57,344 nucleotides of DNA from Candidatus Omnitrophota bacterium (GTDB lineage Bacteria > Omnitrophota > Omnitrophia > Omnitrophales > JACROU01). Under the pieces are notes generated by a model. The model was not told the origin of the DNA and made no database searches. It saw only the letters and a list, made by a program, of their open reading frames with translations. The position numbers and the translations under genes were made by a program. Shown one piece after another: positions 1 through 57,344 of this stretch. How positions within the stretch are numbered: the first letter of the stretch is position 1; each line of letters begins with the position of its first letter. The stretch covers positions 1 through 57,344 of the forward strand of contig JACROU010000102.1 of NCBI GenBank assembly GCA_016214265.1. The letters are read 5' to 3'.

Positions 1-2
1 AA

Positions 3-1160
3 ATGCATATTTCCGGATTATCTGTGCAGGTTTCCCGCACTCGTTCGTGGGCTTTTAATCGGCGATTATTTCCTATTGTTCATCAATTGGACCGTATCCG
101 TGACGTTATGGGTTGGTTGTCATACATTTTATCAGGACCTAATCCTTTAACAGATCGTGATTGGTTGGAAATCAGGGGTATTTTTGAAGGTGCTTTTGGA
201 AGGGAGCTTGAAATGTTGCGCGGCGAACTGCTTAGTTTTCCGTTTGCCGTGACCCCGGCGCTTCTCGATTTGACGGGAGTCGAGAAGAATATTGATGTTG
301 ATTTGAAGTCGATGTCAAACCAGGAGAGGCTTGACTGGATAAAAAAGCAGCTCGAAAAAATTTCATTTGTAGATCAGAGGTCATTTCCACCGGGATCCAA
401 ACAGCATGTTTATCTTACTGTCGGTTTGGATCAGAAAAGCCGGTTTGCAAACTGCAAGAAAATGGACGTTCCGTTCCGAGTGACTGGTCCTGTTTTCGGT
501 AATGAATCGCATTATCCTTTTAAGCCAAAAATGGAAAGCTATTACGAGCTGCAAGTGCGTCCTGGTGTGAATGCCGGTGAACTTCTCGAATATATTTTGG
601 AACATGAACAAATTTTACCTTTGTTGCATCATCCCAGGTTCAAAGAAGAAGGCAGCACGATTTTGCAGACGCTCACCATGGCTTCCCATATTTTGAAGTA
701 TGAACCGCCAGGGATTCCCGCCAATTTGGAAGAAAAAATGCCGGAGACTTTACGGGTTCGTCTGATAGGAAAACCATATCTGCAGCAATTCGTTTGGCTG
801 ATTGCCACTCAGGGCTTTTTCCAGGCAAGGAAATTTGCCAAACAAAATGAAAGGTATCTTAACGAAGAGATAGGTCGTCTTCCCAAAAAAGGAATTCAAG
901 CTGTGGGACTTTCGCGTTTTGTGAAAAGTATTTTCATTCATGAGAATCTGTTGAATGAGCTGAGGTGGGTAATTCGCAACACTGGTCACGTCTATGCTAT
1001 GAATCCTCTTGATGTAGGATTTGAAGAAGTTTTGTCTGAAAGTGAAAGAGACTATCCCCTTACTGCTTATGGCAAATACCAATTTCCATACCCAATCGAA
1101 GAATATCAGCTGCTGGTTACTGGCGAAGAATTGACGGCTGTGTCCAAAATCCCGGCTGAA
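3..1160 (+). other. Giant protein segment 1: unrecognised N-terminal part
   Basis: Residues 1-386 of the visible product. It is soluble-looking, mixed alpha/beta, rich in aromatic and charged residues, with no signal peptide or repeat. Residues around 160-190 (FRVTGPVFGNES) look like a beta-rich patch followed by helices. I cannot assign a family. The segment ends in PAE just before the first GASLG. Confidence 0.6.
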
Positions 1161-4100
1161 GGCGCTAGCCTAGGGCAACATCAAATTGTAATTCCAGGCG
1201 CTGCTTGGGTGCCGGTAGAAATGGTAAAAAATTATGCCGGTGCAGAGCAAATTGATCGGGATTTCAAGGCGGGATTTTTTAAATGGGATGAACGCGGACA
1301 GCTTTGGGCGCCGGTCTTGCGCGATCCGACGTATCTGCCGTCTGATTTTATTGATAGGCGTTTTAGTTTTCATAAACGCTCTCTTTATGAACACTTGTCC
1401 GAAGAAGACGTTGCAAAAAGAATTCCTACACGCGCAATCAAAGGTGTTGGAGAAGCATATCATGACGTCCTTTTCTCTTATCTTCCTTATAAACGATTAA
1501 ACACTCAGAAATTTCGCGGGGGTGAGACAAAAGATATCGCCGATTACGCGGCGGGAATTGCCAAGCAAATCCGTAATGAATACGAGAAAGCGCTTCAGGA
1601 AAAAGATCCGGTGGTGATGCTGGCTAAAGAAAAATATGGAATTGATAGTGCGCCGACACTGCGTCCGCTTTATCTTCTTCAGCCAAAGAGAATCCCAGAA
1701 AAAATGTTTCGCCAGCGGGGTTATAAACTTAAGGACACCAAAAAGGAATTGAGGCGTGGCGGTTATATTCCTGAAGAATATGTTCAGAACCAGGTTGTTT
1801 TTGTTTACGAAGTGCCGCTTATGAGCCGCGTGTATGAAACAAGAATTTTGGAAAAGCAGAATATCGAAAAATTTCTTCTGTCTCCCTTGTTGGCATTTTC
1901 GGGTCCATCGGCTACGCCTGAATTTGCACTCAAGCAGTTTGCCGCTCGCCTTGCCGTAGCTCGTCATTTGATGGAACGCCGGCTCCACGGGACTTTTTCT
2001 GTGGATGTTGATTTTTCCAACAATTTCAATTTATCAATTCCTCTCGATCAGAGAAGCATTGTTTCCTCCTTATCGTCCAACAATGTAACTCTAACGGGAC
2101 ATGTCGTCGATTTGGATTCGGCGACTGTGTTTATGAAAAAAAGAAAACTGCCTTTGGGCCGGTTGATGGACGTTTTTTCCCAAAAGTGGACTTTTGCATT
2201 GATGGAAGCATTTCTCGGAGCTTCCGAGTGGCTAGATCCCGAAATCGGCCGCAAAGTTTTCGAAGAAGTTTATCAGGCTGGTGAGGTGAGGCCAGTGATG
2301 ACTGCCACCGGCGCGAGTTTGGGCGCGGATGATTGGAAGAAAGATCATCCTTGGACTGATCCTGATGCTTGGAAGAACGGTGAAAATTTTGATCCGAAAT
2401 TCGAAGCTCAGGATCCCAATGCCTGGAAAGGCGATCCGGAAACAGAAATGCAAACAGGAGCTGGGCCCAAAAACAAGGAGGACAGCCCCGCAGATATTCT
2501 GTTTCTTGAGAATAAATTGAAACAAGAAATGAAAAAACGCGATTGGAATAGCGCGCTCAAAACAATGGGTAAGATTGAAAGGCAAGCCTCGCTTCTTCCG
2601 GAACATTTGATTATTCGGGGAAGTATTTTGCGACTCCATCCCAATTCTTGGCCCGCCGCCGAGCGTGATTTTACCAACGCTGTTTTAATGGCAAAAGATC
2701 TGCCCAAAAATGAAGATACGCAGACATTGCTTCTGACAGCTTTGATTCAGAGAGGATCGCTGTATTTGAGTGAAAACCGGCTGAATTCCGCGATCGGTGA
2801 TTTCAGCAGGGCTTTGGACATTGATCCCGATGTCAGTGCAATTTTGCAACTGAGAGGGATGGCGTATCTGAAAGTTCCCGCTTGTGGCGAAGCCCGTCAA
2901 GATCTGGAAAGAGTAGCCTTTTTGGACGGCAAAGATACCGCACTCGAGGTGTATTTGGGGCTGGCTTATATTTATCACCAGCTCGGCGACCCGGCGTCAG
3001 AAGGCAGAATTCTTCGCCGGGCCTCGCAATACCATCCGCGTAATATCAAAATGGATTATTACAAAGCGCTTATGTTTTATCAAAATGACGCAGAGGATTC
3101 ATTGCGAAAAGCGCTGCTTAAAACCACAAATATTCTTAAGCGAGCTGAGCAGCCTGTCATAAGAAAGGCCGCGCTGTTGTTGAGGGCTGAAATTTATTTG
3201 CGTTTGAAAGAGGAAAATAAGGCAGAGAAATGTTTTGAAGACATCCTGAAACTTGATCCGATGAACTCGGATGTGATGATAACGCAGGCCGGGATTTTAT
3301 ACCGGCTGAATAAAAAGGAACAATCCCGGTCTCATTTGAGAGAGGCGCTTTTTTTGAGGTCGGGAGAAATTAAGAATGATGAATTTCAACTGTTTTTTGG
3401 CGCGCGTTATCGCTCGTTTCAGTATGTCATTAAACAAGGGCTGAATTTTCTTTTCACAGGTCAAGAATCCAGAAACTTAGAGGATATGTTGATGGAGGTG
3501 ATTGTTTCGCATTTAAGCAGCGAACGAGTGCGCGACCTCACCGAAAAAGAAATTTCCAAAATTCGAAAGAATGAAGATCCGGCGAAAAGATTGATTGAAA
3601 TCGATAAAGTTATGCAACGGGCAGGCCGGACAGTGCCGTTGCTTCTTGTCCGGGCAGAAACGTTGATGCAGCAATATTTTCTTGGCACCCAAGAGGATGA
3701 GTTGAGCAACATTCATTTGCTGGAGGCCGTTCGCAAAGATTATCTGGATATTTTAGAGCTGGATTCCGATCAGCCCATCGCCAAGCGGGGACTAAAAGAA
3801 GTGGAACGCTTGATCGAAAACGTTGATCGCGCCTCGATGGAAGAAGATGAGGGTAACTTTCCCGATGATGAAACTGCTGCCGGCGCGAGTTTGGGGGAAG
3901 AGTTCGAAAGTTACGCCGCCGGGTTTTTAAAAATTCGCCAGTCCATGCGGGCGATTAAGGATTTTATTGAGAATGGGGAAATGAAGAAGGTTGTTGAAGA
4001 GGCGTGGGGAGTTTCACTTGAAGATGAAGAGTTGGAAAATCTTACAATCAGTCTTGTTCATATCGTTCAAGTTCCCCTTCAGATAGTCAGGAACCAGCTA

Positions 4101-7100
4101 GATATTTGGTCTAGGGAAAAAGGTGGCGCTGTTTTTCAGAGAAATTTTGATGGTAGACATAAATTATTTAAAGAGTCAAAAGAAGAGCTGGAAAATTTTC
4201 TTTCCTCGGAAGATCAATTTTCCTCAATGCATCAAAAAAATCCCTCAAAAAGATCCGATACGCTCTCGGGTTTTGTCAAAAAAATGTTTAAAAAAAGAGG
4301 TGTGGAGCCGCAGCATATTCCTGCCTACGGTTCTGGGCCGTTTAAAAAAGCAGCCAGGGCAATCCGCGAACATATTCTTTCCCGTATCGCTGATATCGAA
4401 CACACGACAGATATGTTGATCGAGAAATTGAAAGCTAACGGAAATTCTTCCTCCAAAGTTGAGGGCGCGAGTTTGGGTGTGGATTCGCAATTCAGCTCCG
4501 ATGACCCGAACGGCGATTCGGCGAAATCTGATCTTGCAAGAACTTGGGGTTATATTTTGGAAAGGACAAACGGGGGTATGGCAAGAAAACAACCTCGTAT
4601 TATTGAAGAAATTTTGGCGCGATTCTTTAGTTCACTTCGGCAGACGAGTCCAAACGCGCGAGTTTTGGATTTGGGGACGCTGGATGGGAAGGTGCTCAGA
4701 ATTGCTCAGGGAATATTGAATAACAAAGCTGGGTTGCATGGAATAGACATTGCCGTTCAGGATCATACGGAAGCCGGAACGGGAAAATCCGCAATTCATT
4801 TTCATCATGAAGACATGGAAAATCTCGAAGCCAGTCATGATTTCCAGCCTGGATCTTTTGACGCTGTCACCAGCGTTTTCGCGGTTGAATACAGTGATGT
4901 CGCGAAAACATTGCAGGGGGTGTCGCGATTTTTGCGTCCCGGAGCGCGGGCCATTTTTGTGATGCATCACAAAAACTCTTATTACGTTCATCACGCAAGA
5001 GCGAGTAAACAAATAGAAGAATATATTTTTGCTTCGGGCGTTTTAGAGTCTATACGCAGTTTTCTAAATCGTCCTTCAGCAGAAGGCAGGCGGAAAATGG
5101 ATGGCTCGATCAAACCCATTATTTCCGAGATGAATCGGATTGAGGACCAGATTAAACAGGAGAAGGCTGTGCCGCCGGAGGTTTTGTCCTTGTTAACCCG
5201 AGGCCCCGCAATCTATAGAAAACAAATTGTGGATAAGATCATTCGGCATCATGAATTGACGGCAGATTTTAAAGATCTCGCGATGAGGTGGGAAAGCATT
5301 TCGAATTTTAGGGACTGTTTTGCGGACATTTTTCGTTCAATTGAACAACTGGATTTTCCCGCAGCAGTACAAAAATTGTCGTTGCTTGAAAAGGATGCCC
5401 ACTTTGACTACGAGCGGAACAGGTGCTTGCTTGAAAAAGCGGCCGTTTATGGGCCGGGGGATGAAGAAAAATTAAAGTCCTTATTTCATCAGCAAGACTT
5501 TGAGGTAGGTTCGCTCGAAGTCGTCTCCGATGACCTGGGAATTCATGGTTGGAAAGTCGAAATTCGCAAACCCGCATCGGTTCAAGCCGCAAGTTTAGGT
5601 CGCCAGGAGGAGATGACTAAAGTCCGGGAACTCAAGGGCGCGAGTTTGGGGGCAGCAACTCAACTTACTTGGCAAGGCGATAAATTCGCTCAAATGCATT
5701 TTGATCCGGCAGCCTATCAGGCCATGTCTGAAAAAGATCGGGACGCTTTGAAGCGAACTGTTGTGGGCAACGCCTCATCCCTTGAACAAGGCAAGGATTT
5801 CAAACGAAAAATTGGAGAAGATCCTGACGTTTATCGGTCGCTTCTTTTAAATTTTAACCGGCCCGGGGTCAAGCTTCAGGGGATTCAATATCCCGCCGCC
5901 CAGGTTAAAGGCGTTGTATTTAATTCAGGCCGCTTGGCAGAAGATTTCGACTTGCGCGCCGTGCGGAAGAAAGCGGGCTACGAAGCTGCCTCAGGTCCCG
6001 CGATGAAAATGCAATTTGAATCTGACGGTAGAATCGCGTGGATTCCCAAAGTCGTGACTCCGCGCGGTGCGATGCTTGTTGAGGAGGCTCAAAAAGAATT
6101 CCAGATGCATCAATTTTTCTTTTCGGGTGGTATGCCGGTGAATTATCCCATTGCCTATGGGACCTATCCGAAAGAAACGCCGGACCGCGACCGTAAGCTC
6201 GGACTTGTTGTTTTGGGGCAAAGAGCTCCTTATCAGGCCCGGATGGGTGAAGTGATGGATTATGCGATCGGCCAATTTGTTGAACCTGTGCTTAAGGCGC
6301 GCCAACAAGTCAAAGGAGCGGATTTTCAAACAATCGTGTTTCCTAAATTACTGGAAGTTCATCAACGGCTGAATTTTCTTTCTTATCATTTTGGACAATT
6401 GCTGAGGAAAATGCATGATACGAATCTACGAACTGGCTGGCCCGGCGCCATTCACGGAAATTTCCATTTAGGTAATATGAGCGGAGCGCCCACTGAAGGT
6501 GGGGGACTTGAATTTACCATTCATGATTTGGTGGATGCTGTTTCCAAAAAAGGACTTTCCAAGCCTGAAATATTTGCCCGGCAATCGCTCGATGTTCTTT
6601 CATCCGCGGAAAGTCTGTCCGAAGTCCAAACTTTGCTGAATAAATTTTTGGCCAAATGGCTAAAAGAAAATTTAGGGATGGAAGGTATTCCGGAATTGAA
6701 TTTAATGCCTTCGTTTATTGAAGGCTATTTTCACGATTTGGTTCAAGATCCCTCATTTCCATTATTAATGCAAGGGTTCTCACCGCTTGAAGGAAGCGAC
6801 GGAATTTCGCAATCGATTTGGCTTCAGATGACGCGGATAGAAATTGCCGAGCAGAGACCACTTTATCAAAGTGATTCCGTGTTCAATTCATTCATGCGGC
6901 ATGTGGCAGGAATTGATCAAGGAGGCAAGCCAGTTCAATCCCATGGCGCGAGTTTGGGTTCGCAAACGCCCGTTAGCATTTGGATTCATAATATTAAGGG
7001 AAAGAAATCGACTAAGTTGACCCTTGAGCCGAGAAGTGTGCGAGAAATTTTTGAACGTTCAGTAGAAATTGATACTGCCATGAAAAGTTGTGGAAATAAT

Positions 7101-10100
7101 TTCCGTTTCGAAATTACTTGTTCGGATGGAGTCAAGATGAAGAAATCCTCCAGCGACCCGACATGGGGCAATATTATGCTTCAACATGGGGATCAAGTGC
7201 ATTTTTATCCGATTGTGAAAGTGGAACCAAAACCCGTAGAAACTAAAGTCATAGCACTAGTATCAAAAGGTGTTTCCGCCATCCGGGAGCCTGTCACGGA
7301 ACAAAAAGTTTTGGAATCCGCCAAAGAAAAACCCGCCAGAGAAACAAAGCCTGCAGTAGTAAAAATTTCTACTTTATCAGAGCAAGGCGTGAATGAAGAT
7401 GCTTTAAAAAATGGGAAAGCACTTCTTCTTGAAATTGTCTTGAAACCTGAACAGATCAACTGGGAAAAAGAAAAATCAAATTTACCGGATCTTGCAGGAC
7501 TTCCTTTGGGAATTACAGATCAATATGGTGGAATTTATTATCAGCCCGAGTCGGGTAAGCAATTCGTTTGGTATGTCCCTGGAATGAAAGAAAGAGGATG
7601 GGGTGCTATCGCCAGGAAGGGTGAAGTTAAAGACGGTGTTTATGAACTTACAGTTGAATTTACCAGTAGAGGAAAATCGCCCGTTACAAAAACATTTTTG
7701 ATCGGGGTAGAACGAAAAGGTTTGAATTTGAAGGGTGGATCAATTCCTAACAGCGCATGGAGCATCGTTGATAAGGAAAAAGTTGCTTACAAGAGTAAAA
7801 GATCCGGTCTTGATTTACTGAGTGATATTGTCACGAAGCCCCGAGATTTTAATTGGACGAAAGAAGCAGCGACTCTTCCAAATTTGAAAGACCTTCCTTT
7901 GGGAACTACCAATAATGTCAGCAGACTCAATTGGCATCCAGTTCCGTCGTATCAATTTCATTGGAATATCAACGGACTTGGGGGCGGTTGGCAAGCTCGT
8001 GTTAAAGATACGGGAATTCGGGCAGGACTGTACGAACTTGTCGTAGAACTAACGAAAGTAGGTGAGGAGCCCGTCGAGAGAACTTTCCATATCGGCGTTC
8101 ATCGCGTAATTCTTACGGGGAAAAAGAACCAGGCTAGAAAGAAGTTAGAAGTATGGAATATCACCGATGGAGTAGGTCTTGAACTTCTTTCTAAAATAAT
8201 CATGAAGCCGGCAGATATTGATTGGGAAAAGGAAGCGAAAAGTTTACCCGATCTTACGGGCTTTCCGTTAGGCGAGACAGATGCACAGGGTCAGATTAAT
8301 TTTATGCCCTTTGCAAATTTTCAATTTACTTGGAGATTTTCTGGGTTCAAGGAATCAGGATGGAAAGTTCGCGTGAGGGAAGCGGGTGTGCGAAACGGGC
8401 TTTATCAACTAACGGTGGAATTGAGTAAAAAAGGAAGAGAACCTCAGCTTAAAACATATCTTGTAGGACTTGAGAGAAGAAACGCAAAGGGAACTCAATA
8501 TGAAACTGGCAATAAAAGAGAAGTTTGGAATTTGGTCGATCAGGACGTAGTGAAGGTAAGGGAAAGTAAATCTGGTCTCAAAGTATTGTCCGAAATCATT
8601 AAAAAGCCTGCTGACTTTGATTGGGAAAAGGAAGCGGCAAACTTGCCGAAGCTAAACGGGCTTCCTTTAGGTATTACAGATGACGGCGGAAAAATTTATC
8701 TCAGTCCTTTCAAGTATTTTCGATTCGATTGGCCTGTTTTGGGAACAAGGGGCGCTGGTTGGAAAGCCTACGTCAAAGATACAGGGATTCGTAACGGGCT
8801 ATTCATGATGACTGTTGCTTTGGAGAAAGATGGAGAACAGCCGATAGAAAAACAATTTTATATCGGGGTTGTGAGGAAAAAATTAAGAGGGACACTTAAA
8901 GAAGAAGGAGATCGCAAAGAAATTTGGGACATAGTAGACGAGGTTCCATTTCGCGTTATATCCCACTTGATGTCAAAATCTCGGCACGCTAACTGGGAAA
9001 AAGAAGCAAAAGGGGTTCCTTCGCTTAAAGGGTTTACATTGGGGAATGTGAATCAGTTTGGTCAGATCATTTTCCCAGTAGTGAGAAATTGTCTATATCG
9101 ATGGAATATTCTCGGAAGCATTGATTCAGGTTGGGAAGCGACTGTTGTTGATAGCGGTTTTTTAGAAAACGGAAGATTTCAGGTGACTGTGGAATTGACG
9201 AAAGAAGGACGGGATCCGATCCGCAAGAAATTTTTGATTGGCGTGACGCGCAAAAAGCTGAAGGGGTACAAAGTCGTTAAAGGGGAAAAAATCGATGCTT
9301 GGGGCGAAGTATGGAATCTTGTGGATTCCCAGGTAGCCGGCCTGAGGTTATTAGAAGAAATTGTTTCGCTTCCGGCCGATTTTAATTGGTTGAAGGAAGG
9401 TTCCAAGTTGCCAAATCTAAATGGACTGGAACTTGGTAATATTGATTCGGGAGGAAGAGTCTCTGTCTATTCTCAGGAAAATTATCAATATCTCTGGAAT
9501 ATTCTAGGTTTTCACGAAGAAGGATGGAAAGCCTCGATTAAGAAGACTGAGTTGGTCAATGGATTGTTAGAGCTAACAGTTAGTCTGACGAAAGATGAAA
9601 GAAATACGATTGAAAGAAAATTTTATTTAGGTTTTGGAAGACGTTCAGTGACCGGTAGATTGGGAGAAACGGGAAAAAAGATCGAGGTTTGGGAAATTGT
9701 GAATCGTATCGGGCCAAGAATCCTTTCAGAAATAATCACAAGACCCTATGATGGGAATTGGACGAAAGAAGTAAGTCGATTTCCGAGTCTCTCAGGTTTT
9801 CAGTTAGGTGTTACTGATCAAAAGGGTCACATCATATTCACTCCAATCACAAATTATTCTTTTATATGGTCTATCTTGGGCTATAGGGAAAAAGGATGGT
9901 CAGCGATTGTGGTGGAAAGCGGAGTTGTTGATGGAAATTACCAATTTGTTGTAGAACTTCGAAAAGAAGGAAAACAGTCTCTTCGCAGGATTTTTAGGAT
10001 AGGTCCTCAAGTACGAAAGCTTAAGATTCAGTCTAAAATTGAAGGTTCTGAAAAAAACGTCTTGAACATTATCAACGTCAAATCTCTTTTGAGTTTGGCA

Positions 10101-13100
10101 ACCGTTAGTGTAGAAAGCCGAGAAGGAGAGAGGACGGCTTTGTGGGTTAAGAGAACAGAAGGATATGATGTGACGAGTGATTATGAAAATCCTTGGAAAA
10201 GCGCGGCAGCAAAAGAGCTGGTTGAGAAATTAGGAGCCGTAATGGAAACATTGAAAGGCCAGTCAATTGATATCGCAGCTCGTTTGGTTTCCGGTGAGGA
10301 AGAGCAAGACCTTGTTCAAGAAGGGGAGTATTCAGCGGATGAAGTTCAAAAAGTAAAAATCAAACTTCAGGAAGGACTCCGAGAATATGGGAATGAACAA
10401 CAAATCGGATCCGGCGCGAGTTTGGGCCGTCTTACGCGGGAAGAGGAAGAAACCAGAAGATTGCTTTCAATTCTTCTCACAAAGCCGAAAGATTATTCCT
10501 GGAAAGAATTTGAACAAACTCTTCCACAGCTCGCGGGGCGGCCCTTAGGCGCTATTGATGCGCATGGATTGATTTGGTTCAGTCCCAGAATAGGATTTCT
10601 TTTTCCCTGGCCTGTGCTGGGAAGTTCTGAAAAAGGATGGCATGGTGTGATTACATCAAGCGGTGTTGTAAATGGTTATTATCGATTTACGGTGAAATTA
10701 TCCAAGGCCGGAAAATCCATCGAGAGAATATTTCAGGTGGGGCCGTATTCCCGAATTTTGCGCGGACGTAACGGGAAATCGTATTCCTCCCAGGAAATTT
10801 TGGATCTTTTGGATGTCAACAATGATTTGGGGCTTGCCATGATTGCCGATCTTGTTTCTCAGCCGGCCAATGTGGATTGGAAGAAAGTGACACGCCGTTT
10901 GCATGATCTGGAGGGAATGCCTCTGGGCGAGGTGCCAACAACAGGGGTGATCAGTCTTCCCATCGATGCCAATTTCAGATATCGATGGAAAGTGGGCAAC
11001 AGAGAACATTCCTCGAGAAAAGCGCAATTTGAAACATGGTGGATTGAAAATGGTCATGTTCGGTTTAGCATTCTGTTGAGGGAAAATGATCAGGCTTTCA
11101 GAAGGGAATATCAAATAGGGCCTGAGCGAAGATTGTTGAGCAGTGAAGGAGCCACTGTTACCGGGAAGGTACCGGAAATATTTCAGATGAAATTAATTAA
11201 TACTGTCAAGCTTCCATCCTCCCGAGGCGCGAGTTTGGGTAGCAGTCCCCTGGAATTTCTGGGCAAAAATCATGATTTGCGGAAGTTTGCGGAGAAATAT
11301 CTCAGCCGGCGTTATCGGTTATGGGGACTTGACGCAAGTTTGGCCGGGAATATTTTAGACGTTCTGGTAACCCATCAGAACGATCCCGATATGGCCAGGC
11401 AGAAGGTGTATGAAAATGTCATCCGTTTTGAGACTGATAAGCGTTGGAAAGCGGCATACGACCGGTACCAGGAAGCAACGAAATACACGGCGGGATATTT
11501 TCAAATAAAACCTTACCTTAAGAATCTTCCAACGGGTGCGGTTCTGGTCGATGTCGGAGCCGGTAATAATGCTCTTGGAAAAGTCATTGCCCGGAATCAA
11601 GCGGGTCTGACCGTTATCGGAACCGATATCTATGATTATCACGAGGAACACGGATTGCCCAATCTGCGATTTGTTCAGCAACGGCAAGCCGATCGGCTTT
11701 CATTCGAGGATCATTTTGTTGATGTCGTTGTGTTGAATGCCATGTTGCATCATGTTTCTGGCGATCTTCTTGAGCCCCTGTTGAACGAAATCCGCCGTGT
11801 GTTAAAGCCCGGTGGAAGAGTCCTGTTAATCGAAGATACGTATTCAGAAACTGTTTCCCCGGATCCTGCTTCAGACGCGGAGCTTACCAGTGAGTTTCTA
11901 GGATTGGTCCGGAAAACCGGCAGCGAGTTTGCAAAGAATTTTTTCACTTTCAATGATTGGTATGCAAATATTCTCGTACATCAATGGACAGGAATGGCAA
12001 TACCGTATAATTTTCACTCGATGGAGGAATGGCAGGAAATATTCAAAAAGTCCGGTTTCAGTTCCGCTCAAGCCAGGTATCTGGGATTTCCTAAACAAGG
12101 TTTTCACAAACCCAGTTTGGCTATCCAGGTGTTTTCAGCCGTCCCGTTAGCGGTTGCTTCCGCCGGCGCGAGTTTGGGCCGCGTCCGGGGAAAAAATCAA
12201 GATGCCGAAATTCAAGAAACAAAACTTCTTCTTTCAGAACTTGTTACTAAACCTGCTAATTTTGACTGGAAGGCAAATGCCAAAAAAATTCCTCAATTAA
12301 AGGGTCACCGCTTAGGGGTTTCGAATAAGGGCGGAACCATTCCATTTTCTCCTGGTATTAATTATCTCTATTCTTGGTCTATCGTGGGATCGGATGAAGG
12401 AGGATGGGATGCCGTGATAACCGATAGTGGTATCTTTGGCAATGTTTTCCGCTTCTCAGTTTTACTCAAAAAGCCGGGGAAGAAACCCATTCAAAGAGAA
12501 TTCCAAATTGGGCCTGAGACTAGAATCCTAAAATTAGATAGTAGAGTGCGAAAAAGTACGATGGAAGTTTTGCGTATTATTCCTCTGAGTGAAATTGCTC
12601 GCGACGGTCTTTCAGAAATTCTCACTAAACCCGTAGATTTTAATTGGGCTGCGAATGCGAATCGTCTTCCTGATTTAAGCGGGTTGCCGTTAGGTGTAAC
12701 TAACACCCTCGGTCAAATTGGTATCTATCCCGTTAGAAATTATATATTCGGATGGCCAATTCTTGGTTCTGCAAAAGAAGGATGGGAAGCGTTCGTTATA
12801 AAAAGTGAAGTTAATGGGAACTATTATCAATTGACTGTGAGATTGACGAAGTCAGGTGAAGAATCTATTGAGAAAGTTTTTCAGATCGGACATTACACAC
12901 GGACAGTGAGAGGAATTAATGAAAATTCAGGAAAATTGATGGAAGTTTTAGACGTGGATGATCAATTGGGTCTTAGGGCTCTCAGTGAATTGGTGACAAA
13001 ACCTAGGAATTCTAAATGGGATTCGAAAGCTGGTAATTTGCCGGATATCAGGGGGCTGCGACTAGGAATTACAAATAAAAGCGGGCGAGTTTCATTTTCT

Positions 13101-15758
13101 CCTGTGCAGAATTACGGCTATGACTGGGCCGTTTTGGGAACAGAAGATGGGGGATGGCAGGCTGTAATCAAAGATAGCAGTATCAACAATGGATATTATC
13201 AATTTACTGTGGAGCTCACGAAAAAAGGAGAAAAGCCGCTTTATCGAACATTTCAGATTGGGCGATTTACGAGAACTCTGAAAAGAAGTCCTGTCAGAAC
13301 AAAAGATAATACCGTCCACATTTTGGATATGGATGATCGGTTAGGGCTTCGGGCTCTTTCTGAACTCATCATGAAACCAAAAAACTTTGATTGGAAATCA
13401 AATGAGGCTGATTTGCCACAATTAAAAGGATTGCAGTTGGGAGCAACAAATATCGGCGGACGCATTTCTTTTGCTCCTCTTAAAAATTATATTTTCAATT
13501 GGACTGCTCTTGGATTTCATGAATCGGGCTGGAACGCCGTCATTACTGATTATGAATATCATAAGAATTATGTTCAATTTACGGTAGAGCTTACGAAGCA
13601 AAGACGAAATCCTGTTTATAGAACATTTCAAATCAGCTCTGTCACTACGAATATCGTTGGTGTTAATGAAGACAAGGGCAGAGTTAAAGAAGTTTTAGAA
13701 ATTGATGATCGATTGGGACTCCAACAGCTCAGTAAATTAATCATCCAGCCGGAAGATTATAACTGGAAAGCAAATGTAGGCTCATTGCCAGATTTAACTG
13801 GGTTGCAGCTTGGGGAGACTAATGTTCAAGGACATATTTCATTTAGTCCTGCTACCAATCGTTCCTTCTCTTGGCCTGTTTTCGGATCAAGGTCAAATGG
13901 AAAAGGATGGAAGGCTGTTGTTTTGAAAAGCGGTGTCAAAGGGAAATATTTTCAATTTATCGTCGAGCTTACCCAAAACGGTTCTTCCCCCATTCAGAGA
14001 ACTTTTCAGATCGGTCCTTACACAAAATTTTTAAGAAATTCAGTAACGGGAAGAAAGTCAGATCTTCGCGTTTTAAATTTTATTGATCTGAAAACTGTTA
14101 TGAGTTTAGCAACTGAAGGAGTTGTGAAAACAAGAACAAGGGAATGGGATATGAGGACAGAAAAGCAAATACCTGTTGCCGCGACAGAACAGCCGCTTCA
14201 GCAAGTTATAACCCGGGAGATTTTAGAATCTTTGGAAAAAATAATTAGTAGTATGAATGAAAAAGAGGGTGAGATTGCTTCCAGAATTGTCGGTGGTGAA
14301 GAAGATGAAGATTTAGTCTCAGGGGACGAGTTTACTCAGGATGAGGTTCGAAAAGTGCGAGAGAATCTTCAGAAAGAATTAAAAGTTTTTGTCGGAAATG
14401 GAAGATTTTCCGGCTCGAGTTTGGGGCAGTCAGATAGAAGGGGGCCTTTTGAAGAGAAGGTTTCGCACCGGTTAACTGAAATACAGACCGCTTATGACGC
14501 TTTAACCCGTTTAATGCAGGATGGCGCTGATTTTGACCAGGTTTTAGCGAGAAATTTTCCCGGCGCTTCCCCGAACGAGAAAGTGATGCGTTGGGCTGTC
14601 AAAAGAATTTTTTCACATTATGTTTCAACAGCCGCCATGATTTCCGGATTGATCAAGCTCCAAGAAGCTCAGCCGTCCGGTTCTTTTACGAGAATTGTAG
14701 CGTCGCCCTTGCGTCGTCAGCTTGATGTGCTTAAGGGCGTACTTGAAGATTGGACAAGATTCAAGGCTGAAGAAGAGGTTCATAATTATGCTATCGCCAT
14801 CAATTTCGCGCTAGAAGAAGCACCCGGATTGGACCGGGCTCAATTTGAACAATATTTTTGGGATCATTCGAAAAAGATTGCGGCAGAAATTAAAGATGTA
14901 CTCTATCCGAGGGTGCTTTCCATTGAAACAAATATACAAGAATTAGTGGCGAAGGGCGCAAGTTTGGGGGTGGATCGAGCAGATTACTCAGACCGCGCGG
15001 ATGAGGCGATTATTCCGGTCGCGGTTGAAGTGACGAATAAGATTTTTGCGAAAGAGGATGCCGCGCTTCTCGGCGATGTGCTGGATGTGATGCTTGGCAT
15101 TGGCGTCGCGCGGGCGGATGTTTCGCCTCCGCAGATGATTGCTCCCGGAATTACGGTAGATGAGTTATCACGGCGTCTTATTAGCCGTGTGATTCCGAGC
15201 GTGCTTCCGGATTCTCCGGTGGCGGTGGTAGTGACGGAATCGGAGCTCGCGAGCGGAAAAGAAAATGTGAACGCGCTGATCGACAGCTTGCGCGACGGCG
15301 ATTTGGTGGTCGAAATCGATAATCCCGCTACGGCGGATAATCTCCTCGCGCTCCTGCGTTCACGCGCTCGCGGAAAGAAAATTATCGTGAAAAGCTTGGC
15401 AACCACTTCGCCTCTAGCCGCTGAGCTTGAAGCGAAACTCAAAGGTTACGAGTCCCGGTTCTCGCTGGAAGAAATCCAGGATTTGATTTCTGTTCCCTCG
15501 ACGAAAAAAGAAATGATTCATTTTTCAATTAATCAGAAACTTCTTTTCGAGCATCACATTGCTCCGCAAGTGGTGGATTCGCTGTTGAGACGGTTGGCTC
15601 AGGTCAAAGATTTAAGAACCCGCGGACTCATTTTTCAGCAGGCGGGACTTGAGCGTATTGATGACGCGCATTGGTTAGTGGGGGAGAGACTCGTGAAATT
15701 GATCGAAAAACTTCAAACCGAGCTTGCCGGACACAAAATTATGGCGCAAGCAGCGTAA
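3..15758 (+). CDS. Giant modular protein with GASLG seams (5' end outside window)
   Basis: At least 5,251 residues. The frame is open to the left edge, so the ATG at base 3 is only the first visible Met and the true start probably lies upstream. I do not recognise the protein as a whole. Twelve copies of GASLG or a variant (AASLG, GSSLG) begin at residues 387, 770, 1294, 1488, 1862, 1879, 2315, 3471, 3742, 4055, 4804 and 4985. They cut the chain into 13 segments of 17 to 1,156 residues, and each recognisable fold falls inside a single segment: TPR, two methyltransferases, a kinase-like domain, helical modules and a 14-copy repeat. I see no transmembrane helix or signal peptide in the visible part. 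Giant proteins are known from Omnitrophota. The polyprotein reading is my inference. The gene ends with TAA 65 bases before tRNA-Gln. Confidence 0.93.
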   Translation: MHISGLSVQVSRTRSWAFNRRLFPIVHQLDRIRDVMGWLSYILSGPNPLTDRDWLEIRGIFEGAFGRELEMLRGELLSFPFAVTPALLDLTGVEKNIDVDLKSMSNQERLDWIKKQLEKISFVDQRSFPPGSKQHVYLTVGLDQKSRFANCKKMDVPFRVTGPVFGNESHYPFKPKMESYYELQVRPGVNAGELLEYILEHEQILPLLHHPRFKEEGSTILQTLTMASHILKYEPPGIPANLEEKMPETLRVRLIGKPYLQQFVWLIATQGFFQARKFAKQNERYLNEEIGRLPKKGIQAVGLSRFVKSIFIHENLLNELRWVIRNTGHVYAMNPLDVGFEEVLSESERDYPLTAYGKYQFPYPIEEYQLLVTGEELTAVSKIPAEGASLGQHQIVIPGAAWVPVEMVKNYAGAEQIDRDFKAGFFKWDERGQLWAPVLRDPTYLPSDFIDRRFSFHKRSLYEHLSEEDVAKRIPTRAIKGVGEAYHDVLFSYLPYKRLNTQKFRGGETKDIADYAAGIAKQIRNEYEKALQEKDPVVMLAKEKYGIDSAPTLRPLYLLQPKRIPEKMFRQRGYKLKDTKKELRRGGYIPEEYVQNQVVFVYEVPLMSRVYETRILEKQNIEKFLLSPLLAFSGPSATPEFALKQFAARLAVARHLMERRLHGTFSVDVDFSNNFNLSIPLDQRSIVSSLSSNNVTLTGHVVDLDSATVFMKKRKLPLGRLMDVFSQKWTFALMEAFLGASEWLDPEIGRKVFEEVYQAGEVRPVMTATGASLGADDWKKDHPWTDPDAWKNGENFDPKFEAQDPNAWKGDPETEMQTGAGPKNKEDSPADILFLENKLKQEMKKRDWNSALKTMGKIERQASLLPEHLIIRGSILRLHPNSWPAAERDFTNAVLMAKDLPKNEDTQTLLLTALIQRGSLYLSENRLNSAIGDFSRALDIDPDVSAILQLRGMAYLKVPACGEARQDLERVAFLDGKDTALEVYLGLAYIYHQLGDPASEGRILRRASQYHPRNIKMDYYKALMFYQNDAEDSLRKALLKTTNILKRAEQPVIRKAALLLRAEIYLRLKEENKAEKCFEDILKLDPMNSDVMITQAGILYRLNKKEQSRSHLREALFLRSGEIKNDEFQLFFGARYRSFQYVIKQGLNFLFTGQESRNLEDMLMEVIVSHLSSERVRDLTEKEISKIRKNEDPAKRLIEIDKVMQRAGRTVPLLLVRAETLMQQYFLGTQEDELSNIHLLEAVRKDYLDILELDSDQPIAKRGLKEVERLIENVDRASMEEDEGNFPDDETAAGASLGEEFESYAAGFLKIRQSMRAIKDFIENGEMKKVVEEAWGVSLEDEELENLTISLVHIVQVPLQIVRNQLDIWSREKGGAVFQRNFDGRHKLFKESKEELENFLSSEDQFSSMHQKNPSKRSDTLSGFVKKMFKKRGVEPQHIPAYGSGPFKKAARAIREHILSRIADIEHTTDMLIEKLKANGNSSSKVEGASLGVDSQFSSDDPNGDSAKSDLARTWGYILERTNGGMARKQPRIIEEILARFFSSLRQTSPNARVLDLGTLDGKVLRIAQGILNNKAGLHGIDIAVQDHTEAGTGKSAIHFHHEDMENLEASHDFQPGSFDAVTSVFAVEYSDVAKTLQGVSRFLRPGARAIFVMHHKNSYYVHHARASKQIEEYIFASGVLESIRSFLNRPSAEGRRKMDGSIKPIISEMNRIEDQIKQEKAVPPEVLSLLTRGPAIYRKQIVDKIIRHHELTADFKDLAMRWESISNFRDCFADIFRSIEQLDFPAAVQKLSLLEKDAHFDYERNRCLLEKAAVYGPGDEEKLKSLFHQQDFEVGSLEVVSDDLGIHGWKVEIRKPASVQAASLGRQEEMTKVRELKGASLGAATQLTWQGDKFAQMHFDPAAYQAMSEKDRDALKRTVVGNASSLEQGKDFKRKIGEDPDVYRSLLLNFNRPGVKLQGIQYPAAQVKGVVFNSGRLAEDFDLRAVRKKAGYEAASGPAMKMQFESDGRIAWIPKVVTPRGAMLVEEAQKEFQMHQFFFSGGMPVNYPIAYGTYPKETPDRDRKLGLVVLGQRAPYQARMGEVMDYAIGQFVEPVLKARQQVKGADFQTIVFPKLLEVHQRLNFLSYHFGQLLRKMHDTNLRTGWPGAIHGNFHLGNMSGAPTEGGGLEFTIHDLVDAVSKKGLSKPEIFARQSLDVLSSAESLSEVQTLLNKFLAKWLKENLGMEGIPELNLMPSFIEGYFHDLVQDPSFPLLMQGFSPLEGSDGISQSIWLQMTRIEIAEQRPLYQSDSVFNSFMRHVAGIDQGGKPVQSHGASLGSQTPVSIWIHNIKGKKSTKLTLEPRSVREIFERSVEIDTAMKSCGNNFRFEITCSDGVKMKKSSSDPTWGNIMLQHGDQVHFYPIVKVEPKPVETKVIALVSKGVSAIREPVTEQKVLESAKEKPARETKPAVVKISTLSEQGVNEDALKNGKALLLEIVLKPEQINWEKEKSNLPDLAGLPLGITDQYGGIYYQPESGKQFVWYVPGMKERGWGAIARKGEVKDGVYELTVEFTSRGKSPVTKTFLIGVERKGLNLKGGSIPNSAWSIVDKEKVAYKSKRSGLDLLSDIVTKPRDFNWTKEAATLPNLKDLPLGTTNNVSRLNWHPVPSYQFHWNINGLGGGWQARVKDTGIRAGLYELVVELTKVGEEPVERTFHIGVHRVILTGKKNQARKKLEVWNITDGVGLELLSKIIMKPADIDWEKEAKSLPDLTGFPLGETDAQGQINFMPFANFQFTWRFSGFKESGWKVRVREAGVRNGLYQLTVELSKKGREPQLKTYLVGLERRNAKGTQYETGNKREVWNLVDQDVVKVRESKSGLKVLSEIIKKPADFDWEKEAANLPKLNGLPLGITDDGGKIYLSPFKYFRFDWPVLGTRGAGWKAYVKDTGIRNGLFMMTVALEKDGEQPIEKQFYIGVVRKKLRGTLKEEGDRKEIWDIVDEVPFRVISHLMSKSRHANWEKEAKGVPSLKGFTLGNVNQFGQIIFPVVRNCLYRWNILGSIDSGWEATVVDSGFLENGRFQVTVELTKEGRDPIRKKFLIGVTRKKLKGYKVVKGEKIDAWGEVWNLVDSQVAGLRLLEEIVSLPADFNWLKEGSKLPNLNGLELGNIDSGGRVSVYSQENYQYLWNILGFHEEGWKASIKKTELVNGLLELTVSLTKDERNTIERKFYLGFGRRSVTGRLGETGKKIEVWEIVNRIGPRILSEIITRPYDGNWTKEVSRFPSLSGFQLGVTDQKGHIIFTPITNYSFIWSILGYREKGWSAIVVESGVVDGNYQFVVELRKEGKQSLRRIFRIGPQVRKLKIQSKIEGSEKNVLNIINVKSLLSLATVSVESREGERTALWVKRTEGYDVTSDYENPWKSAAAKELVEKLGAVMETLKGQSIDIAARLVSGEEEQDLVQEGEYSADEVQKVKIKLQEGLREYGNEQQIGSGASLGRLTREEEETRRLLSILLTKPKDYSWKEFEQTLPQLAGRPLGAIDAHGLIWFSPRIGFLFPWPVLGSSEKGWHGVITSSGVVNGYYRFTVKLSKAGKSIERIFQVGPYSRILRGRNGKSYSSQEILDLLDVNNDLGLAMIADLVSQPANVDWKKVTRRLHDLEGMPLGEVPTTGVISLPIDANFRYRWKVGNREHSSRKAQFETWWIENGHVRFSILLRENDQAFRREYQIGPERRLLSSEGATVTGKVPEIFQMKLINTVKLPSSRGASLGSSPLEFLGKNHDLRKFAEKYLSRRYRLWGLDASLAGNILDVLVTHQNDPDMARQKVYENVIRFETDKRWKAAYDRYQEATKYTAGYFQIKPYLKNLPTGAVLVDVGAGNNALGKVIARNQAGLTVIGTDIYDYHEEHGLPNLRFVQQRQADRLSFEDHFVDVVVLNAMLHHVSGDLLEPLLNEIRRVLKPGGRVLLIEDTYSETVSPDPASDAELTSEFLGLVRKTGSEFAKNFFTFNDWYANILVHQWTGMAIPYNFHSMEEWQEIFKKSGFSSAQARYLGFPKQGFHKPSLAIQVFSAVPLAVASAGASLGRVRGKNQDAEIQETKLLLSELVTKPANFDWKANAKKIPQLKGHRLGVSNKGGTIPFSPGINYLYSWSIVGSDEGGWDAVITDSGIFGNVFRFSVLLKKPGKKPIQREFQIGPETRILKLDSRVRKSTMEVLRIIPLSEIARDGLSEILTKPVDFNWAANANRLPDLSGLPLGVTNTLGQIGIYPVRNYIFGWPILGSAKEGWEAFVIKSEVNGNYYQLTVRLTKSGEESIEKVFQIGHYTRTVRGINENSGKLMEVLDVDDQLGLRALSELVTKPRNSKWDSKAGNLPDIRGLRLGITNKSGRVSFSPVQNYGYDWAVLGTEDGGWQAVIKDSSINNGYYQFTVELTKKGEKPLYRTFQIGRFTRTLKRSPVRTKDNTVHILDMDDRLGLRALSELIMKPKNFDWKSNEADLPQLKGLQLGATNIGGRISFAPLKNYIFNWTALGFHESGWNAVITDYEYHKNYVQFTVELTKQRRNPVYRTFQISSVTTNIVGVNEDKGRVKEVLEIDDRLGLQQLSKLIIQPEDYNWKANVGSLPDLTGLQLGETNVQGHISFSPATNRSFSWPVFGSRSNGKGWKAVVLKSGVKGKYFQFIVELTQNGSSPIQRTFQIGPYTKFLRNSVTGRKSDLRVLNFIDLKTVMSLATEGVVKTRTREWDMRTEKQIPVAATEQPLQQVITREILESLEKIISSMNEKEGEIASRIVGGEEDEDLVSGDEFTQDEVRKVRENLQKELKVFVGNGRFSGSSLGQSDRRGPFEEKVSHRLTEIQTAYDALTRLMQDGADFDQVLARNFPGASPNEKVMRWAVKRIFSHYVSTAAMISGLIKLQEAQPSGSFTRIVASPLRRQLDVLKGVLEDWTRFKAEEEVHNYAIAINFALEEAPGLDRAQFEQYFWDHSKKIAAEIKDVLYPRVLSIETNIQELVAKGASLGVDRADYSDRADEAIIPVAVEVTNKIFAKEDAALLGDVLDVMLGIGVARADVSPPQMIAPGITVDELSRRLISRVIPSVLPDSPVAVVVTESELASGKENVNALIDSLRDGDLVVEIDNPATADNLLALLRSRARGKKIIVKSLATTSPLAAELEAKLKGYESRFSLEEIQDLISVPSTKKEMIHFSINQKLLFEHHIAPQVVDSLLRRLAQVKDLRTRGLIFQQAGLERIDDAHWLVGERLVKLIEKLQTELAGHKIMAQAA
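1161..2309 (+). other. Giant protein segment 2: unrecognised, possible kinase-like C-lobe
   Basis: Residues 387-769. The only suggestive feature is near the end: HGTFSVDVDFSNNFNL, then about 25 residues later GHVVDLDSATV. The spacing of an HG, an Asn and a DLD resembles the catalytic and metal loops of phosphotransferase-type kinases. No N-lobe is evident, so the assignment is weak. The sequence is soluble and basic in its middle (KKELRRGGY). Confidence 0.45.
2310..3881 (+). other. Giant protein segment 3: TPR domain
   Basis: Residues 770-1293. It opens with a Trp/Asp-rich low-complexity stretch (DDWKKDHPWTDPDAWK), then a series of tetratricopeptide repeats. The clearest are LYLSENRLNSAIGDFSRALDIDP, here split as LYLSENRLNSAIGDF plus SRALDIDP, and YLRLKEENKAEKCF plus EDILKLDP. 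TPRs are protein-binding scaffolds, so this module probably docks a partner. The end is acidic (SMEEDEGNFPDDE). Confidence 0.85.
3882..4463 (+). other. Giant protein segment 4: helical module, related to segment 12
   Basis: Residues 1294-1487, predicted all-alpha. The middle helix carries LTISLVHIVQVPLQIV and the last helix reads AARAIREHILSRIADIEHTT. Segment 12 shows the same layout and a similar last helix (KKIAAEIKDVLYPRVLSIET). I do not recognise the family. Confidence 0.5.
4464..5585 (+). other. Giant protein segment 5: SAM-methyltransferase fold, divergent
   Basis: Residues 1488-1861. Motif I is VLDLGTLDGKVL (from residue 1554), followed by the acidic strand end LHGIDIA and a motif IV-like FDAVTSVFAVEYSDV, then FLRPGARAIFVMHH. 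This order is that of a class I Rossmann methyltransferase. The glycine-rich loop has Thr-Leu where GxG is usual, so SAM binding is not certain. About 200 helical residues follow the fold. The substrate is unknown. Confidence 0.8.
5586..5636 (+). other. Giant protein segment 6: 17-residue remnant between two seams
   Basis: Residues 1862-1878 read AASLGRQEEMTKVRELK and are bounded by the variant seam AASLG and a standard GASLG only 51 bases later. It is too short to fold. It could be a linker, or what remains after a module was lost or before one was gained. Confidence 0.8.
5637..6944 (+). other. Giant protein segment 7: kinase-like (APH-type) domain, likely inactive or altered
   Basis: Residues 1879-2314. 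A possible N-lobe has a beta-3 Lys in IPKVVTPRG, then an alpha-C-like helix (EEAQKEFQMHQFF) and the turn MPVNYPIAYGTYP. The C-lobe has HFGQLLRKMHD, then HGNFHLGN (residues 2151-2158) and FTIHDLVDA. This matches the order of aminoglycoside-phosphotransferase-like kinases, where the loop is usually HGDxHxxN. Here Asn replaces the catalytic Asp. The DLVD may serve the metal-binding loop. I infer a pseudokinase or a kinase with changed chemistry. Confidence 0.65.
6945..10412 (+). other. Giant protein segment 8: beta-grasp-like head, repeats 1-7, cap
   Basis: Residues 2315-3470. The first ~90 residues look like a small beta-rich domain ending in LQHGDQVHFYPIV, reminiscent of ubiquitin/ThiS-like folds (weak). 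A Pro/Lys/Glu linker follows. Seven tandem repeats begin at 7419, 7806, 8175, 8574, 8949, 9339 and 9711 (123-133 residues each). Each has the pattern KPxDxxWxKE, LPxLxGLPLG, GxIxFxP, NYxFxWxxLG, GWxAxV, NGxYQxTVELTK, then IGxxRRxLxG. A cap follows from about 10059, rich in Glu, with AARLVSGEEEQDLV and DEVQKVKIKLQ. Confidence 0.85.
10413..11225 (+). other. Giant protein segment 9: repeats 8 and 9
   Basis: Residues 3471-3741. Repeat 8 starts near 10455 with LLSILLTKPKDYSW and keeps the full pattern including GWHGVI and VGPYSRILRG. Repeat 9 starts at 10827 and is the most divergent copy: GMPLG and YQIGPERRLL remain, but the GW turn is lost. There is no cap domain after this pair. Confidence 0.85.
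11226..12164 (+). other. Giant protein segment 10: SAM-dependent methyltransferase
   Basis: Residues 3742-4054. A helical lead-in of about 100 residues precedes a textbook class I methyltransferase core: VLVDVGAGNNALG (from residue 3847), acidic strand end VIGTDIYDY, motif IV VDVVVLNAMLHHV, and RVLKPGGRVLLIED. The order resembles UbiE/Methyltransf_11 enzymes. The motifs look intact, unlike segment 5, so this one may be active. The segment sits between repeat blocks, as if inserted into a longer array. Confidence 0.88.
12165..14411 (+). other. Giant protein segment 11: repeats 10-14 plus second cap
   Basis: Residues 4055-4803. Repeats start at 12219, 12603, 12966, 13341 and 13713. They are closer to each other than to repeats 1-7, sharing the lead-in LGLRALSELxxKP and the ending FQIGxxTRxLxG. 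The C-terminal ~115 residues (from about 14060) resemble the cap after repeat 7: MSLATEGV versus LSLATVSV, ASRIVGGEEDEDLV versus AARLVSGEEEQDLV, DEVRKVRENLQ versus DEVQKVKIKLQ. The block is AT-rich relative to the gene end. Confidence 0.87.
14412..14954 (+). other. Giant protein segment 12: helical module, related to segment 4
   Basis: Residues 4804-4984, bounded by the variant seam GSSLG. It is all-alpha, probably a helical bundle, with RIFSHYVSTAAMISGLIKL and a last helix KKIAAEIKDVLYPRVLSIET. No catalytic motif is visible. Confidence 0.5.
14955..15758 (+). other. Giant protein segment 13: C-terminal domain, GC-rich
   Basis: Residues 4985-5251, mixed alpha/beta: VAVEVTNKIF, SPVAVVVTESELASG, DGDLVVEIDN, ARGKKIIVKSLAT. 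It may be a Rossmann-like alpha/beta domain followed by a helical tail, but I cannot name a family. Base composition differs sharply from the repeats (40 of 60 bases are G or C in 15061-15120, against 20 of 60 in 13681-13740). Being the terminal module, it could carry a sorting or processing signal. Confidence 0.5.
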
Positions 15759-15822
15759 TAAAATCCACTGGCAAAAACTCATACGAAAACTTAATATACC
15801 GGGCTCAATTCGCTGTTCGCGC

Positions 15823-15896
15823 TGGGGGATGGTGTAACGGTAGCACGACAGATTCTGGATCTGTCTGTCTAGGTTCGAATCCTAGTCCCCCAGCCA
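15823..15896 (+). tRNA. tRNA-Gln (anticodon CTG)
   Basis: A full cloverleaf: acceptor TGGGGGA pairs with TCCCCCA, D-loop contains GGTAGC, anticodon stem ACAGA/TCTGT encloses TTCTGGA (anticodon CTG), T-arm contains TTCGAAT, and CCA is encoded. A first-position U is usual for tRNA-Gln. Confidence 0.96.
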
Positions 15897-15990
15897 AGTT
15901 TTGAAGTTGAGTGGGGATTTGTCTAGGTTTTGTGCAGGAGGCGCATTCGCATTTGTGCCATCATCTTTCCCCGGAAATATAATCTTCTCA

Positions 15991-17853
15991 ATGAAAAATC
16001 CTTCGCTGTTATCTGTTCTCAAACAACATTTCGGATTTGAATCTTTTCGTCCGCTGCAAGAAGACATTATTCACGACGCGCTTTCGGGGCGGGATGTGTT
16101 TGTGCTTCTTCCGACGGGCGGGGGGAAGTCACTTTGCTTTCAACTGCCGGCGCTTGTGCGTCCCGGATTGACGGTTGTGGTTTCGCCTTTGATCGCGCTC
16201 ATGAAGGATCAGGTGAATGCGCTGCAGGTGAGCGGGGTGGCGGCGACATTCCTCAATTCCTCTCTGGATGCGGAAGAATCCCGCGAGCGTTTGCGCGGTT
16301 TGCATTACGGCGAATATCGTTTGCTTTACGTCGCGCCCGAACGGTTGATGCTATCCGGATTTCTCTCGGATCTCAAAAAATGGAATGTGACTCTGATCGC
16401 TGTCGATGAGGCCCATTGCGTCAGCGAATGGGGGCATGACTTCCGTCCGGAGTACCGCGAGCTTGCCAAGTTGCGCGAGCACTTTCCCAACGTCCCGATG
16501 ATGGCGCTCACGGCCACGGCAACTTCCCGAGTGCGGGTCGATATCATCAACCATCTTCAATTGAACGCGCCAGGAATTTATACGGCCAGTTTCAATCGTC
16601 CCAATCTCATTTATCGTATCGAATCCAAAAACAGCGGGTATGACCAAGTTCTGAAATTTTTGAAACAGCGCAAGCACGATAGTGGAATCATTTATTGCCA
16701 GAGCCGCAAGTCGACGGAAAGTTTGGCGGAGTGGCTGGTGGAAGAGGGAATCAGAGCCAAGCCGTACCACGCGGGGCTTGAGACCGACGAGCGATCGAAG
16801 AATCAGGATCTTTTCCTCCGCGATGAAGTCGAGGTGATTTGCGCCACAATCGCGTTCGGGATGGGGATCAACAAATCCAACGTGCGTTTCGTCATTCATT
16901 ACGATCTTCCCAAAAATATCGAGGGCTATTATCAGGAAACGGGCCGAGCCGGCCGTGACGGGCTCGTGAGTGAATGCCTGCTTTTTTTCAGCGCGGGGGA
17001 CATGGCGAAACAATTCCATTTCATCGAGCAGAAAACGGACGCGAAAGAACGGCAGATTGCCCGCGACCAGCTGATGCAAATGGTTCGGTACGCGGAGTCC
17101 ACGGAGTGCCGCCGCCGCGTGCTTTTAGGCTATTTCGGAGAGAAGTTTGGAAACGCTGAGGGCTGTGGGGCCTGTGACAACTGTTCCTCGCCGCAAGCCA
17201 CGTTCGATGGAACTCTTCCCGCGCAAAAATTTTTATCCACCGTTTACCGTATTCGGGAGAAAAATGGATTCAGTGTGGGCGCCAATCATGTCGTCGAAAT
17301 TTTGACCGGAGCGAAAACGGAAAAAATTATCCGATGGTCTCATGATGAGCTTACAACGTACGGAATCGGGAAGGAGCATAGCCGGAAAGAGTGGAAAAGG
17401 ATCGGCTCCGAATTGATTCGCCTCGGACTTCTCGCGCAATCCCAGGATAAGTTCGGTGTGCTGGAGCTCACGCAGGAGGGGCGTCAGACTTTGGTTCAGA
17501 GGAAACCCGTGACGTTGACCCAACCCGCTCAGGCTCAGGAAACAAAAATTGAGCGGAGTGAATTCGCGCCCAAAACGAAATCAAAGAAATCCCGGGTCAT
17601 TGAGGAAGATTATGATGAAGATTTGTTTGAGCGCTTGAGACAGCTCAGGAAATCGCTTGCCGATGAGCGGGATGTGCCCGCCTACATTATTTTTTCCGAC
17701 GTTTCGCTCCGGCAAATGTCCCGCGACTATCCTGCTAACGAGCGGGAATTCGCGAAAATTAGCGGGGTGGGTGAGAAAAAGTTAAAAGAGTTCAGTAAAA
17801 TCTTTATCGCTGAAATCAAAAAAACTTCGTGCAATTCACGGGCTTTTCGTTAA
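15991..17853 (+). CDS. recQ: ATP-dependent DNA helicase RecQ
   Basis: A 620-residue superfamily 2 3'-5' DNA helicase for recombination and fork repair. Visible motifs are I TGGGKS (Lys46), II DEAH within [18 protein letters not shown], motif III TATAT, and [12 protein letters not shown]. The zinc-binding cysteines follow ([10 protein letters not shown] and CGACDNC), then the winged-helix region and a C-terminal HRDC domain ([24 protein letters not shown]). The frame stays open back to 15901, but the family start is [10 protein letters not shown]-proximal, so I choose the ATG at 15991, which gives the usual ~600-residue length. No strong ribosome site is seen. It lies between two tRNAs as a single gene. 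Confidence 0.95.
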
Positions 17854-17889
17854 AATTCTCGCCTCTCGTAAGCCCGAAGGGTTATCCGT

Positions 17890-17974
17890 GCAGGGATGGT
17901 GGAACTGGCAGACACGCATGTTTGAGGGGCATGTGGCGCAAGCCATGGGGGTTCGAGTCCCCCTCCCTGCACCA
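17890..17974 (+). tRNA. tRNA-Leu (anticodon GAG)
   Basis: Acceptor GCAGGGA pairs with TCCCTGC, anticodon stem CATGT/GCATG encloses TTGAGGG (GAG), a long variable arm (TGGCGCAAGCCA) marks a class II tRNA, T-arm has GTTCGAG, and CCA is encoded. It starts 36 bases after recQ. Confidence 0.95.
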
Positions 17975-17984
17975 ATTTCTTTCC

Positions 17985-18000
17985 TGTGACTTAGATCACT
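17985..18000 (+). promoter_or_regulatory. CRP/FNR-family operator
   Basis: TGTGACTTAGATCACT matches TGTGA-N6-TCACA with one mismatch in the last base. Its centre (17992.5) lies about 41 bases before the start expected from the TATAAT at 18021. This is the class II activator position. It controls the respiratory operon that starts at 18112. Confidence 0.6.
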
Positions 18001-18020
18001 TACTTAAAATTCAATATACG

Positions 18021-18026
18021 TATAAT
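18021..18026 (+). promoter_or_regulatory. -10 box of the respiratory operon
   Basis: A perfect TATAAT. At the usual 17-bp distance the -35 position reads ACTTAC, a poor match. This fits a promoter that needs an activator, such as one bound at 17985-18000. It leaves a leader of roughly 80 bases. Confidence 0.6.
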
Positions 18027-18111
18027 AACCGTTGTTTCTTGACGGCTTTATACCGTTCATGATTTTAATTTCACGCAATATTTTCGTTACTCAAAATAAA
18101 GATTTTAATCA

Positions 18112-18864
18112 ATGAAGCGATTTCCAAATCAGATCATTCGTTTAATTATTCCATTCGTTATCATCATCGCCGGTCTTCTTATCGCGAAAAAATTTCTTGT
18201 GCCCGCTTCGTTTGGCAAGCTGGGACATTTTCGTGCCGACGCACTGGGTGAGGCAATGTCGAAGCCGATTCATTACGTCGGACAACAGGCTTGTGCTGAC
18301 TGTCATGATGAAATTGTTAAGAAAAAGGCGGCTTCCTATCATAAGGGGGTTGCTTGTGAGGTTTGCCATGGTCCCGGATCTGCGCATGTGGATTCACCAA
18401 CAGAAAACAAACCTCCTGCGCCGCGCGACAGGGGATTTTGTCCTGTATGCCACAGTTATAATCCTTCAAGACCCACTGGATTTCCTCAAATTGTGACCGT
18501 AACTCACAATCCGGGAAAAGCCTGCATTTCGTGTCACAATGCCCATGATCCCGTTCCACCGCATGCTCCGGAGCAATGCGGTGCGTGTCATGGTGATATC
18601 GCGCGAACGAAAATGGCGTCGCCCCACGTTGACGTTCCTTGCACTGTATGTCATGAAACGCCGACGGAACATCGAATGAATCCTCGAATGTATGTTCCCA
18701 CGATACCCGCGAATCGTGAATTTTGCGGAAAGTGCCATGCTAAAGATGCTCAAAGCGCCAAAGAAATTCCCAGAATTGACATGGGTACCCACGGGGAACG
18801 TTATGTATGCTGGGAATGCCATTATCCCCATCTGCCACAGGTGTATAACGGAGCGGCTAAATGA
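18112..18864 (+). CDS. Membrane-anchored octahaem cytochrome c
   Basis: 250 residues with an N-terminal membrane helix (IIPFVIIIAGLLIA) and eight CxxCH haem sites: CADCH, CEVCH, CPVCH, CISCH, CGACH, CTVCH, CGKCH, CWECH. The protein should face the periplasm or exterior and carry electrons between the membrane quinol module and a terminal acceptor. Residues ~57-150 and ~152-245 align as two tetrahaem halves. The gene overlaps the next one by ATGA. It resembles NrfB/NapC-type and other tetrahaem carriers, but no catalytic subunit is encoded nearby, so the acceptor is unknown. Confidence 0.9.
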   Translation: MKRFPNQIIRLIIPFVIIIAGLLIAKKFLVPASFGKLGHFRADALGEAMSKPIHYVGQQACADCHDEIVKKKAASYHKGVACEVCHGPGSAHVDSPTENKPPAPRDRGFCPVCHSYNPSRPTGFPQIVTVTHNPGKACISCHNAHDPVPPHAPEQCGACHGDIARTKMASPHVDVPCTVCHETPTEHRMNPRMYVPTIPANREFCGKCHAKDAQSAKEIPRIDMGTHGERYVCWECHYPHLPQVYNGAAK

Positions 18865-19667
18865 AAATATCCGAAAACTTAAGTCGAAGAGAATTCATGA
18901 CGCGCATTTTGGATTTTGCCAAGAAGGCGCTGATTGCTTTGCCGTTTGTTTCCGGTTTTGGTGCGGTAAAAGCGTTTACGGGGGGGGCGTTCCTGAAAAC
19001 TGCTGAGGCGAAAGAACTGGTTGCGTACGATCCTAGCCAGCATTTGTACGCGATGGGGGTTTACATCGATCGCTGTATTGGCTGCGGCATGTGTGCGCGC
19101 GCGTGCAAAAAAGAAAATAATGTGCCGCAAGAACCTTTTTATTTCAGAACCTGGGTGGAACGCTATCAAATCCTAAAAGAAGACAAGACGATTGTCGACA
19201 GTCCCAACGGAGGCATTGATGGTTTTCCGGAAACAACGAATAAAGCCGATGTGCTTCGATCCTTTTTTGTCCCCAAATTGTGCAATCAGTGCAAAAATCC
19301 GCCGTGTGTTCAGGTCTGCCCGGTAGGCGCGACGTACAAAACCAAAGACGGTGTGATTCTGATCGATGATAAATACTGCATTGGTTGCCGCTATTGCATT
19401 CAGGCATGTCCGTACGGAGCTCGATATCTTAATCCGGTTACTAAAACCGCGGACAAATGCACATTCTGTTACCATCGGGTAGTCAAAGGAATGAAGCCAG
19501 CATGCGTTGAGGTGTGTCCGACCCAGGCACGTGTTTTCGGCGATTTAAAAAGTGAGAGCAGTCCGATGGTGAGGCTCGAACGCATGAATAAAATCCGGGT
19601 GCTTAAACCCGATTTGAATACGGAACCGAAGGTTTACTACGTGGATTTGGACGGGGAGGTATCGTAA
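18861..19667 (+). CDS. Tat-exported 4x[4Fe-4S] ferredoxin subunit (NrfC/HybA/DmsB type)
   Basis: 268 residues. The N-terminus has a twin-arginine signal (LSRREFMTR) followed by a hydrophobic stretch (ALIALPFVSGFGAV), so it should be exported folded. Four cysteine clusters follow: CIGCGMCARAC, CNQCKNPPCVQVC, CIGCRYCIQAC, and CTFCYHR with CVEVC. These hold four [4Fe-4S] clusters, a wire between the NrfD quinone site and the cytochrome or reductase. It overlaps the upstream cytochrome gene by ATGA and is followed after one base by the NrfD gene. Confidence 0.93.
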   Translation: MKISENLSRREFMTRILDFAKKALIALPFVSGFGAVKAFTGGAFLKTAEAKELVAYDPSQHLYAMGVYIDRCIGCGMCARACKKENNVPQEPFYFRTWVERYQILKEDKTIVDSPNGGIDGFPETTNKADVLRSFFVPKLCNQCKNPPCVQVCPVGATYKTKDGVILIDDKYCIGCRYCIQACPYGARYLNPVTKTADKCTFCYHRVVKGMKPACVEVCPTQARVFGDLKSESSPMVRLERMNKIRVLKPDLNTEPKVYYVDLDGEVS

Positions 19668-19668
19668 C

Positions 19669-20874
19669 GTGGAATCTCTCAATGAACGGTTGATGTCTGC
19701 GCTTCAGCAAGTTTCGGGATATATTTATCCGAATGAAATTGAGCTCCATTGGAGCCTTCTGATCGTCATTTATCCATTTATTACCGGACTTGTAGCCGGG
19801 GCATTTATTTTGGCCTCGCTGGAAAAAGTGTTCAATGTCAAAGAGTTAACCCCCACATACCGGTTTGCGCTTTTAACCGCACTTTCCTTTTTATTCGTGG
19901 CCCCGCTGCCGCTTTTGGCGCACCTGGGTCATCCTTTGCGCTCCTACGAAATATTTTTCACCCCGAATCTTTCGTCCGCGATGGCGGCATTTGGATTTGT
20001 TTATGCCTGGTATTTGATGGCCGTTCTGTTACTCGAAGTTTGGTTTGAATTCCGCAAAGATCTTATTTTGTGGGCGCGTGAGGAACGCGGGCTGATCAAG
20101 TGGATTCACCGGGCGCTCGCTCTTTTTTCCACAGACGTTTCAGAAGAGGCGGTTCGCTTTGATGAAAAGGCAGCGAAGATAATTACGGTCATCGGAATTC
20201 CTTCCGCTTTTCTGCTTCACGGGTATGTGGGATTTATTTTTGGATCCATCAAAGCTAATCCCTGGTGGTCGAGCGTGCTGATTCCGATCGTGTTTCTTGC
20301 TTCCGCGATTGTTTCTGGTATCGCGCTCGTATTAATTTTGTATACGATTGTGACGTTGCTGCGATCCGAAAAAATTGACATGAAATGTCTCGACCGCCTT
20401 GTGGAATTCCTCTTTTACGCGGTGATCATCGACTTTTCGCTGGAAGTTCTCGATTTTATTCATCGCTTGTATCAATCCGAAGATTCCATCAAAATCCTGT
20501 CGCAGATGGTTTGTAATAAGCTTTTTGTCAGTCTGGTGATTATGCAGGTTCTCTTGGGAACTGTTCTTCCGGCCATTTTTCTGGTGTTTTTTCGGTATTC
20601 TCGTTTTCCGGAAGAACTTCGAAGACTTGCCTATTTTATTTCTGCGCTATTGATTGAAATGGGTATTTTTTGTACCCGATGGAATGTGGTGATCGGCGGG
20701 CAGCTTTTTTCGAAAAGTTTCAGGGGGTTGACCGTGTTTAAAGTGGAAATCACGGGTTTTGAAGGTATTCTAATGTCCTTGGCACTTCTTGCTCTTCCGT
20801 TTATAATCCTCTTCGTGGTGTTGAAAATCCTGCCTCCATGGCGCATTTCTTCACTACCAGTAGATAAAAACTAG
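19669..20874 (+). CDS. NrfD/PsrC-family membrane quinol subunit
   Basis: 401 residues, strongly hydrophobic, with about ten membrane helices (for example LLIVIYPFITGLVAGAFIL and LLTALSFLFVAPLPLLAHLG). In this family the protein binds menaquinol and passes electrons to the ferredoxin subunit. The HLGHP motif after helix 2 is typical. The start is GTG, supported by GGGGAGGT at 19653-19660. Together with the two genes before it this makes an Nrf/Qrc/ACIII-like quinol:cytochrome module. Confidence 0.92.
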   Translation: MESLNERLMSALQQVSGYIYPNEIELHWSLLIVIYPFITGLVAGAFILASLEKVFNVKELTPTYRFALLTALSFLFVAPLPLLAHLGHPLRSYEIFFTPNLSSAMAAFGFVYAWYLMAVLLLEVWFEFRKDLILWAREERGLIKWIHRALALFSTDVSEEAVRFDEKAAKIITVIGIPSAFLLHGYVGFIFGSIKANPWWSSVLIPIVFLASAIVSGIALVLILYTIVTLLRSEKIDMKCLDRLVEFLFYAVIIDFSLEVLDFIHRLYQSEDSIKILSQMVCNKLFVSLVIMQVLLGTVLPAIFLVFFRYSRFPEELRRLAYFISALLIEMGIFCTRWNVVIGGQLFSKSFRGLTVFKVEITGFEGILMSLALLALPFIILFVVLKILPPWRISSLPVDKN

Positions 20875-20902
20875 TTTTCCCTTAAAAAATTTAAAACTTC
20901 TC

Positions 20903-22297
20903 ATGAAAATAAAATCAAAACCAGTTCTTGCTGTAAAACCTAATCCATCAATTTTCCGTGAATACGATATTCGTGGCGTTGCGGATCGTGATTTGCCTTC
21001 CGATGTGGTGCACGCGATCGGGCAGGCATTTGGAACTCAGCTTCGCCACGCGAACAAAAAAGTGGTTTCAATTGGGCATGATTGCCGCGTAAGCTCGCCG
21101 CGAATTGAAAAAGCTCTGGTAGACGGAATTACGTCGACTGGTATAGATGTGAAACGTGTGGGAAAAGTGACAACGCCCGCGCTTTATTTTTCTATCGTTC
21201 GCCTTAAAACCGATGGCGGCATTATGGTGACGGGAAGTCACAATCCGCCGGATCAAAACGGGCTGAAAATTTGTATCGGCACTTCGTCCATGCACGGTTC
21301 CGAAATTCAAGGATTATACAAATTGATTGGACGCGGCACCTATCTCACCGGAAAAGGAAAAGTCACGAATGTCGAGATTCTTACGGCATACAGCAATGAA
21401 ATTGCGAAAAATGTGAAGCTGGACCGGAAACTTTCGGTAGTTGTTGATTGCGCCAACGGAATGACCGGCCTGGTTGCGCCGAAAGTGTTTAAAAAAATGG
21501 GCTGCAGCGTGGCAGAAATGTACACAAAGCCGGACGGACGGTTTCCGAATCATGCTGCCGATCCTTCGGTTCCTAAAAATTTGGAAGATATCATCGTGCG
21601 CGTCAAAAAAGAAAAGCCCGATGTGGGATTTGCGTTTGACGGTGATGGTGACCGCGTCGGTGTGATTGATGAAAAGGGTGAAAGTATTTTCAGCGACCGG
21701 CTCATGATTCTTCTTTCCCGCGCCGTGCTGTCCGAAAAGCCCGGGGCTACGATTTTGGGTGATGTGAAATGCACGAATCTCCTTTTCGAAGACATTAAGA
21801 AGCATGGAGGTAAACCGCTTATGTGGAAAACCGGCCACTCGCTGATCAAGGCAAAAATGAAAGAAGTAGGGGCCGAGCTTGGCGGAGAAATGAGTGGACA
21901 TATTTTCTTCAAACACCGCTGGTATGGTTTTGATTCCGGAATTTATACAGCCGCACGGGTGCTTGAGATTCTCTCAAAAACAAAAAAAACTCTGTCCGTT
22001 CTGCTTGCGGATATTCCGAGAACTTTTTCGACTCCGGAAATTCGCGTGGAATGTTCTGACGAGACAAAATTCGATGTGGTCCGTGAGGCAACAGAGTTTT
22101 TTAAACGGCAGAAAATGGACGTCAATGACATCGATGGCGCTCGCGTCACCTTTAAAGACGGGTGGGGTCTGTTGCGTGCGTCCAACACGCAACCAGTCAT
22201 TGTCATGCGCTTCGAAGCCGATTCCGCTGCCAGTCTTGAAAAAATCCGTGAGCTTGTAGAAGGTAAGTTAAATGAGATTCTTCATCGTGGATCATGA
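20903..22297 (+). CDS. manB: Phosphomannomutase / phosphoglucomutase
   Basis: 464 residues of the alpha-D-phosphohexomutase family. It converts mannose-6-phosphate to mannose-1-phosphate (or the glucose pair). The phosphoserine loop is TGSHNPP (Ser112), the Mg loop FDGDGDRVG (Asp246-Asp250), the sugar-binding loop GEMSGH, and the phosphate-binding loop RASNTQP. It is followed by manC, so the likely role is GDP-mannose supply for glycans. Its last codons and stop lie inside a short repeat unit (CGTGGATC, twice). Confidence 0.93.
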   Translation: MKIKSKPVLAVKPNPSIFREYDIRGVADRDLPSDVVHAIGQAFGTQLRHANKKVVSIGHDCRVSSPRIEKALVDGITSTGIDVKRVGKVTTPALYFSIVRLKTDGGIMVTGSHNPPDQNGLKICIGTSSMHGSEIQGLYKLIGRGTYLTGKGKVTNVEILTAYSNEIAKNVKLDRKLSVVVDCANGMTGLVAPKVFKKMGCSVAEMYTKPDGRFPNHAADPSVPKNLEDIIVRVKKEKPDVGFAFDGDGDRVGVIDEKGESIFSDRLMILLSRAVLSEKPGATILGDVKCTNLLFEDIKKHGGKPLMWKTGHSLIKAKMKEVGAELGGEMSGHIFFKHRWYGFDSGIYTAARVLEILSKTKKTLSVLLADIPRTFSTPEIRVECSDETKFDVVREATEFFKRQKMDVNDIDGARVTFKDGWGLLRASNTQPVIVMRFEADSAASLEKIRELVEGKLNEILHRGS

Positions 22298-22376
22298 GTC
22301 GTGGATCGGGAACCGTGGTCCGGGAACCGTGGTCCGGGAACTGAACATTGATACTACGATTCACGGTCCACGGTAT
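22285..22376 (+). repeat. Short tandem and inverted repeats between manB and manC
   Basis: CGTGGATC occurs twice (from 22286 and 22300). Next come two full tandem copies of CGGGAACCGTGGTC (22307-22320, 22321-22334) and a partial third (22335-22341). Downstream, CGGTCCACGGT (about 22362-22375) is the inverse of ACCGTGGTCCG with one mismatch, so the transcript could fold into a hairpin before the manC start. Confidence 0.85.
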
Positions 22377-22381
22377 TTCAA

Positions 22382-23437
22382 ATGAATTGGGCCTTGATTA
22401 TGGCAGGTGGAGCCGGCACCCGTTTTTGGCCAGCGAGCCGCCTGGCGCGGCCCAAACAGCTTTTGCCGATTTTAAAATCGCGCTCACTGATTCAAGAAAC
22501 TGTCTCGCGTATCAGCCTGCTGATTCCACCAAGCCGGATGATTATTTTGACTCAGGCCAAACAAATCGATTTGATCCGGAAAGCCCTTCCGCAAATTCCG
22601 AAACGCAATTTTATTGTTGAGCCAGTAGGTCGGAACACCGCGCCGGCGCTCGCGCTTGGAGCGCTCGTTGTCAACCATCGAGATCCCAAAGCTGTGATTT
22701 TTTGTGCTCCCGCCGATCAGCTTGTCATTGACGCGAAAAAGTTTTTACGGGCAGTGCGTGCCGGTATTGAGACTGCAAAAAACGGCGGAGTACACGTGAC
22801 TTTCGGAATTCCTCCAACCGCACCTGAGACGGGATTCGGTTATATTGAGCGGGGGACGGCGACTTTCAAGAAGTCGGGACTTTCGGTTTATGAGGTAAAA
22901 CGTTTCGTTGAGAAGCCAAAACTGAACCGGGCCAGGCAATTTTTGAAGTCGGGAAAATTTTTCTGGAATAGCGGAATTTTTATCTGGAATGCCGCGTGGT
23001 TTTTGTCCGAACTTGAAAAAGCCCAACCCGCACTGCTTCAACAATTAAAGAAGGCCGTTGTTTCTCATCAAGCGCTTCGAAAGATTTATCCCACTCTTGA
23101 AAATATTTCTATCGATTATGCACTGATGGAATCGGCGAAAAATGTCTGTATGATTCCCGGCGATTTTGGATGGTCTGATTTGGGCACCTGGTCGGCATTC
23201 GATAAAATTTGGCCGAAAGATTCTCTCCAGAATGCCAGCCGGAACCGGCTTGTTTCTGTTGATAGTTCAGGAAATATCGTTGATGGGGATTCAAAACTGG
23301 TGGCGCTTCTTGGCGTGAACGATCTGGTCGTGGTTTCGACGCCCGACGCGATTCTTGTTGCCCGCAAAGATCGCGTTCAGGATGTTCGCGAGATTATCGA
23401 TATATTGAAGCATCAACGATTGGAGCAATACCTGTAA
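22382..23437 (+). CDS. manC: Mannose-1-phosphate guanylyltransferase
   Basis: 351 residues, single-domain type without the isomerase part. It makes GDP-mannose from GTP and mannose-1-phosphate. The nucleotide loop is GGAGTRFWPASR with PKQLL, then the FVEKP motif (RFVEKPKLN) and NSGIFIW. Start ATG follows the repeat region. Its stop overlaps the uppP start (TAATG). Confidence 0.94.
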   Translation: MNWALIMAGGAGTRFWPASRLARPKQLLPILKSRSLIQETVSRISLLIPPSRMIILTQAKQIDLIRKALPQIPKRNFIVEPVGRNTAPALALGALVVNHRDPKAVIFCAPADQLVIDAKKFLRAVRAGIETAKNGGVHVTFGIPPTAPETGFGYIERGTATFKKSGLSVYEVKRFVEKPKLNRARQFLKSGKFFWNSGIFIWNAAWFLSELEKAQPALLQQLKKAVVSHQALRKIYPTLENISIDYALMESAKNVCMIPGDFGWSDLGTWSAFDKIWPKDSLQNASRNRLVSVDSSGNIVDGDSKLVALLGVNDLVVVSTPDAILVARKDRVQDVREIIDILKHQRLEQYL

Positions 23438-24273
23438 TGGAAATCCTTCAAGTTATTATCCTTGCCATCGTTCAGGCACTTACCGAGTTTCTTCCGATTT
23501 CTAGTTCGGGGCATTTGGCGCTGATTCAAAAATTGATGGGCATGGCCGAGCCGCGGCTTTTGCTGGATTTATCGTTGCATATGGGTACCCTTCTTGCCGT
23601 TATCATTTTCTTTTTCCGTGATCTCATCAATATTCTTTTTGATGCCGTAAGCGCTATCGGTGAGCTGGCTCAGGGAAATCGCTGGAACGATGTCATGTAC
23701 CGGAATCCGAATTTGAAGCTTTTTATTTACGTGTGCGTTGCAACCATTCCCGCAGGAGTTGTCGGTATTATATTTCTAAAAACGATTGAGGTTTCTTTTG
23801 GTTCGCTGCGTTTTATCGGGTTTGCATTCTTGTTTACGGGGATTGTTGTTTTCCTCACGCGCCGCATCGCGTCAAAGGAACGCAACATGAATGAGCTTAG
23901 TTTGATGGACTCGATTTGGATTGGTGTGGCGCAGGCAGTTGCGCTTCTGCCGGGTGTTTCCCGATCCGGAATGACGATTTCGATGGGGCTGTTCCGCGGA
24001 CTGGACCGTGACCTTGCGTTTCGTTTCTCCTTTATCATGTCGATCCCTGCGATTCTTGGCAGTTTCATTCTGGAAGCGCGTCATCACGCGGGTGAATTCT
24101 CTGATGGTCATCTTCCCCTTTACCTTTTCGGCGCTATAATTTCATTCGTTGTCGGCATTCTTGTTATCAAAGTTCTTTCCAGAATCGTGATTCGCGGGAA
24201 TTTTTATCTTTTCGCATTCTATTCCTTCCTGATCGGCGCGGTTACTCTGATTTTGTCCATTTGGATTTCATAA
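23437..24273 (+). CDS. uppP: Undecaprenyl-diphosphatase UppP (BacA)
   Basis: 278 residues, an integral membrane phosphatase that recycles undecaprenyl diphosphate to the monophosphate carrier for wall and surface glycans. Signature motifs are LPISSSGHLAL near the N-terminus and LLPGVSRSGMTIS in the second half, with about eight membrane helices. Coupled to manC by TAATG and to the next gene by TAATG. The context links lipid-carrier recycling to mannose-containing glycans. Confidence 0.96.
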   Translation: MEILQVIILAIVQALTEFLPISSSGHLALIQKLMGMAEPRLLLDLSLHMGTLLAVIIFFFRDLINILFDAVSAIGELAQGNRWNDVMYRNPNLKLFIYVCVATIPAGVVGIIFLKTIEVSFGSLRFIGFAFLFTGIVVFLTRRIASKERNMNELSLMDSIWIGVAQAVALLPGVSRSGMTISMGLFRGLDRDLAFRFSFIMSIPAILGSFILEARHHAGEFSDGHLPLYLFGAIISFVVGILVIKVLSRIVIRGNFYLFAFYSFLIGAVTLILSIWIS

Positions 24274-25463
24274 TGCCGGTTCACGCAATTCCTAAAGTCA
24301 TTCTCAAACCGCAAAAAGAAAAACCTGTTCTTGCTCGGCATCCTTGGGTTTTTTCAGGGGCTATCAAAACAATCGATGGCAGTTTTGATAAAGGGGATAT
24401 AGTTACCGTTCATGATTACCGCGGTCATTTTTTAGCCAAGGGCTATATCAACTCCGAGTCGCAAATTACCGTGCGTCTCCTTTCGTTTGAGGAGGGAGAG
24501 GAATTCGACACGGCTTTTTTCAGAAGAAAAATAGAAAATGCTATTGAGCTCAGAAAGGAGTGGGTTAACAGGGAAACGAACGCGTTTCGTTTAATTCATT
24601 CTGAAGGGGATTTTCTGCCGGGCTTGATTGTGGACCAGTATGCGGATTTTCTGGTTGTCCAATTTTTGACGGCTGGTATGGAGCGGTTGAAAGTTCAGAT
24701 TGTTGAAGCCCTCGCAGGCGTGCTGAAGCCAAAAGGAATTTTCGAAAAAGATGATTCTGATGCGCGTGCCTTTGAAAAACTCCCCGAACGTCTTGCGCTT
24801 CTTTTGGGTGACGCGCCGCCGGAATTTATTGCTGTTCTGGAGAATGGATTTAAATTTTCCGTGAACGTTCACAGCGGACAAAAAACAGGCTTTTTTCTGG
24901 ATCAGCGTGAAAACCGTCTTCGGGTGATGGAGCATTCAAAAGGAAAGCGCGTGTTGAATTGTTTTGCCTACACGGGTGGATTTTCAGTTTTTGCTGCGGG
25001 GGGAGATGCGCGTGAAGTGGTTAGTGTGGAAATTTCCCGTGATGCTTTGAAAACAGCGGAACATAATATGAAGTCAAACGGTTTCGAAGGCGCCCGGTAC
25101 CAATATGTTTTGGAGGATGTGTTTAATTTTTTAAGAAAAAAGCAGGAGCCATTTGATGTGATTATTCTGGACCCGCCGGCTTTTGCTCCAAATCGGAGTT
25201 CTGTGCCGCAAGCAACTCGTGGCTACAAAGATATCAATCTTTATGCTCTCAAAATGTTAAAACCAGGCGGGTTACTATTTACTTACAGCTGTTCGCAACA
25301 TATTGATTTCGTTTTGTTCCAGCAAATCCTTTTTGGGGCCGCAAAAGACGCCGCTTGTCGTGTTCAAATCCTCGAAAAGAGTTCCAATCCACCCGATCAT
25401 CCCGTCAGTATCTATCATCCAGAAGGGGAGTACCTGAAAGGATTTATATTAAGAAATTGTTAG
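24273..25463 (+). CDS. rlmI: RlmI-like 23S rRNA (cytosine) methyltransferase
   Basis: 397 residues. An N-terminal PUA domain (ILKPQKEKPVLARHPWVFSGA, given here as KPVLARHPWVFSGA) leads to an EEHEA-like linker region and a class I methyltransferase: HSGQKTGFFLDQREN, VLNCFAYTGGFSVFAA, VSVEIS, and DVIILDPPAFAP, with SCSQH. The architecture is that of RlmI/RlmK family 5-methylcytosine enzymes. The frame also offers a TTG at 24261, but the ATG at 24273 overlaps the uppP stop exactly as elsewhere in this operon, so I choose it. The precise rRNA target is inferred from family. Confidence 0.88.
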   Translation: MPVHAIPKVILKPQKEKPVLARHPWVFSGAIKTIDGSFDKGDIVTVHDYRGHFLAKGYINSESQITVRLLSFEEGEEFDTAFFRRKIENAIELRKEWVNRETNAFRLIHSEGDFLPGLIVDQYADFLVVQFLTAGMERLKVQIVEALAGVLKPKGIFEKDDSDARAFEKLPERLALLLGDAPPEFIAVLENGFKFSVNVHSGQKTGFFLDQRENRLRVMEHSKGKRVLNCFAYTGGFSVFAAGGDAREVVSVEISRDALKTAEHNMKSNGFEGARYQYVLEDVFNFLRKKQEPFDVIILDPPAFAPNRSSVPQATRGYKDINLYALKMLKPGGLLFTYSCSQHIDFVLFQQILFGAAKDAACRVQILEKSSNPPDHPVSIYHPEGEYLKGFILRNC

Positions 25464-25469
25464 GATTGT

Positions 25470-25494
25470 GGATAATTTTGTTTTAAAATTATCC
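25470..25494 (+). other. Perfect 10-bp hairpin after the RlmI-like gene
   Basis: GGATAATTTT (25470-25479), loop GTTTT, AAAATTATCC (25485-25494). It starts 7 bases after the stop. The AT-rich stem has no U-run behind it, so it is more likely an RNA-stability or processing element beside the real terminator. Confidence 0.7.
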
Positions 25495-25501
25495 CCAGCT
25501 T

Positions 25502-25530
25502 GGGCCCCCCTCTCGTGGGGGCCTTTTTTA
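25502..25530 (+). terminator. Intrinsic terminator of the manB-manC-uppP-rlmI operon
   Basis: GGCCCCC (25503-25509) pairs with GGGGGCC (25517-25523) across a 7-base loop, followed directly by six T. Confidence 0.92.
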
Positions 25531-25599
25531 TGAGCTTCCTTAAGTCGGGGGGCGTTTTTCTCGATCAATGGACAATATAAAGGTTTTAGGAAATCAGAC

Positions 25600-26574
25600 A
25601 TGAAAAAGCGGATTTTGAGCGGCACTCGTCCTACGGGTAAACTGCATTTGGGCCATTTGCTAGGGGCCCTCGAGAATTGGAAGAAGTTTCAAAGCGAAAA
25701 TGCTTTTTTCATGATTGCCGACTGGCATGCGTTGACCACGGAATACGAGACTCATTCTGAGATTCGTAACAATGTTATTGAAGTGACTCTCGATATTCTG
25801 GCCAGCGGGATTGATCCGGAAAAATGCACTCTGTTTGTGCAAAGCCACATTAAAGAACACGCCGAGCTGGGATTGTTACTTTCGATGATTACGCCACTTA
25901 CCTGGCTTGAGCGTAACCCGACTTATAAAGATCAGATCGAGCAGTTACAGGGCAAAGAACTTCACACGCACGGATTTTTGGGCTATCCCGTGTTGCAGGC
26001 GGCGGATATTTTGCTCTACAAAGCGAATTTGGTTCCGGTGGGTGAGGATCAGTTGCCGCACCTGGAATTGACACGTGAAATCGCGCGGCGTTTCAATCAT
26101 CTGTATGGGAAAGTCTTTCCGGAGCCTGAAGCGCTTTTGACCGACGTGGCCAAGCTGCCAGGAACGGACGGCCGGAAGATGAGCAAGTCGTACAATAATG
26201 GCATTTATTTGTCAGATGAGCCGGCTGTTGTAGCCAAAAAAATTAAGACGATGATGACGGATCCGGCCCGCAAGCGCCGTTATGACAAAGGTGATCCCGA
26301 TGTTTGTCCCGTTTATGTTTATGACAAAATTTTTAATCCGTCCGTGCTTGAAAAAGTGAATGTCGGATGCCGAAGCGGCGAGTTGGGCTGCGTTGACGAC
26401 AAGGATTGGCTGATCGAAGCTGTGTCAAAAGTCCTTACGCCGATTTACGAAAAGCGCAAGGAACTGGAAAGTAACCGAAAAAAAGTGGAAGAAATTTTGA
26501 TGGAAGGCGCCAAACGGGCACGGGCTATTGCCCAGGTAACGTTGGAAGAAGCCAAACAAGCCGTGGGAATTTAA
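25600..26574 (+). CDS. trpS: Tryptophanyl-tRNA synthetase
   Basis: 324 residues, class Ic synthetase charging tRNA-Trp. The N-terminal TRPTGKLHLGHLLGAL holds the HIGH-type motif and GRKMSKSYNN the KMSKS loop. Length is normal for the family (~330). A TATAAA at 25576-25581 could be its -10 box, with no clear -35. It stands first after the terminator and probably starts the transcript that runs on to scpA. Confidence 0.96.
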   Translation: MKKRILSGTRPTGKLHLGHLLGALENWKKFQSENAFFMIADWHALTTEYETHSEIRNNVIEVTLDILASGIDPEKCTLFVQSHIKEHAELGLLLSMITPLTWLERNPTYKDQIEQLQGKELHTHGFLGYPVLQAADILLYKANLVPVGEDQLPHLELTREIARRFNHLYGKVFPEPEALLTDVAKLPGTDGRKMSKSYNNGIYLSDEPAVVAKKIKTMMTDPARKRRYDKGDPDVCPVYVYDKIFNPSVLEKVNVGCRSGELGCVDDKDWLIEAVSKVLTPIYEKRKELESNRKKVEEILMEGAKRARAIAQVTLEEAKQAVGI

Positions 26575-26620
26575 CAGGGAACGGGACAAGATAGCGGCTA
26601 CCTTCTCCCGAAGGAACTTT

Positions 26621-27391
26621 ATGGAAAATCAAACGGACAGTTCAGTTATTCCCCTTCAGATGAAAAACCAGATAGCTATCCATCTGCCTGTTTATGAAGG
26701 CCCGCTGGATCTTTTACTGGATCTGATCAAGAAAAATGAAATCAATATTTACGATATTCCCGTCGCTGAAATCACACGTCAATATATTGATTATTTGAAT
26801 CAGATGAAGGAAATGAATCTCGATATTGCCGGAGAGTTTTTGGTGATGGCAGCCACGCTTCTTTATATTAAATCGAAAATGTTGCTGCCCACGGATGAGA
26901 CGGAGGAAGACGAAGATGGTGGGGATCCGCGTGCTGAGCTAGTGCGCAAACTGCTCGAGTATCAGGCGTTCCGAGAAGCGGCCAAAGAATTAGGGCTTAT
27001 GGAATTAGACCGGGCAAAAGAGTTCACGCGTCAGATCTCGGATTATTATTTCAAGGACCTTGAATCTGAAGTGGTCGACGCTGAGCCCCTTGATGCGAAT
27101 TTGTTCGACTTGCTGCAGGCGTTTCACAAGGTTCTCAAAGAGGTATCACGTGAAAATATTCACGAAGTTTTTGAGCAGGTTATTTCCATCGATCAGAAAA
27201 TCGAGCAGATAAGGACTCTATTCAAAGAACGGGACGAAATCTATTTTACGGACCTTTTTGATAAAAGTATTACACGCAACGAATTGATCGTGTCATTTCT
27301 TGCGATGCTTGAGATTACAAAACAGCGGTTTGTCCGCATTTATCAAGACTCAATGTTTGACGAAATCCGGTTAGTTAAAAGGAGGGATTGA
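26621..27391 (+). CDS. scpA: Segregation and condensation protein A
   Basis: 256 residues, the kleisin subunit of the SMC-ScpAB condensin. The N-terminal YEGPLDLLLDLIKKNEI and IPVAEITRQYIDYL are the SMC-neck-binding family signature. The C-terminal winged helix (ELIVSFLAMLEITKQRFVRI) binds the SMC head. It is spaced 3 bases from scpB, the usual pairing. Confidence 0.95.
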   Translation: MENQTDSSVIPLQMKNQIAIHLPVYEGPLDLLLDLIKKNEINIYDIPVAEITRQYIDYLNQMKEMNLDIAGEFLVMAATLLYIKSKMLLPTDETEEDEDGGDPRAELVRKLLEYQAFREAAKELGLMELDRAKEFTRQISDYYFKDLESEVVDAEPLDANLFDLLQAFHKVLKEVSRENIHEVFEQVISIDQKIEQIRTLFKERDEIYFTDLFDKSITRNELIVSFLAMLEITKQRFVRIYQDSMFDEIRLVKRRD

Positions 27392-27394
27392 AGT

Positions 27395-28270
27395 ATGCCG
27401 ACAGCTCTTGAAGAAAAGCAGAAGGAACGTGAGCGTGAGCTGAAAATGAAGGAAATGCGCCGCGAAATTGAGGCCGAAATTCTTGAGAAAATTCCTACGG
27501 ATGCTTTTGAATCCCGTCCGACCGGGGTTGAGCAATATGAGGAAATTAAAGAGGTTGATTTTCCGACGATGAAGAAAATCGTGGAGGCGCTTCTTTTTGT
27601 GGCGCACAAGCCGCTCACGATGAACGAAATCAAAAAAGTTATCAAAGGTTACAAATCTTCTGAAATTGACAGAGCGGTTCAGGAGCTGAAAACAGAGTAT
27701 GAATCCCGCGATTCCAGTTTTCGCCTTCAGGAAATCGCCGGTGGGTATGAGCTTTCGACACATCCGCAATTTGCACCGTGGATTATGAAAATGGAGCTCG
27801 ATAAACGCGCGCGGCAGGCAACGCAGGCGGCGCTTGAGACATTGGCGATTCTAGCGTATAAACAGCCGGTGACTCGCGTTGAAATCGAGGAAATTCGGGG
27901 CGTAGATGTTTCCGGTGTTATTTCAACCCTGATGGACCGGACCATGATCAAAATTGTCGGTCGAAAAGAGATTCCGGGTCGTCCGCTGCTTTACGGAACG
28001 ACGGATAAATTTCTGGAACATTTTGGCCTGAAGTCGCTTGAAGAACTTCCCAAAATTGATGAAATTAAAGAACTCGTGGCCCGGATGGTGAATCGAGAAG
28101 AGCAGGCAGAGGCTGAGAAAACTCAGCCCACTCAAATTGTGGACGCCATTCCCAGTGCGGCGGAACGGGAGCGGGTTTTAAATGAGGTAACCGATCTTCT
28201 CAAAAACACAAAAATCGCTGTCATTCCCGCACCAAGTCAGAACCGGGATGACAAGGATCAGAATTTATGA
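27395..28270 (+). CDS. scpB: Segregation and condensation protein B
   Basis: 291 residues, partner of ScpA. The core has two winged-helix domains: MKKIVEALLFVAHKPLT and AALETLAILAYKQPVTRVEIE followed by RGVDVSGVISTLMDR and GRPLLYGTTDKFLEHFGL. It carries an extra charged coiled N-terminus of ~50 residues and a C-terminal tail beyond the usual ~200 residues. GGAGGG sits upstream of the ATG. The stop overlaps pheA by ATGA. Confidence 0.94.
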   Translation: MPTALEEKQKERERELKMKEMRREIEAEILEKIPTDAFESRPTGVEQYEEIKEVDFPTMKKIVEALLFVAHKPLTMNEIKKVIKGYKSSEIDRAVQELKTEYESRDSSFRLQEIAGGYELSTHPQFAPWIMKMELDKRARQATQAALETLAILAYKQPVTRVEIEEIRGVDVSGVISTLMDRTMIKIVGRKEIPGRPLLYGTTDKFLEHFGLKSLEELPKIDEIKELVARMVNREEQAEAEKTQPTQIVDAIPSAAERERVLNEVTDLLKNTKIAVIPAPSQNRDDKDQNL

Positions 28271-29337
28271 AACTTGAAGATTTAAGAAAAAAAATTGATC
28301 ATCTGGACGAAAAAATTATTCAGCTTTTGAATGATCGTACGGATGTTGCGCTTAAAATAGGCGAGCTTAAAAAAGAAAACGGCGCACCGATTTATGCCCC
28401 AGACCGTGAGAGTGAAGTGTACGCAAAAATTTCGAGCATGGGGAAGCATGGCCCACTGCCATCTGATGCGCTGAAAGCCGTGTACCGGGAAATTATGTCT
28501 GCGGCACTTGCTCTGGAGCGTCCGCTCGCGATTGCTTATTTGGGGCCCGAAGCGACATTTACGCATCTGGCTTCCATTTCCAAGTTCGGTTCCAGTGTGA
28601 ATTACAAGCCCTGTTCCAACATTGGCGATGTGTTCACCGAAGTTGAAAAGAAAAATGCGGATTACGGTGTGATTCCAATTGAAAATTCGACGGAAGGGGC
28701 TGTCAATTACACGCTTGATATGTTCATCGAATCCGATCTGAAAATCTGCTCCGAAATTATTTTCAATATCGAGCACCATTTAATGTCTAGCATGAAGCTT
28801 CAGGACATTAAGCGCGTGTATTCTAATCCGATGGTGTTCGGGCAGTGCCGCATTTGGCTTGAAACGAATCTTCCGCGAGTAGAGCTTATCGAAACGACTA
28901 GCACGACACAAGCGGCACATCGCGCATCACAGGAATCCGGGGCTGCTGCTATTGCAAGCAAATTGGCGGCAACTATTTATAATTTAAATATTCTTGCTGA
29001 ACGGATTCAGGATATTGCCGGAAATCAGACGCGGTTTCTGGTGATTGGAAAAACCCTGCCGCGCAAAACAGGTCGCGACAAAACATCTATCATGGTTTCA
29101 ATTAAAGACAAGGTCGGCGCACTTTACGAAATGCTGGATCCGATCCGCAAAAATAAAATTAATATGACCAAAATAGAGTCGCGGCCGTCGAAGAAAAAGG
29201 CGTGGGATTATTATTTTTTCATCGACATTGAAGGACATGTGGACGATCCAAAAGTGAAGAAAATGCTCTCGGCAGTAGAAAGCAAAGCGCGTTTGCTCAA
29301 AGTGCTAGGCTCTTATCCTACAGAAAATCCCCAATAG
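28267..29337 (+). CDS. pheA: Chorismate mutase / prephenate dehydratase (P-protein)
   Basis: 356 residues, bifunctional: chorismate to prephenate to phenylpyruvate. The chorismate mutase domain spans residues ~1-90 (LRKKIDHLDEKIIQLLNDR). The prephenate dehydratase domain (~94-270) begins AIAYLGPEATFTHLA and includes GVIPIENSTEGAVN and NQTRFLVIG. A C-terminal ACT domain has KDKVGALYEMLDPI and ESRPSK, the phenylalanine feedback site. The gene starts inside the scpB stop. Confidence 0.96.
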   Translation: MKLEDLRKKIDHLDEKIIQLLNDRTDVALKIGELKKENGAPIYAPDRESEVYAKISSMGKHGPLPSDALKAVYREIMSAALALERPLAIAYLGPEATFTHLASISKFGSSVNYKPCSNIGDVFTEVEKKNADYGVIPIENSTEGAVNYTLDMFIESDLKICSEIIFNIEHHLMSSMKLQDIKRVYSNPMVFGQCRIWLETNLPRVELIETTSTTQAAHRASQESGAAAIASKLAATIYNLNILAERIQDIAGNQTRFLVIGKTLPRKTGRDKTSIMVSIKDKVGALYEMLDPIRKNKINMTKIESRPSKKKAWDYYFFIDIEGHVDDPKVKKMLSAVESKARLLKVLGSYPTENPQ

Positions 29338-29356
29338 AAAGCAGAGATTATTAATA

Positions 29357-30436
29357 ATGTACAAAAATAATATCGACACGATAAAACCCTATGAACCGGG
29401 TAAGCCGATCGAAGAAGTCCAGCGCGAGCTGGGTTTGAAAAAAGTTATCAAGCTTGCCTCGAACGAAAATCCACTGGGCCCGTCCAAAAAAGTTCTGGCG
29501 GCGATCCGCGAGGCCGCGAAAAACGTTCATTTGTATCCGGACGGTGGCATGTTCCGGATTAAAAAAGCGCTGGCGAAATATCATGGCGTGAAACCTGCGG
29601 AAATTGTTCTTGGTAATGGTTCGAATGAAATCATCGAACTGTTGGTTCGCGGATTTGTTTTGCCGGGAGATCATGTGGTTTCTTCCGATATGACTTTTTT
29701 GGTTTATCCGCTCGTAACGCAGACCGCGGGTGGCAAATACATTCAGAAGGCGATGAAAACATTTCGTTATGACTTGCCGGCGTTGGCCAAGGCGGTGGAT
29801 AAAAAAACGCGCATCGTCTTCATTGCCAATCCAAATAATCCAACCGGCTCTTACGTGAGTGACGTTGAACTCGATCAATTCATCGATTCCGTTCCAAAAG
29901 ATGTGATTGTGTGTCTCGACGAAGCTTACGTGGATTTTGTTGAGGCAAAAGATTTCCCGAAGTCGCTTAAATATTTGAAACGGGAGAATGTGATTGTGTT
30001 GAGGACATTCTCCAAGTCTTACGGATTGGCTGGGTTGCGCTTGGGTTATGGACTTGCCAACGAGCGCTTGATAGGTTATCTTCATAAGATTCGCCAGCCG
30101 TTTAATGTCAATTCATTGGCTCAGGCCGCAGGCGAAGCTGCGCTGGGGGATCCGGCCTACTTGAAGCAAACCCAAAAAGTGGTGTTTCAGGGCAGAAATT
30201 TTTTGCAAGGGCAATTTAAAGCCATGGGACTTTATTTTGTTCCCAGTCAGGCCAATTTTGTTTTAGTGTGTGTGAAGCGGAATTCGAAAGATCTTTTTAA
30301 AACGCTGCTTCGCCGTGGGATTATTGTTCGCGATATGACCGCTTATGGTTTGAATGAATGGATCCGTCTGACTGTTGGAACGATGGCGGAAAATCAGCTT
30401 TTTATTCGCGAACTAAAAAAAATTTTAGGGAAATGA
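29357..30436 (+). CDS. hisC: Histidinol-phosphate / aromatic aminotransferase
   Basis: 359 residues, fold-type I PLP enzyme. Motifs: [28 protein letters not shown], and the Schiff-base Lys in [16 protein letters not shown]. HisC works in histidine synthesis. Between pheA and aroF it may also aminate phenylpyruvate or hydroxyphenylpyruvate, since the usual aromatic aminotransferase is not seen here; that is an inference from context. Confidence 0.93.
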
Positions 30437-30452
30437 CCGAGAGGAGAGAATC

Positions 30453-31469
30453 ATGATCGTCGTAATGAAACACAACGCAACACCTAATCAGATTGAGCAC
30501 GTATGTACCAAAATCAAAGAGCTGGGGCTGATTCCCAACGTGTCAAAGGGAATTGAGCGCACCGTCATCGGTGTGATTGGTGAGGAAGAAAAAATTCGTC
30601 TTCAGCCTCTGGAAATTTTCCCCGGCGTGGAAAATGTAGTTCCCATCCAGCGGCCATACAAACTCGTGAGCCGTGAATTCAAACAGGAAAACACCGAATT
30701 TGATATGGGACGTGGTGTGAAGGTTGGAGGAAAACGTGTTGTAGTGATGGCGGGTCCTTGTTCTGTTGAGAGTCGTGAAATGCTGTTGGACATTGCCAAA
30801 GAGGTGAAAAAAGCGGGCGCGACATTTTTGCGTGGGGGAGCGTTTAAACCGCGTACATCGCCTTATTCTTTCCAGGGACTGGGCGAGGAAGGTCTGAAGT
30901 ATCTTCGTGAAGTTGCTGATGAGGTCGGACTTTTGGTGGTCACTGAAGTGATGGATACCCGTCAGGTTGAACTGGTTGCCAAATACGCGGACATGCTTCA
31001 AATCGGCGCGCGCAATATGCAGAATTTTGATTTGCTGCGTGAAGTGGGCATTTCCAAAAAACCAACGCTGTTGAAACGGGGTTTAAGTTCGACGGTAAAA
31101 GAATGGCTTTTGTCCGCCGAATACATTTTGTCGAAAGGCAATTTTAATGTCCTGCTTGGCGAACGCGGTATTCGCACGTTTGAAACTGCGACCCGTAATA
31201 CACTGGACCTAAATGCTGTTCCTGTCGTGAAGGAGGAAACGCATCTTCCGATTCTGGTTGATCCTTCACACGGAACCGGAAAATGGGAATATGTGGCTCC
31301 GCTGGCAAAAGCGGCTGTGGCCTGCGGCGCGGATGGCATAATGATTGAAGTGCATAACAATCCTGAAGAAGCAAAAAGTGACGGAGAGCAATCGCTGCTT
31401 CCGAAAAAATTTGCAACGTTAATGCAGGAACTGCGATTGGTGGCGCAAGCTGTTGGTCGTGAGGTTTAA
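30453..31469 (+). CDS. aroF: DAHP synthase, type I-beta
   Basis: 338 residues. It condenses PEP with erythrose-4-phosphate, the first step of the shikimate pathway. An N-terminal ferredoxin-like regulatory domain (~1-70, [17 protein letters not shown]) precedes the TIM barrel: [33 protein letters not shown], and [13 protein letters not shown]. This is the AroFG/KDPS-related beta class. GAGAGGAGAG precedes the ATG. Confidence 0.95.
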
Positions 31470-31478
31470 ATTTTAAGA

Positions 31479-32297
31479 ATGCAGAAAAAAACAGTCGCGA
31501 TTATCGGTTTGGGGCTGATGGGCGGCTCTTTGGCCATGGCGCTCAAGCGTAAATCGAAATTCTTTCGCGTGTTCGCCATTTCCCGCGATTCCAATAAAAT
31601 TCGTCAGGCAATCCGAAACCGAGTTATTGATCAGGGTTCCATTCATCTTAAAGATATTCCTCAAAACACAGACCTCGTCGTGATTGCGACTCCTGTGCCG
31701 CAAATCGTCTCCATCGCGCTTGCCCTTGATAAAATTTTCGAGAAACCGGTACTGATGACGGATGTCGGCAGTACAAAAGTTCAAATCGTGGATAAGCTGA
31801 AAAAAGTAAAATTTGTCGGATCCCATCCGATGGCGGGGGATCACAACACAGGGCTTGAGGCGGCTCGACCGGATTTGTATGACAAGGCGCTTGTTTTTGT
31901 GACGCGTGACCATGCCTCTTCCCCGGATGTGAAAAAAATCGAATTGTTCTGGAAAAAAGTTGGAGCGAATCGTCTCATTACGCTCGCTGCTCGAGATCAT
32001 GACCGCATCGTCGGAGAAATTAGTCATCTTCCGCATTTGGCCGCGACGGCATTAACGTTGTGCGCTAGCCCTTCTCACATGTTGCTCAGCGGACCCGGTT
32101 TTAAAGATTCCACGCGTATTGCTCAGGGCGATCCAGACTTATGGCTGGGCATTATCTCGACCAATAAAAATTTACCGGTTCAGCTGGAGCAGTTTGAACA
32201 TCAAATCCGGAAGATAAAATCATTTGTTAAAAACAAACAATGGCCGAGCCTTCGAGTGCTTCTCAGTCAAGCCAGTCAAAGGCGCCGGAATATGTGA
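31479..32297 (+). CDS. tyrA: Prephenate dehydrogenase
   Basis: 272 residues, NAD-dependent step to hydroxyphenylpyruvate. The nucleotide loop is GLGLMGGSLAMALK, with TDVGSTK and GSHPMAGDHNTG in the active-site region, then HLPHLAATAL in the helical domain. There is no ACT domain, so feedback control is not evident. The stop overlaps the plsC start (TGATG). Confidence 0.95.
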   Translation: MQKKTVAIIGLGLMGGSLAMALKRKSKFFRVFAISRDSNKIRQAIRNRVIDQGSIHLKDIPQNTDLVVIATPVPQIVSIALALDKIFEKPVLMTDVGSTKVQIVDKLKKVKFVGSHPMAGDHNTGLEAARPDLYDKALVFVTRDHASSPDVKKIELFWKKVGANRLITLAARDHDRIVGEISHLPHLAATALTLCASPSHMLLSGPGFKDSTRIAQGDPDLWLGIISTNKNLPVQLEQFEHQIRKIKSFVKNKQWPSLRVLLSQASQRRRNM

Positions 32298-32956
32298 TGC
32301 TAGCTTCGGCTAAATCACTCAATCTGATTACTCACCGGTTTAATCCTATTTATTTTTTTCTCCGCCTGATTGGGATTTATTTTGTAGGGCCGTTTTGTTT
32401 TCACTTAAAAGTAAATGGCGCCCACAATATTCCCCGCACCGGAGGATTTGTTTTTGTCAGTAATCATCGAAGTCATCTGGATCCGGTGATGCTGGGACTC
32501 GCTTCACCAAGAATGCTTAGTTTTATGGCTCGGGATTCGCTATTTCAAAACCGGGCATTCAGCTGGTTTATCAAATCGTTGAACGCAAATCCCATCAAAC
32601 GTGAGAAGGCCGATTTGGGTGCATTGAAATTGGGGATGCGTCTTGTATCTGAAGGGAAGGGATTGGCGATATTTCCAGAGGGAACTCGAAGTGTGACAGG
32701 GGAACTTCAGCGGGGTAAGCCTGGGGTTTCACTGCTGGCTCTTAAATCAGGTGTTCCTGTGATTCCTGCTTGGATCGAAGGGACTCAAAATGCTATGCCT
32801 CGTAATTCAAACAAAATCCATTTTGCTCCCGTTACGGTAACTATTGGTCCTCCCGTCAGACTGGACGATTTGCTCGAAGGTCCTTTGTACCGCGAGACTT
32901 ACGAAGAGGCCCTGAAGCGTGTTATGGCGGCAATAAAAGCGCTATGTCCGGCTTAG
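32297..32956 (+). CDS. plsC: 1-acyl-sn-glycerol-3-phosphate acyltransferase
   Basis: 219 residues. It adds the second acyl chain to lysophosphatidate. The catalytic motif is NHRSHLDPV (HX4D), then FPEGTRS and VPVIPAWIEGT. One N-terminal membrane helix (IYFFLRLIGIYFVGPF). An ATG at 32240 is in frame, but the ATG at 32297 overlaps the tyrA stop and gives a normal N-terminus, so I choose it. plsC before rpsA is a common pairing. Confidence 0.92.
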   Translation: MLASAKSLNLITHRFNPIYFFLRLIGIYFVGPFCFHLKVNGAHNIPRTGGFVFVSNHRSHLDPVMLGLASPRMLSFMARDSLFQNRAFSWFIKSLNANPIKREKADLGALKLGMRLVSEGKGLAIFPEGTRSVTGELQRGKPGVSLLALKSGVPVIPAWIEGTQNAMPRNSNKIHFAPVTVTIGPPVRLDDLLEGPLYRETYEEALKRVMAAIKALCPA

Positions 32957-32962
32957 GCCCTG

Positions 32963-32971
32963 TGTTATAAT
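32963..32971 (+). promoter_or_regulatory. Extended -10 promoter of rpsA
   Basis: TGTTATAAT, an extended -10 (TGn plus TATAAT), 7 bases after plsC. The -35 position (TATGTC) is weak, as expected with an extended -10. The transcript would start near 32978, ~42 bases before rpsA. Confidence 0.6.
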
Positions 32972-33019
32972 CCTCGCGCTTTAAATCTAAAAAATTGAAT
33001 TAAGGAGGATTCAAATCGA

Positions 33020-34648
33020 ATGGTCCGTATCGAATCTGAAACTAGCATTGCAGGGTCAAAAAAACAGGGAAAGGAGTCCGGTGAGGACCGAATAAAGAAT
33101 TCCATTTATGACGTCACATTCCGTAGTTTTCAGGAAGGCGAAATCGTTTCTGGGGTTATCGTTTCCGTCAATCAAAAGGAAGCGCTGGTCGATTTTGGTT
33201 ACAAATCAGAAGGTATTTTGAAACTCGATGAGTTTACAGATCCTTCACAAGTTCAAATGGGGATGAAAATTGACGTCCTGTTGGAAGCCCAGGAAGATGA
33301 CGAAGGTATGGTCATCGTTTCCAAGCGCAAAGCGGACCGGGTAAAATGTTGGAATGATCTTCTTTCAAATATGAAAGAAGGCGATGTGGTGGAGGGCCGT
33401 ATCTTTAAGAAAGTTCGCGGCGGTTTTATGGTGGACGTGGGTATGGAAGCGTTCCTGCCGGCCAGTCTTGTTGCTTTAAAACCCACCAAAAACCTGGATC
33501 AATTCCTCGGGCAAGTCTCGAAGTTTAAAATCGTAAAAATTAATTCGAAGAGAAAGAACGTGGTTCTTTCACGCAAAGATTTTCTGGAGACGGAACGCTC
33601 GGAAGCACGAACCAAAATGCTCGGCCAAATTCAGGTCGGTCAGGTGGTCAAGGGCCGTGTGAAAAACATCACCGATTTCGGCGCTTTCATCGATTTGGGT
33701 GGTGTGGATGGCCTGCTTCACATTACCGATATGAGTTGGGGCCGTATCGCGCATCCCTCTGAAGTAGTTACACTTAATCAAGAATTAGAGTTATCCGTGA
33801 TTGGTTTTGATCCGGATAATCACAAAATTTCTCTAGGGTTGAAACAACGTCAGCCAAGTCCGTGGGACAAAGTTGAGAAAAATTTCCCCATCAATGCGCG
33901 CATTCGCGGCAAGGTTGTGAATATTCTGCCGTACGGGGCGTTTGTTGAAATCGAGAAGGGCATCGAAGGCTTGGTCCATATCAGCGAATTGTCTTGGACG
34001 AAGCGCGTGGCCCATCCTTCCGAAATGCTTAAAATCGGTGATGAAGTCGAATGTATGGTTTTGAGCTGCGACAAAGATTCGAGGAAAATCGCACTGGGTA
34101 TCAAGCAGATTGAATCGAATCCTTGGCTGGATGTGGATCAGAAATTCAAAACCGGTGATATTGTGGAAGGAAAGGTGAGAAATCTTACGGATTACGGCGC
34201 GTTTGTGGAGTTGGAGCCCGGTATCGGTGGGTTGGTTCATGTTTCCGACATGTCATGGTTCAAAAAGATTAATAACCCAAGTGAGTTTCTTAAAAAAGGT
34301 GACACCTGCCGTGTGAAAGTTCTTTCGATTGATGCCAAAGAGAGAAAAATTTCGCTTGGTATCAAACAGCTTTTTGATGATCCTTGGCAGGAATTACCGT
34401 CGGATCTTGGCGTTGGTGCGATTGTGAACGGAAAAGTGACGAAGGTGGTTAACTTCGGACTTTTTGTGGAACTGCCAGGCGGTTTTGAAGGCTTGGTTCA
34501 TGTTTCCAAAGTCGGCGAATCCCAGTCAAAAAATCTGGAAGAAACCTTTAAGGTGGGACAGGAACTTGAAGTGAGTATTCTTAAGGTTGATGAAGAAAGC
34601 CGTAAAATTGCTTTGACGCTCACCAAAGAAGTTTTTGCTAGCAATTAA
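33020..34648 (+). CDS. rpsA: 30S ribosomal protein S1
   Basis: 542 residues with six S1 (OB-fold) domains. Their first strands begin with VSGVIVSVN, VEGRIFKKV, VKGRVKNIT, IRGKVVNIL, VEGKVRNLT and VNGKVTKVV. Domains 3-6 have the canonical DFGAFV-type strand and GLVHIS-type turn. S1 brings mRNA to the ribosome. Domains 1-2 are divergent, as in other bacteria where they bind the ribosome. AAGGAGG at 33002-33008 precedes the ATG. Confidence 0.96.
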   Translation: MVRIESETSIAGSKKQGKESGEDRIKNSIYDVTFRSFQEGEIVSGVIVSVNQKEALVDFGYKSEGILKLDEFTDPSQVQMGMKIDVLLEAQEDDEGMVIVSKRKADRVKCWNDLLSNMKEGDVVEGRIFKKVRGGFMVDVGMEAFLPASLVALKPTKNLDQFLGQVSKFKIVKINSKRKNVVLSRKDFLETERSEARTKMLGQIQVGQVVKGRVKNITDFGAFIDLGGVDGLLHITDMSWGRIAHPSEVVTLNQELELSVIGFDPDNHKISLGLKQRQPSPWDKVEKNFPINARIRGKVVNILPYGAFVEIEKGIEGLVHISELSWTKRVAHPSEMLKIGDEVECMVLSCDKDSRKIALGIKQIESNPWLDVDQKFKTGDIVEGKVRNLTDYGAFVELEPGIGGLVHVSDMSWFKKINNPSEFLKKGDTCRVKVLSIDAKERKISLGIKQLFDDPWQELPSDLGVGAIVNGKVTKVVNFGLFVELPGGFEGLVHVSKVGESQSKNLEETFKVGQELEVSILKVDEESRKIALTLTKEVFASN

Positions 34649-34674
34649 ACAAGACGGAATAACTGGTTCGAGAC

Positions 34675-34711
34675 AAAGGTGACAGTCGCTGTGCGTGACT
34701 GTCACCTTTTT
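34675..34711 (+). terminator. Strong hairpin with U-run between rpsA and tyrS
   Basis: AAAGGTGACAGTC (34675-34687) pairs perfectly with GACTGTCACCTTT (34697-34709), 13 bp with a 9-base loop, and the T-run continues to 34711. It reads as the rpsA terminator, yet it ends 9 bases before the tyrS ATG. Confidence 0.85.
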
Positions 34712-34719
34712 GCTTTGTT

Positions 34720-35928
34720 ATGACCTCCATCCGTGATCAAATTCAAATCTTCAAGCGCGGCGCCGTTGAGCTGATTTCCGAAGAAGAGCTCGCTGGTAAG
34801 CTCGAGCGTTCCCAAAAAGAAAAAAAACCTCTCCGCATTAAATATGGCGCCGATCCTTCCGCACCTGATATTCATCTGGGACACACGGTCCCGCTTCGAA
34901 AATTACGCGAAATTCAGGATTTGGGTCATCACATTATCTTTCTGATCGGGGATTTTACCGCCCGCATCGGGGACCCGACGGGGGTGAGTGAAACCCGAAA
35001 ACCGCTCACGCAAAAAGAAGTTGAGGAAAACGCGAAAACTTATCAGGAACAGGCGTTCAAAATTCTCGATAAGAAGCGCACAGAAGTGGTGTTTAATTCC
35101 GAGTGGCTCGATAAAATGAAGCCGAATGACTTTTTGACGCTGACCTCGCATTACACCGTTGCCCGTCTTCTTGAGCGCGATGATTTCAAAAAACGGTTTG
35201 AATCCAATCGGCCGGTAGCTCTTTTAGAGTTTTTGTATCCGCTGCTTCAGGGATATGACTCTGTAGCGCTTAACTCTGACCTGGAGCTGGGTGGCACGGA
35301 TCAGAAATTTAATTTACTGGTGGGCCGTGAGCTTCAGCGCGTTTACGGCAAATCGCCTCAGATCGTGATGACACTTCCGATTATCGAAGGCACCGACGGT
35401 GTTCAGAAAATGTCGAAATCGCTCGGTAATTATATCGGTGTGAAAGATGAGCCCTCGGAAATGTTTGGAAAAGTGATGTCAATTCCGGACAGTCTGATGG
35501 TTCGGTACGCGACATACCTGACAGGTTGGGATGAGGCGACCGTTGATCGGCACAAACAAATGCATCCGCGCGATTTTAAGGTATCGCTCGGCAAAAAAAT
35601 TGTTTCGCTTTATCACGGAGAGAAAAAAGCAGATGAAGCCGCCCTGGAATTCGACCGGATTTTTAAAGATAAACAAATGCCGCAGGATATGCCTCTTGTT
35701 ACCGTGGATCGTTCCAAATTAAGAGAGGGCGACGCGATAGATTTGGTGCCGCTCCTTTTCGAACTCCAGCTTGTTTCGAGCAAAATGGAAGCCCGCCGGA
35801 TGATCGAGCAGGGCGGGGTCAAGATCAATCAAATCAAAATTTCAAACGTGAATGAAACGGTTTCGCTGGCCCACGAAATTACCATTCAATGCGGAAAGCG
35901 CAAGTTTGCGAGAGTGAAAAAAGCATGA
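34720..35928 (+). CDS. tyrS: Tyrosyl-tRNA synthetase
   Basis: 402 residues, class Ic, TyrRS-Z type. Motifs: KYGADPSAPDIHLGHTV (HIGH), GTDQKFNLLVGRELQ, KMSKSLGNYIG, and a C-terminal S4 RNA-binding domain (SSKMEARRMIEQGGVKIN). The start gives the normal N-terminus. No ribosome site or promoter fits between the hairpin at 34675-34711 and the ATG. The 3' end overlaps the ABC ATPase by ATGA. Confidence 0.95.
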   Translation: MTSIRDQIQIFKRGAVELISEEELAGKLERSQKEKKPLRIKYGADPSAPDIHLGHTVPLRKLREIQDLGHHIIFLIGDFTARIGDPTGVSETRKPLTQKEVEENAKTYQEQAFKILDKKRTEVVFNSEWLDKMKPNDFLTLTSHYTVARLLERDDFKKRFESNRPVALLEFLYPLLQGYDSVALNSDLELGGTDQKFNLLVGRELQRVYGKSPQIVMTLPIIEGTDGVQKMSKSLGNYIGVKDEPSEMFGKVMSIPDSLMVRYATYLTGWDEATVDRHKQMHPRDFKVSLGKKIVSLYHGEKKADEAALEFDRIFKDKQMPQDMPLVTVDRSKLREGDAIDLVPLLFELQLVSSKMEARRMIEQGGVKINQIKISNVNETVSLAHEITIQCGKRKFARVKKA

Positions 35929-36869
35929 CCATCGCCCCTGTACTCAAGGTGCGCAATATCGTCAAAGAATTTGGCGCGTTTAAAGCAGTTTCGGGACTGA
36001 CGTTTGATGCCGGTCAGAATGAAATTGTGGGACTGTTGGGCCCCAATGGAGCGGGGAAGACCACCACGCTTCGTATGCTTTCCGGATTTATTTCCGCCAC
36101 TCAAGGTGATATTTGGGTGATGGGCCACTCGATGCGCGAACGCTCACTCGAAGCCCGCCGCCAAATCGGTTACTTACCAGAAAATGTTCCGCTCTATCGC
36201 GAGATGCGCGTACGGGAGTTTTTAAATTTCGTCGGCGGTATTCGCGGTTTGGGTCGAAAAGAGCTTGCGGCCGATGTGAATCGTCTCCTGGATTATCTTT
36301 CGTTGGGCTTAGTCCAGAAAAAGCTAATTGGCACTTTGTCGAAAGGATTCCGTCAGCGGGTTGGGTTGGCTCAGGCCATGATCGGAAGTCCTAAATTAAT
36401 TTTGCTCGATGAACCGACCTCCGGATTGGATCCCGAGCAGACGGTGGAAATTAGGAGTCTGATTGCGCATATCAAAGAAAATTCCTGTGTGATTATGTCC
36501 ACGCATCTTCTTTCAGAAGTGGAGCGAATTGCGGACCGCGTATTGATTATGAATGACGGCGCGATTGTTGCCAGCGGTAGTCCCGAGGACTTGAATCATC
36601 GTCTTGCAGTGGGGCGGTCGTTCCGCGTTGGGGTGCGCGGTAACGAAACAAAAATTATTGAGGTGCTGGAATCTATCCCCGGAGTTATCTCTGTTCAAAA
36701 AGATATTGAAACGAACGATTCGTTTTATTTCCGGGTTCAGACAAAAGGGGACGGTGAAGTACAGCCGAAAATGGCGGTGAAGCTGATTGGCGATGGTATC
36801 GAACTTCTCGAGCTTACGGAAGAAGACGTGCGGCTTGAGGAAATTTTCTTAAAACTGGTCAAGTCATGA
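35925..36869 (+). CDS. ABC transporter ATP-binding protein (GldA-like)
   Basis: 314 residues. Walker A GPNGAGKTT, signature LSKGFRQRVGLAQA, Walker B LILLDEPTSGLDPEQ, and switch His in STHLLSE. It is the ATPase for the permease encoded next. The frame opens at 35889, but the ATG at 35925 overlaps the tyrS stop by ATGA and gives the usual N-terminus. A C-terminal ~80-residue extension is typical of GldA/CcmA-like exporters. Confidence 0.94.
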   Translation: MTIAPVLKVRNIVKEFGAFKAVSGLTFDAGQNEIVGLLGPNGAGKTTTLRMLSGFISATQGDIWVMGHSMRERSLEARRQIGYLPENVPLYREMRVREFLNFVGGIRGLGRKELAADVNRLLDYLSLGLVQKKLIGTLSKGFRQRVGLAQAMIGSPKLILLDEPTSGLDPEQTVEIRSLIAHIKENSCVIMSTHLLSEVERIADRVLIMNDGAIVASGSPEDLNHRLAVGRSFRVGVRGNETKIIEVLESIPGVISVQKDIETNDSFYFRVQTKGDGEVQPKMAVKLIGDGIELLELTEEDVRLEEIFLKLVKS

Positions 36870-37642
36870 AACGTATTTGGATTCTCTACGCTCAGGAAGT
36901 TAAAAATACATTCCACTCACTTATTGCCTACATCATTCTGGCTGTGTTTATGGCTATTTCGAGCTACTTTTTTGTGGCGCTGGTTTCCTCATTTTCCGTA
37001 CTGTCTCAGCAGTGGAAGTCGGTTCCGAACGCGCCGCAGGTGGCTTTTAATTTAACAGAAATGGTCTTGTCCGCGCTCTTTGTGAATGTGGCTTGTCTGG
37101 CGCTTTTTTTCTCGCCAATTCTTACCATGCGTTCATTCTCCGAAGAAAAACGATCAGGGACTTTGGAACTATTGCTGACATTTCCTATCCGTGATCACGA
37201 AGTGATTTTCGCGAAGTTTTTCTCTAATCTAACGCTTTATTTTCTGATGATTCTTCCTCTGCTTTTGTTTCCGTTTTTAATCCGGTGTGTGGGTGGATAT
37301 TTTGAGTGGGGCGCCGTGTTGACGGGATTTGTAGGACTGATTTTGCTTGGCGCTTGTTTTATCGCGTGCGGAAATTTTGTCTCGAGTCTGACGGGAAATC
37401 AAGTGATCAGCTCGATTTTAAGCTTTGGTATTTTGATTATTCTCTGGATGATCGGGATGCTCGAAACTTTTTCGGATATTCCGCAAGCGCACTGGCTCAC
37501 TAATTTTTCAATTATGGAACATTACAAAAGCCTCGCCAAAGGTATTGTTGACCTAAAAGATATTGCTTACTATGTTTTCCTCACAGCCTTTTTTCTGTAT
37601 GCCACACAACTAAGCTTGGAATCCCGGACCTTAAAACGATGA
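36866..37642 (+). CDS. ABC-2 type permease (GldF-like)
   Basis: 258 residues, six membrane helices with an N-terminal IWILYAQEVKNTFHSLIAYIILAVFM, split here as IWILYAQEVKNTFHS and LIAYIILAVFM, and the conserved FSEEKRSGTLELLLTFP motif of ABC-2 permeases. It probably forms the channel with the ATPase upstream and the GldG-like protein downstream. Both junctions are ATGA overlaps. Confidence 0.92.
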   Translation: MKRIWILYAQEVKNTFHSLIAYIILAVFMAISSYFFVALVSSFSVLSQQWKSVPNAPQVAFNLTEMVLSALFVNVACLALFFSPILTMRSFSEEKRSGTLELLLTFPIRDHEVIFAKFFSNLTLYFLMILPLLLFPFLIRCVGGYFEWGAVLTGFVGLILLGACFIACGNFVSSLTGNQVISSILSFGILIILWMIGMLETFSDIPQAHWLTNFSIMEHYKSLAKGIVDLKDIAYYVFLTAFFLYATQLSLESRTLKR

Positions 37643-39006
37643 GAAGTGATCTTTCCCGATTCCGATTTTTGGGGCGCTTTCATCTTTCTGTAAGCCTTAT
37701 TCTTCTGGGTTCTATTTTGATGTTTGCCTACGGAGTGCTTTCTTTTTGGAATATCCGCTTTGATTTAACCCAATCCGGAATTTTTACGCTCAGTCCTGTG
37801 ACGGCGAAGGTGTTAGAAGAAATAAAAAATGAGCCTGTAAATGTATACGGATTTTTCCGGACGGACAGCGGTGACCGGGAACAGTTTAAGGAGCTCATGA
37901 AATGTTATCAATCTGCGCTTCGCAAACTAGACGTTCAGATTATTGATCCCGACCGATCTCCTTCTAAAACAAAGGAATTTCGTATTGATGCGTACGGAAC
38001 CGTGATTGTGGAATTCCGCAATCGCCGGGAGCGTTTTCAGGGAGTGGATGAGGAAAAGATCACGAACGCCATGCTTCGCGTCATTCGCAATGAGCGAAAG
38101 AAAATTTATTTTGTCACTGGGCACGGAGAGTCGTTGCTGGCGAGTGATAAAAGTAAGGGGCTCACCATTCTGGTTCAGCGGCTTTGGGACGAAAATTACA
38201 AAGTTGAAAAGTTGGCGATTTTAGAAAAAGACGTTCCTGACCAAGCCTCTGCTGTGATTGTGGCGGGTCCGAAAACTGATTTTCAGGATAATGAGCTTGC
38301 ACGGCTTGATGATTATTTGAAACGAGGCGGAAGCCTGCTTTTGTTGGTCGATCCGGTAGATTCCGGCAGTCTCAAAAAATTCGAAAAATGGGTTCAGATT
38401 CACGGCGTTCATCTGGGGCAGGACATCATTGTTGACAAGCTCGGCAAAGCGTTGGGTTCGGATTTTCTGGTGCCTGTGATTACGCAGTATCAGGATCATC
38501 CGATCACGAAAGATTTTTCGCTAGCTTCGTTTTTGCCCGTCTCGCGTTCCGTCAGCGTGGCCGAGCCGCTCGCGAAGGGAATTGAGGTTAAGCCGCTGGC
38601 GTATACGTCCAGTTCCAGCTGGGCCGAGACGGATTTGGAATTGCTGCAAAAAGGCGAAGCATTTATGGATCCGGCCAAAGATATGAAAGGTCCGGTGCCG
38701 ATCGCCTGCGTCGCGGTAAAAGACAAAAGCAAAATAGTGGTGTTTGGCGACTCTGATTTTATTTCCAACGGTAACGTCAACGTCTCCGGAAATCGAGATT
38801 TAATGTTGAACACGATGGCCTGGCTGGCCGGTGAAAAAGCGTTAGTGAGCATTCGGGACCGGAAACGGCCTGACACGCCGCTAGTGCTTCAGACGAAAGA
38901 TCAGCAGCTTCTTTTCTGGCTGCCGACAGTTTATCTGCCCGGATTTATTTTGCTCATCGGAGCGCTTGTGAACTGGACCCGAAGGGTCAATTCAAAAAGT
39001 CGATGA
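37639..39006 (+). CDS. GldG-like ABC exporter accessory protein
   Basis: 455 residues: one N-terminal membrane helix (SLILLGSILMFAYGVLSFW), a large periplasmic domain with FDLTQSGIFTLSPVT, YFVTGHGE and LDDYLKRGGSLLLLVDP, then a C-terminal helix (LLFWLPTVYLPGFILLIGALV in part). This is the ABC_transp_aux/GldG architecture. The family was named for gliding motility in Bacteroidetes but is widespread as an exporter of unknown substrate. ATGA overlaps at both ends. Confidence 0.9.
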   Translation: MRSDLSRFRFLGRFHLSVSLILLGSILMFAYGVLSFWNIRFDLTQSGIFTLSPVTAKVLEEIKNEPVNVYGFFRTDSGDREQFKELMKCYQSALRKLDVQIIDPDRSPSKTKEFRIDAYGTVIVEFRNRRERFQGVDEEKITNAMLRVIRNERKKIYFVTGHGESLLASDKSKGLTILVQRLWDENYKVEKLAILEKDVPDQASAVIVAGPKTDFQDNELARLDDYLKRGGSLLLLVDPVDSGSLKKFEKWVQIHGVHLGQDIIVDKLGKALGSDFLVPVITQYQDHPITKDFSLASFLPVSRSVSVAEPLAKGIEVKPLAYTSSSSWAETDLELLQKGEAFMDPAKDMKGPVPIACVAVKDKSKIVVFGDSDFISNGNVNVSGNRDLMLNTMAWLAGEKALVSIRDRKRPDTPLVLQTKDQQLLFWLPTVYLPGFILLIGALVNWTRRVNSKSR

Positions 39007-39977
39007 AAGCTGTAAGAACATTTTCATTCCTTGTTATTTTTATCGCACTCGGCCTGGCTTTTTTATACCTGAATATTCAGCAGGAAGACAAAAAGGAAGC
39101 GCTTCGAGAGCTGGTGAAAAGCGAGGTGCTTCTTCCGAATTCGGTTAGCGATCAGATTAATTATCTGGTCTTTGATCGTTTGGGAAATCCCGCTGTCGTG
39201 ATGAAAAGGCAGGAGCAAATTTGGAATATCACCAGTCCGGTAAAAACGCAGGCTGATCAAATGGTGGCCAAGGGAATCGTTGCTGCGCTTCGATACGGTA
39301 AAAAAGAAGACAGTTTTGAGTCGGAAGAGGACGGAGCGGCTTACGGATTTAAAACCCCTGCGGTTAAGTTGACTGTTGGAATGTCGCGCTCTTCAAAAAA
39401 AATGGTGTTGGTTTTGGGCAACAAGGTTCCCCTCAAACCACTTTTTTACGCAAAATGGGAAGGTGCGACCCAGATTTTTTTAATTTCCGAAGATTTATGG
39501 AAAGCCTTTGACCGGAATCTGCTGAGTCTGCGCCGCCGGTTAGTTTTTAATTTTGAGCCGGAGGACGTGAGCGGATTTAAGATCAGTTACGCCGGAAAAG
39601 AATTTAATATCGTGCGCGAGGGTGCCAGCTGGAAATTTGCCAAAGGTTCCGCACACGAAAAAGATCCAGTCGAGCCGGTGCTTGCTAATGCCTATTTGGA
39701 ACTCTTGAGAACTGTTGTTGCCGGTGAGTTTCTGGACGATAAAGATTGGAAAGACGATCGTGTTGGCATTCGCATGAAACAAAATTTTGTGAACCTTTAT
39801 TTTCGAGGCGCCAAACCGCAGATTCTTTATCTGGGATATCCGTCCCGGGAATTGAACGGAACCTACGGCCGTATGGACAATGTGTTTGATCTGGTGCTGA
39901 TTCATTCAAAAGTAGCCAGGCGGCTCCAAAGCAATGCCGAAAGTTTTATGAAGTCCGAAAAACGGGTGATTGAGTAA
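39003..39977 (+). CDS. DUF4340 domain protein
   Basis: 324 residues with an N-terminal membrane helix (FLVIFIALGLAFLYLNI) and an exported domain. DUF4340 hallmarks include INYLVFDRLGNPAVVMKR-like strands (W in IWNITSPV) and LVLGNKVPLKPLFYAKW. It regularly follows GldFG-like genes and is probably part of the same export complex. The function is unknown. Confidence 0.85.
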   Translation: MKAVRTFSFLVIFIALGLAFLYLNIQQEDKKEALRELVKSEVLLPNSVSDQINYLVFDRLGNPAVVMKRQEQIWNITSPVKTQADQMVAKGIVAALRYGKKEDSFESEEDGAAYGFKTPAVKLTVGMSRSSKKMVLVLGNKVPLKPLFYAKWEGATQIFLISEDLWKAFDRNLLSLRRRLVFNFEPEDVSGFKISYAGKEFNIVREGASWKFAKGSAHEKDPVEPVLANAYLELLRTVVAGEFLDDKDWKDDRVGIRMKQNFVNLYFRGAKPQILYLGYPSRELNGTYGRMDNVFDLVLIHSKVARRLQSNAESFMKSEKRVIE

Positions 39978-40658
39978 ATGGTATCCAGTAACATCAAAAA
40001 GGTTCGAGCTGAAATTGAGTCGGCTCGAGCGGCCTCAGGGCGAAAGGCCTCGCCAATCCGCCTCGTGTTGGTCACCAAAACGGTTGATGAAAACCGCGTC
40101 CGTGAGGCTTATGATGCGGGTGAACGGGAGTTTGGCGAGAACCGGGTTCAGGAACTCATTCAGAAGAAGCAGCAATTTCCGCCGGATGTCCGATGGCATC
40201 TGGTGGGGCATCTTCAGACGAACAAGGTAAAGGAAGTCGTTGGCCAGGTCGTATTAATTCACTCTGTCGATAGCGTGCATTTAGCCAAAGAAATCGAAAA
40301 GGTTTCCGCTAAATTGAATGTAGTGGCGGACGTTTTGATTCAGGTCAATACCTCCGGGGAGGCGTCCAAGTTTGGCCTGAAACCGGAAGAGTTGGAAGAT
40401 GCTGTGGGTGAGATGACGCGTTTTGCGCATCTTAAAATTCACGGGTTGATGACTATTGGGCCTCTCACAGATGATGTGAAAAAAATTCGCGCGTCATTTA
40501 CATTGCTTCGTGAGCTTCAAAAAAAGATGAAAACGCATTATCCGGATTTGGACTGGTCGGAGCTTTCGATGGGGATGAGTGACGATTACCGGATCGCGAT
40601 CGATGAGGGAGCCACCATCCTGCGGCTTGGTAGGATCGTTTTTGGAGAGAGAAAATGA
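39978..40658 (+). CDS. PLP homeostasis protein YggS/PROSC
   Basis: 226 residues, single-domain TIM-barrel PLP binder (alanine-racemase N-domain fold). Motifs: LVTKTV with the PLP-binding Lys, FGENRVQEL, HLVGHLQTNKVK, HSVDS, IHGLMTIGP, and SMGMSDD. It controls PLP pools; no enzyme activity is known. It starts directly after the DUF4340 stop and overlaps proC by ATGA, the widespread yggS-proC-yggT order. Confidence 0.94.
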   Translation: MVSSNIKKVRAEIESARAASGRKASPIRLVLVTKTVDENRVREAYDAGEREFGENRVQELIQKKQQFPPDVRWHLVGHLQTNKVKEVVGQVVLIHSVDSVHLAKEIEKVSAKLNVVADVLIQVNTSGEASKFGLKPEELEDAVGEMTRFAHLKIHGLMTIGPLTDDVKKIRASFTLLRELQKKMKTHYPDLDWSELSMGMSDDYRIAIDEGATILRLGRIVFGERK

Positions 40659-41461
40659 AGATAAAAACAATCGGAATTGTCGGCGTTGGCAATATGGGGT
40701 CTGCGATCTTGCGTGGAATTCTGAAGAAAAAACTATTTCGTCCTTCTCGGATTTTGGCTTACGACGTTATTAGTGCAAAAGCTTCGAGTTTGGCCAAAGA
40801 ACTTAAAATTCACTCTGCCAAAAGCGCCGCAGAAATTGCTGCGAAATCGGATTTGATTTTGCTGGCGGTCAAGCCTCAAAATCTTCCCGAAACGGCGGCT
40901 GCTCTAAAATCCCAGTTTAAAAAGAATCCGGCGATCATCACTATTTTGGCGGGCGTTCCCGTGAAGACGATCAAAAAGCATTTTGGCTCGAAAGCGATTG
41001 TGGTGCGGGCGATGCCGAATTTGGGCGCTACTGTCGGGGAATCGTTTACCGCAATCACAGGTGATAAAGCATTGCTACCCGTCGCCGGTAAAATTTTCTC
41101 AAGCTGTGGTGAGGTGATGGTGTTTCCGGAATCCCGTTTTCACGCGGTGACGGCGCTTTCTGGCTCCGGGCCTGCCTACTATTTCTTTTTGATGGAACTT
41201 GCTATGATAGAGGCTTTAAAGCGCGGGTTTTCAGCCGGCGAGGCGGTTCGACTGGCCAAACAGACGGCAAAGGGGGCGGCGATTCTGGCAGCTGGTTCCC
41301 AGCTAGATCCAGCTGTACTCCGGGCTCAGGTGACTTCAAAAGGTGGAACTACCGAAGCAGCGCTTGGGGTTTTGTTCGATAATAAATTTCCCGCGTTATT
41401 TTCAAAAGCGATTGATGCGGCTGTAAAACGTGGTGAGCAGCTTGGAAAGGCGGTGTCGTGA
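40655..41461 (+). CDS. proC: Pyrroline-5-carboxylate reductase
   Basis: 268 residues, last step of proline synthesis. NAD(P) loop IVGVGNMGSAILRG, AVKPQNL, VRAMPNLGATVGES, and the C-terminal signature TALSGSGPAYYFFLMEL and QVTSKGGTTEAAL. It overlaps the genes on both sides. Confidence 0.96.
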   Translation: MKIKTIGIVGVGNMGSAILRGILKKKLFRPSRILAYDVISAKASSLAKELKIHSAKSAAEIAAKSDLILLAVKPQNLPETAAALKSQFKKNPAIITILAGVPVKTIKKHFGSKAIVVRAMPNLGATVGESFTAITGDKALLPVAGKIFSSCGEVMVFPESRFHAVTALSGSGPAYYFFLMELAMIEALKRGFSAGEAVRLAKQTAKGAAILAAGSQLDPAVLRAQVTSKGGTTEAALGVLFDNKFPALFSKAIDAAVKRGEQLGKAVS

Positions 41462-41757
41462 TGTTTTTGTTTGCCAATTTTATCAAAGCAATTGCGATGA
41501 TCTTGGGAATGATTTTGGATATTTATTTCTGGATTATTCTAATTCGTGCGCTCTTGTCGTGGGTGAATCCGGATCCCTTTAATCCGATCGTGCAGTTTTT
41601 GGAGCGCGTGACTGAACCGGTGCTGGCGCCAATCCGAAAGATCATTCCTCCGATGGGGATGGATTTTTCACCGTTGATCGCGGCACTTGCAATTTATTTT
41701 ATCAAAATATTTATTGTCGGCAGTTTATATGATCTAAGCCTTGCGCTTCGATCTTAG
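41461..41757 (+). CDS. YggT family membrane protein
   Basis: 98 residues with two membrane helices. ILIRALLSWVNPDPFNPIV and APIRKIIPPMGMDFSPLIA are the YggT family signatures. In other bacteria relatives have been tied to membrane or division processes; function here is not known. The ATG overlaps the proC stop (TGATG). A GTG one codon earlier is also possible. Confidence 0.92.
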   Translation: MFLFANFIKAIAMILGMILDIYFWIILIRALLSWVNPDPFNPIVQFLERVTEPVLAPIRKIIPPMGMDFSPLIAALAIYFIKIFIVGSLYDLSLALRS

Positions 41758-41768
41758 AAGGGAACAAT

Positions 41769-41996
41769 ATGAAAGTTCAAGTGACGGTAAAGCCGAAATC
41801 AAAAGTTCGCAAATTGGTTGAAGTTGAGGAAAATAGTTTTATCGCCTATCTTAAATCGATGGCCATTGAGGGAAAAGCTAACGCAGAGTTGATTCAGCTT
41901 TTAGCGGATAAATATGATGTGCCCAAAACCCGCGTGGATATTGTTCGCGGGGAAAATAGCCGCATCAAACTTGTGGAGATTCAAAATGAGCTCTAA
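41769..41996 (+). CDS. DUF167 (YggU) family protein
   Basis: 75 residues, a small beta-alpha protein: [32 protein letters not shown], and [16 protein letters not shown]. This matches DUF167, of unknown function, often next to yggT. The 3' end overlaps the next gene by 11 bases. Confidence 0.9.
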
Positions 41997-42852
41997 TTTA
42001 ATTGCTGAAAAAGCTAATCGTCCGGAAAAGCCGACATTGCTGGAGGAAACTGAAGAGGCGACAGCCTTTTTGAAAAAAGAAACGGGCAATTTCACACCGG
42101 AAGTCGGGTTGATTTTGGGAACCGGGCTTGGTAAATTGGCCGCCAATATTAAATCCAAACAGGAAGTGCCGTACGAAAAAATCCCGCATTTTGCGGCTTC
42201 GACTGTGAAATCTCATGCCGGGCAATTGGATTTTGGAATGTTGTCCGGAAAAAAAGTGATGGCGATGGAAGGCCGGTTTCATGTTTACGAAGGGTTTTCA
42301 CTGAAGCAGGTGACGTTTCCCGTCCGCGTGATGAGAGCGATTGGCGTAAAGACATTAATTGTGTCCAATGCTTCGGGAGGTATGAATCCGCAGTTTGGCA
42401 AAGGTGATTTAGCGATTATCACCGATCATATTAACTTCACCGGACTAAATCCGCTCATCGGTCCAAATCACGAAAAACTGGGTCCGCGTTTTCCGGATAT
42501 GTCTGAGCCTTACAACCAGCGCTTGATTCAGCTCACCGAAAAAATCGCGTTGGAAGAAAAAATTTCGGTGAAAAAAGGGGTTTATATCGGAGTGACGGGC
42601 CCGAATCTCGAGACGGCCGCGGAATACCGAATGATGCGAAGTTGGGGCGCGGATATGGTCGGCATGTCAACGGTTCCGGAAGTGATTGTCGCGGTGCATG
42701 CGGGCCTGCAAGTATTGGGCATCAGCGTGATTACCGATTTGTGTTTGCCGGATGCGCTTGAAGCGGTTGATATCGATCATATTATCGCCACAGCCGAAGC
42801 TGCCGGTCCGAAACTGGACCGATTAATTGAAAAAGTGATAGAGAAAATTTAA
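41986..42852 (+). CDS. Purine-nucleoside phosphorylase (class II trimeric, PNP/MTAP family)
   Basis: 288 residues. It cleaves (deoxy)inosine or guanosine with phosphate. Motifs: [65 protein letters not shown], and [11 protein letters not shown]. The frame is open upstream, but the ATG at 41986, just inside the DUF167 gene, gives a natural start with GGAG before it. Salvage of nucleosides fits a scavenging life style. Confidence 0.94.
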
Positions 42853-42875
42853 ATCCTTCCCGGATTCGAAATCTC

Positions 42876-45719
42876 ATGGAACAAAAACCAAAGAGTTATA
42901 AAGATACCGTTTTTCTGCCTAACACACTGTTTCCGATGAAAGGCAATCTTCCTGTCCGTGAGCCGGAGTGGCTCAAAGAATGGGAGCAGGAATCTCTTTA
43001 TGCCTCGATTCGAAAAAAATCCAATGGCCGGCCGAAATATGTTCTTCACGACGGGCCGCCGTACGCGAACGGCAATATTCATATCGGGCACGCCCTCAAC
43101 AAAGTTCTGAAGGACATCATCGTCAAATACAAAACCATGCGCGGGTTTGATACGCATTATATTCCGGGCTGGGACTGCCACGGGCTTCCGATTGAGCACG
43201 CTCTTTTTAAAGAAATGGGCAAGCGCAAAGAAGACGTGGACCGTGTGGAGTTTCGCAAAAAGGCGCGCGAGTATGCCGAGAAATATATTTCGATTCAACG
43301 CGAGGATTTCAAACGACTCGGCATTTTCGGGGATTGGACTGATCCGTATAAAACGATGAATTTCGCGTATCAGGCCACGATCGCTGACAGTTTCCTGAAA
43401 CTGTATGAGACCGGATACATTTACCGGGCGCTGAAACCGGTGCCCTGGTGTTTTGACTGCGAAACAGCGCTGGCCGACGCGGAGCTGGAATACGAGGACA
43501 AAACCTCTCAGTCGATTTATGTCGCGTTTGAACTTTTACCTGAAAAATCTTCTCCGGTGAATGCAAAATGTTTTGAGCTTGCCGGACAAAAAGATCAAGT
43601 CTATGTCGTAATTTGGACGACGACGCCGTGGACACTTCCGGCGAATGTGGCGATGGCCTTTCATCCGGATTTGACGTACTTGCTGGCCAAGGTGGACGGA
43701 AAGGTGTTTCTCCTCGCCCAAGATTTACTTCTTTCGATTCAGGCTAAAATGAATTGGCAGAGTGTAAAACAGCTCGGAACGTTGAAGGGGAAAGATCTTC
43801 TGGGGCTTCAGGCGAAGCGTCCGTTTGGCACTGAACCGTCTCTTGCAGTAACCGCCAGTTATGTTTCCAGCGTGGATGGCAGCGGCGTTGTTCACATTGC
43901 GCCCGGACACGGAGAAGAGGATTATCAGGTCGGTCGCGAATTTAAATTGCCGGTGCTTTCACCAGTCGATTCAAAAGGACGTTTTACTTCAGAGTTTTCT
44001 CTTTGCCAAAGCTCGCACGTGTTTAAAGCCAACAAAGAAATCGTCCAGATATTGAAAGAAAGCGGGGCGCTTCTTTTTACACAGGATCATCAGCATTCCT
44101 ATCCTCATTGTTGGCGATGCAAAAATCCGATTATTTTCCGCGCTACAAATCAGTGGTTCCTGAAAATTGATCACGAAAATCTGCGCAAAAAAACGTTGGA
44201 CGCGATCGCGTCAAAAATTGAGTTCACACCGGATTGGGGCAAGAACCGCATCGGTTCGATGATGGAGTCGCGGCCGGATTGGTGTTTGTCGCGCCAGCGT
44301 TACTGGGGCGTTCCGATTCCGATGATGACATGCCAGAGTTGTCAAAAGGTCGTTTATTCACCTAGTTCGCGTGAAAAGATTGTGGCAAGTTTTAGGGTGA
44401 GCGGGGCGGATGCGTGGTTTGAAGAGCCCATCGAAAAATTTGTGGATGCAAGCGTTCAATGCGAATGCGGCGAAAAAAAATTTAACAAAGAAACGGACAT
44501 TATCGATGTCTGGTTTGATTCCGGCGTTTCCGCTCAGGCGGTTTTGAAAGGTAACTCAGTTCTTTCTTATCCCGCGGATTTATATTTGGAAGGCTCTGAT
44601 CAACATCGGGGCTGGTTCCAAACTTCCTTGATCGCGGGAACGGCGCTGGACGGATTTCCGCCATTCAAAGGTCTTCTGACTCACGGATTTGTGGTCGACG
44701 GGGAAGGAAAGAAAATGTCGAAATCGGCGGGGAATGTGATTGCGCCGCAGCAGATATTTCAGCAGAGCGGGGCGGATGTGCTCCGGCTTTGGGTTTCGTC
44801 CGTGGATTACAGCGTGGATGTGCGGCTGTCGAAAGAAATTTTGGAACGGATGGTGGAAGCCTATCGCCGGATTCGAAACACGTTCCGTTATCTGCTCGGA
44901 AATCTCGCGGATTTTAATCCCGAAAAGAATTCTGTTAGTCTTGAAAAAATGACGGCGATGGATCGATGGGCGGTCGCGGAAGCGATGACTCTGCTTCACG
45001 AGGTGACGGACAGCTACGAGCATTTTCGGTTTCACGAAATTTACCGGACCGTTCACTCCTTCGCGACGACATTTCTGAGCAATTTTTACCTGGATGTTTT
45101 GAAGGATCGGTTGTACACGTTTGCTCAAAATGATCCCCGGCGTCGTTCGTCACAAACAGCTCTTTTTCACATCTTGAGGATTCTGGTCAAAGTTCTTGCG
45201 CCCATTCTTCCATTTACGGCGGAGGAGGCCTGGAAATCTTTTTCGATCGAAAAGGACGTGAAGAATGTTCATGCCTCCGCATGGCCTGAGTTTGAGGAAG
45301 TATGGATCAAGAAGAGTGAGATTAAGGAATGGGAAGACCTTTTGGCGCTTCGTGATTTGGTGAACTCTAAAATCGAGGAGAAGCGCTCAAAAGGCGAAAT
45401 AGGGAGTTCTCTGGCGGCCAGTATCTCGGTTTCGGTCAAGGCGGGGAAGCTGGCTGACTTGATCCAAAAGTATCAGCACGACCTTAAAACCATTTTTATC
45501 GTCTCAGAAGTCAAGGTTTCCAGCTCCGTAGTCGCGGGGGAAGCGGCGTCTCTTGTGCTTCCTTCAGATTCTTCGTCCTTCCCTGTTCAAGTGGAGGTTT
45601 TTCCAGCCCCAGGCAAGAAATGCGAGCGTTGCTGGAACTATTCCCTTGAGGTAGACCGTTTCACAGAACACCCCACCTTATGTGATCGTTGTGTTGATGT
45701 GGTGGGAAAACAGGGCTAA
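42876..45719 (+). CDS. ileS: Isoleucyl-tRNA synthetase
   Basis: 947 residues, class Ia. [17 protein letters not shown] holds the HIGH motif. The editing domain has [12 protein letters not shown] and GTGE-region equivalent [23 protein letters not shown] and [19 protein letters not shown] (KMSKS loop) follow. The C-terminal zinc finger has CERCWN and CDRC, typical of bacterial IleRS. It is the last gene of its run. Confidence 0.97.
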
Positions 45720-45733
45720 CTCGCTTGTTTTCC
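45705..45733 (+). other. Hairpin overlapping the ileS stop codon
   Basis: GGAAAACAGG (45705-45714) pairs with CTTGTTTTCC (45724-45733), with one G-T pair. No U-run follows, so it is not a classic intrinsic terminator, but it could end or protect the ileS transcript. Confidence 0.4.
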
Positions 45734-45761
45734 TACAGTTATCAATTTTCCTGCCGTTAAT

Positions 45762-45790
45762 TTGACATTGAAGTCATAGTCGGTTATTCT
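45762..45790 (+). promoter_or_regulatory. Sigma-70 type promoter of the kinase operon
   Basis: TTGACA (45762-45767), 17-bp spacer, TATTCT (45785-45790). The -35 is perfect and the -10 matches 4 of 6. The leader would be about 58 bases. This starts the signalling block. Confidence 0.72.
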
Positions 45791-45854
45791 TATACCGAAT
45801 TTCGCAACATTCCCGAAGTAGCAGTGATAGGCTATCAACTTGATAAGGAGGCCT

Positions 45855-47420
45855 ATGCTCTATCTGAGGAAACGCAAGATCGCGTTGAAAAAAGGATTGA
45901 TGTTGTTGGCTCTTTTCTTTCTTTCAGTCGCTATTTTGCAGATCAAGACAATTTGTTTCAGTTTCCTTCCAATTAAATCTTCAGTTAATCATGCTGCTGA
46001 TGTCGGTATCGTCATCCTTGTTTGTTTAATCACTTATAAACCTATTGAACAGTTTGTTAATTATCTTTTTCGAGAATTCTTTTTCAAAAAGGGAATCGGT
46101 TTTCATACGCAATTGATTCATTCGACAAATCATTTGGTGTCCTGCCTTGATCTTAAAGAGTTCTCTAATTTCTTAGTGAATACCTTGAGCGATTTGCTTC
46201 ATGTTAAATACGTTGCGTTTCTGATTTATGATCAGAAGCAAAAAGAATTTGTTCCGGGAGCGTTGGCCGGGTTTAATTTTCGCGAGACTCGGAAAATTCG
46301 TTTTGAAAAAGATTCACCGCTCATCAATAAACTTCGGGAGTCCTCTTTTCCGGTACTGCGATTTGATGTGTTGAAACGGGTGAGCTGGCCGGAAGCATCT
46401 CGGTTCAATACCGATTTTGAATTGCTTCGTGCGCAGGTAGTAATTCCTGTTTTTTATGGGGAAGAAGTTATCGGGTTTATTACGCTGAGCTCAAAACCTT
46501 CTCATCTTCCATATCTTCCTCATGAGTTGAAATTACTTCACGATTTTTCTGGCAGGATCAGTTTCGGATTGGAAAACGCGATTCGTTTTAATGAAATGAA
46601 ACAGCGGTATGAAGAGTTGAAGGATTTTCAGTCGCGTCTGGTTCATTCCAATAAATTTTCTGCCATTGAGCAGTTGGCAACGGGAATTGCCCATGAGATT
46701 CATAATCCGTTGACGATTATTTCCGGAAAAGCGCAGATGCTACTTCTTAATCGAGATAAGAATTTTCTGACTGCCAAGGCTGAGGAAGATTTGAAAATGA
46801 TCGTCCAGCAGACAACGCGTGCGGCTGAAATAACGCGGAAACTTCTTGTGTTTTCCAAATCAAGTCCTGAGCAAAAAGCCCCTCTTTCATTCCGTGAGAT
46901 TATTGATGACACCTTTGAATTAATTTCCTATCAAACCTCGATTGATCACGTGCGGATTATAAAAGAGATCAGTCCGAATCTCCCAGCGATTAAGGGGCAT
47001 GTCGAGGAGTTCCGTGAAGTTTTCCTGAATCTTATTTTGAATGCCGTCCAATCTGTTGAACGGGATGGTGTGATCAAGGTCTTGGTGGATTATTCTGAGC
47101 GGGATCAAAGTATTGAAATTAAAGTAGAAGATTCGGGTTGTGGTATTAAAAAAGAACACTTAAGTAGTGTTTTTGATCCTTTTTTCACAACGAAACAGAA
47201 CAGCCTTGGGTTGGGACTGTTTGTGACGCAACGGGTTGTTCAGAGAAATGGCGGCTACATCACGATTGAGAGTGAGGCCTATAAAGGAACAGAAGTCACT
47301 ATCTTACTCCCAGTGCCTGAAACCAATGAAAAGCAGCCTATTTTTTCGACGCCCGTGTTTGATGAAAAAGTATCTTATCAGGGCGCTTACATCGATCAAA
47401 ATCAAAGCAAGGAGGAATAA
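45855..47420 (+). CDS. GAF-domain membrane sensor histidine kinase
   Basis: 521 residues. Two N-terminal membrane helices (LMLLALFFLSVAILQI and VGIVILVCLITYKPI), a GAF domain at ~80-235, a DHp/HisKA helix with IAHEIHNPLTIISGKAQ (phospho-His280), and a HATPase domain: EVFLNLILNAVQSV (N box), VEDSGCGIKKEHL (G1), FDPFFTTK (F), and GLGLGLFVT-type G2. ATG 45855 has AAGGAGG only 3 bases before it. A second ATG at 45900 is possible. The frame also reaches a TTG at 45840. It probably phosphorylates the receiver encoded next. Confidence 0.93.
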   Translation: MLYLRKRKIALKKGLMLLALFFLSVAILQIKTICFSFLPIKSSVNHAADVGIVILVCLITYKPIEQFVNYLFREFFFKKGIGFHTQLIHSTNHLVSCLDLKEFSNFLVNTLSDLLHVKYVAFLIYDQKQKEFVPGALAGFNFRETRKIRFEKDSPLINKLRESSFPVLRFDVLKRVSWPEASRFNTDFELLRAQVVIPVFYGEEVIGFITLSSKPSHLPYLPHELKLLHDFSGRISFGLENAIRFNEMKQRYEELKDFQSRLVHSNKFSAIEQLATGIAHEIHNPLTIISGKAQMLLLNRDKNFLTAKAEEDLKMIVQQTTRAAEITRKLLVFSKSSPEQKAPLSFREIIDDTFELISYQTSIDHVRIIKEISPNLPAIKGHVEEFREVFLNLILNAVQSVERDGVIKVLVDYSERDQSIEIKVEDSGCGIKKEHLSSVFDPFFTTKQNSLGLGLFVTQRVVQRNGGYITIESEAYKGTEVTILLPVPETNEKQPIFSTPVFDEKVSYQGAYIDQNQSKEE

Positions 47421-47424
47421 TATC

Positions 47425-47790
47425 ATGTTGAAATTACTTGTTGTGGATGATGAAGAAGAGATATGCGATTTTCTCAGAATTTTTTTTGAAGAAAGAAATT
47501 TCAAGGTAAGCACAGCTTTGTCGGGTGAAGAGGCGCTTCGGAAAGTTGAGGTTGAACAGCCAGATGTTTGTCTGTTAGATATCAAGATGCCGGGGCTTGA
47601 TGGAATACAGGTTCTTAAAGAGGTAAAGCGTAGGTATCCCAAAATCAAGGTTATTATGGTGACCGCGATTGAAACGACGGAGAAAATTGAGGAGGCTGTA
47701 AGAATTGGGGCGGATAACTACATCACGAAACCACTCAGTTTGGAATATTTGGAAAAAGATGTGCATCAGAAAATCTCGGATGTCGCATAA
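47425..47790 (+). CDS. Single-domain response regulator (CheY-like)
   Basis: 121 residues, one receiver domain: acidic pocket VVDDEEE, phospho-acceptor LLDIKMPGLDG (Asp52), Thr in MVTAIET, and ITKPL (Lys). No output domain. AAGGAGG (47409-47415) sits 9 bases before this ATG. The frame runs back to 47236 inside the kinase gene, but that part is out-of-frame overlap without support. It should relay the kinase signal to a partner, perhaps the HD-GYP protein or the ParA system. Confidence 0.94.
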   Translation: MLKLLVVDDEEEICDFLRIFFEERNFKVSTALSGEEALRKVEVEQPDVCLLDIKMPGLDGIQVLKEVKRRYPKIKVIMVTAIETTEKIEEAVRIGADNYITKPLSLEYLEKDVHQKISDVA

Positions 47791-47803
47791 CAAATAAGAG
47801 AAT

Positions 47804-49051
47804 ATGATTAATTATCCAGAAGCCCTCAAAAATGCTGCCAAGAGTATGGTCCGGTTTAAGAATCCGGATAATCTGCTTCGTATGATCGTGCGTTTTATCG
47901 CGAAAGAAATTGGACTTACGCATGCTAGCATTCTTGTTTTTGACACAGTTCGCCAGCGTTATACTTTTATTGATTCCCGCGGAGAATCAAAACTGCCAGT
48001 TCACTTAATCCGTATCGACTCTGATCATCCCTTAATTCTTTCATTCATGGGAAAAGGGAAAAAACCCCACCTATACAAAGACGCTCTTCTTCTGAGTCAT
48101 TTAGAGAAATTTGTTGAAAGTAAAGAGTCGAGCAGAGGGATTAAGATTAAGAAAGTTTTTGATTCTATGAAATCGATTAAAGCCTCGGTGTGTGTGCCCA
48201 GTTTTTATCAGGGGGAATTGTTGGGGGTTTTAATTCTTGGCGAGAAGAAAGACAGGGATGATTTTACGCACGAAGAATTATCTTTCTTCCACACGCTGGC
48301 CAGTGATGCGGCAATGACAATCAAAAACACGGAGTTTCAATCGCAGCTGATTGACAGAAATCGTCAATTGGAAGAAAAACTGGCTGAAATTAAACGTCTT
48401 CGAAAGAAAGAGCAGGAGACTTATTTTCAAATTATGCTTTCTTTGGCTCGTGAAGTTCGAGAAAAAGATGACAGCACCTTCGGTCATCTTGAGGCAGTGG
48501 AAAAATTAGGTCTTATGACGGCCGAAGAGCTTGGTATTGATTTGTCTGGGAAAAAGCGTGACATATTGATCGCCGGCCTGCGGCTTCATGATGTTGGGAA
48601 AATCGGTATCCCTGATTCGATTTTAAAAAAAGAAGACAAATTAACTCCTGAAGAATGGCTGATTATGAAGCAGCATGTCGACAAAGGCGTGAAGATCTTA
48701 GAACCGTTGACTGATTTCAAGGATGTGGTTGAAATCGTCCGGTGTCATCATGAGTTTTACAATGGTAAAGGATACCCCCGCGGACTTAAAGGAAGTGAAA
48801 TTCCAATAGAATCCTCGATTGTTTCTGTTGTAGATGCATTTCATGCTATGATATCCACACGTTGTTACAAAAAAGGATTTTCGTTGGAATACGCTTTGGG
48901 AGAGCTTAATGCGAATTCTGGAGAACAGTTCCATCCGAAGGTGGTAGAAGCTTTTATCTCTGCATTGAAGAAAAATATGTACGGTTATTATAAATCGCGT
49001 ATTAGTGAAGAACGACAGATTCAGCATGAAGAAAAACCTAACACTATTTAA
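47804..49051 (+). CDS. GAF / HD-GYP phosphodiesterase
   Basis: 415 residues. GAF domain at ~20-185, coiled linker, then an HD-GYP domain: LRLHDVGKIGIPDSIL (His262, Asp263), MKQHVDKGVKIL, VRCHHEFYNGKGYPRGLKG, and SVVDAFHAMIS. HD-GYP enzymes break down cyclic di-GMP (or related dinucleotides) with a di-iron site. Metal ligands look complete, so it is probably active. It lies 13 bases after the receiver gene. Confidence 0.93.
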   Translation: MINYPEALKNAAKSMVRFKNPDNLLRMIVRFIAKEIGLTHASILVFDTVRQRYTFIDSRGESKLPVHLIRIDSDHPLILSFMGKGKKPHLYKDALLLSHLEKFVESKESSRGIKIKKVFDSMKSIKASVCVPSFYQGELLGVLILGEKKDRDDFTHEELSFFHTLASDAAMTIKNTEFQSQLIDRNRQLEEKLAEIKRLRKKEQETYFQIMLSLAREVREKDDSTFGHLEAVEKLGLMTAEELGIDLSGKKRDILIAGLRLHDVGKIGIPDSILKKEDKLTPEEWLIMKQHVDKGVKILEPLTDFKDVVEIVRCHHEFYNGKGYPRGLKGSEIPIESSIVSVVDAFHAMISTRCYKKGFSLEYALGELNANSGEQFHPKVVEAFISALKKNMYGYYKSRISEERQIQHEEKPNTI

Positions 49052-49087
49052 TTATTTGTTAATTATTGTTTGCAAAGTGGGGGGCTT

Positions 49088-50344
49088 ATGAGAATTGTCG
49101 CGATTGCTAATCAAAAGGGAGGTTGTGGCAAAACCACAACAGCTATAAATTTATCTGCCAGTTTGTCCTTTTTAGGAAAAAGAACACTGCTTGTCGATTT
49201 AGATCCTCAAGGACATTCTACTCTTGGGCTTGGATATAACGTTGAGAATTTCAATAAAACGTTGTATGACGTATTGAGCCCTCGTGAAAATCAGGCTTCT
49301 TTGGAAGAAGTAATTTTACGAATTAATGAAAATCATCATTTAGTGCCCTCCCATGTCATTTTAAGTGCGATTGAACAGCAGCTTGCCGGAGTTTATGGCC
49401 GCGAAGAGAAATTAATGGAAAAGCTGAGAACAGTTCAGTCTCATTATGATTTTGTCATTATTGATTGTCCTCCTAATTTGGGTTTGCTTACCTTTAACGC
49501 TTTGCGTGCCGCGGATGAATTGCTTATTCCTGTAGAGCCCTCCTATTTTTCTCTTCAGGGATTGAAAAAAATCCGCGAGACCGTCGATTTGATTGAAGAA
49601 ACACTAAAGCACCATATTACAACCCATGCCCTGCTTACGCTGTTTAACAGCCGCTCCAATTTCAGTCGGAAGATTCTTTCTGAACTTCAGTTGTTTTTCA
49701 AGGATCAGCTGCTCCGCACGACCATTAATCAAAATGTACGGCTTCGCGAGGCGGCTCAGGCGGGGATGTCTGTTTGTGATTTTGACCGTAAAAGTACTGG
49801 ATTTCGCGATTATATGAATTTGGCCTCAGAATTAATTGAGCGGGGAAGCGTGACAAGACTGATTGAATCTTATCAGGCCGCTGAGACGGAATCTCCAATT
49901 TCGTTTAATGAAACCAGAACCGAAATTGCTGACAGTTTTAATCTTCCAGATGATCCTGTTATTGAAATTTCTACAGCGGATAAAATATGGGGTGAAGCGA
50001 CATCCTTAAAGCAGGACACTTTGCAATTTCCAGCACTGCTGACAGATGGGGTTATTTTGGGCTATAATGATCCTCATGCAAAGTTGGTGCAGGTTGCTGG
50101 TGATTTTAATAATTGGGTTAATGAAGCGCTTGACCCAACTGATTTGCAAAGGGGAATTTGGGAAAAATTTATTCCACTCGCACCCGGAAGATATCGCTAT
50201 AAGTTTATTGTAGATGGAGAATGGACAGTAGACCCTCAAAACAGTGTCTCAGAGCCAAATCCGTACGGTGGAATTGACTCTGTTATCGTAATTTCCAGAA
50301 TGCCTGAAGAGATACTCAATGAGCGAAGCTCGGTCAACATCTAA
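49088..50344 (+). CDS. ParA-type ATPase fused to a glycogen-binding (CBM48/AMPK-beta-like) domain
   Basis: 418 residues. The ParA/Soj part (1-~260) has the deviant Walker A KGGCGKTTT (Lys10, Lys15), LLVDLDPQGHSTLGLG, VIIDCPPNLGLLT and SRSNFSRKIL. After a ~55-residue linker, residues ~319-411 form an early-set immunoglobulin-like domain: VQVAGDFNNWV, IPLAPGRYRYKFIVDGEW, VDPQN, and NSVIVI-like SVIVIS. This is the CBM48/AMPK-beta pattern that binds alpha-glucan. ATG 49088 is chosen over a TTG at 49070. I see no parB next to it. The fusion suggests positioning or control tied to stored glucan, which is an inference. Confidence 0.9.
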   Translation: MRIVAIANQKGGCGKTTTAINLSASLSFLGKRTLLVDLDPQGHSTLGLGYNVENFNKTLYDVLSPRENQASLEEVILRINENHHLVPSHVILSAIEQQLAGVYGREEKLMEKLRTVQSHYDFVIIDCPPNLGLLTFNALRAADELLIPVEPSYFSLQGLKKIRETVDLIEETLKHHITTHALLTLFNSRSNFSRKILSELQLFFKDQLLRTTINQNVRLREAAQAGMSVCDFDRKSTGFRDYMNLASELIERGSVTRLIESYQAAETESPISFNETRTEIADSFNLPDDPVIEISTADKIWGEATSLKQDTLQFPALLTDGVILGYNDPHAKLVQVAGDFNNWVNEALDPTDLQRGIWEKFIPLAPGRYRYKFIVDGEWTVDPQNSVSEPNPYGGIDSVIVISRMPEEILNERSSVNI

Positions 50345-51161
50345 AACAGAACTTAAAGACGTATTAGGCGTTTTTTTATCTAAATCTCAAGAAAGTTCTC
50401 CCACGGAATTGACCTCAAAAAGTCCGGAAATTCCGGATACCCAGGTGATCAGCCTTTGTTCTCCTTTGAGTGAGGAGGAGACCTTTGCGCTGAACCTTCT
50501 TTTTCCTTTCTGCCTTTCCAGTTATTACAAAAACCGGTATTTCGCGACTAACCCTCCGACAACAGACGATTTAAAAATCGCAGGTAAATTATTAAGTGGC
50601 AAAGGGTATTCTTCTGAGAGGATGAAGCTTTCGGATAATTACTTCTGGCTTCACTGGCCGGACAGAAAAATTTTTGAAGATTCATCGGTCGGTGGAATGG
50701 CAGATTCTCATATTCTACCTTCTGGTTCCTTGGTTACCGTTGATCTTTTGAGAAGCAATATTTCGGGTTTTGAGCAAACAATTCGGATACTCGATCAATT
50801 GATTCTGGTAATCCGCCCCCAAATTGAAGATTTGAAGAACGCCTACAAAATTATAAAATCTTGTTACTACATTAACCGGCAGCTAGAGACAGTAATCATT
50901 TTTAATGCGCATATGACGCAAGGAGAGGTGGAAAAAGTTTTCGCCCGTTTTGCAAGCATTGTTTCGCAGTTTCTGGTGCTTCCGATCCGGTGTTTGGGTG
51001 CTATTCCACTCAATCTTTATTCCGAAAATTTTATCGAAGAAGTTCCTGCGTATCTGAACTTGGATACGCTGATGTTGACCCGGACAGGTAAGTTCAGGCC
51101 CAAAACGTCTTCTTTGGAACGTATCCGATTTTTACAAAAATTATCTACGATAGTGGAGTAA
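50319..51161 (+). CDS. Degenerate MinD/FlhG-like ATPase-fold protein
   Basis: 280 residues with no Walker A. Residues ~135-245 read like the second half of MinD/FlhG: LVTVDLL, QLILVIRPQIEDLKNAYKIIK, TVIIFNAHMTQGEVEKVF, and LVLPIRCLGAIPLN, where active relatives have DxILVTTPEPTxxxDAY and FLGxIPxD. The N-terminal ~60 residues are polar. The start overlaps the ParA fusion gene by 26 bases. I infer a catalytically dead partner for that ATPase. The assignment is by pattern only. Confidence 0.7.
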   Translation: MSEARSTSKTELKDVLGVFLSKSQESSPTELTSKSPEIPDTQVISLCSPLSEEETFALNLLFPFCLSSYYKNRYFATNPPTTDDLKIAGKLLSGKGYSSERMKLSDNYFWLHWPDRKIFEDSSVGGMADSHILPSGSLVTVDLLRSNISGFEQTIRILDQLILVIRPQIEDLKNAYKIIKSCYYINRQLETVIIFNAHMTQGEVEKVFARFASIVSQFLVLPIRCLGAIPLNLYSENFIEEVPAYLNLDTLMLTRTGKFRPKTSSLERIRFLQKLSTIVE

Positions 51162-51166
51162 CCTTA

Positions 51167-51739
51167 ATGCAGATTCAGTTTATTCAGGCAGAAGAGAAAA
51201 ACGATATAGCACTCGGCGCCATTCTGGAACCAGTTTTTAAAAAAATATTTCCAGAATACAAACCCCTTCATCTGCCTTCATGGTTATTAGCCAATGAGCC
51301 CACCTTGGCCTTTGAAAAGGAAGGGGCAATTATTTTGGTTGTATTGTGGCCTTCGGCTGATTCTAAAGAACAGGTTTATCATTTGCTTGAAACCAAAGCA
51401 AAATGGGAACAATTTTCCCGAACATTTGCTAAAGATTGTCAGGTTAATCTGGCCGTTTTTGGCGAGAAAATCCCTGATGCTGTGGTGAAAATCCTTCGAA
51501 TTGAAGAAGGTGCTCGGGCATTTGAGTTGTTCTTTATTCCCGAAGACAATAAGGTATTTGTGAAAGATTTGATTGCTAGAAGAAAAGATATGATCCCTGA
51601 AGTTAAATATCAATCTGAGAATGTTTTAAAACAGGACACATCTCTTACTTCTTTTTTCTATAAAATGGGAAAACTTTCTGAAGAAGAAATTTCAAAATTT
51701 CTTGAATTGGAGTCCGATCTTAATCAAATGGGGCTTTAG
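51167..51739 (+). CDS. Unknown protein, co-transcribed with ParA fusion
   Basis: 190 residues, no family recognised. It is soluble, with alternating strands and helices (GAIILVVLWPSAD, VNLAVFGEKIP, ARAFELFFIPED) that resemble a nuclease-like or Rossmann-like alpha/beta core without visible catalytic motif, and a polar helical tail. GGAG precedes the ATG, 5 bases after the previous stop. Its position suggests it works with the ParA and MinD-like pair. Confidence 0.8.
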   Translation: MQIQFIQAEEKNDIALGAILEPVFKKIFPEYKPLHLPSWLLANEPTLAFEKEGAIILVVLWPSADSKEQVYHLLETKAKWEQFSRTFAKDCQVNLAVFGEKIPDAVVKILRIEEGARAFELFFIPEDNKVFVKDLIARRKDMIPEVKYQSENVLKQDTSLTSFFYKMGKLSEEEISKFLELESDLNQMGL

Positions 51740-51755
51740 GCGGTTTTCTTTCCAA

Positions 51756-51783
51756 TTGACGCATCCAACCGCTTCACTATAAT
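51756..51783 (+). promoter_or_regulatory. Sigma-70 type promoter of the zinc-ribbon gene
   Basis: TTGACG (51756-51761), 16-bp spacer, perfect TATAAT (51778-51783). Transcription would start near 51790, 41 bases before the gene. Confidence 0.78.
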
Positions 51784-51830
51784 AACCCCTCCGTGTTAGC
51801 TTCTTAACCCAATTATTAGGGTATTCCAAA

Positions 51831-52544
51831 ATGGCATCCGTGAAAGAAGACGTAGAAATTCTAAAAAAAGTTCAAATTCTGGATAAAGAAATTTACGATT
51901 TGGGAATTTTTGTATCTCAAATACCAGAGCGTATCGTTGAAATTGAAAAAGAATTTGAAGGAAAAAAATCCCATTTTAATCTTCTTGAAGAAGAAATAAT
52001 AAAGACGAAACTTGGTGTTAAAGATAAAGAGCTCGAGTTGGGAAAGAAAGACGGAGAAATAGCCAAATTAGACGGCCAGCTTGCTCAGATGAAGACCAAT
52101 AAAGAATATACCGCGATGCTTGAACAGATTGCCGGTATCAAAGCGGATAAGGGGATGTTGGAAGAGAAGATTCTTTTAGATTGGGACAATGTTGAAAAGT
52201 TAAACAAAGAAAAAGAAGAAGAGAAAAAACGGCTGGCTGGAGATGAGATGAAGGCCAATCAACAAAAAAAAGTTTTAGAAGAAGATGGCAGGCGGGCTGA
52301 GGAAAAAATCAGACAGTTGAAAGAAGAAAGAATAAATATTTTAACCCCTGTTACCCATGAAATTAAGGATTTGTACGAGAAAATTCTCGCCAAGCGGGAA
52401 GGAGTCGCCTTGGTTAAAATTGATGGTGAAAATTGTGGTGGTTGCCAATTCCTTTTACGTCCGCAAATTATTAATGAAGTAAGACTGCAAGAAAACATCA
52501 CGCTATGTGAACGCTGTACCCGCATCTTGTACTACGAAGCTTAA
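51831..52544 (+). CDS. Coiled-coil C4 zinc-ribbon protein (zf-RING_7 / CT398 family)
   Basis: 237 residues. A long antiparallel coiled coil (~1-185, many KEKEE and LEEK heptads) ends in a zinc ribbon: CGGCQFLLRP and CERCTRIL. Related proteins in Chlamydia and other bacteria interact with sigma-54 or type III systems; the general role is not settled. It has its own strong promoter and stands alone. Confidence 0.92.
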   Translation: MASVKEDVEILKKVQILDKEIYDLGIFVSQIPERIVEIEKEFEGKKSHFNLLEEEIIKTKLGVKDKELELGKKDGEIAKLDGQLAQMKTNKEYTAMLEQIAGIKADKGMLEEKILLDWDNVEKLNKEKEEEKKRLAGDEMKANQQKKVLEEDGRRAEEKIRQLKEERINILTPVTHEIKDLYEKILAKREGVALVKIDGENCGGCQFLLRPQIINEVRLQENITLCERCTRILYYEA

Positions 52545-52654
52545 TTCTCCAAAAACCAACTAAATCATAATCAACTGAGAGCCCGTAAAGCCATCAGGAG
52601 TCCTCTGCCCTTAACCTGTGCCATATCGAGTCATATCATCAAAATAATATTCTA

Positions 52655-52683
52655 TTGACTCATTCTATCCCTGTGAATATACT
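52655..52683 (+). promoter_or_regulatory. dcw cluster promoter (Pmra)
   Basis: TTGACT (52655-52660), 17-bp spacer, TATACT (52678-52683). Start expected near 52690, just before the MraZ boxes. Confidence 0.82.
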
Positions 52684-52695
52684 ACGCCCATTAAT

Positions 52696-52722
52696 AAAGT
52701 GGTGAAAAGTGGAGGATAGTGG
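52696..52722 (+). promoter_or_regulatory. MraZ boxes (three direct repeats)
   Basis: AAAGTGG (52696), AAAGTGG (52706) and ATAGTGG (52716), spaced by three bases (TGA, AGG), a 10-bp period. This is the known MraZ operator type (AAAGTG[GT] with N3). It lies right after the start site and covers the ribosome-binding region of mraZ, so binding would repress the operon. Confidence 0.82.
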
Positions 52723-52728
52723 CGGACG

Positions 52729-53175
52729 ATGTTTTACGGCGAATATGAGCACTCAATAGACAAAAAGGGAAGGCTGATAGTTCCAGCGCGCTTCCGCGAG
52801 ATATTCAAAGAGCGATATTCCGAAAAGTTTTACGTCACACGTGGTCTAGACAGATGTTTATTTTTGTTTGCGGAGGATGATTGGAAACAGCAGGAAAAAA
52901 AATTTAAAGAGCTTCCGTTTACACGTGAGGAAGCTAGAAAGTTTAATCGACTTTATTTTTCAGGTGCCTGTGAAGTGATTTGCGACGTGCAGGGAAGAAT
53001 TTTGGTTCCCCAATATTTACTTGATTACGCGGGCATTCAGGAAGAGGTCATGATTGTCGGCGTGTCCGATCGAGTGGAAATTTGGTCGAAAGCAAAATGG
53101 CAGCAATTTTTTGGTTCTTCAATTGACAGTTTTGAAACGTTGGCCGAAAAACTATTAGATGATAAAAAAAACTAA
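52729..53175 (+). CDS. mraZ: Transcriptional regulator MraZ
   Basis: 148 residues with two SpoVT/AbrB-like halves: FYGEYEHSIDKKGRLIVPARFRE and, in the second, GACEVICDVQGRILVPQYLLDYA; quoted here only in part as DKKGRLIVPARFRE and DVQGRILVPQYL. Forms a ring that binds the boxes at 52696-52722 and controls the dcw operon. Length is normal (~143-152). Confidence 0.96.
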   Translation: MFYGEYEHSIDKKGRLIVPARFREIFKERYSEKFYVTRGLDRCLFLFAEDDWKQQEKKFKELPFTREEARKFNRLYFSGACEVICDVQGRILVPQYLLDYAGIQEEVMIVGVSDRVEIWSKAKWQQFFGSSIDSFETLAEKLLDDKKN

Positions 53176-53195
53176 AATTTAAATAGGGGGTGAAC

Positions 53196-53540
53196 ATGCA
53201 GTTCTCGCGTCGAGTGGGGAAAGTAAGCAATATCAATGTGTTGAGATGTGATGACTTGAGTGCCTCTTGTGTGGTGAGTCTCCGAAATAAAGTAAACCGG
53301 TTGATGAGTCGCAGACATTTGAATGTTGTTATCGATCTTTTGTCGGCAAAAAAAATGGATGCAGCTGGAATCGGAATTCTGGTCGAGAAACTTCTTAGAT
53401 TGCGTGCGCAAAAGGGCGATATCAAACTTTGCCGCATACGTCCTGAAGTTTCCCGAATGATGGAACGTGTCGGAGTGGGGACTCTGTTTGAAACGTTCCA
53501 GACAAAGGAAGAAGCGTTAGAAAGCTTCCGGGAAATCTGA
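53196..53540 (+). CDS. STAS-domain protein (anti-sigma factor antagonist type)
   Basis: 114 residues, one STAS domain. It has LNVVIDLLSAKKMDAAGIGIL, quoted as VVIDLLSAKKMDAAGIGIL, where the SpoIIAA-like phosphoserine position holds Ala-Ala (DAAG, usually DSSG). It then reads KLCRIRPEVSRMMERVGV and FETFQTKEEAL. Without the Ser it may not be switched by a partner kinase. AGGGGG (53185-53190) lies 5 bases before this ATG; a GTG at 53190 is also in frame. Its place between mraZ and rsmH is unusual. Confidence 0.85.
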   Translation: MQFSRRVGKVSNINVLRCDDLSASCVVSLRNKVNRLMSRRHLNVVIDLLSAKKMDAAGIGILVEKLLRLRAQKGDIKLCRIRPEVSRMMERVGVGTLFETFQTKEEALESFREI

Positions 53541-53542
53541 TT

Positions 53543-54430
53543 TTGCATGAGCCCGTACTTAAAAATGAAGTCCTTCATTACTTGCATCCAAAGCCTGGAT
53601 TTAATGTTTTAGATGCCACTATCGGTGGTGGGGGGCATAGCGAAACAATCCTTGAAAATATTCTCCCGGGCGGATTCTTATTAGGACTGGATCAGGACTT
53701 TGAAGCTCTTGAACGTACTCGGGTTCGACTGATACGATTCTCCGATCATCTGGATTTAATCGAAACAAATTTCCGCGATCTTGATCTGGCCATATTAAAA
53801 TATCCCACCATAAAATTTGATTCTATTCTTTTGGATCTAGGTTTTTCATCCGATCAGGTGATGAGTCCTTCCCGGGGATTTAGTTTTCGTCTCGACGCGC
53901 CTCTGGATATGCGCATGAGTCTTAAGTCGGAGTTAACGGCAGCCGATCTTCTAAATACACTGCCAGAACAGGATTTGGCCGATATTATTTGGAAGTATGG
54001 AGACGAACACCGGTCACGGCGTTTCGCAAAAGCAATTGTTGAAGCAAGACGTAAACAGCCATTTTCCACAACGTTAGAACTTGCTGGTTTAATTGAAAAA
54101 TCCGCGGGAGGGCGACATGGAAAAATCCATCCAGCCACGAAGGTTTTTCAGGCGTTACGGATTGCGGTTAATGATGAATTGGGTGCTATCAAAGAAGCGA
54201 TTCCGAAGGCATTGGCAGCTCTTAAAGCTAAAGGTCGTCTAGCTATTATCACTTTCCACTCTTTGGAAGACAGAATTGTAAAAAATCTCTTCAAAGAAAA
54301 GGAAAAAGAGGGAATAATAGACATAATTACGCGTAAAGTGGTGATGCCTTCTCGTGAAGAGTGCTTGCGAAATCCAAGAGCACGAAGTGCCAAGTTAAGG
54401 GTTGTGGAAAGAAGGTTGATTGAATCATGA
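53543..54430 (+). CDS. rsmH: 16S rRNA m4C1402 methyltransferase RsmH (MraW)
   Basis: 295 residues. N-terminus HEPVLKNEVLHYL, SAM loop DATIGGGGHSETIL, GLDQD, LLDLGFSSDQV, RGFSFRLDAPLDMRM, and ITFHSLEDRIVKN. The start codon is TTG, which puts the conserved HxPVL at residue 2. It is 2 bases after the STAS gene stop. The 3' end overlaps ftsL by ATGA. Confidence 0.96.
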   Translation: MHEPVLKNEVLHYLHPKPGFNVLDATIGGGGHSETILENILPGGFLLGLDQDFEALERTRVRLIRFSDHLDLIETNFRDLDLAILKYPTIKFDSILLDLGFSSDQVMSPSRGFSFRLDAPLDMRMSLKSELTAADLLNTLPEQDLADIIWKYGDEHRSRRFAKAIVEARRKQPFSTTLELAGLIEKSAGGRHGKIHPATKVFQALRIAVNDELGAIKEAIPKALAALKAKGRLAIITFHSLEDRIVKNLFKEKEKEGIIDIITRKVVMPSREECLRNPRARSAKLRVVERRLIES

Positions 54431-54792
54431 TTCGAAAATTTTTGCTTTGTCTCTGCATCATTTCGATTTTCTTGGGCTATGTTGCTCAGAAAGTGAATTT
54501 GGTTCGTCTTTCCTATGAAATTGATCACAAAGAAAAAATTTATCGCGAGTTTCTGGAAGAACAAAAGCACTTGCGCTTTAAAGTGGCGTATTTAAAATCC
54601 CCCAAACGGCTTGATGCCATGATGGAAGCGGCTAAAATTAATTTTCAATTGCCGCGTGAAATTCGCATTGTAAAACTGATGCCTCAAGATATCGAACCAT
54701 CCCAGAAGCTTTCTTCTGGGACAACGGAGGAAGGCTTTGGAAATTGGCTCAATTGGATTAAAGAGGCTCAAGCAAAAACAACCCGCAGTTAA
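54427..54792 (+). CDS. ftsL: Cell division protein FtsL
   Basis: 121 residues: short cytoplasmic N-terminus, one membrane helix (FLLCLCIISIFLGYVA), then a coiled periplasmic part with RLSYEIDHKEK. This topology and the place between rsmH and ftsI identify FtsL rather than sequence conservation. It has a ~35-residue tail beyond the coiled coil. Confidence 0.88.
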   Translation: MIRKFLLCLCIISIFLGYVAQKVNLVRLSYEIDHKEKIYREFLEEQKHLRFKVAYLKSPKRLDAMMEAAKINFQLPREIRIVKLMPQDIEPSQKLSSGTTEEGFGNWLNWIKEAQAKTTRS

Positions 54793-56554
54793 ATCCTCTC
54801 CATTTCGTTACTTACCCCGCCCGGTGAATTCAGCTGTTTCACCCAACCGGATTCGTCTGTTAACGTATCTTATTTTTGGACTGTTCGCTCTAATTGCGTT
54901 TCAGCTTGTGATCTTGGCGTGGATTCGGCAGGATGAGTTGGCCGGCATCGCCAAGCGTCAGCACAATCTTGTCATTGAAATTCAACCCAAACGCGGTTTG
55001 ATTTATGATTCCAACCTTAAGGAATTAGCGACTTCCCTCAGAGTTCCTTCTATTTACGCGGTTCCCCGACTGATGGGGAATAAAGAACGTTTCATTGTTG
55101 CCAAACAATTATCTCAGATTCTCGGCCTTAATTATTCGGATCTCGTAAAACGCTTTTCGAAAAAAAAATCGTTTGTTTGGCTTAAGCGCCGTGTCAAAGA
55201 TGAGCAGGGTGAAGCAGTTAAAAAGTTAAAAAATCCGAATGTGGGTGTTGTTCCGGAATATAAACGTTTTTATCCTAACACCTCGTTGATGGCCAATCTA
55301 ATGGGATTTTGCGGTATTGATAACAATGGTTTGGAGGGATTGGAGCTTAAATTTGATTCGTATCTGAAGGGCAAAACAGGATATCGTTATACAAAACGTG
55401 ATGCGATGGGGCGGGAAATTGTGGCGATGGAAGAAAAGCTCATTCCCGCGGTGAACGGATACCATTTAGTTCTGACCATCGATCAATATATTCAATATCT
55501 GACGGAAAAAGAATTGAATGCTGCTTGCACGCAATGGAATGCCAAAGGGGGCATGGCCATTGTGATGAATCCCAATGATGGCGCCATTCTCTCCATGGCT
55601 TCCTGGCCGACTTATGATCCCAATCATTTGAAGGATTATCCATCAGCGAATCGGAGGAATCGGGCCATTACTGATTTCTTTGAGCCCGGTTCCATATTTA
55701 AAATTGTAACGGTGACTGGAGCCTTGAACGAAGGGGCGGTTCATATCGAGGACAAATTTGATTGCATGCACGGAATTTGGCAAATTGGACGTCGGACTTT
55801 GCATGACGTTCATCCCTATGGAATCCTGGATTTACAGGAAGTTTTAATTAAATCCAGCAACATTGGAACGGTTAAAGTCGCTGCCCGTCTTGGAGCGCAG
55901 AAACTTTATTATTACATCAAACAGTTCGGATTTGGGGCCATCTCCGGAATAGAGCTTCCGGGCGAAGTCGTGGGTATTGTTCGTCCTCCCAGTCAGTGGT
56001 CGGGAACCTCGATGGCTTCAATCCCGTACGGTCAGGAAGTAGCCGCGACGGCAATTCAATGTTTGTCGGCGCTGAATGTGATCGCAAATGGCGGCACCTA
56101 CTACAAACCGCATATTTTGAACAAAATTATTGACGATAAGGGTATTGAGATTGTTACTACCAAACTGGGAGTCAAAAAAAATATTGTAAAACCCGAAGTT
56201 GCCGCATCAATGAGGCGCATTCTGGAACGGGTTGTTGAGGAGGGAACTGGCAAAACCTCTCAAATCGAAGGAATTCCTGTAGCAGGTAAAACAGGAACCG
56301 CACAGAAAATTCTGCCAACAGGAGGATATTCTCATAGTAACTTCGTAGCCTCGTTTATCGGATTTGCACCAGTCGACAAGCCGCTTGTGAGTATGATTGT
56401 CGTTTTGGATGATCCGCATCCCAGTTATTACGGTGGCACGGTGGCAGGTCCTGTGTTTAAAAAAGTGATTGAGCAGGCCTTGTTGTATAAAGGTTACCGT
56501 CCGCAGAACACGATTCAAACCAAAAAAACGGTTCAAAAGTCCCGTCACGAATGA
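54737..56554 (+). CDS. ftsI: Division-specific transpeptidase FtsI (PBP3)
   Basis: 605 residues: one membrane helix (LIFGLFALIAFQLVILAWI), the PBP dimerisation domain (EIQPKRGLIYDSN), and the transpeptidase with SxxK in GSIFK (Ser319), SSN (373-375), and KTGTA (518). It crosslinks septal peptidoglycan. The start is TTG at 54737, with GGAGG at 54726-54730 six bases before. This gives a 56-base overlap with ftsL. A later GTG at 54824 has no such site. No PASTA domain. Confidence 0.95.
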   Translation: MEIGSIGLKRLKQKQPAVKSSPFRYLPRPVNSAVSPNRIRLLTYLIFGLFALIAFQLVILAWIRQDELAGIAKRQHNLVIEIQPKRGLIYDSNLKELATSLRVPSIYAVPRLMGNKERFIVAKQLSQILGLNYSDLVKRFSKKKSFVWLKRRVKDEQGEAVKKLKNPNVGVVPEYKRFYPNTSLMANLMGFCGIDNNGLEGLELKFDSYLKGKTGYRYTKRDAMGREIVAMEEKLIPAVNGYHLVLTIDQYIQYLTEKELNAACTQWNAKGGMAIVMNPNDGAILSMASWPTYDPNHLKDYPSANRRNRAITDFFEPGSIFKIVTVTGALNEGAVHIEDKFDCMHGIWQIGRRTLHDVHPYGILDLQEVLIKSSNIGTVKVAARLGAQKLYYYIKQFGFGAISGIELPGEVVGIVRPPSQWSGTSMASIPYGQEVAATAIQCLSALNVIANGGTYYKPHILNKIIDDKGIEIVTTKLGVKKNIVKPEVAASMRRILERVVEEGTGKTSQIEGIPVAGKTGTAQKILPTGGYSHSNFVASFIGFAPVDKPLVSMIVVLDDPHPSYYGGTVAGPVFKKVIEQALLYKGYRPQNTIQTKKTVQKSRHE

Positions 56555-56967
56555 AACAAATTCTGATAGCCCTGCTCATTTTTTTGATTCTGGGGAACGG
56601 CTGTGCCCTTTCATCAGAACCAAAATCCAAGATCAGAATAAAAGAAACTGTGCTTACGGTGGAATGGGCTCGTTCAGATGCCGAGAAGACCAAGGGACTT
56701 CAGGGAAGGTTTTTTTTGGGAGAGGATGAAGGGATGATTTTTGATTACGGCCAGGAAAAGATGTTAAGTTTTTGGATGAAAGATACACATATTCCGCTAA
56801 GCATCGCATTTATTGATTCAAAGGGAGTGATTCAAGAAATCGCTAATATGAAGCCCAATTCCGAAGAACCCCACCGTTCTGCTAAAAAGGTTCGTTACGC
56901 TCTCGAGGTCAATCAAGGCTGGTTTGATCGCCATCACGTCCAAGTCGGCGATTACATCGAATTATAG
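56551..56967 (+). CDS. DUF192 lipoprotein
   Basis: 138 residues. Signal peptide MKQILIALLIFLILGNGC with a lipobox-like LGNGC, so the mature protein probably starts with a lipid-linked Cys. The DUF192 domain follows: TKGLQGRFFLGEDEGMIFDY, given as TKGLQGRFFLGEDEGMIF, SFWMKDTHIPLSIAFID, and ALEVNQGWFDRHHVQVGDYI. Function unknown. It starts in the ftsI stop (ATGA). Confidence 0.92.
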   Translation: MKQILIALLIFLILGNGCALSSEPKSKIRIKETVLTVEWARSDAEKTKGLQGRFFLGEDEGMIFDYGQEKMLSFWMKDTHIPLSIAFIDSKGVIQEIANMKPNSEEPHRSAKKVRYALEVNQGWFDRHHVQVGDYIEL

Positions 56968-56987
56968 ATTCCGATACAGTTTTATTT

Positions 56988-56993
56988 TATAAT
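56988..56993 (+). promoter_or_regulatory. Possible -10 box before tRNA-Pro
   Basis: A perfect TATAAT 9 bases before the tRNA, but no clear -35 at 16-18 bp. It is in an AT-rich run, so chance is possible. Confidence 0.4.
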
Positions 56994-57002
56994 ATCCAGC
57001 TT

Positions 57003-57080
57003 CGGGATGTGGCTCAGCTTGGCTAGAGCGCTTGCTTCGGGAGCAAGAGGTCGGGGGTTCAAATCCCCCCATCCCGACCA
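57003..57080 (+). tRNA. tRNA-Pro (anticodon CGG)
   Basis: Acceptor CGGGATG pairs with CATCCCG, D-arm GGCTCAGCTTGGCTAGAGC, anticodon stem CTTGC/GCAAG around TTCGGGA (CGG), T-arm GTTCAAA, and encoded CCA. Confidence 0.96.
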
Positions 57081-57344
57081 GTTCCTTTTTCTGTAGGGTC
57101 TACTTTGGTATAACTCATTGCAGCACAAACAGAAATATCAATTGTTGTTCCTCAAATATTATTTTTGGTGATCGAAGTGCATGGGTTCCAGAGTGAACTC
57201 ATTTGCAGCCAAAACGCGAACTCATTTGCAAGTCCTATAACCTCTCAACACAATACCTTCTGGATCTCTCCCATTCGGTTTTAATCAGGATATTGTTTCG
57301 GTTTTTATGCAGGTTGCGACATGCCAAGGTTCAAATTTAGTTGC
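57081..57344. other. Gene-free stretch to window end, with 13-bp direct repeats
   Basis: I see no supported gene. GAACTCATTTGCA occurs at 57195-57207 and 57218-57230, 23 bases apart. Short ORFs that start near 57307 and 57321 run off the edge and cannot be judged. Paired short repeats beside a tRNA are sometimes the edge of an inserted element. Confidence 0.6.

Follow-up and report, generated by a model that had tools for sequence, protein, structure and literature searches.

The giant ORF that opens the analyzed stretch of DNA (the window, 57,344 bases long and identical to contig C93) encodes a member of a phylum-wide class of giant modular proteins of Omnitrophota, which is defined in this analysis and to which it belongs by virtue of its C-terminus, shared modules, and motifs. 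A pentapeptide, GASLG in the window organism, divides these proteins into units. As originally predicted, this motif marks module boundaries, a function that is well supported by its recurrence in many giants, its avoidance of homologous blocks, the reshuffling of modules with the motif kept, and its lineage-specific replacement by other pentapeptides. The arrangement is best explained if the protein is cut at the motifs, as we infer below.

The ORF is as follows:
3..15758 (+), giant ORF, 5,251 aa plus stop, 5′ end open at the contig edge

With the window spanning the entire contig and the frame already open at base 1, the true protein is longer than the 5,251 aa read here, its N-terminus lies beyond the contig, and the ATG at base 3 need not be its start codon. 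Downstream, positions 15901–56554 carry ordinary housekeeping genes, including those for RecQ, a phosphoglucomutase-like protein, an rRNA methyltransferase, ribosomal protein S1, TyrRS, a GldG-like protein, IleRS, a histidine kinase, an HD-GYP-like protein, and a PBP.

The 12 predicted GASLG-type motifs were all confirmed (10 exact GASLG, one AASLG, and one GSSLG):
1161..1175 (+), GASLG (aa 387)
2310..2324 (+), GASLG (aa 770)
3882..3896 (+), GASLG (aa 1294)
4464..4478 (+), GASLG (aa 1488)
5586..5600 (+), AASLG (aa 1862), forms a close pair with the next motif
5637..5651 (+), GASLG (aa 1879), 17 aa downstream of its partner
6945..6959 (+), GASLG (aa 2315)
10413..10427 (+), GASLG (aa 3471)
11226..11240 (+), GASLG (aa 3742)
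12165..12179 (+), GASLG (aa 4055)
14412..14426 (+), GSSLG (aa 4804)
14955..14969 (+), GASLG (aa 4985)

These 12 compare with 0.05 expected from composition (P = 5e-25) and with at most 2 in 1000 shuffles. Every SLG tripeptide of the window protein falls within one of them, and no further [GA][AS]SLG was found in any frame of the 57,344-base window. The predicted division into 13 segments holds as a count, but one segment, between the motifs at 1862 and 1879, is merely a 17-aa peptide. Specifically, the modules and domains that we recognized within the ORF are:
1161..2309 (+), module A ("IPGAxWVPVxxxxNYAG"), homologous to modules of L015 (two, same genome) and L119 (genome G002)
2310..3881 (+), TPR module (Pfam), with a homologue in the motif-started module of L011
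4665..4958 (+), methyltransferase domain 1 (Pfam)
5637..6944 (+), module called kinase-like in the original prediction, 31% identity over 441 aa to a module of the G001 giant L071
6945..10412 (+), array of ~110-aa repeats with no motif inside, 6 anchors detected
10413..11225 (+), two further ~110-aa repeats
11547..11825 (+), methyltransferase domain 2 (Pfam)
12165..14411 (+), further array of ~110-aa repeats, 4 anchors detected
15300..15755 (+), C-terminal module ending in -AA, common to the C-termini of six other giants (E = 2e-6 with a profile made without the window protein)

The expectation that each domain lies within one segment was borne out by the Pfam matches for the TPR and the two methyltransferases, but the "kinase-like" segment (aa 1879–2314) has no Pfam match at E ≤ 0.01; in all, seven scanned segments besides those with the TPR and the methyltransferases gave nothing at this threshold. 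A motif at every module boundary, as had been claimed, proved too strong: at least 6, 2, and 4 of the ~110-aa repeats adjoin one another in three segments with no motif between units. The motif thus separates units or arrays, not each domain.

Because Pfam matches are few in the variable modules of the giants, motif placement was tested against homologous blocks. Among 35 proteins, 46 of 250 motifs fell inside such blocks versus 81 expected, and none of 2000 circular permutations gave a count as low; for motifs of the RSE type (see below), the corresponding numbers were 3 and 10.8 (p = 0.004). Hydrophobic residues are underrepresented in the flanks of all three motif types (z = −13, −6, and −6). 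Modules that start at a motif (module A, the TPR module, and module 1879–2314) recur in several giants and genera. Module A (window aa 387–769) is 41–42% identical, from the motif onward, to the two L015 modules and shares 33% identity with one module of L119. Module order also differs between the window protein and L119 with the motifs kept: module A precedes the TPR module in the window, a TPR-like module precedes module A in L119, and the motif stands between the two in both proteins. The L119 module was judged TPR-like by eye (helical); the L011 TPR row was left out of the two-module alignment, which it had caused to misalign. Two observations had been named at the outset as counting against the prediction, namely motifs inside folded domains and homologues with the same domains joined without the motif. 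In a low-confidence two-module structure model of the window protein (mean pLDDT 57), each of the three motifs covered falls in low-confidence coil. Some like domains are indeed joined without the motif, in the repeat arrays of the window and in an AAA array of the sister giant L009. A Pfam HAD match in L014 (1393–1535), apparently split by a motif at 1412, was rejected as a counterexample; HAD motif I begins after the motif, and we read the overlap as a probable overrun of the local alignment rather than a split domain.

The window protein is one of many. The genome, a Candidatus Omnitrophota MAG as judged from the relatives of its isoleucyl-tRNA synthetase, carries more than 12 giant ORFs with GASLG-type motifs. 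Among them are a giant on C89 (at least 5,950 aa) with arrayed dynein-type AAA domains, one of 2,722 aa on C74, one on C28 (at least 2,695 aa) with HATPase and pyruvate-phosphate-dikinase domains, and one on C41 (at least 3,510 aa) with phosphoesterase, amino-acid-kinase, and methyltransferase domains. In the C89 giant (L009 of genome G000), ~3,000 aa (L009:2-9103) of repeated dynein/midasin-type AAA_5 domains contain no GASLG, and motifs begin only past this array. A 24,618-aa open frame (G000:C1:1-73850) was rejected as an artifact of masked N; its readable part opens with the N-terminal module described next.

This N-terminal module, common to at least eleven giants, combines a signal-like hydrophobic helix with a domain in which QDAH, EG, and GGFH motifs are conserved. 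Of 97 Omnitrophota genomes searched, 73 gave matches, and within the order of the window organism a genome often gave 15 or more. In the AlphaFold model of the module (pLDDT 88), a long helix comes first. The domain shares conserved His (QDAH, GGFH) and Glu motifs with the EreA/ChaN/TIKI-like superfamily, and its best PDB folds are the erythromycin esterase EreC and a Bacillus cereus relative, a weak match (for EreC, best Foldseek E 0.037, prob 0.85, low TM-scores). The Pfam family ChaN (PF04187) matched one of nine members at E = 0.026, short of the family cut-off. Given this weak fold match and E-value, we name the module EreA/ChaN/TIKI-like, a likeness rather than an established membership. 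From the N-terminal helix, judged by eye, and the structure model, we infer that the giants are probably exported; the original description of joined "cytosolic enzymes" is therefore probably wrong, given the signal-peptide-like helix at the start of related giants.

The C-terminal residue is Ala in 77% of 35 stop-terminated ORFs of ≥1,000 aa versus 12% of other ORFs, and the window protein ends in -AQAA. Pairwise BLAST found no relatives of the window C-terminus; a profile of four giants from three genera, with the window excluded, later matched it at aa 5174–5251 (E = 2e-6).

The pentapeptide itself depends on the lineage. [GA]xSLG occurs in families f1, f4, and f6, and RSE[LMVI]R in f3, f5, f7, f8, and weakly f2. 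GARLA occurs in f20 (genome G067; 84 versus 9 in the control) and is not comparably enriched elsewhere; no boundary motif was found in the giants of f14 and f10. Two pieces of ~6,600 aa from G007 contain 21 and 20 copies of GxSLG versus 0.25 expected. The DNA pattern for RSE[LMVI]R was counted 282 times in G027 (control, 23) and 218 times in G021 (control, 24), stayed close to the control count or under it in G001, f4, and f6, and showed a modest excess in G000 (17 versus 4). Motif type is thus essentially mutually exclusive between lineages, genome-wide. The switch is visible at a single pair of homologous modules (39% identity over 379 aa): the G014 copy is preceded by an SLG-type motif and ends at WQQAASLG, and the G021 copy is preceded by RSELR and ends at WQRSEPR. 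All three pentapeptides carry Leu or a different aliphatic residue at position 4 and G, R, or A at position 5.

That a pentapeptide is kept at joins, occurs as close pairs, and is replaced wholesale between lineages would be most simply explained by cleavage. We see about an even chance that the pentapeptide is the cleavage site of a processing protease acting on an exported polyprotein, with code and protease having diverged together. Chains of this class comprise a signal-peptide-like helix with the EreA/ChaN/TIKI-like N-terminal domain, then interchangeable modules (enzyme, repeat, or binding), and then a C-terminal module, usually ending in Ala. Each chain would be made and exported as one polyprotein, and the protease would recognize and cut the pentapeptide of its lineage during or after export, diverging together with its sites. 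Since position 4 is Leu or aliphatic in all three motifs, our guess is that the cut would fall after that position. A role for the modules beyond the cell, or inside a host or prey, is speculative. The broader proposal of a phylum-wide strategy, in which a dozen or more exported giants per genome would be cut at a lineage code that had switched together with the protease at dozens to hundreds of sites, is more tentative, its chances falling somewhat below even.

The codons of the motif bear on how it spread. In the window, its DNA is almost uniform (GGCGCGAGTTTGGG), with other codons for the same residues elsewhere in the genome (AGT TTG versus TCG CTG); codons thus differ between copies, and it is the residues that are conserved, not one DNA word. 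Variety is nevertheless reduced: Ser codon entropy at the motif is 1.60 versus 2.56 bits in the background, TCC is used at 0 of 82 motif Ser positions versus ~20% in the background, and the Ser codon class clusters by ORF (12/12 AGY in the window, 4/4 TCN in L010). This reduced variety and clustering show that motifs multiplied by copying, presumably together with modules, after which their amino-acid sequence was maintained. In L083, a near-identical stretch of ~57 aa occurs twice (aa 1398–1460 and 4821–4883) with GASLG on both sides at both places, and is translated from noncoding-looking repeat DNA (GTATATCGTATATCGT...), which suggests that the sequence between close motifs is little constrained.

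Spread by copying, together with the L083 repeat and the hydrophilic flanks, also suits an uncleaved joining scar, that is, an inert flexible linker copied with shuffled modules from lineage founder sequences within one giant chain. We consider this unlikely, although it is the alternative that survives best. Linkers usually vary in sequence and length, and nothing about a pure linker requires that five residues persist while their codons diverge, or that no other sequence be found at the dozens to hundreds of joins in a genome. More doubtful still is a docking motif, bound by a chaperone, secretion, or assembly partner that handles modules singly without cutting them; a short, nearly fixed, lineage-specific sequence with hydrophilic flanks also fits binding, but the close pairs (17–33 aa) and the placement at module edges are more simply explained by cleavage, and binding comes without a known candidate partner. 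A conserved DNA word (an uptake, recombination, or transcription signal) lying in frame by chance would account for the uniform window word and the reduced codon entropy, but this very improbable reading is largely refuted by the 9 of 9 window copies of GGCGCGAGTTTGGG in the ORF's own frame and strand, by the alternation of Ser between AGY and TCN and of Leu between TTR and CTN among motifs outside the window, and by the lack of bias at the fifth motif codon in G000 and the RSE type.

Searches of six genomes for Peptidase_S41 and Peptidase_C80 gave no protease that tracks the motif type. Peptidase_S41 is a tail-specific protease that could read the -AA end; as a universal processor it was rejected, having no match in two of the six genomes (G007 and G021). 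Peptidase_C80 matched none of the six and no control genome either, so that this search had no positive control. The N-terminal module, being present wherever the motifs are, is itself a candidate for the processing protease.

Giant ORFs are already known in Omnitrophota, including a 39,678-aa ORF of Velamenicoccus archaeovorus; in the available text of that report they are common, poorly conserved, thought to be involved in cell-cell interaction, and proposed to act in predation or adhesion (PMC10066038), and giant ORFs of the phylum have also been described elsewhere (PMC12057145). Those giants, from the same phylum and uninterrupted as here, are presented in the available text with few domains, transmembrane helices, and adhesion domains, and boundary pentapeptides, motif types, and shared N- and C-terminal modules go unmentioned there (PMC10066038). 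A literature search on Omnitrophota and polyproteins, incomplete in coverage, gave no report of boundary pentapeptides; the giants are thus known, and for the pentapeptide code we found no earlier report. MARTX toxins, secreted proteins of ~5,000 aa, have a cysteine protease domain (Peptidase_C80) for autoprocessing, and cleavage after Leu releases their modules (PMC2900308, PMC2780291). They provide the closest working analogy, but their module set differs, no RTX repeats were noticed in the giants, Peptidase_C80 gave no match in the search without a positive control, and membership of the window giant in that class is not supported. To our knowledge, boundary pentapeptides and lineage switching are no part of the MARTX definition. 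Viral polyproteins carry fixed short sites between folded units, and these sites diverge with the protease between lineages; in contrast, the ORFs described here are numerous, lie in a cellular genome with no viral genes seen, and have an export-like N-terminus.

A 2024 survey of huge proteins found their fate after synthesis unclear, noted that some could be cleaved, and named ignorance of the proteases and their motifs as the obstacle (PMC11573180). The present analysis supplies three candidate motifs. Predicted sites number in the dozens to hundreds per genome, and relatives that use another motif provide a built-in control. Giant ORFs that otherwise resist annotation can now be divided by rule into testable modules, and the conserved N- and C-terminal parts of the giants are defined. 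Should the sites prove to be cut, bacteria would have an equivalent of viral polyproteins, with code and protease having diverged together.

Two further observations concern individual giants. L083 (aa 1139–1365) and L109 (G007) concern a cytidylate kinase with an intact P-loop that is embedded between motifs, with a free-standing copy elsewhere in the genome; an argument from the embedded G007 copy as an essential enzyme therefore fails. In L056 and L078 (G018), the N-terminal module near "SSPRKRGSSWIPAFAGMT" holds the in-frame translation of what appears to be a common dispersed DNA repeat.

Follow-up and report, generated by a model that had tools for sequence, protein, structure and literature searches.

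Giant open reading frames (ORFs) in one order of the Omnitrophota are punctuated by a short peptide that is conserved as protein, stands between homology modules, and takes a form that follows the lineage of the genome. Such ORFs are among the largest bacterial genes known. We tentatively propose, at slightly less than even confidence, that much of the giant proteome of this order consists of exported polyproteins that would be cut at the punctuation peptide, and that the peptide and a protease acting in trans may have changed in concert from lineage to lineage (SLG versus RxExR), with modules, including a new repeat family, found across lineages. The peptide provides a parsing key, by which unreadable chains resolve into ordinary-sized modules, each open to annotation, modelling and expression by itself, and it predicts exact termini which are checkable by proteomics. 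If the sites are cut, they would reveal a genome-wide bacterial polyprotein system, and the two dialects would then form a natural experiment for finding the protease. The repeat is of interest by itself, as an apparently new family of domains for which the structure model is confident.

A Punctuated Giant Open Reading Frame

The stretch of DNA analysed here (hereafter the window) is 57,344 nucleotides long and is a complete contig (C93) of a 2.3 Mb genome in 102 contigs (G000), which its relatives place among uncultured Omnitrophota. One ORF, already open at the first bases of the contig and with its 5' end cut off by the contig end, encodes at least 5251 aa (Table 1). It contains twelve [GA][AS]SLG sites and, in a single frame, all 14 copies of the repeat, which are arranged in three arrays bounded by GASLG or GSSLG: copies 1–7 with a cap, copies 8 and 9, and copies 10–14 with a cap. 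A methyltransferase module, itself bounded by GASLG, separates copy 9 from copy 10. The C-terminus (...KIMAQAA) resembles the ends of other giants in the class. Elsewhere in the window, at 49070–50344, a ParA/MinD-like ATPase (AAA_31, E 1.6e-57) is fused at its C-terminus to an AMPK1-type glycogen-binding domain (E 1.6e-11), which is an odd pairing.

Table 1. Layout of the giant ORF in the window; positions are nucleotides counted from the first base of the window.
Feature	Positions	Strand	Basis or remark
Giant modular ORF, 5251 aa, 5'-cut	3..15758	+	
Delimiter GASLG	1161..1175	+	
Delimiter GASLG	2310..2324	+	
TPR-repeat module	2325..3881	+	Pfam TPR_8, E 3.8e-13
Delimiter GASLG	3882..3896	+	
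Delimiter GASLG	4464..4478	+	
Methyltransferase module	4479..5585	+	Methyltransf_11, E 6.1e-8
Delimiter AASLG	5586..5600	+	
Delimiter GASLG	5637..5651	+	
Module without clear Pfam match	5652..6944	+	
Delimiter GASLG, opening first repeat module	6945..6959	+	
Repeat 1	7404..7766	+	Profile and alignment
Repeat 2	7797..8159	+	Profile and alignment
Repeat 3	8166..8528	+	Profile and alignment
Repeat 4	8565..8927	+	Profile and alignment
Repeat 5	8937..9299	+	Profile and alignment
Repeat 6	9330..9692	+	Profile and alignment
Repeat 7	9702..10064	+	Profile and alignment
Helical cap closing array 1	10065..10412	+	Homologous caps in L097/L098 weakly HTH-like
Delimiter GASLG	10413..10427	+	
Repeat 8, first after a delimiter, nearest to repeat 10	10443..10805	+	
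Repeat 9, most divergent copy	10821..11183	+	
Delimiter GASLG	11226..11240	+	
Methyltransferase module flanked by two delimiters	11241..12164	+	Methyltransf_11, E 1.2e-13
Delimiter GASLG	12165..12179	+	
Repeat 10	12210..12572	+	Profile and alignment
Repeat 11	12588..12950	+	Profile and alignment
Repeat 12	12960..13322	+	Single-copy structure model
Repeat 13	13335..13697	+	Modelled in tandem with repeat 12
Repeat 14	13707..14069	+	Profile and alignment
Helical cap closing array 3	14070..14411	+	Repeats-plus-cap unit kept in G009
Delimiter GSSLG	14412..14426	+	
Delimiter GASLG	14955..14969	+	
C-terminal module, ends ...AQAA-COOH	14970..15755	+	

The Delimiter Stands between Homology Modules

This ORF and at least a dozen other ORFs of the same genome are punctuated by [GA][ASKR]SLG, which occurs 100 times in the sampled giant ORFs of the genome, as compared with 0.47 expected, the reversed motif being found once. 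At these sites (the S form), the residue at position -2 to the G/A is A or V in 80 of 132 cases, and the fuller delimiter, in the window's family as well as in family f8, reads [AV]x[GA][AS]SLG. The delimiters run in the sense of the ORF. The DNA of 80 S sites in this genome comprises 64 distinct 15-mers and uses both serine codon blocks (AGY and TCN), and 26 sites of the R form, which is described below, comprise 25 distinct 15-mers in genome G018. The delimiters are conserved as protein, not as DNA, and a dispersed DNA repeat is rejected as their source because of this codon diversity. More broadly, the delimiters might be regarded as remnants that a dispersed DNA element, or recombination between modules, has left behind and that do nothing in the protein, since several sites of the window have GGCGCGAGTTTGGG in common and one giant ORF of another genome (L098) contains DNA-level repeats; the synonymous differences among the sites, their ORF-sense orientation and the change of the peptide between lineages nevertheless render such an origin very improbable.

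When the head domains are set aside, the number of delimiter crossings by Blast stretches shared between different ORFs is 30 for SLG genomes, versus 81.7 ± 14.3 at rotated positions, and 6 for RxExR genomes, versus 70.3 ± 16.5; none of 1000 rotations gave a number as low in either dialect. The delimiters stand between homology modules, and the median module length between them is 416 aa. Among the 144 Pfam families matched in 77 modules are TPR, WD40, HEAT, histidine-kinase ATPase, ABC1-kinase-like and methyltransferase families. Certain delimiter-like sites fall within the units of tandem repeats and have been duplicated together with these units, which counts against an explanation by cutting.

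Two Delimiter Dialects across the Omnitrophota

In the giant ORFs sampled from 37 genomes, the SLG dialect is found in families f1 (G000, G001 and G002) and f8 (clear in G048, with one site in G047), and the RxExR dialect in families f2, f3, f4 and f5, whereas neither kind of site occurs more than once in G039, G045 or G046. Where relatives of the repeat occur in f3 and f4, the punctuation around them is R[SA]E[VMLAIT]R. In the sampled giant ORFs, the S form occurs 20 times in G002 (0.18 expected) and 6 times in G048 (0.10 expected), and the R form 26 times in G018 (0.28), 18 in G009 (0.14), 15 in G022 (0.14) and 15 in G034 (0.09); the two motifs barely overlap, and there is almost no cross-use. 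Whole-genome counts give the same division. RSE[VMIL]R is found 256, 161, 102 and 55 times in G018, G025, G022 and G026, versus 17, 16, 6 and 4 for the reversed pattern, as against 12, 0 and 6 times in the SLG genomes G000, G002 and G048, and 3 times and once in two genomes outside the class. Conversely, the SLG pattern is found 69 and 78 times in G000 and G002 (reversed, 15 and 5), is weaker in G048 (18 versus 13 reversed), and reaches 4–10 in RxExR genomes, at or below the reversed-pattern control. Sampled giants of Omnitrophota outside the class contain neither delimiter, save for one stray SLG site. The repeat family occurs under both dialects, each time flanked by the delimiter of its own host, and the form of the delimiter follows the lineage or genome, and not the module or the head paralogue.

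Several giant ORFs contain other recurrent short peptides. One ORF of family f4 (L085, G042) has frequent HAELR and RPELR and few R[SA]ExR, perhaps as a drifting sub-dialect, and one from another Omnitrophota family (L104, G229) has about nine copies each of TDASG and TQTHL and 13 of SGAAP, which may be linkers of a different kind. In Ca. Omnitrophota bin.644 (L098), the stretches MKQGTGE, TTNDE and ALAKA are nearly identical in DNA and are read in frame; these DNA-level repeats (MKQGTGE, TTNDEQRTTNDE, ALAKA) lie at linkers, at aa 1036, 2601, 2891, 3156 and others, and differ in kind from the delimiters. The same giant ORF also carries six copies of the repeat described below.

The 121-Residue Repeat and Its Predicted Structure

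The original prediction described 14 copies of a repeat of about 125 residues, and these are confirmed as 14 copies of a 121-aa unit, with domain boundaries that differ by only 6–15 nt from the starts first given. The core motifs described at that time are present, and W20, L35, G36 and W56 are invariant across the 14 copies. Leave-one-out profiles recover every copy, at E-values from 5.6e-19 (copy 9) to 3.4e-43, as compared with E > 100 or no match for shuffled copies. Pairwise identity among the copies is 20–47%; copies 10–14 are mutually closer (39–47%, versus 28–42% for copies 1–7), as had been predicted, copy 8 groups with them, and this pattern of similarity bears out the proposed growth of blocks by local duplication. 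In a profile search of the genome, the 14 matches were all in this ORF, and no further copies were found elsewhere.

The claim that the repeat belongs to no known family, for which a profile search had been named as a check, also holds. A Pfam scan of the 14 copies singly and of the whole ORF gave a best E of 0.034 for the repeat, below the curated cut-off, NCBIfam gave no match in the repeat regions in the same scan, and the best E of the repeat profile against PDB sequences was 0.42. Relatives are found in long open frames in 7 more genomes of the same order. The best of them, at 144 bits, is in the RxExR genome G009 (MHFU01000056.1, Omnitrophica bacterium RIFOXYB12_FULL_50_7), as compared with 55 bits in the same-family genome G002; this closest relative is flanked by RSEVR, and the repeats-plus-cap unit is 41% identical between it and the window over 475 aa. 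Caps in L097 and L098 give weak matches to GerE and sigma-70 region 4 (E 0.023 and 0.0099), a hint, no more, that the array-closing caps may be of HTH origin.

AlphaFold predicts a single copy (repeat 12, with a 23-row alignment) at pLDDT 89.7 and pTM 0.80, and the tandem pair of repeats 12 and 13 (10 rows) at pLDDT 92.0 and pTM 0.85. The model of two tandem copies, which had been suggested as a further check, is confident and agrees with that of the single copy. In both, an N-terminal helix leads into a sheet of seven to eight strands, curved like a small barrel, and the beta-sandwich proposed originally is not supported; Ig/FN3-like chains are not at the top of the structural match lists for the repeat, although the lists alone are no proof. 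Foldseek searches with the repeat models found nothing at E 0.001 or better. A second structural search returned many weak SH3-like barrels (Tudor, EF-P domain I, ribosomal proteins) at Z 2.7–4.3. The core of the bead is weakly like these small barrels, which are without the extra N-terminal helix of the repeat and have no sequence match to it, and the likeness is too weak for a fold assignment. The absence of a strong match to the predicted models does not prove that the fold is new.

The repeat appears to be a new family of alpha+beta beads of about 121 aa. A role of the arrays as rod, adhesin or binding surface, as suggested originally, is plausible, and we favour a reading in which the arrays with their helical cap would act, like beads on a string, in binding or as a spacer. 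A row of beads that share one fold and end in a cap might also suit an ordinary rod or adhesin domain to whose function the punctuation is unrelated. Against this, the start and end of the arrays coincide with delimiters in both dialects, namely in the window and in the relative L140, where 12 repeats form two six-repeat arrays split by RSEMR, and an unrelated punctuation seems scarcely probable.

The TIKI-Like Head Domain and the Ends of the Giants

The paralogous giants have an N-terminal head domain, which is found in 49 of the 49 genomes of the class, with up to 36 matches per genome, and in 143 of the 285 genomes of the phylum. It lies at the ORF start in sampled cases, and a hydrophobic signal-like segment precedes it in 72 of 82 ORFs, versus 5.5 expected. 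A His, a Glu at aligned H+28, an Arg (R435) and a second His (H463) are invariant in 88 of 88 heads. In the TIKI endopeptidase RRSP, His-3902, Glu-3930, Arg-4001 and His-4030 are all required for activity, and in Bcr135 the His/Glu pair (85/113) has the same spacing as RRSP 3902/3930 (PMC6254334). The head has in common with the TIKI/EreA/ChaN superfamily the His–Glu spacing of 28, the conserved Arg and the second His, with an R435–H463 spacing of 28 versus 29 in RRSP. It differs in its first acidic residue, two before the His, which is Glu in TIKI and mostly Asp here (D 69, N 9, E 5 and T 3 of 88), as well as in its fusion to giant modular chains. ChaN (PF04187) is the most frequent Pfam match to the head, though sub-threshold (5 of 32 members at E up to 1, best 0.0085), and the head-domain profile gave only chance-level matches against PDB sequences. 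Because the residues match RRSP but ChaN stays sub-threshold, the head is named TIKI-like on its sequence, and is not filed as a TIKI member.

Omnitrophota outside the class that have neither delimiter also possess this head, and some proteins of about 530 aa consist of it alone, so that it is not tied to the delimiters. Stand-alone heads of 528–532 aa (L114 and L115, in G071 and G204) represent a family with few copies per genome, and are perhaps the ancestral form. When 88 head domains are placed on a tree, those of the SLG dialect do not group as a single clade, and well-supported branches force at least five changes. It is conceivable that the head cleaves the chain of which it is a part, in cis and at the delimiters, as it heads the ORFs, keeps the His/Glu/Arg/His set throughout, and resembles RRSP, a proven endopeptidase of the TIKI superfamily (PMC6254334). 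Such autoprocessing is weakened by the tree, since the heads of the two dialects are intermixed and each paralogue lineage would have to switch its specificity in parallel; the occurrence of heads without delimiters and alone also speaks against it, and we consider it quite unlikely.

Complete giants with two or more delimiters end in alanine in 21 of 25 cases, mostly as [AS]A, as compared with 24 of 218 small ORFs. Two full-length relatives that bear repeats, L139 (5908 aa, SLG) and L140 (5049 aa, R form), combine the signal-like segment, head, delimiters, repeats and a terminal MA or AA in one chain. Giants outside the class (L101, L102, L106, L109, L118 and L103) end in a charged helix followed by a small residue and V or L (WSV, YSV, RAV, TAL, RSL), and these ends possibly parallel [AS]A as a phylum-wide C-terminal signal. 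Another contig of the window's genome (G000:C1; L091, L096) has an open frame of 24,618 aa, in which a head lies at 72060–73856 on the minus strand, and no delimiter in the frames sampled; in L096 a long plus-strand frame is open over 20 kb. The original prediction saw no export signal beside the repeats. None is visible in the window's ORF because its 5' end is cut off, and as a sign against export the observation does not stand, given that L139, L140 and the 72 of 82 head-bearing ORFs have a signal-like N-terminus. The window's ORF would, judging from these relatives, have a signal and head of its own, and the giant protein with the repeats is probably exported.

Possible Release of Modules at the Delimiters

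We give about even weight to a reading in which the giants are exported modular proteins, and a lineage-specific factor, acting in trans, recognises the delimiters and most probably cuts there. The precursor would enter the Sec pathway, and the factor, serving the whole genome and most likely a protease, would recognise the delimiters. The modules, whose median length is that of an ordinary protein, would then be released or separated at these sites, so that the giant ORF would work like a polyprotein or multi-effector precursor, with the cap-closed arrays as binding or spacer modules inside it. That the delimiter tracks the genome, and not the module or head paralogue, points to one trans-acting recogniser per genome. 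Since the SLG heads are not one clade, a number of paralogue lineages would have changed their delimiter in parallel, which is what a trans factor demands. Of the possible recognisers a protease is the most probable, because the sites are short, lie between self-sufficient modules and, in the SLG form, have small residues at fixed places. No protease fitting the dialects was found among those searched in 48 genomes, C11 being present in none and C14 in 3. An Arg-specific C11 or a caspase-like C14 enzyme as cutter of the R dialect was rejected, as these families are absent from most genomes.

The same sites could instead be uncut recognition or anchor peptides for a secretion chaperone, a translocon partner or a surface scaffold, with the giant remaining one chain and the arrays serving as rod or adhesin. 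Short, strongly conserved sites that recur between modules are expected on this account too, the C11 and C14 searches accord with it, and the giants are described as coats or adhesins in the accessible text of a published account (PMC10066038). It is harder to reconcile with the intracellular-type enzymes that the delimiters bound (methyltransferases, histidine-kinase ATPase, ABC1 kinase-like), which have no clear use in a rod, and with the small-residue rule [AV]x[GA] of the S sites, which is of the kind that many proteases want. We regard anchoring as possible, if on the unlikely side.

Comparison with Known Systems

Giant ORFs of Omnitrophota with few annotated domains and a proposed extracellular role were presented by Seymour et al. 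2023 (PMC10066038), and such giants have been interpreted as coats, as adhesins or as proteins for predation (PMC10066038; PMC12057145), as far as the accessible text of these sources goes. Within that text, the work of Seymour et al. 2023 concerns the same phylum, and does not report delimiters, dialects, the shared TIKI-like head or this repeat family (PMC10066038). In the literature searched, neither GASLG nor RxExR was found as a motif in the delimiter sense, nor were delimiters or dialects, and polyproteins were not found mentioned together with Omnitrophota. The repeat family, the punctuation and the lineage switch appear to be new, the giant ORFs of Omnitrophota being already known.

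MARTX toxins autoprocess with a protease of their own. Like the Omnitrophota giants as read here, they are giant and secreted, and their effector modules are released at interdomain sites. Among these effectors, RRSP is a TIKI-superfamily endopeptidase (PMC6254334). Neither RTX repeats nor a cysteine protease domain is among the Pfam matches listed for the Omnitrophota giants (those of the window's ORF, and the 25 commonest of the 144 families in 77 modules), and the delimiter of these giants differs in being a fixed, lineage-specific pentapeptide, with up to hundreds per genome. Viral-type polyproteins contain several functional units in one ORF, with short conserved sites between them. The giants likewise have modules separated by conserved sites, but they are bacterial, we infer their cutting, and dozens of paralogous ORFs per genome share the same sites.

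Follow-up and report, generated by a model that had tools for sequence, protein, structure and literature searches.

The window, a stretch of 57,344 nucleotides from Candidatus Omnitrophota bacterium (assembly GCA_016214265.1, contig JACROU010000102.1), was contig 93 of a 2.3-Mb genome that was 91% complete. On its forward strand, positions 49088-50344 held an open reading frame starting with ATG after a GGGGG stretch and encoding 418 aa. Pfam assigned AAA_31 to aa 1-177 (1.5e-57) and AMPK1_CBM to aa 330-402 (1.6e-11, 44.7 bits against a cut-off of 26.8), with CBM_48 at 3.1e-8. PHROGs gave a ParA-like partition protein. The observation of a ParA ATPase fused to a glucan-binding domain, made in the initial annotation, was thus confirmed, and the C-terminal motifs it had read as CBM48/AMPK-beta hallmarks were present. 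The ParA domain comprised aa 1-253 (49088-49846, +), with a KGGCGKT deviant Walker A motif including the signature Lys, a DPQGH motif and Arg at both known DNA-binding Arg positions. Its best PDB sequence match was 8ray (9.3e-58), whose residue numbering fits the M. xanthus ParA (PMC12462528), and Soj structures were also close. A linker of low conservation followed (49847-50026, +), which varied in length from 9 to 171 aa over 106 fusions. The CBM48 domain of the AMPK-beta type comprised aa 314-403 (50027-50296, +) and was closest in sequence to a GH13 pullulanase and AMPK-beta CBMs. Its predicted glucan contacts were W343 (50114-50116), K372 (50201-50203), W379 (50222-50224) and Y393.

Gene X (50319-51161, +; 280 aa) started 26 bp inside the fusion gene and followed it in most of the order. 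It carried a docking-like motif at 50343-50384 (+). Gene Y (51167-51739, +; 190 aa) followed X in relatives, had no Pfam match and gave a very divergent alignment. Further downstream (51831-56554, +) lay a zinc-ribbon coiled-coil gene and then mraZ, a STAS gene, rsmH, ftsL and ftsI, the start of the dcw division and cell-wall cluster. The mraZ family was found in 19 loci including the window. Upstream (45840-49051, +) were histidine kinase, response regulator and GAF-HD-GYP genes. This context was shared with two other loci only (L034 and L035) and was restricted to the window's own taxonomic family. Other families of the order had obg-, proB-, proA- and nadD-like genes and two CNNM/CBS genes in that place.

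The fusion was not a single case. Most of the 58 Omnitrophota relatives first searched held a full-length fusion in one open frame, as did 99 of 145 Omnitrophota genomes by a score cut-off chosen between fusions and ordinary ParA. A scan of one-per-species genomes found full-length fusions in Omnitrophota, Auribacterota, Rokubacteria, Zixibacteria, Planctomycetota, Eisenbacteria, Krumholzibacteriota, deltaproteobacterial groups including Desulfobacterales and Myxococcota, Latescibacterota and Acidobacteriota, that is, in the window's phylum and about ten others. As the scan looked for NQKGGCGK or DxDPQ[GA]H peptides and kept only the best 80 hits, it gives no prevalence outside Omnitrophota. 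This recurrence excluded chance or mis-assembly as the origin of the fusion. One fusion of deltaproteobacterial type was located in a record titled Methanomassiliicoccales archaeon (CP070739), likely a binning or naming problem. In a maximum-likelihood tree of 66 ParA domains, all 44 sampled fusions fell in one group (support 100/99). The only other member was a ParA without a detected CBM (genome G147, contig C83), so loss or exchange of the domain has occurred. That genome lacked a detected GlgA and also held a full fusion on contig C68. Five ParA copies without a CBM (loci L138, L139, L140, L141 and L151) shared KGGCGKT and DPQ[GA]H with the fusions but lay outside their group and apart from ordinary chromosomal ParA. 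The KGGCGKT/DPQGH signature was therefore rejected as a unique mark of the fusion.

Residue conservation was examined in 106 aligned fusions. The signature Lys, the Walker Lys and both motif-2 Asp were invariant. The Asn of DPQGN was always His, although part of the set was found with a pattern containing that His; the genome-search members were not. The position equated with R189 of B. subtilis Soj was Arg in 97 fusions and the equivalent of M. xanthus R238 was Lys or Arg in 82. The window had Arg at both. Y81, which binds ParB R13, was Tyr in 96. In the CBM48, the equivalents of AMPK-beta W100, K126 and W133 are W343, K372 and W379. Of the two glucan-stacking Trp, Trp100 was kept in 106 of 106 and Trp133 in 105; the glycogen-binding Lys126 was kept as Lys or Arg in 99 and Gly147 in 105. 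Leu146 was Tyr or Phe, Asn150 was Asn or often Asp and Thr148 was not kept. In AMPK, W100G and K126Q abolish glycogen binding and W133L and G147R weaken it (PMC6274970). Loss of the sugar-binding Trp and Lys residues, which had been named beforehand as grounds for discarding a glucan-binding role, was thus not observed. The predicted CBM48 structure (pLDDT 92.8) matched the AMPK-beta CBM structures 1z0m, 4yee and 4yef, several AMPK CBM structures having bound cyclodextrin, with rmsd values of 1.2-1.4 A for the best-fitting chains and a best target-normalised TM of 0.88-0.91. The best structural matches were AMPK and the glucan phosphatase SEX4.

The product of gene X is a probable partner of the fusion. 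Its first 38 residues were predicted with very low confidence, as expected for a disordered stretch. The remainder was predicted as an alpha/beta fold, with moderate confidence (mean pLDDT 70), whose best Foldseek hit was FlhG (4rz2, E 1.6e-8). No KGGxGK-like motif, and hence no P-loop, was present. X could not be linked to ParA directly by hhalign. The link came by fold and through next-gene proteins of other phyla, which matched X with 98.8% (E 1.1e-16) and ParA with 83.6% (E 8.2e-6). In other phyla the next-gene proteins differed in body but began with LGRGLEDVSHLFLS, SRGLEEISHFFLS, RRGIGSIAHLFLS and the like, an LGRGLxxVSHLFLS-like tag; KRGLxDISxLF was another form in other families. The bodies were FlhG/MinD-like, of an unassigned type termed c24, or, in one case (locus L125, 1614-2966), composed of an HTH-like domain, a coiled coil and a membrane segment. 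The c24 body (L055, 7088-7786; L118, 7175-7813) showed a GxxDLLAVD...LTIIDFE pattern reminiscent of nuclease-fold proteins without a clear active site. Gene Y and the c24 partner as one family were not supported by hhalign (5%). A motif matrix trained only on the window's order found the motif in 18 of 39 next genes of other phyla and in 1 of 224 matched control pairs (p 3.5e-16). About half of the loci in other phyla, mostly Planctomycetota, showed no motif-bearing next gene. The spacing equals that of ParB L11-x-R13-x-L15-x-x-L18-I19 (PMC12462528). In the window's own family, however, the motif reads KTELKDVLGVFLSK and the Arg is missing; in ParB, R13A leaves binding but removes most ATPase stimulation. 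Charged N-terminal docking peptides on otherwise unrelated partners are the rule in ParA/MinD systems (PMC10241942). In WOR_2-type Omnitrophota the neighbour was an upstream membrane protein with a conserved IYEHLAKIYLD N-terminus (L079, 5405-5980, and 23 other loci), in many loci near GH57 and an alginate-export-type porin. It resembles the motif by eye and may be the partner there, but all 24 members scored low with the matrix, leaving it only suggestive.

Genes of glucan metabolism were present in the same genomes. Among near relatives, glgA was found in 20 of 20 and GH57 in 18 of 20, and both were present in the genome of the window. In this genome a 93-aa stand-alone CBM48 gene (locus L003, 1450-1731) ended about 75 bp before glgA, with a GC-rich hairpin-like stretch between them. 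Similar short CBM48 genes occurred in many relatives, and a CBM48 hit and a glgA hit were adjacent in one further genome (G005). In 14 WOR_2-type loci a GH57 gene lay close upstream of the fusion. Over 145 Omnitrophota genomes, a strong GlgA was missing in 6 of 99 with the fusion and 11 of 46 without (p 0.004). Those six all had a GH57 match, so that GlgA or GH57 was present in 99 of 99 versus 38 of 46 (p 6.6e-5). These tests ignore shared ancestry and genome reduction and glycogen genes are near-universal in the phylum, so the support is weak. A DUF3417 search was uninformative. Glycosyltransferase-5 domains were also found inside open frames of about 37,700, 57,100 and 13,100 codons (G099 contig C3, G103 contig C6 and G018 contig C8, respectively), representing giant genes. 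Glycogen synthesis has been inferred for Omnitrophota before (PMC8542988).

The best reading, considered about as likely as not, is a ParA-type positioning ATPase that binds alpha-glucan, most likely glycogen, through its own CBM48 and works with a partner encoded next to it. In this view, ATP-bound sandwich dimers would sit on the nucleoid while the CBM48, on a flexible linker, would hold a glycogen particle. The partner, here X, would dock with its disordered N-terminal peptide in the ParB-type pocket of the dimer and trigger ATP hydrolysis and release. Repeated binding and release would spread glycogen over the nucleoid, keep it off the poles and the division plane and share it between daughters. 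This would avoid the polar glycogen build-up that excludes the chromosome and stops division in E. coli csrA mutants (PMC4836754). The analysis itself established the domain composition, the catalytic and sugar-contact residues, the existence of one main family, the partner motif with its linkage and the glucan enzymes in the same genomes, whereas glucan binding, nucleoid binding, ATPase activation by X and the positioning itself are inferred. The interpretation in the initial annotation, that such a protein could place storage granules, share them at division or tie division to energy reserve, was therefore only partly supported: the domain assignment was right, but placing or sharing granules remains an inference. 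That the family is widespread, that the next gene encodes a probable partner and that the genome has a separate ordinary ParA-ParB pair could not be seen from the sequence alone. Two further points speak against the reading. In known systems the partner, not the ATPase, carries the cargo link, and the immediate neighbours in this order are division genes, not glycogen genes. A broader version remains possible but more tentative, namely an ancient, dedicated ParA-type system, shared by about ten bacterial phyla, that positions and partitions alpha-glucan (glycogen) particles and in which the ATPase itself grips the polymer through a CBM48 and mostly non-homologous partners sharing only a ParB-like N-terminal peptide drive its cycle and tie it to division or the envelope.

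Alternatively, the CBM48 might read the level of glycogen or malto-oligosaccharide and tune the ParA cycle, while something else, such as the division machinery or a membrane protein, is positioned. This AMPK-like logic fits the location of the gene with X and Y just before mraZ-rsmH-ftsL-ftsI in 19 loci, which also fits a tie of the positioning system to division. Some proteins that carry or may carry the docking motif have a membrane segment, namely the L125 protein and, only suggestively, the WOR_2 upstream protein, and AMPK uses the same domain type as a glycogen sensor (PMC6274970). However, the division linkage was limited to one order, and other clades lay beside GH57, purL-purQ-like genes or unrelated genes. 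The sensor reading is doubtful. It is also unlikely, though not excluded, that the CBM48 binds a different saccharide or a protein and serves as a scaffold without a storage role. Asn150 is often Asp and Thr148 varies, CBM48-like early-set domains can act as structural modules, and glucan binding is inferred from sequence and model alone. The near-invariant stacking Trp over about ten phyla, the retention of Lys126 as Lys or Arg, the structural matches and the GH57 and glgA links speak against it. A chromosome or plasmid partition ParA that happens to carry an extra domain is very unlikely. The ParA part is closest in sequence to chromosomal ParA structures and the DNA-binding arginines are mostly kept, but no parB gene was adjacent, the fusions form a separate clade and the same genome has a standard parA-parB pair elsewhere, whose ParB begins TRGLGKGLGALI.

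Positioning ATPases are known for DNA, carboxysomes, chemotaxis arrays, flagella and the divisome, but are not known for carbon stores, and active placing or sharing of stored sugar is not known from any bacterium. Literature searches, limited to open-licence PMC papers, found no paper on this fusion. ParA/MinD positioning as a kind of system is known, whereas an ATPase that carries its own glucan-binding module, and a glucan as predicted cargo, are not known to have been described. If the reading is true, many little-studied bacteria actively place and share glycogen at division, and a link between energy reserve and cell division becomes accessible with one protein, one partner and a pair of Trp mutants. 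The partner motif also offers a way to find partners of orphan ParA proteins.

Compared with ParA/Soj of ParABS chromosome segregation (M. xanthus ParA, PMC12462528), the fusion shares the fold, the deviant Walker A, the motif-2 Asp, most DNA-binding Arg positions, the conserved Tyr for the ParB Arg and, in other families of the fusion, a partner gene with an LxRxLxxLI-spaced N-terminal motif. It differs in the C-terminal CBM48, in DPQGH instead of DPQGN and KGGCGKT instead of KGGVGKT, in a probable partner that is not ParB and in its separate clade. With McdA-McdB carboxysome positioning and other ParA/MinD cargo systems (PMC10241942, PMC6328274) it shares a ParA/MinD ATPase and a neighbouring, highly variable probable partner whose charged, disordered N-terminus is the expected docking element. 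Here, the ATPase itself carries a cargo- or ligand-binding domain and the predicted cargo is alpha-glucan. The fold and the Trp, Trp and Lys/Arg contact positions are those of AMPK-beta/CBM48 glycogen-binding domains (1z0m, 4yee, 4yef), but the domain is fused to a ParA ATPase rather than a kinase scaffold and differs at the Leu146, Thr148 and Asn150 positions. Gene X shares its predicted fold with FlhG/MinD ATPases (4rz2) but has no P-loop, carries an N-terminal motif resembling the ParB docking motif and is likely a pseudo-ATPase partner.
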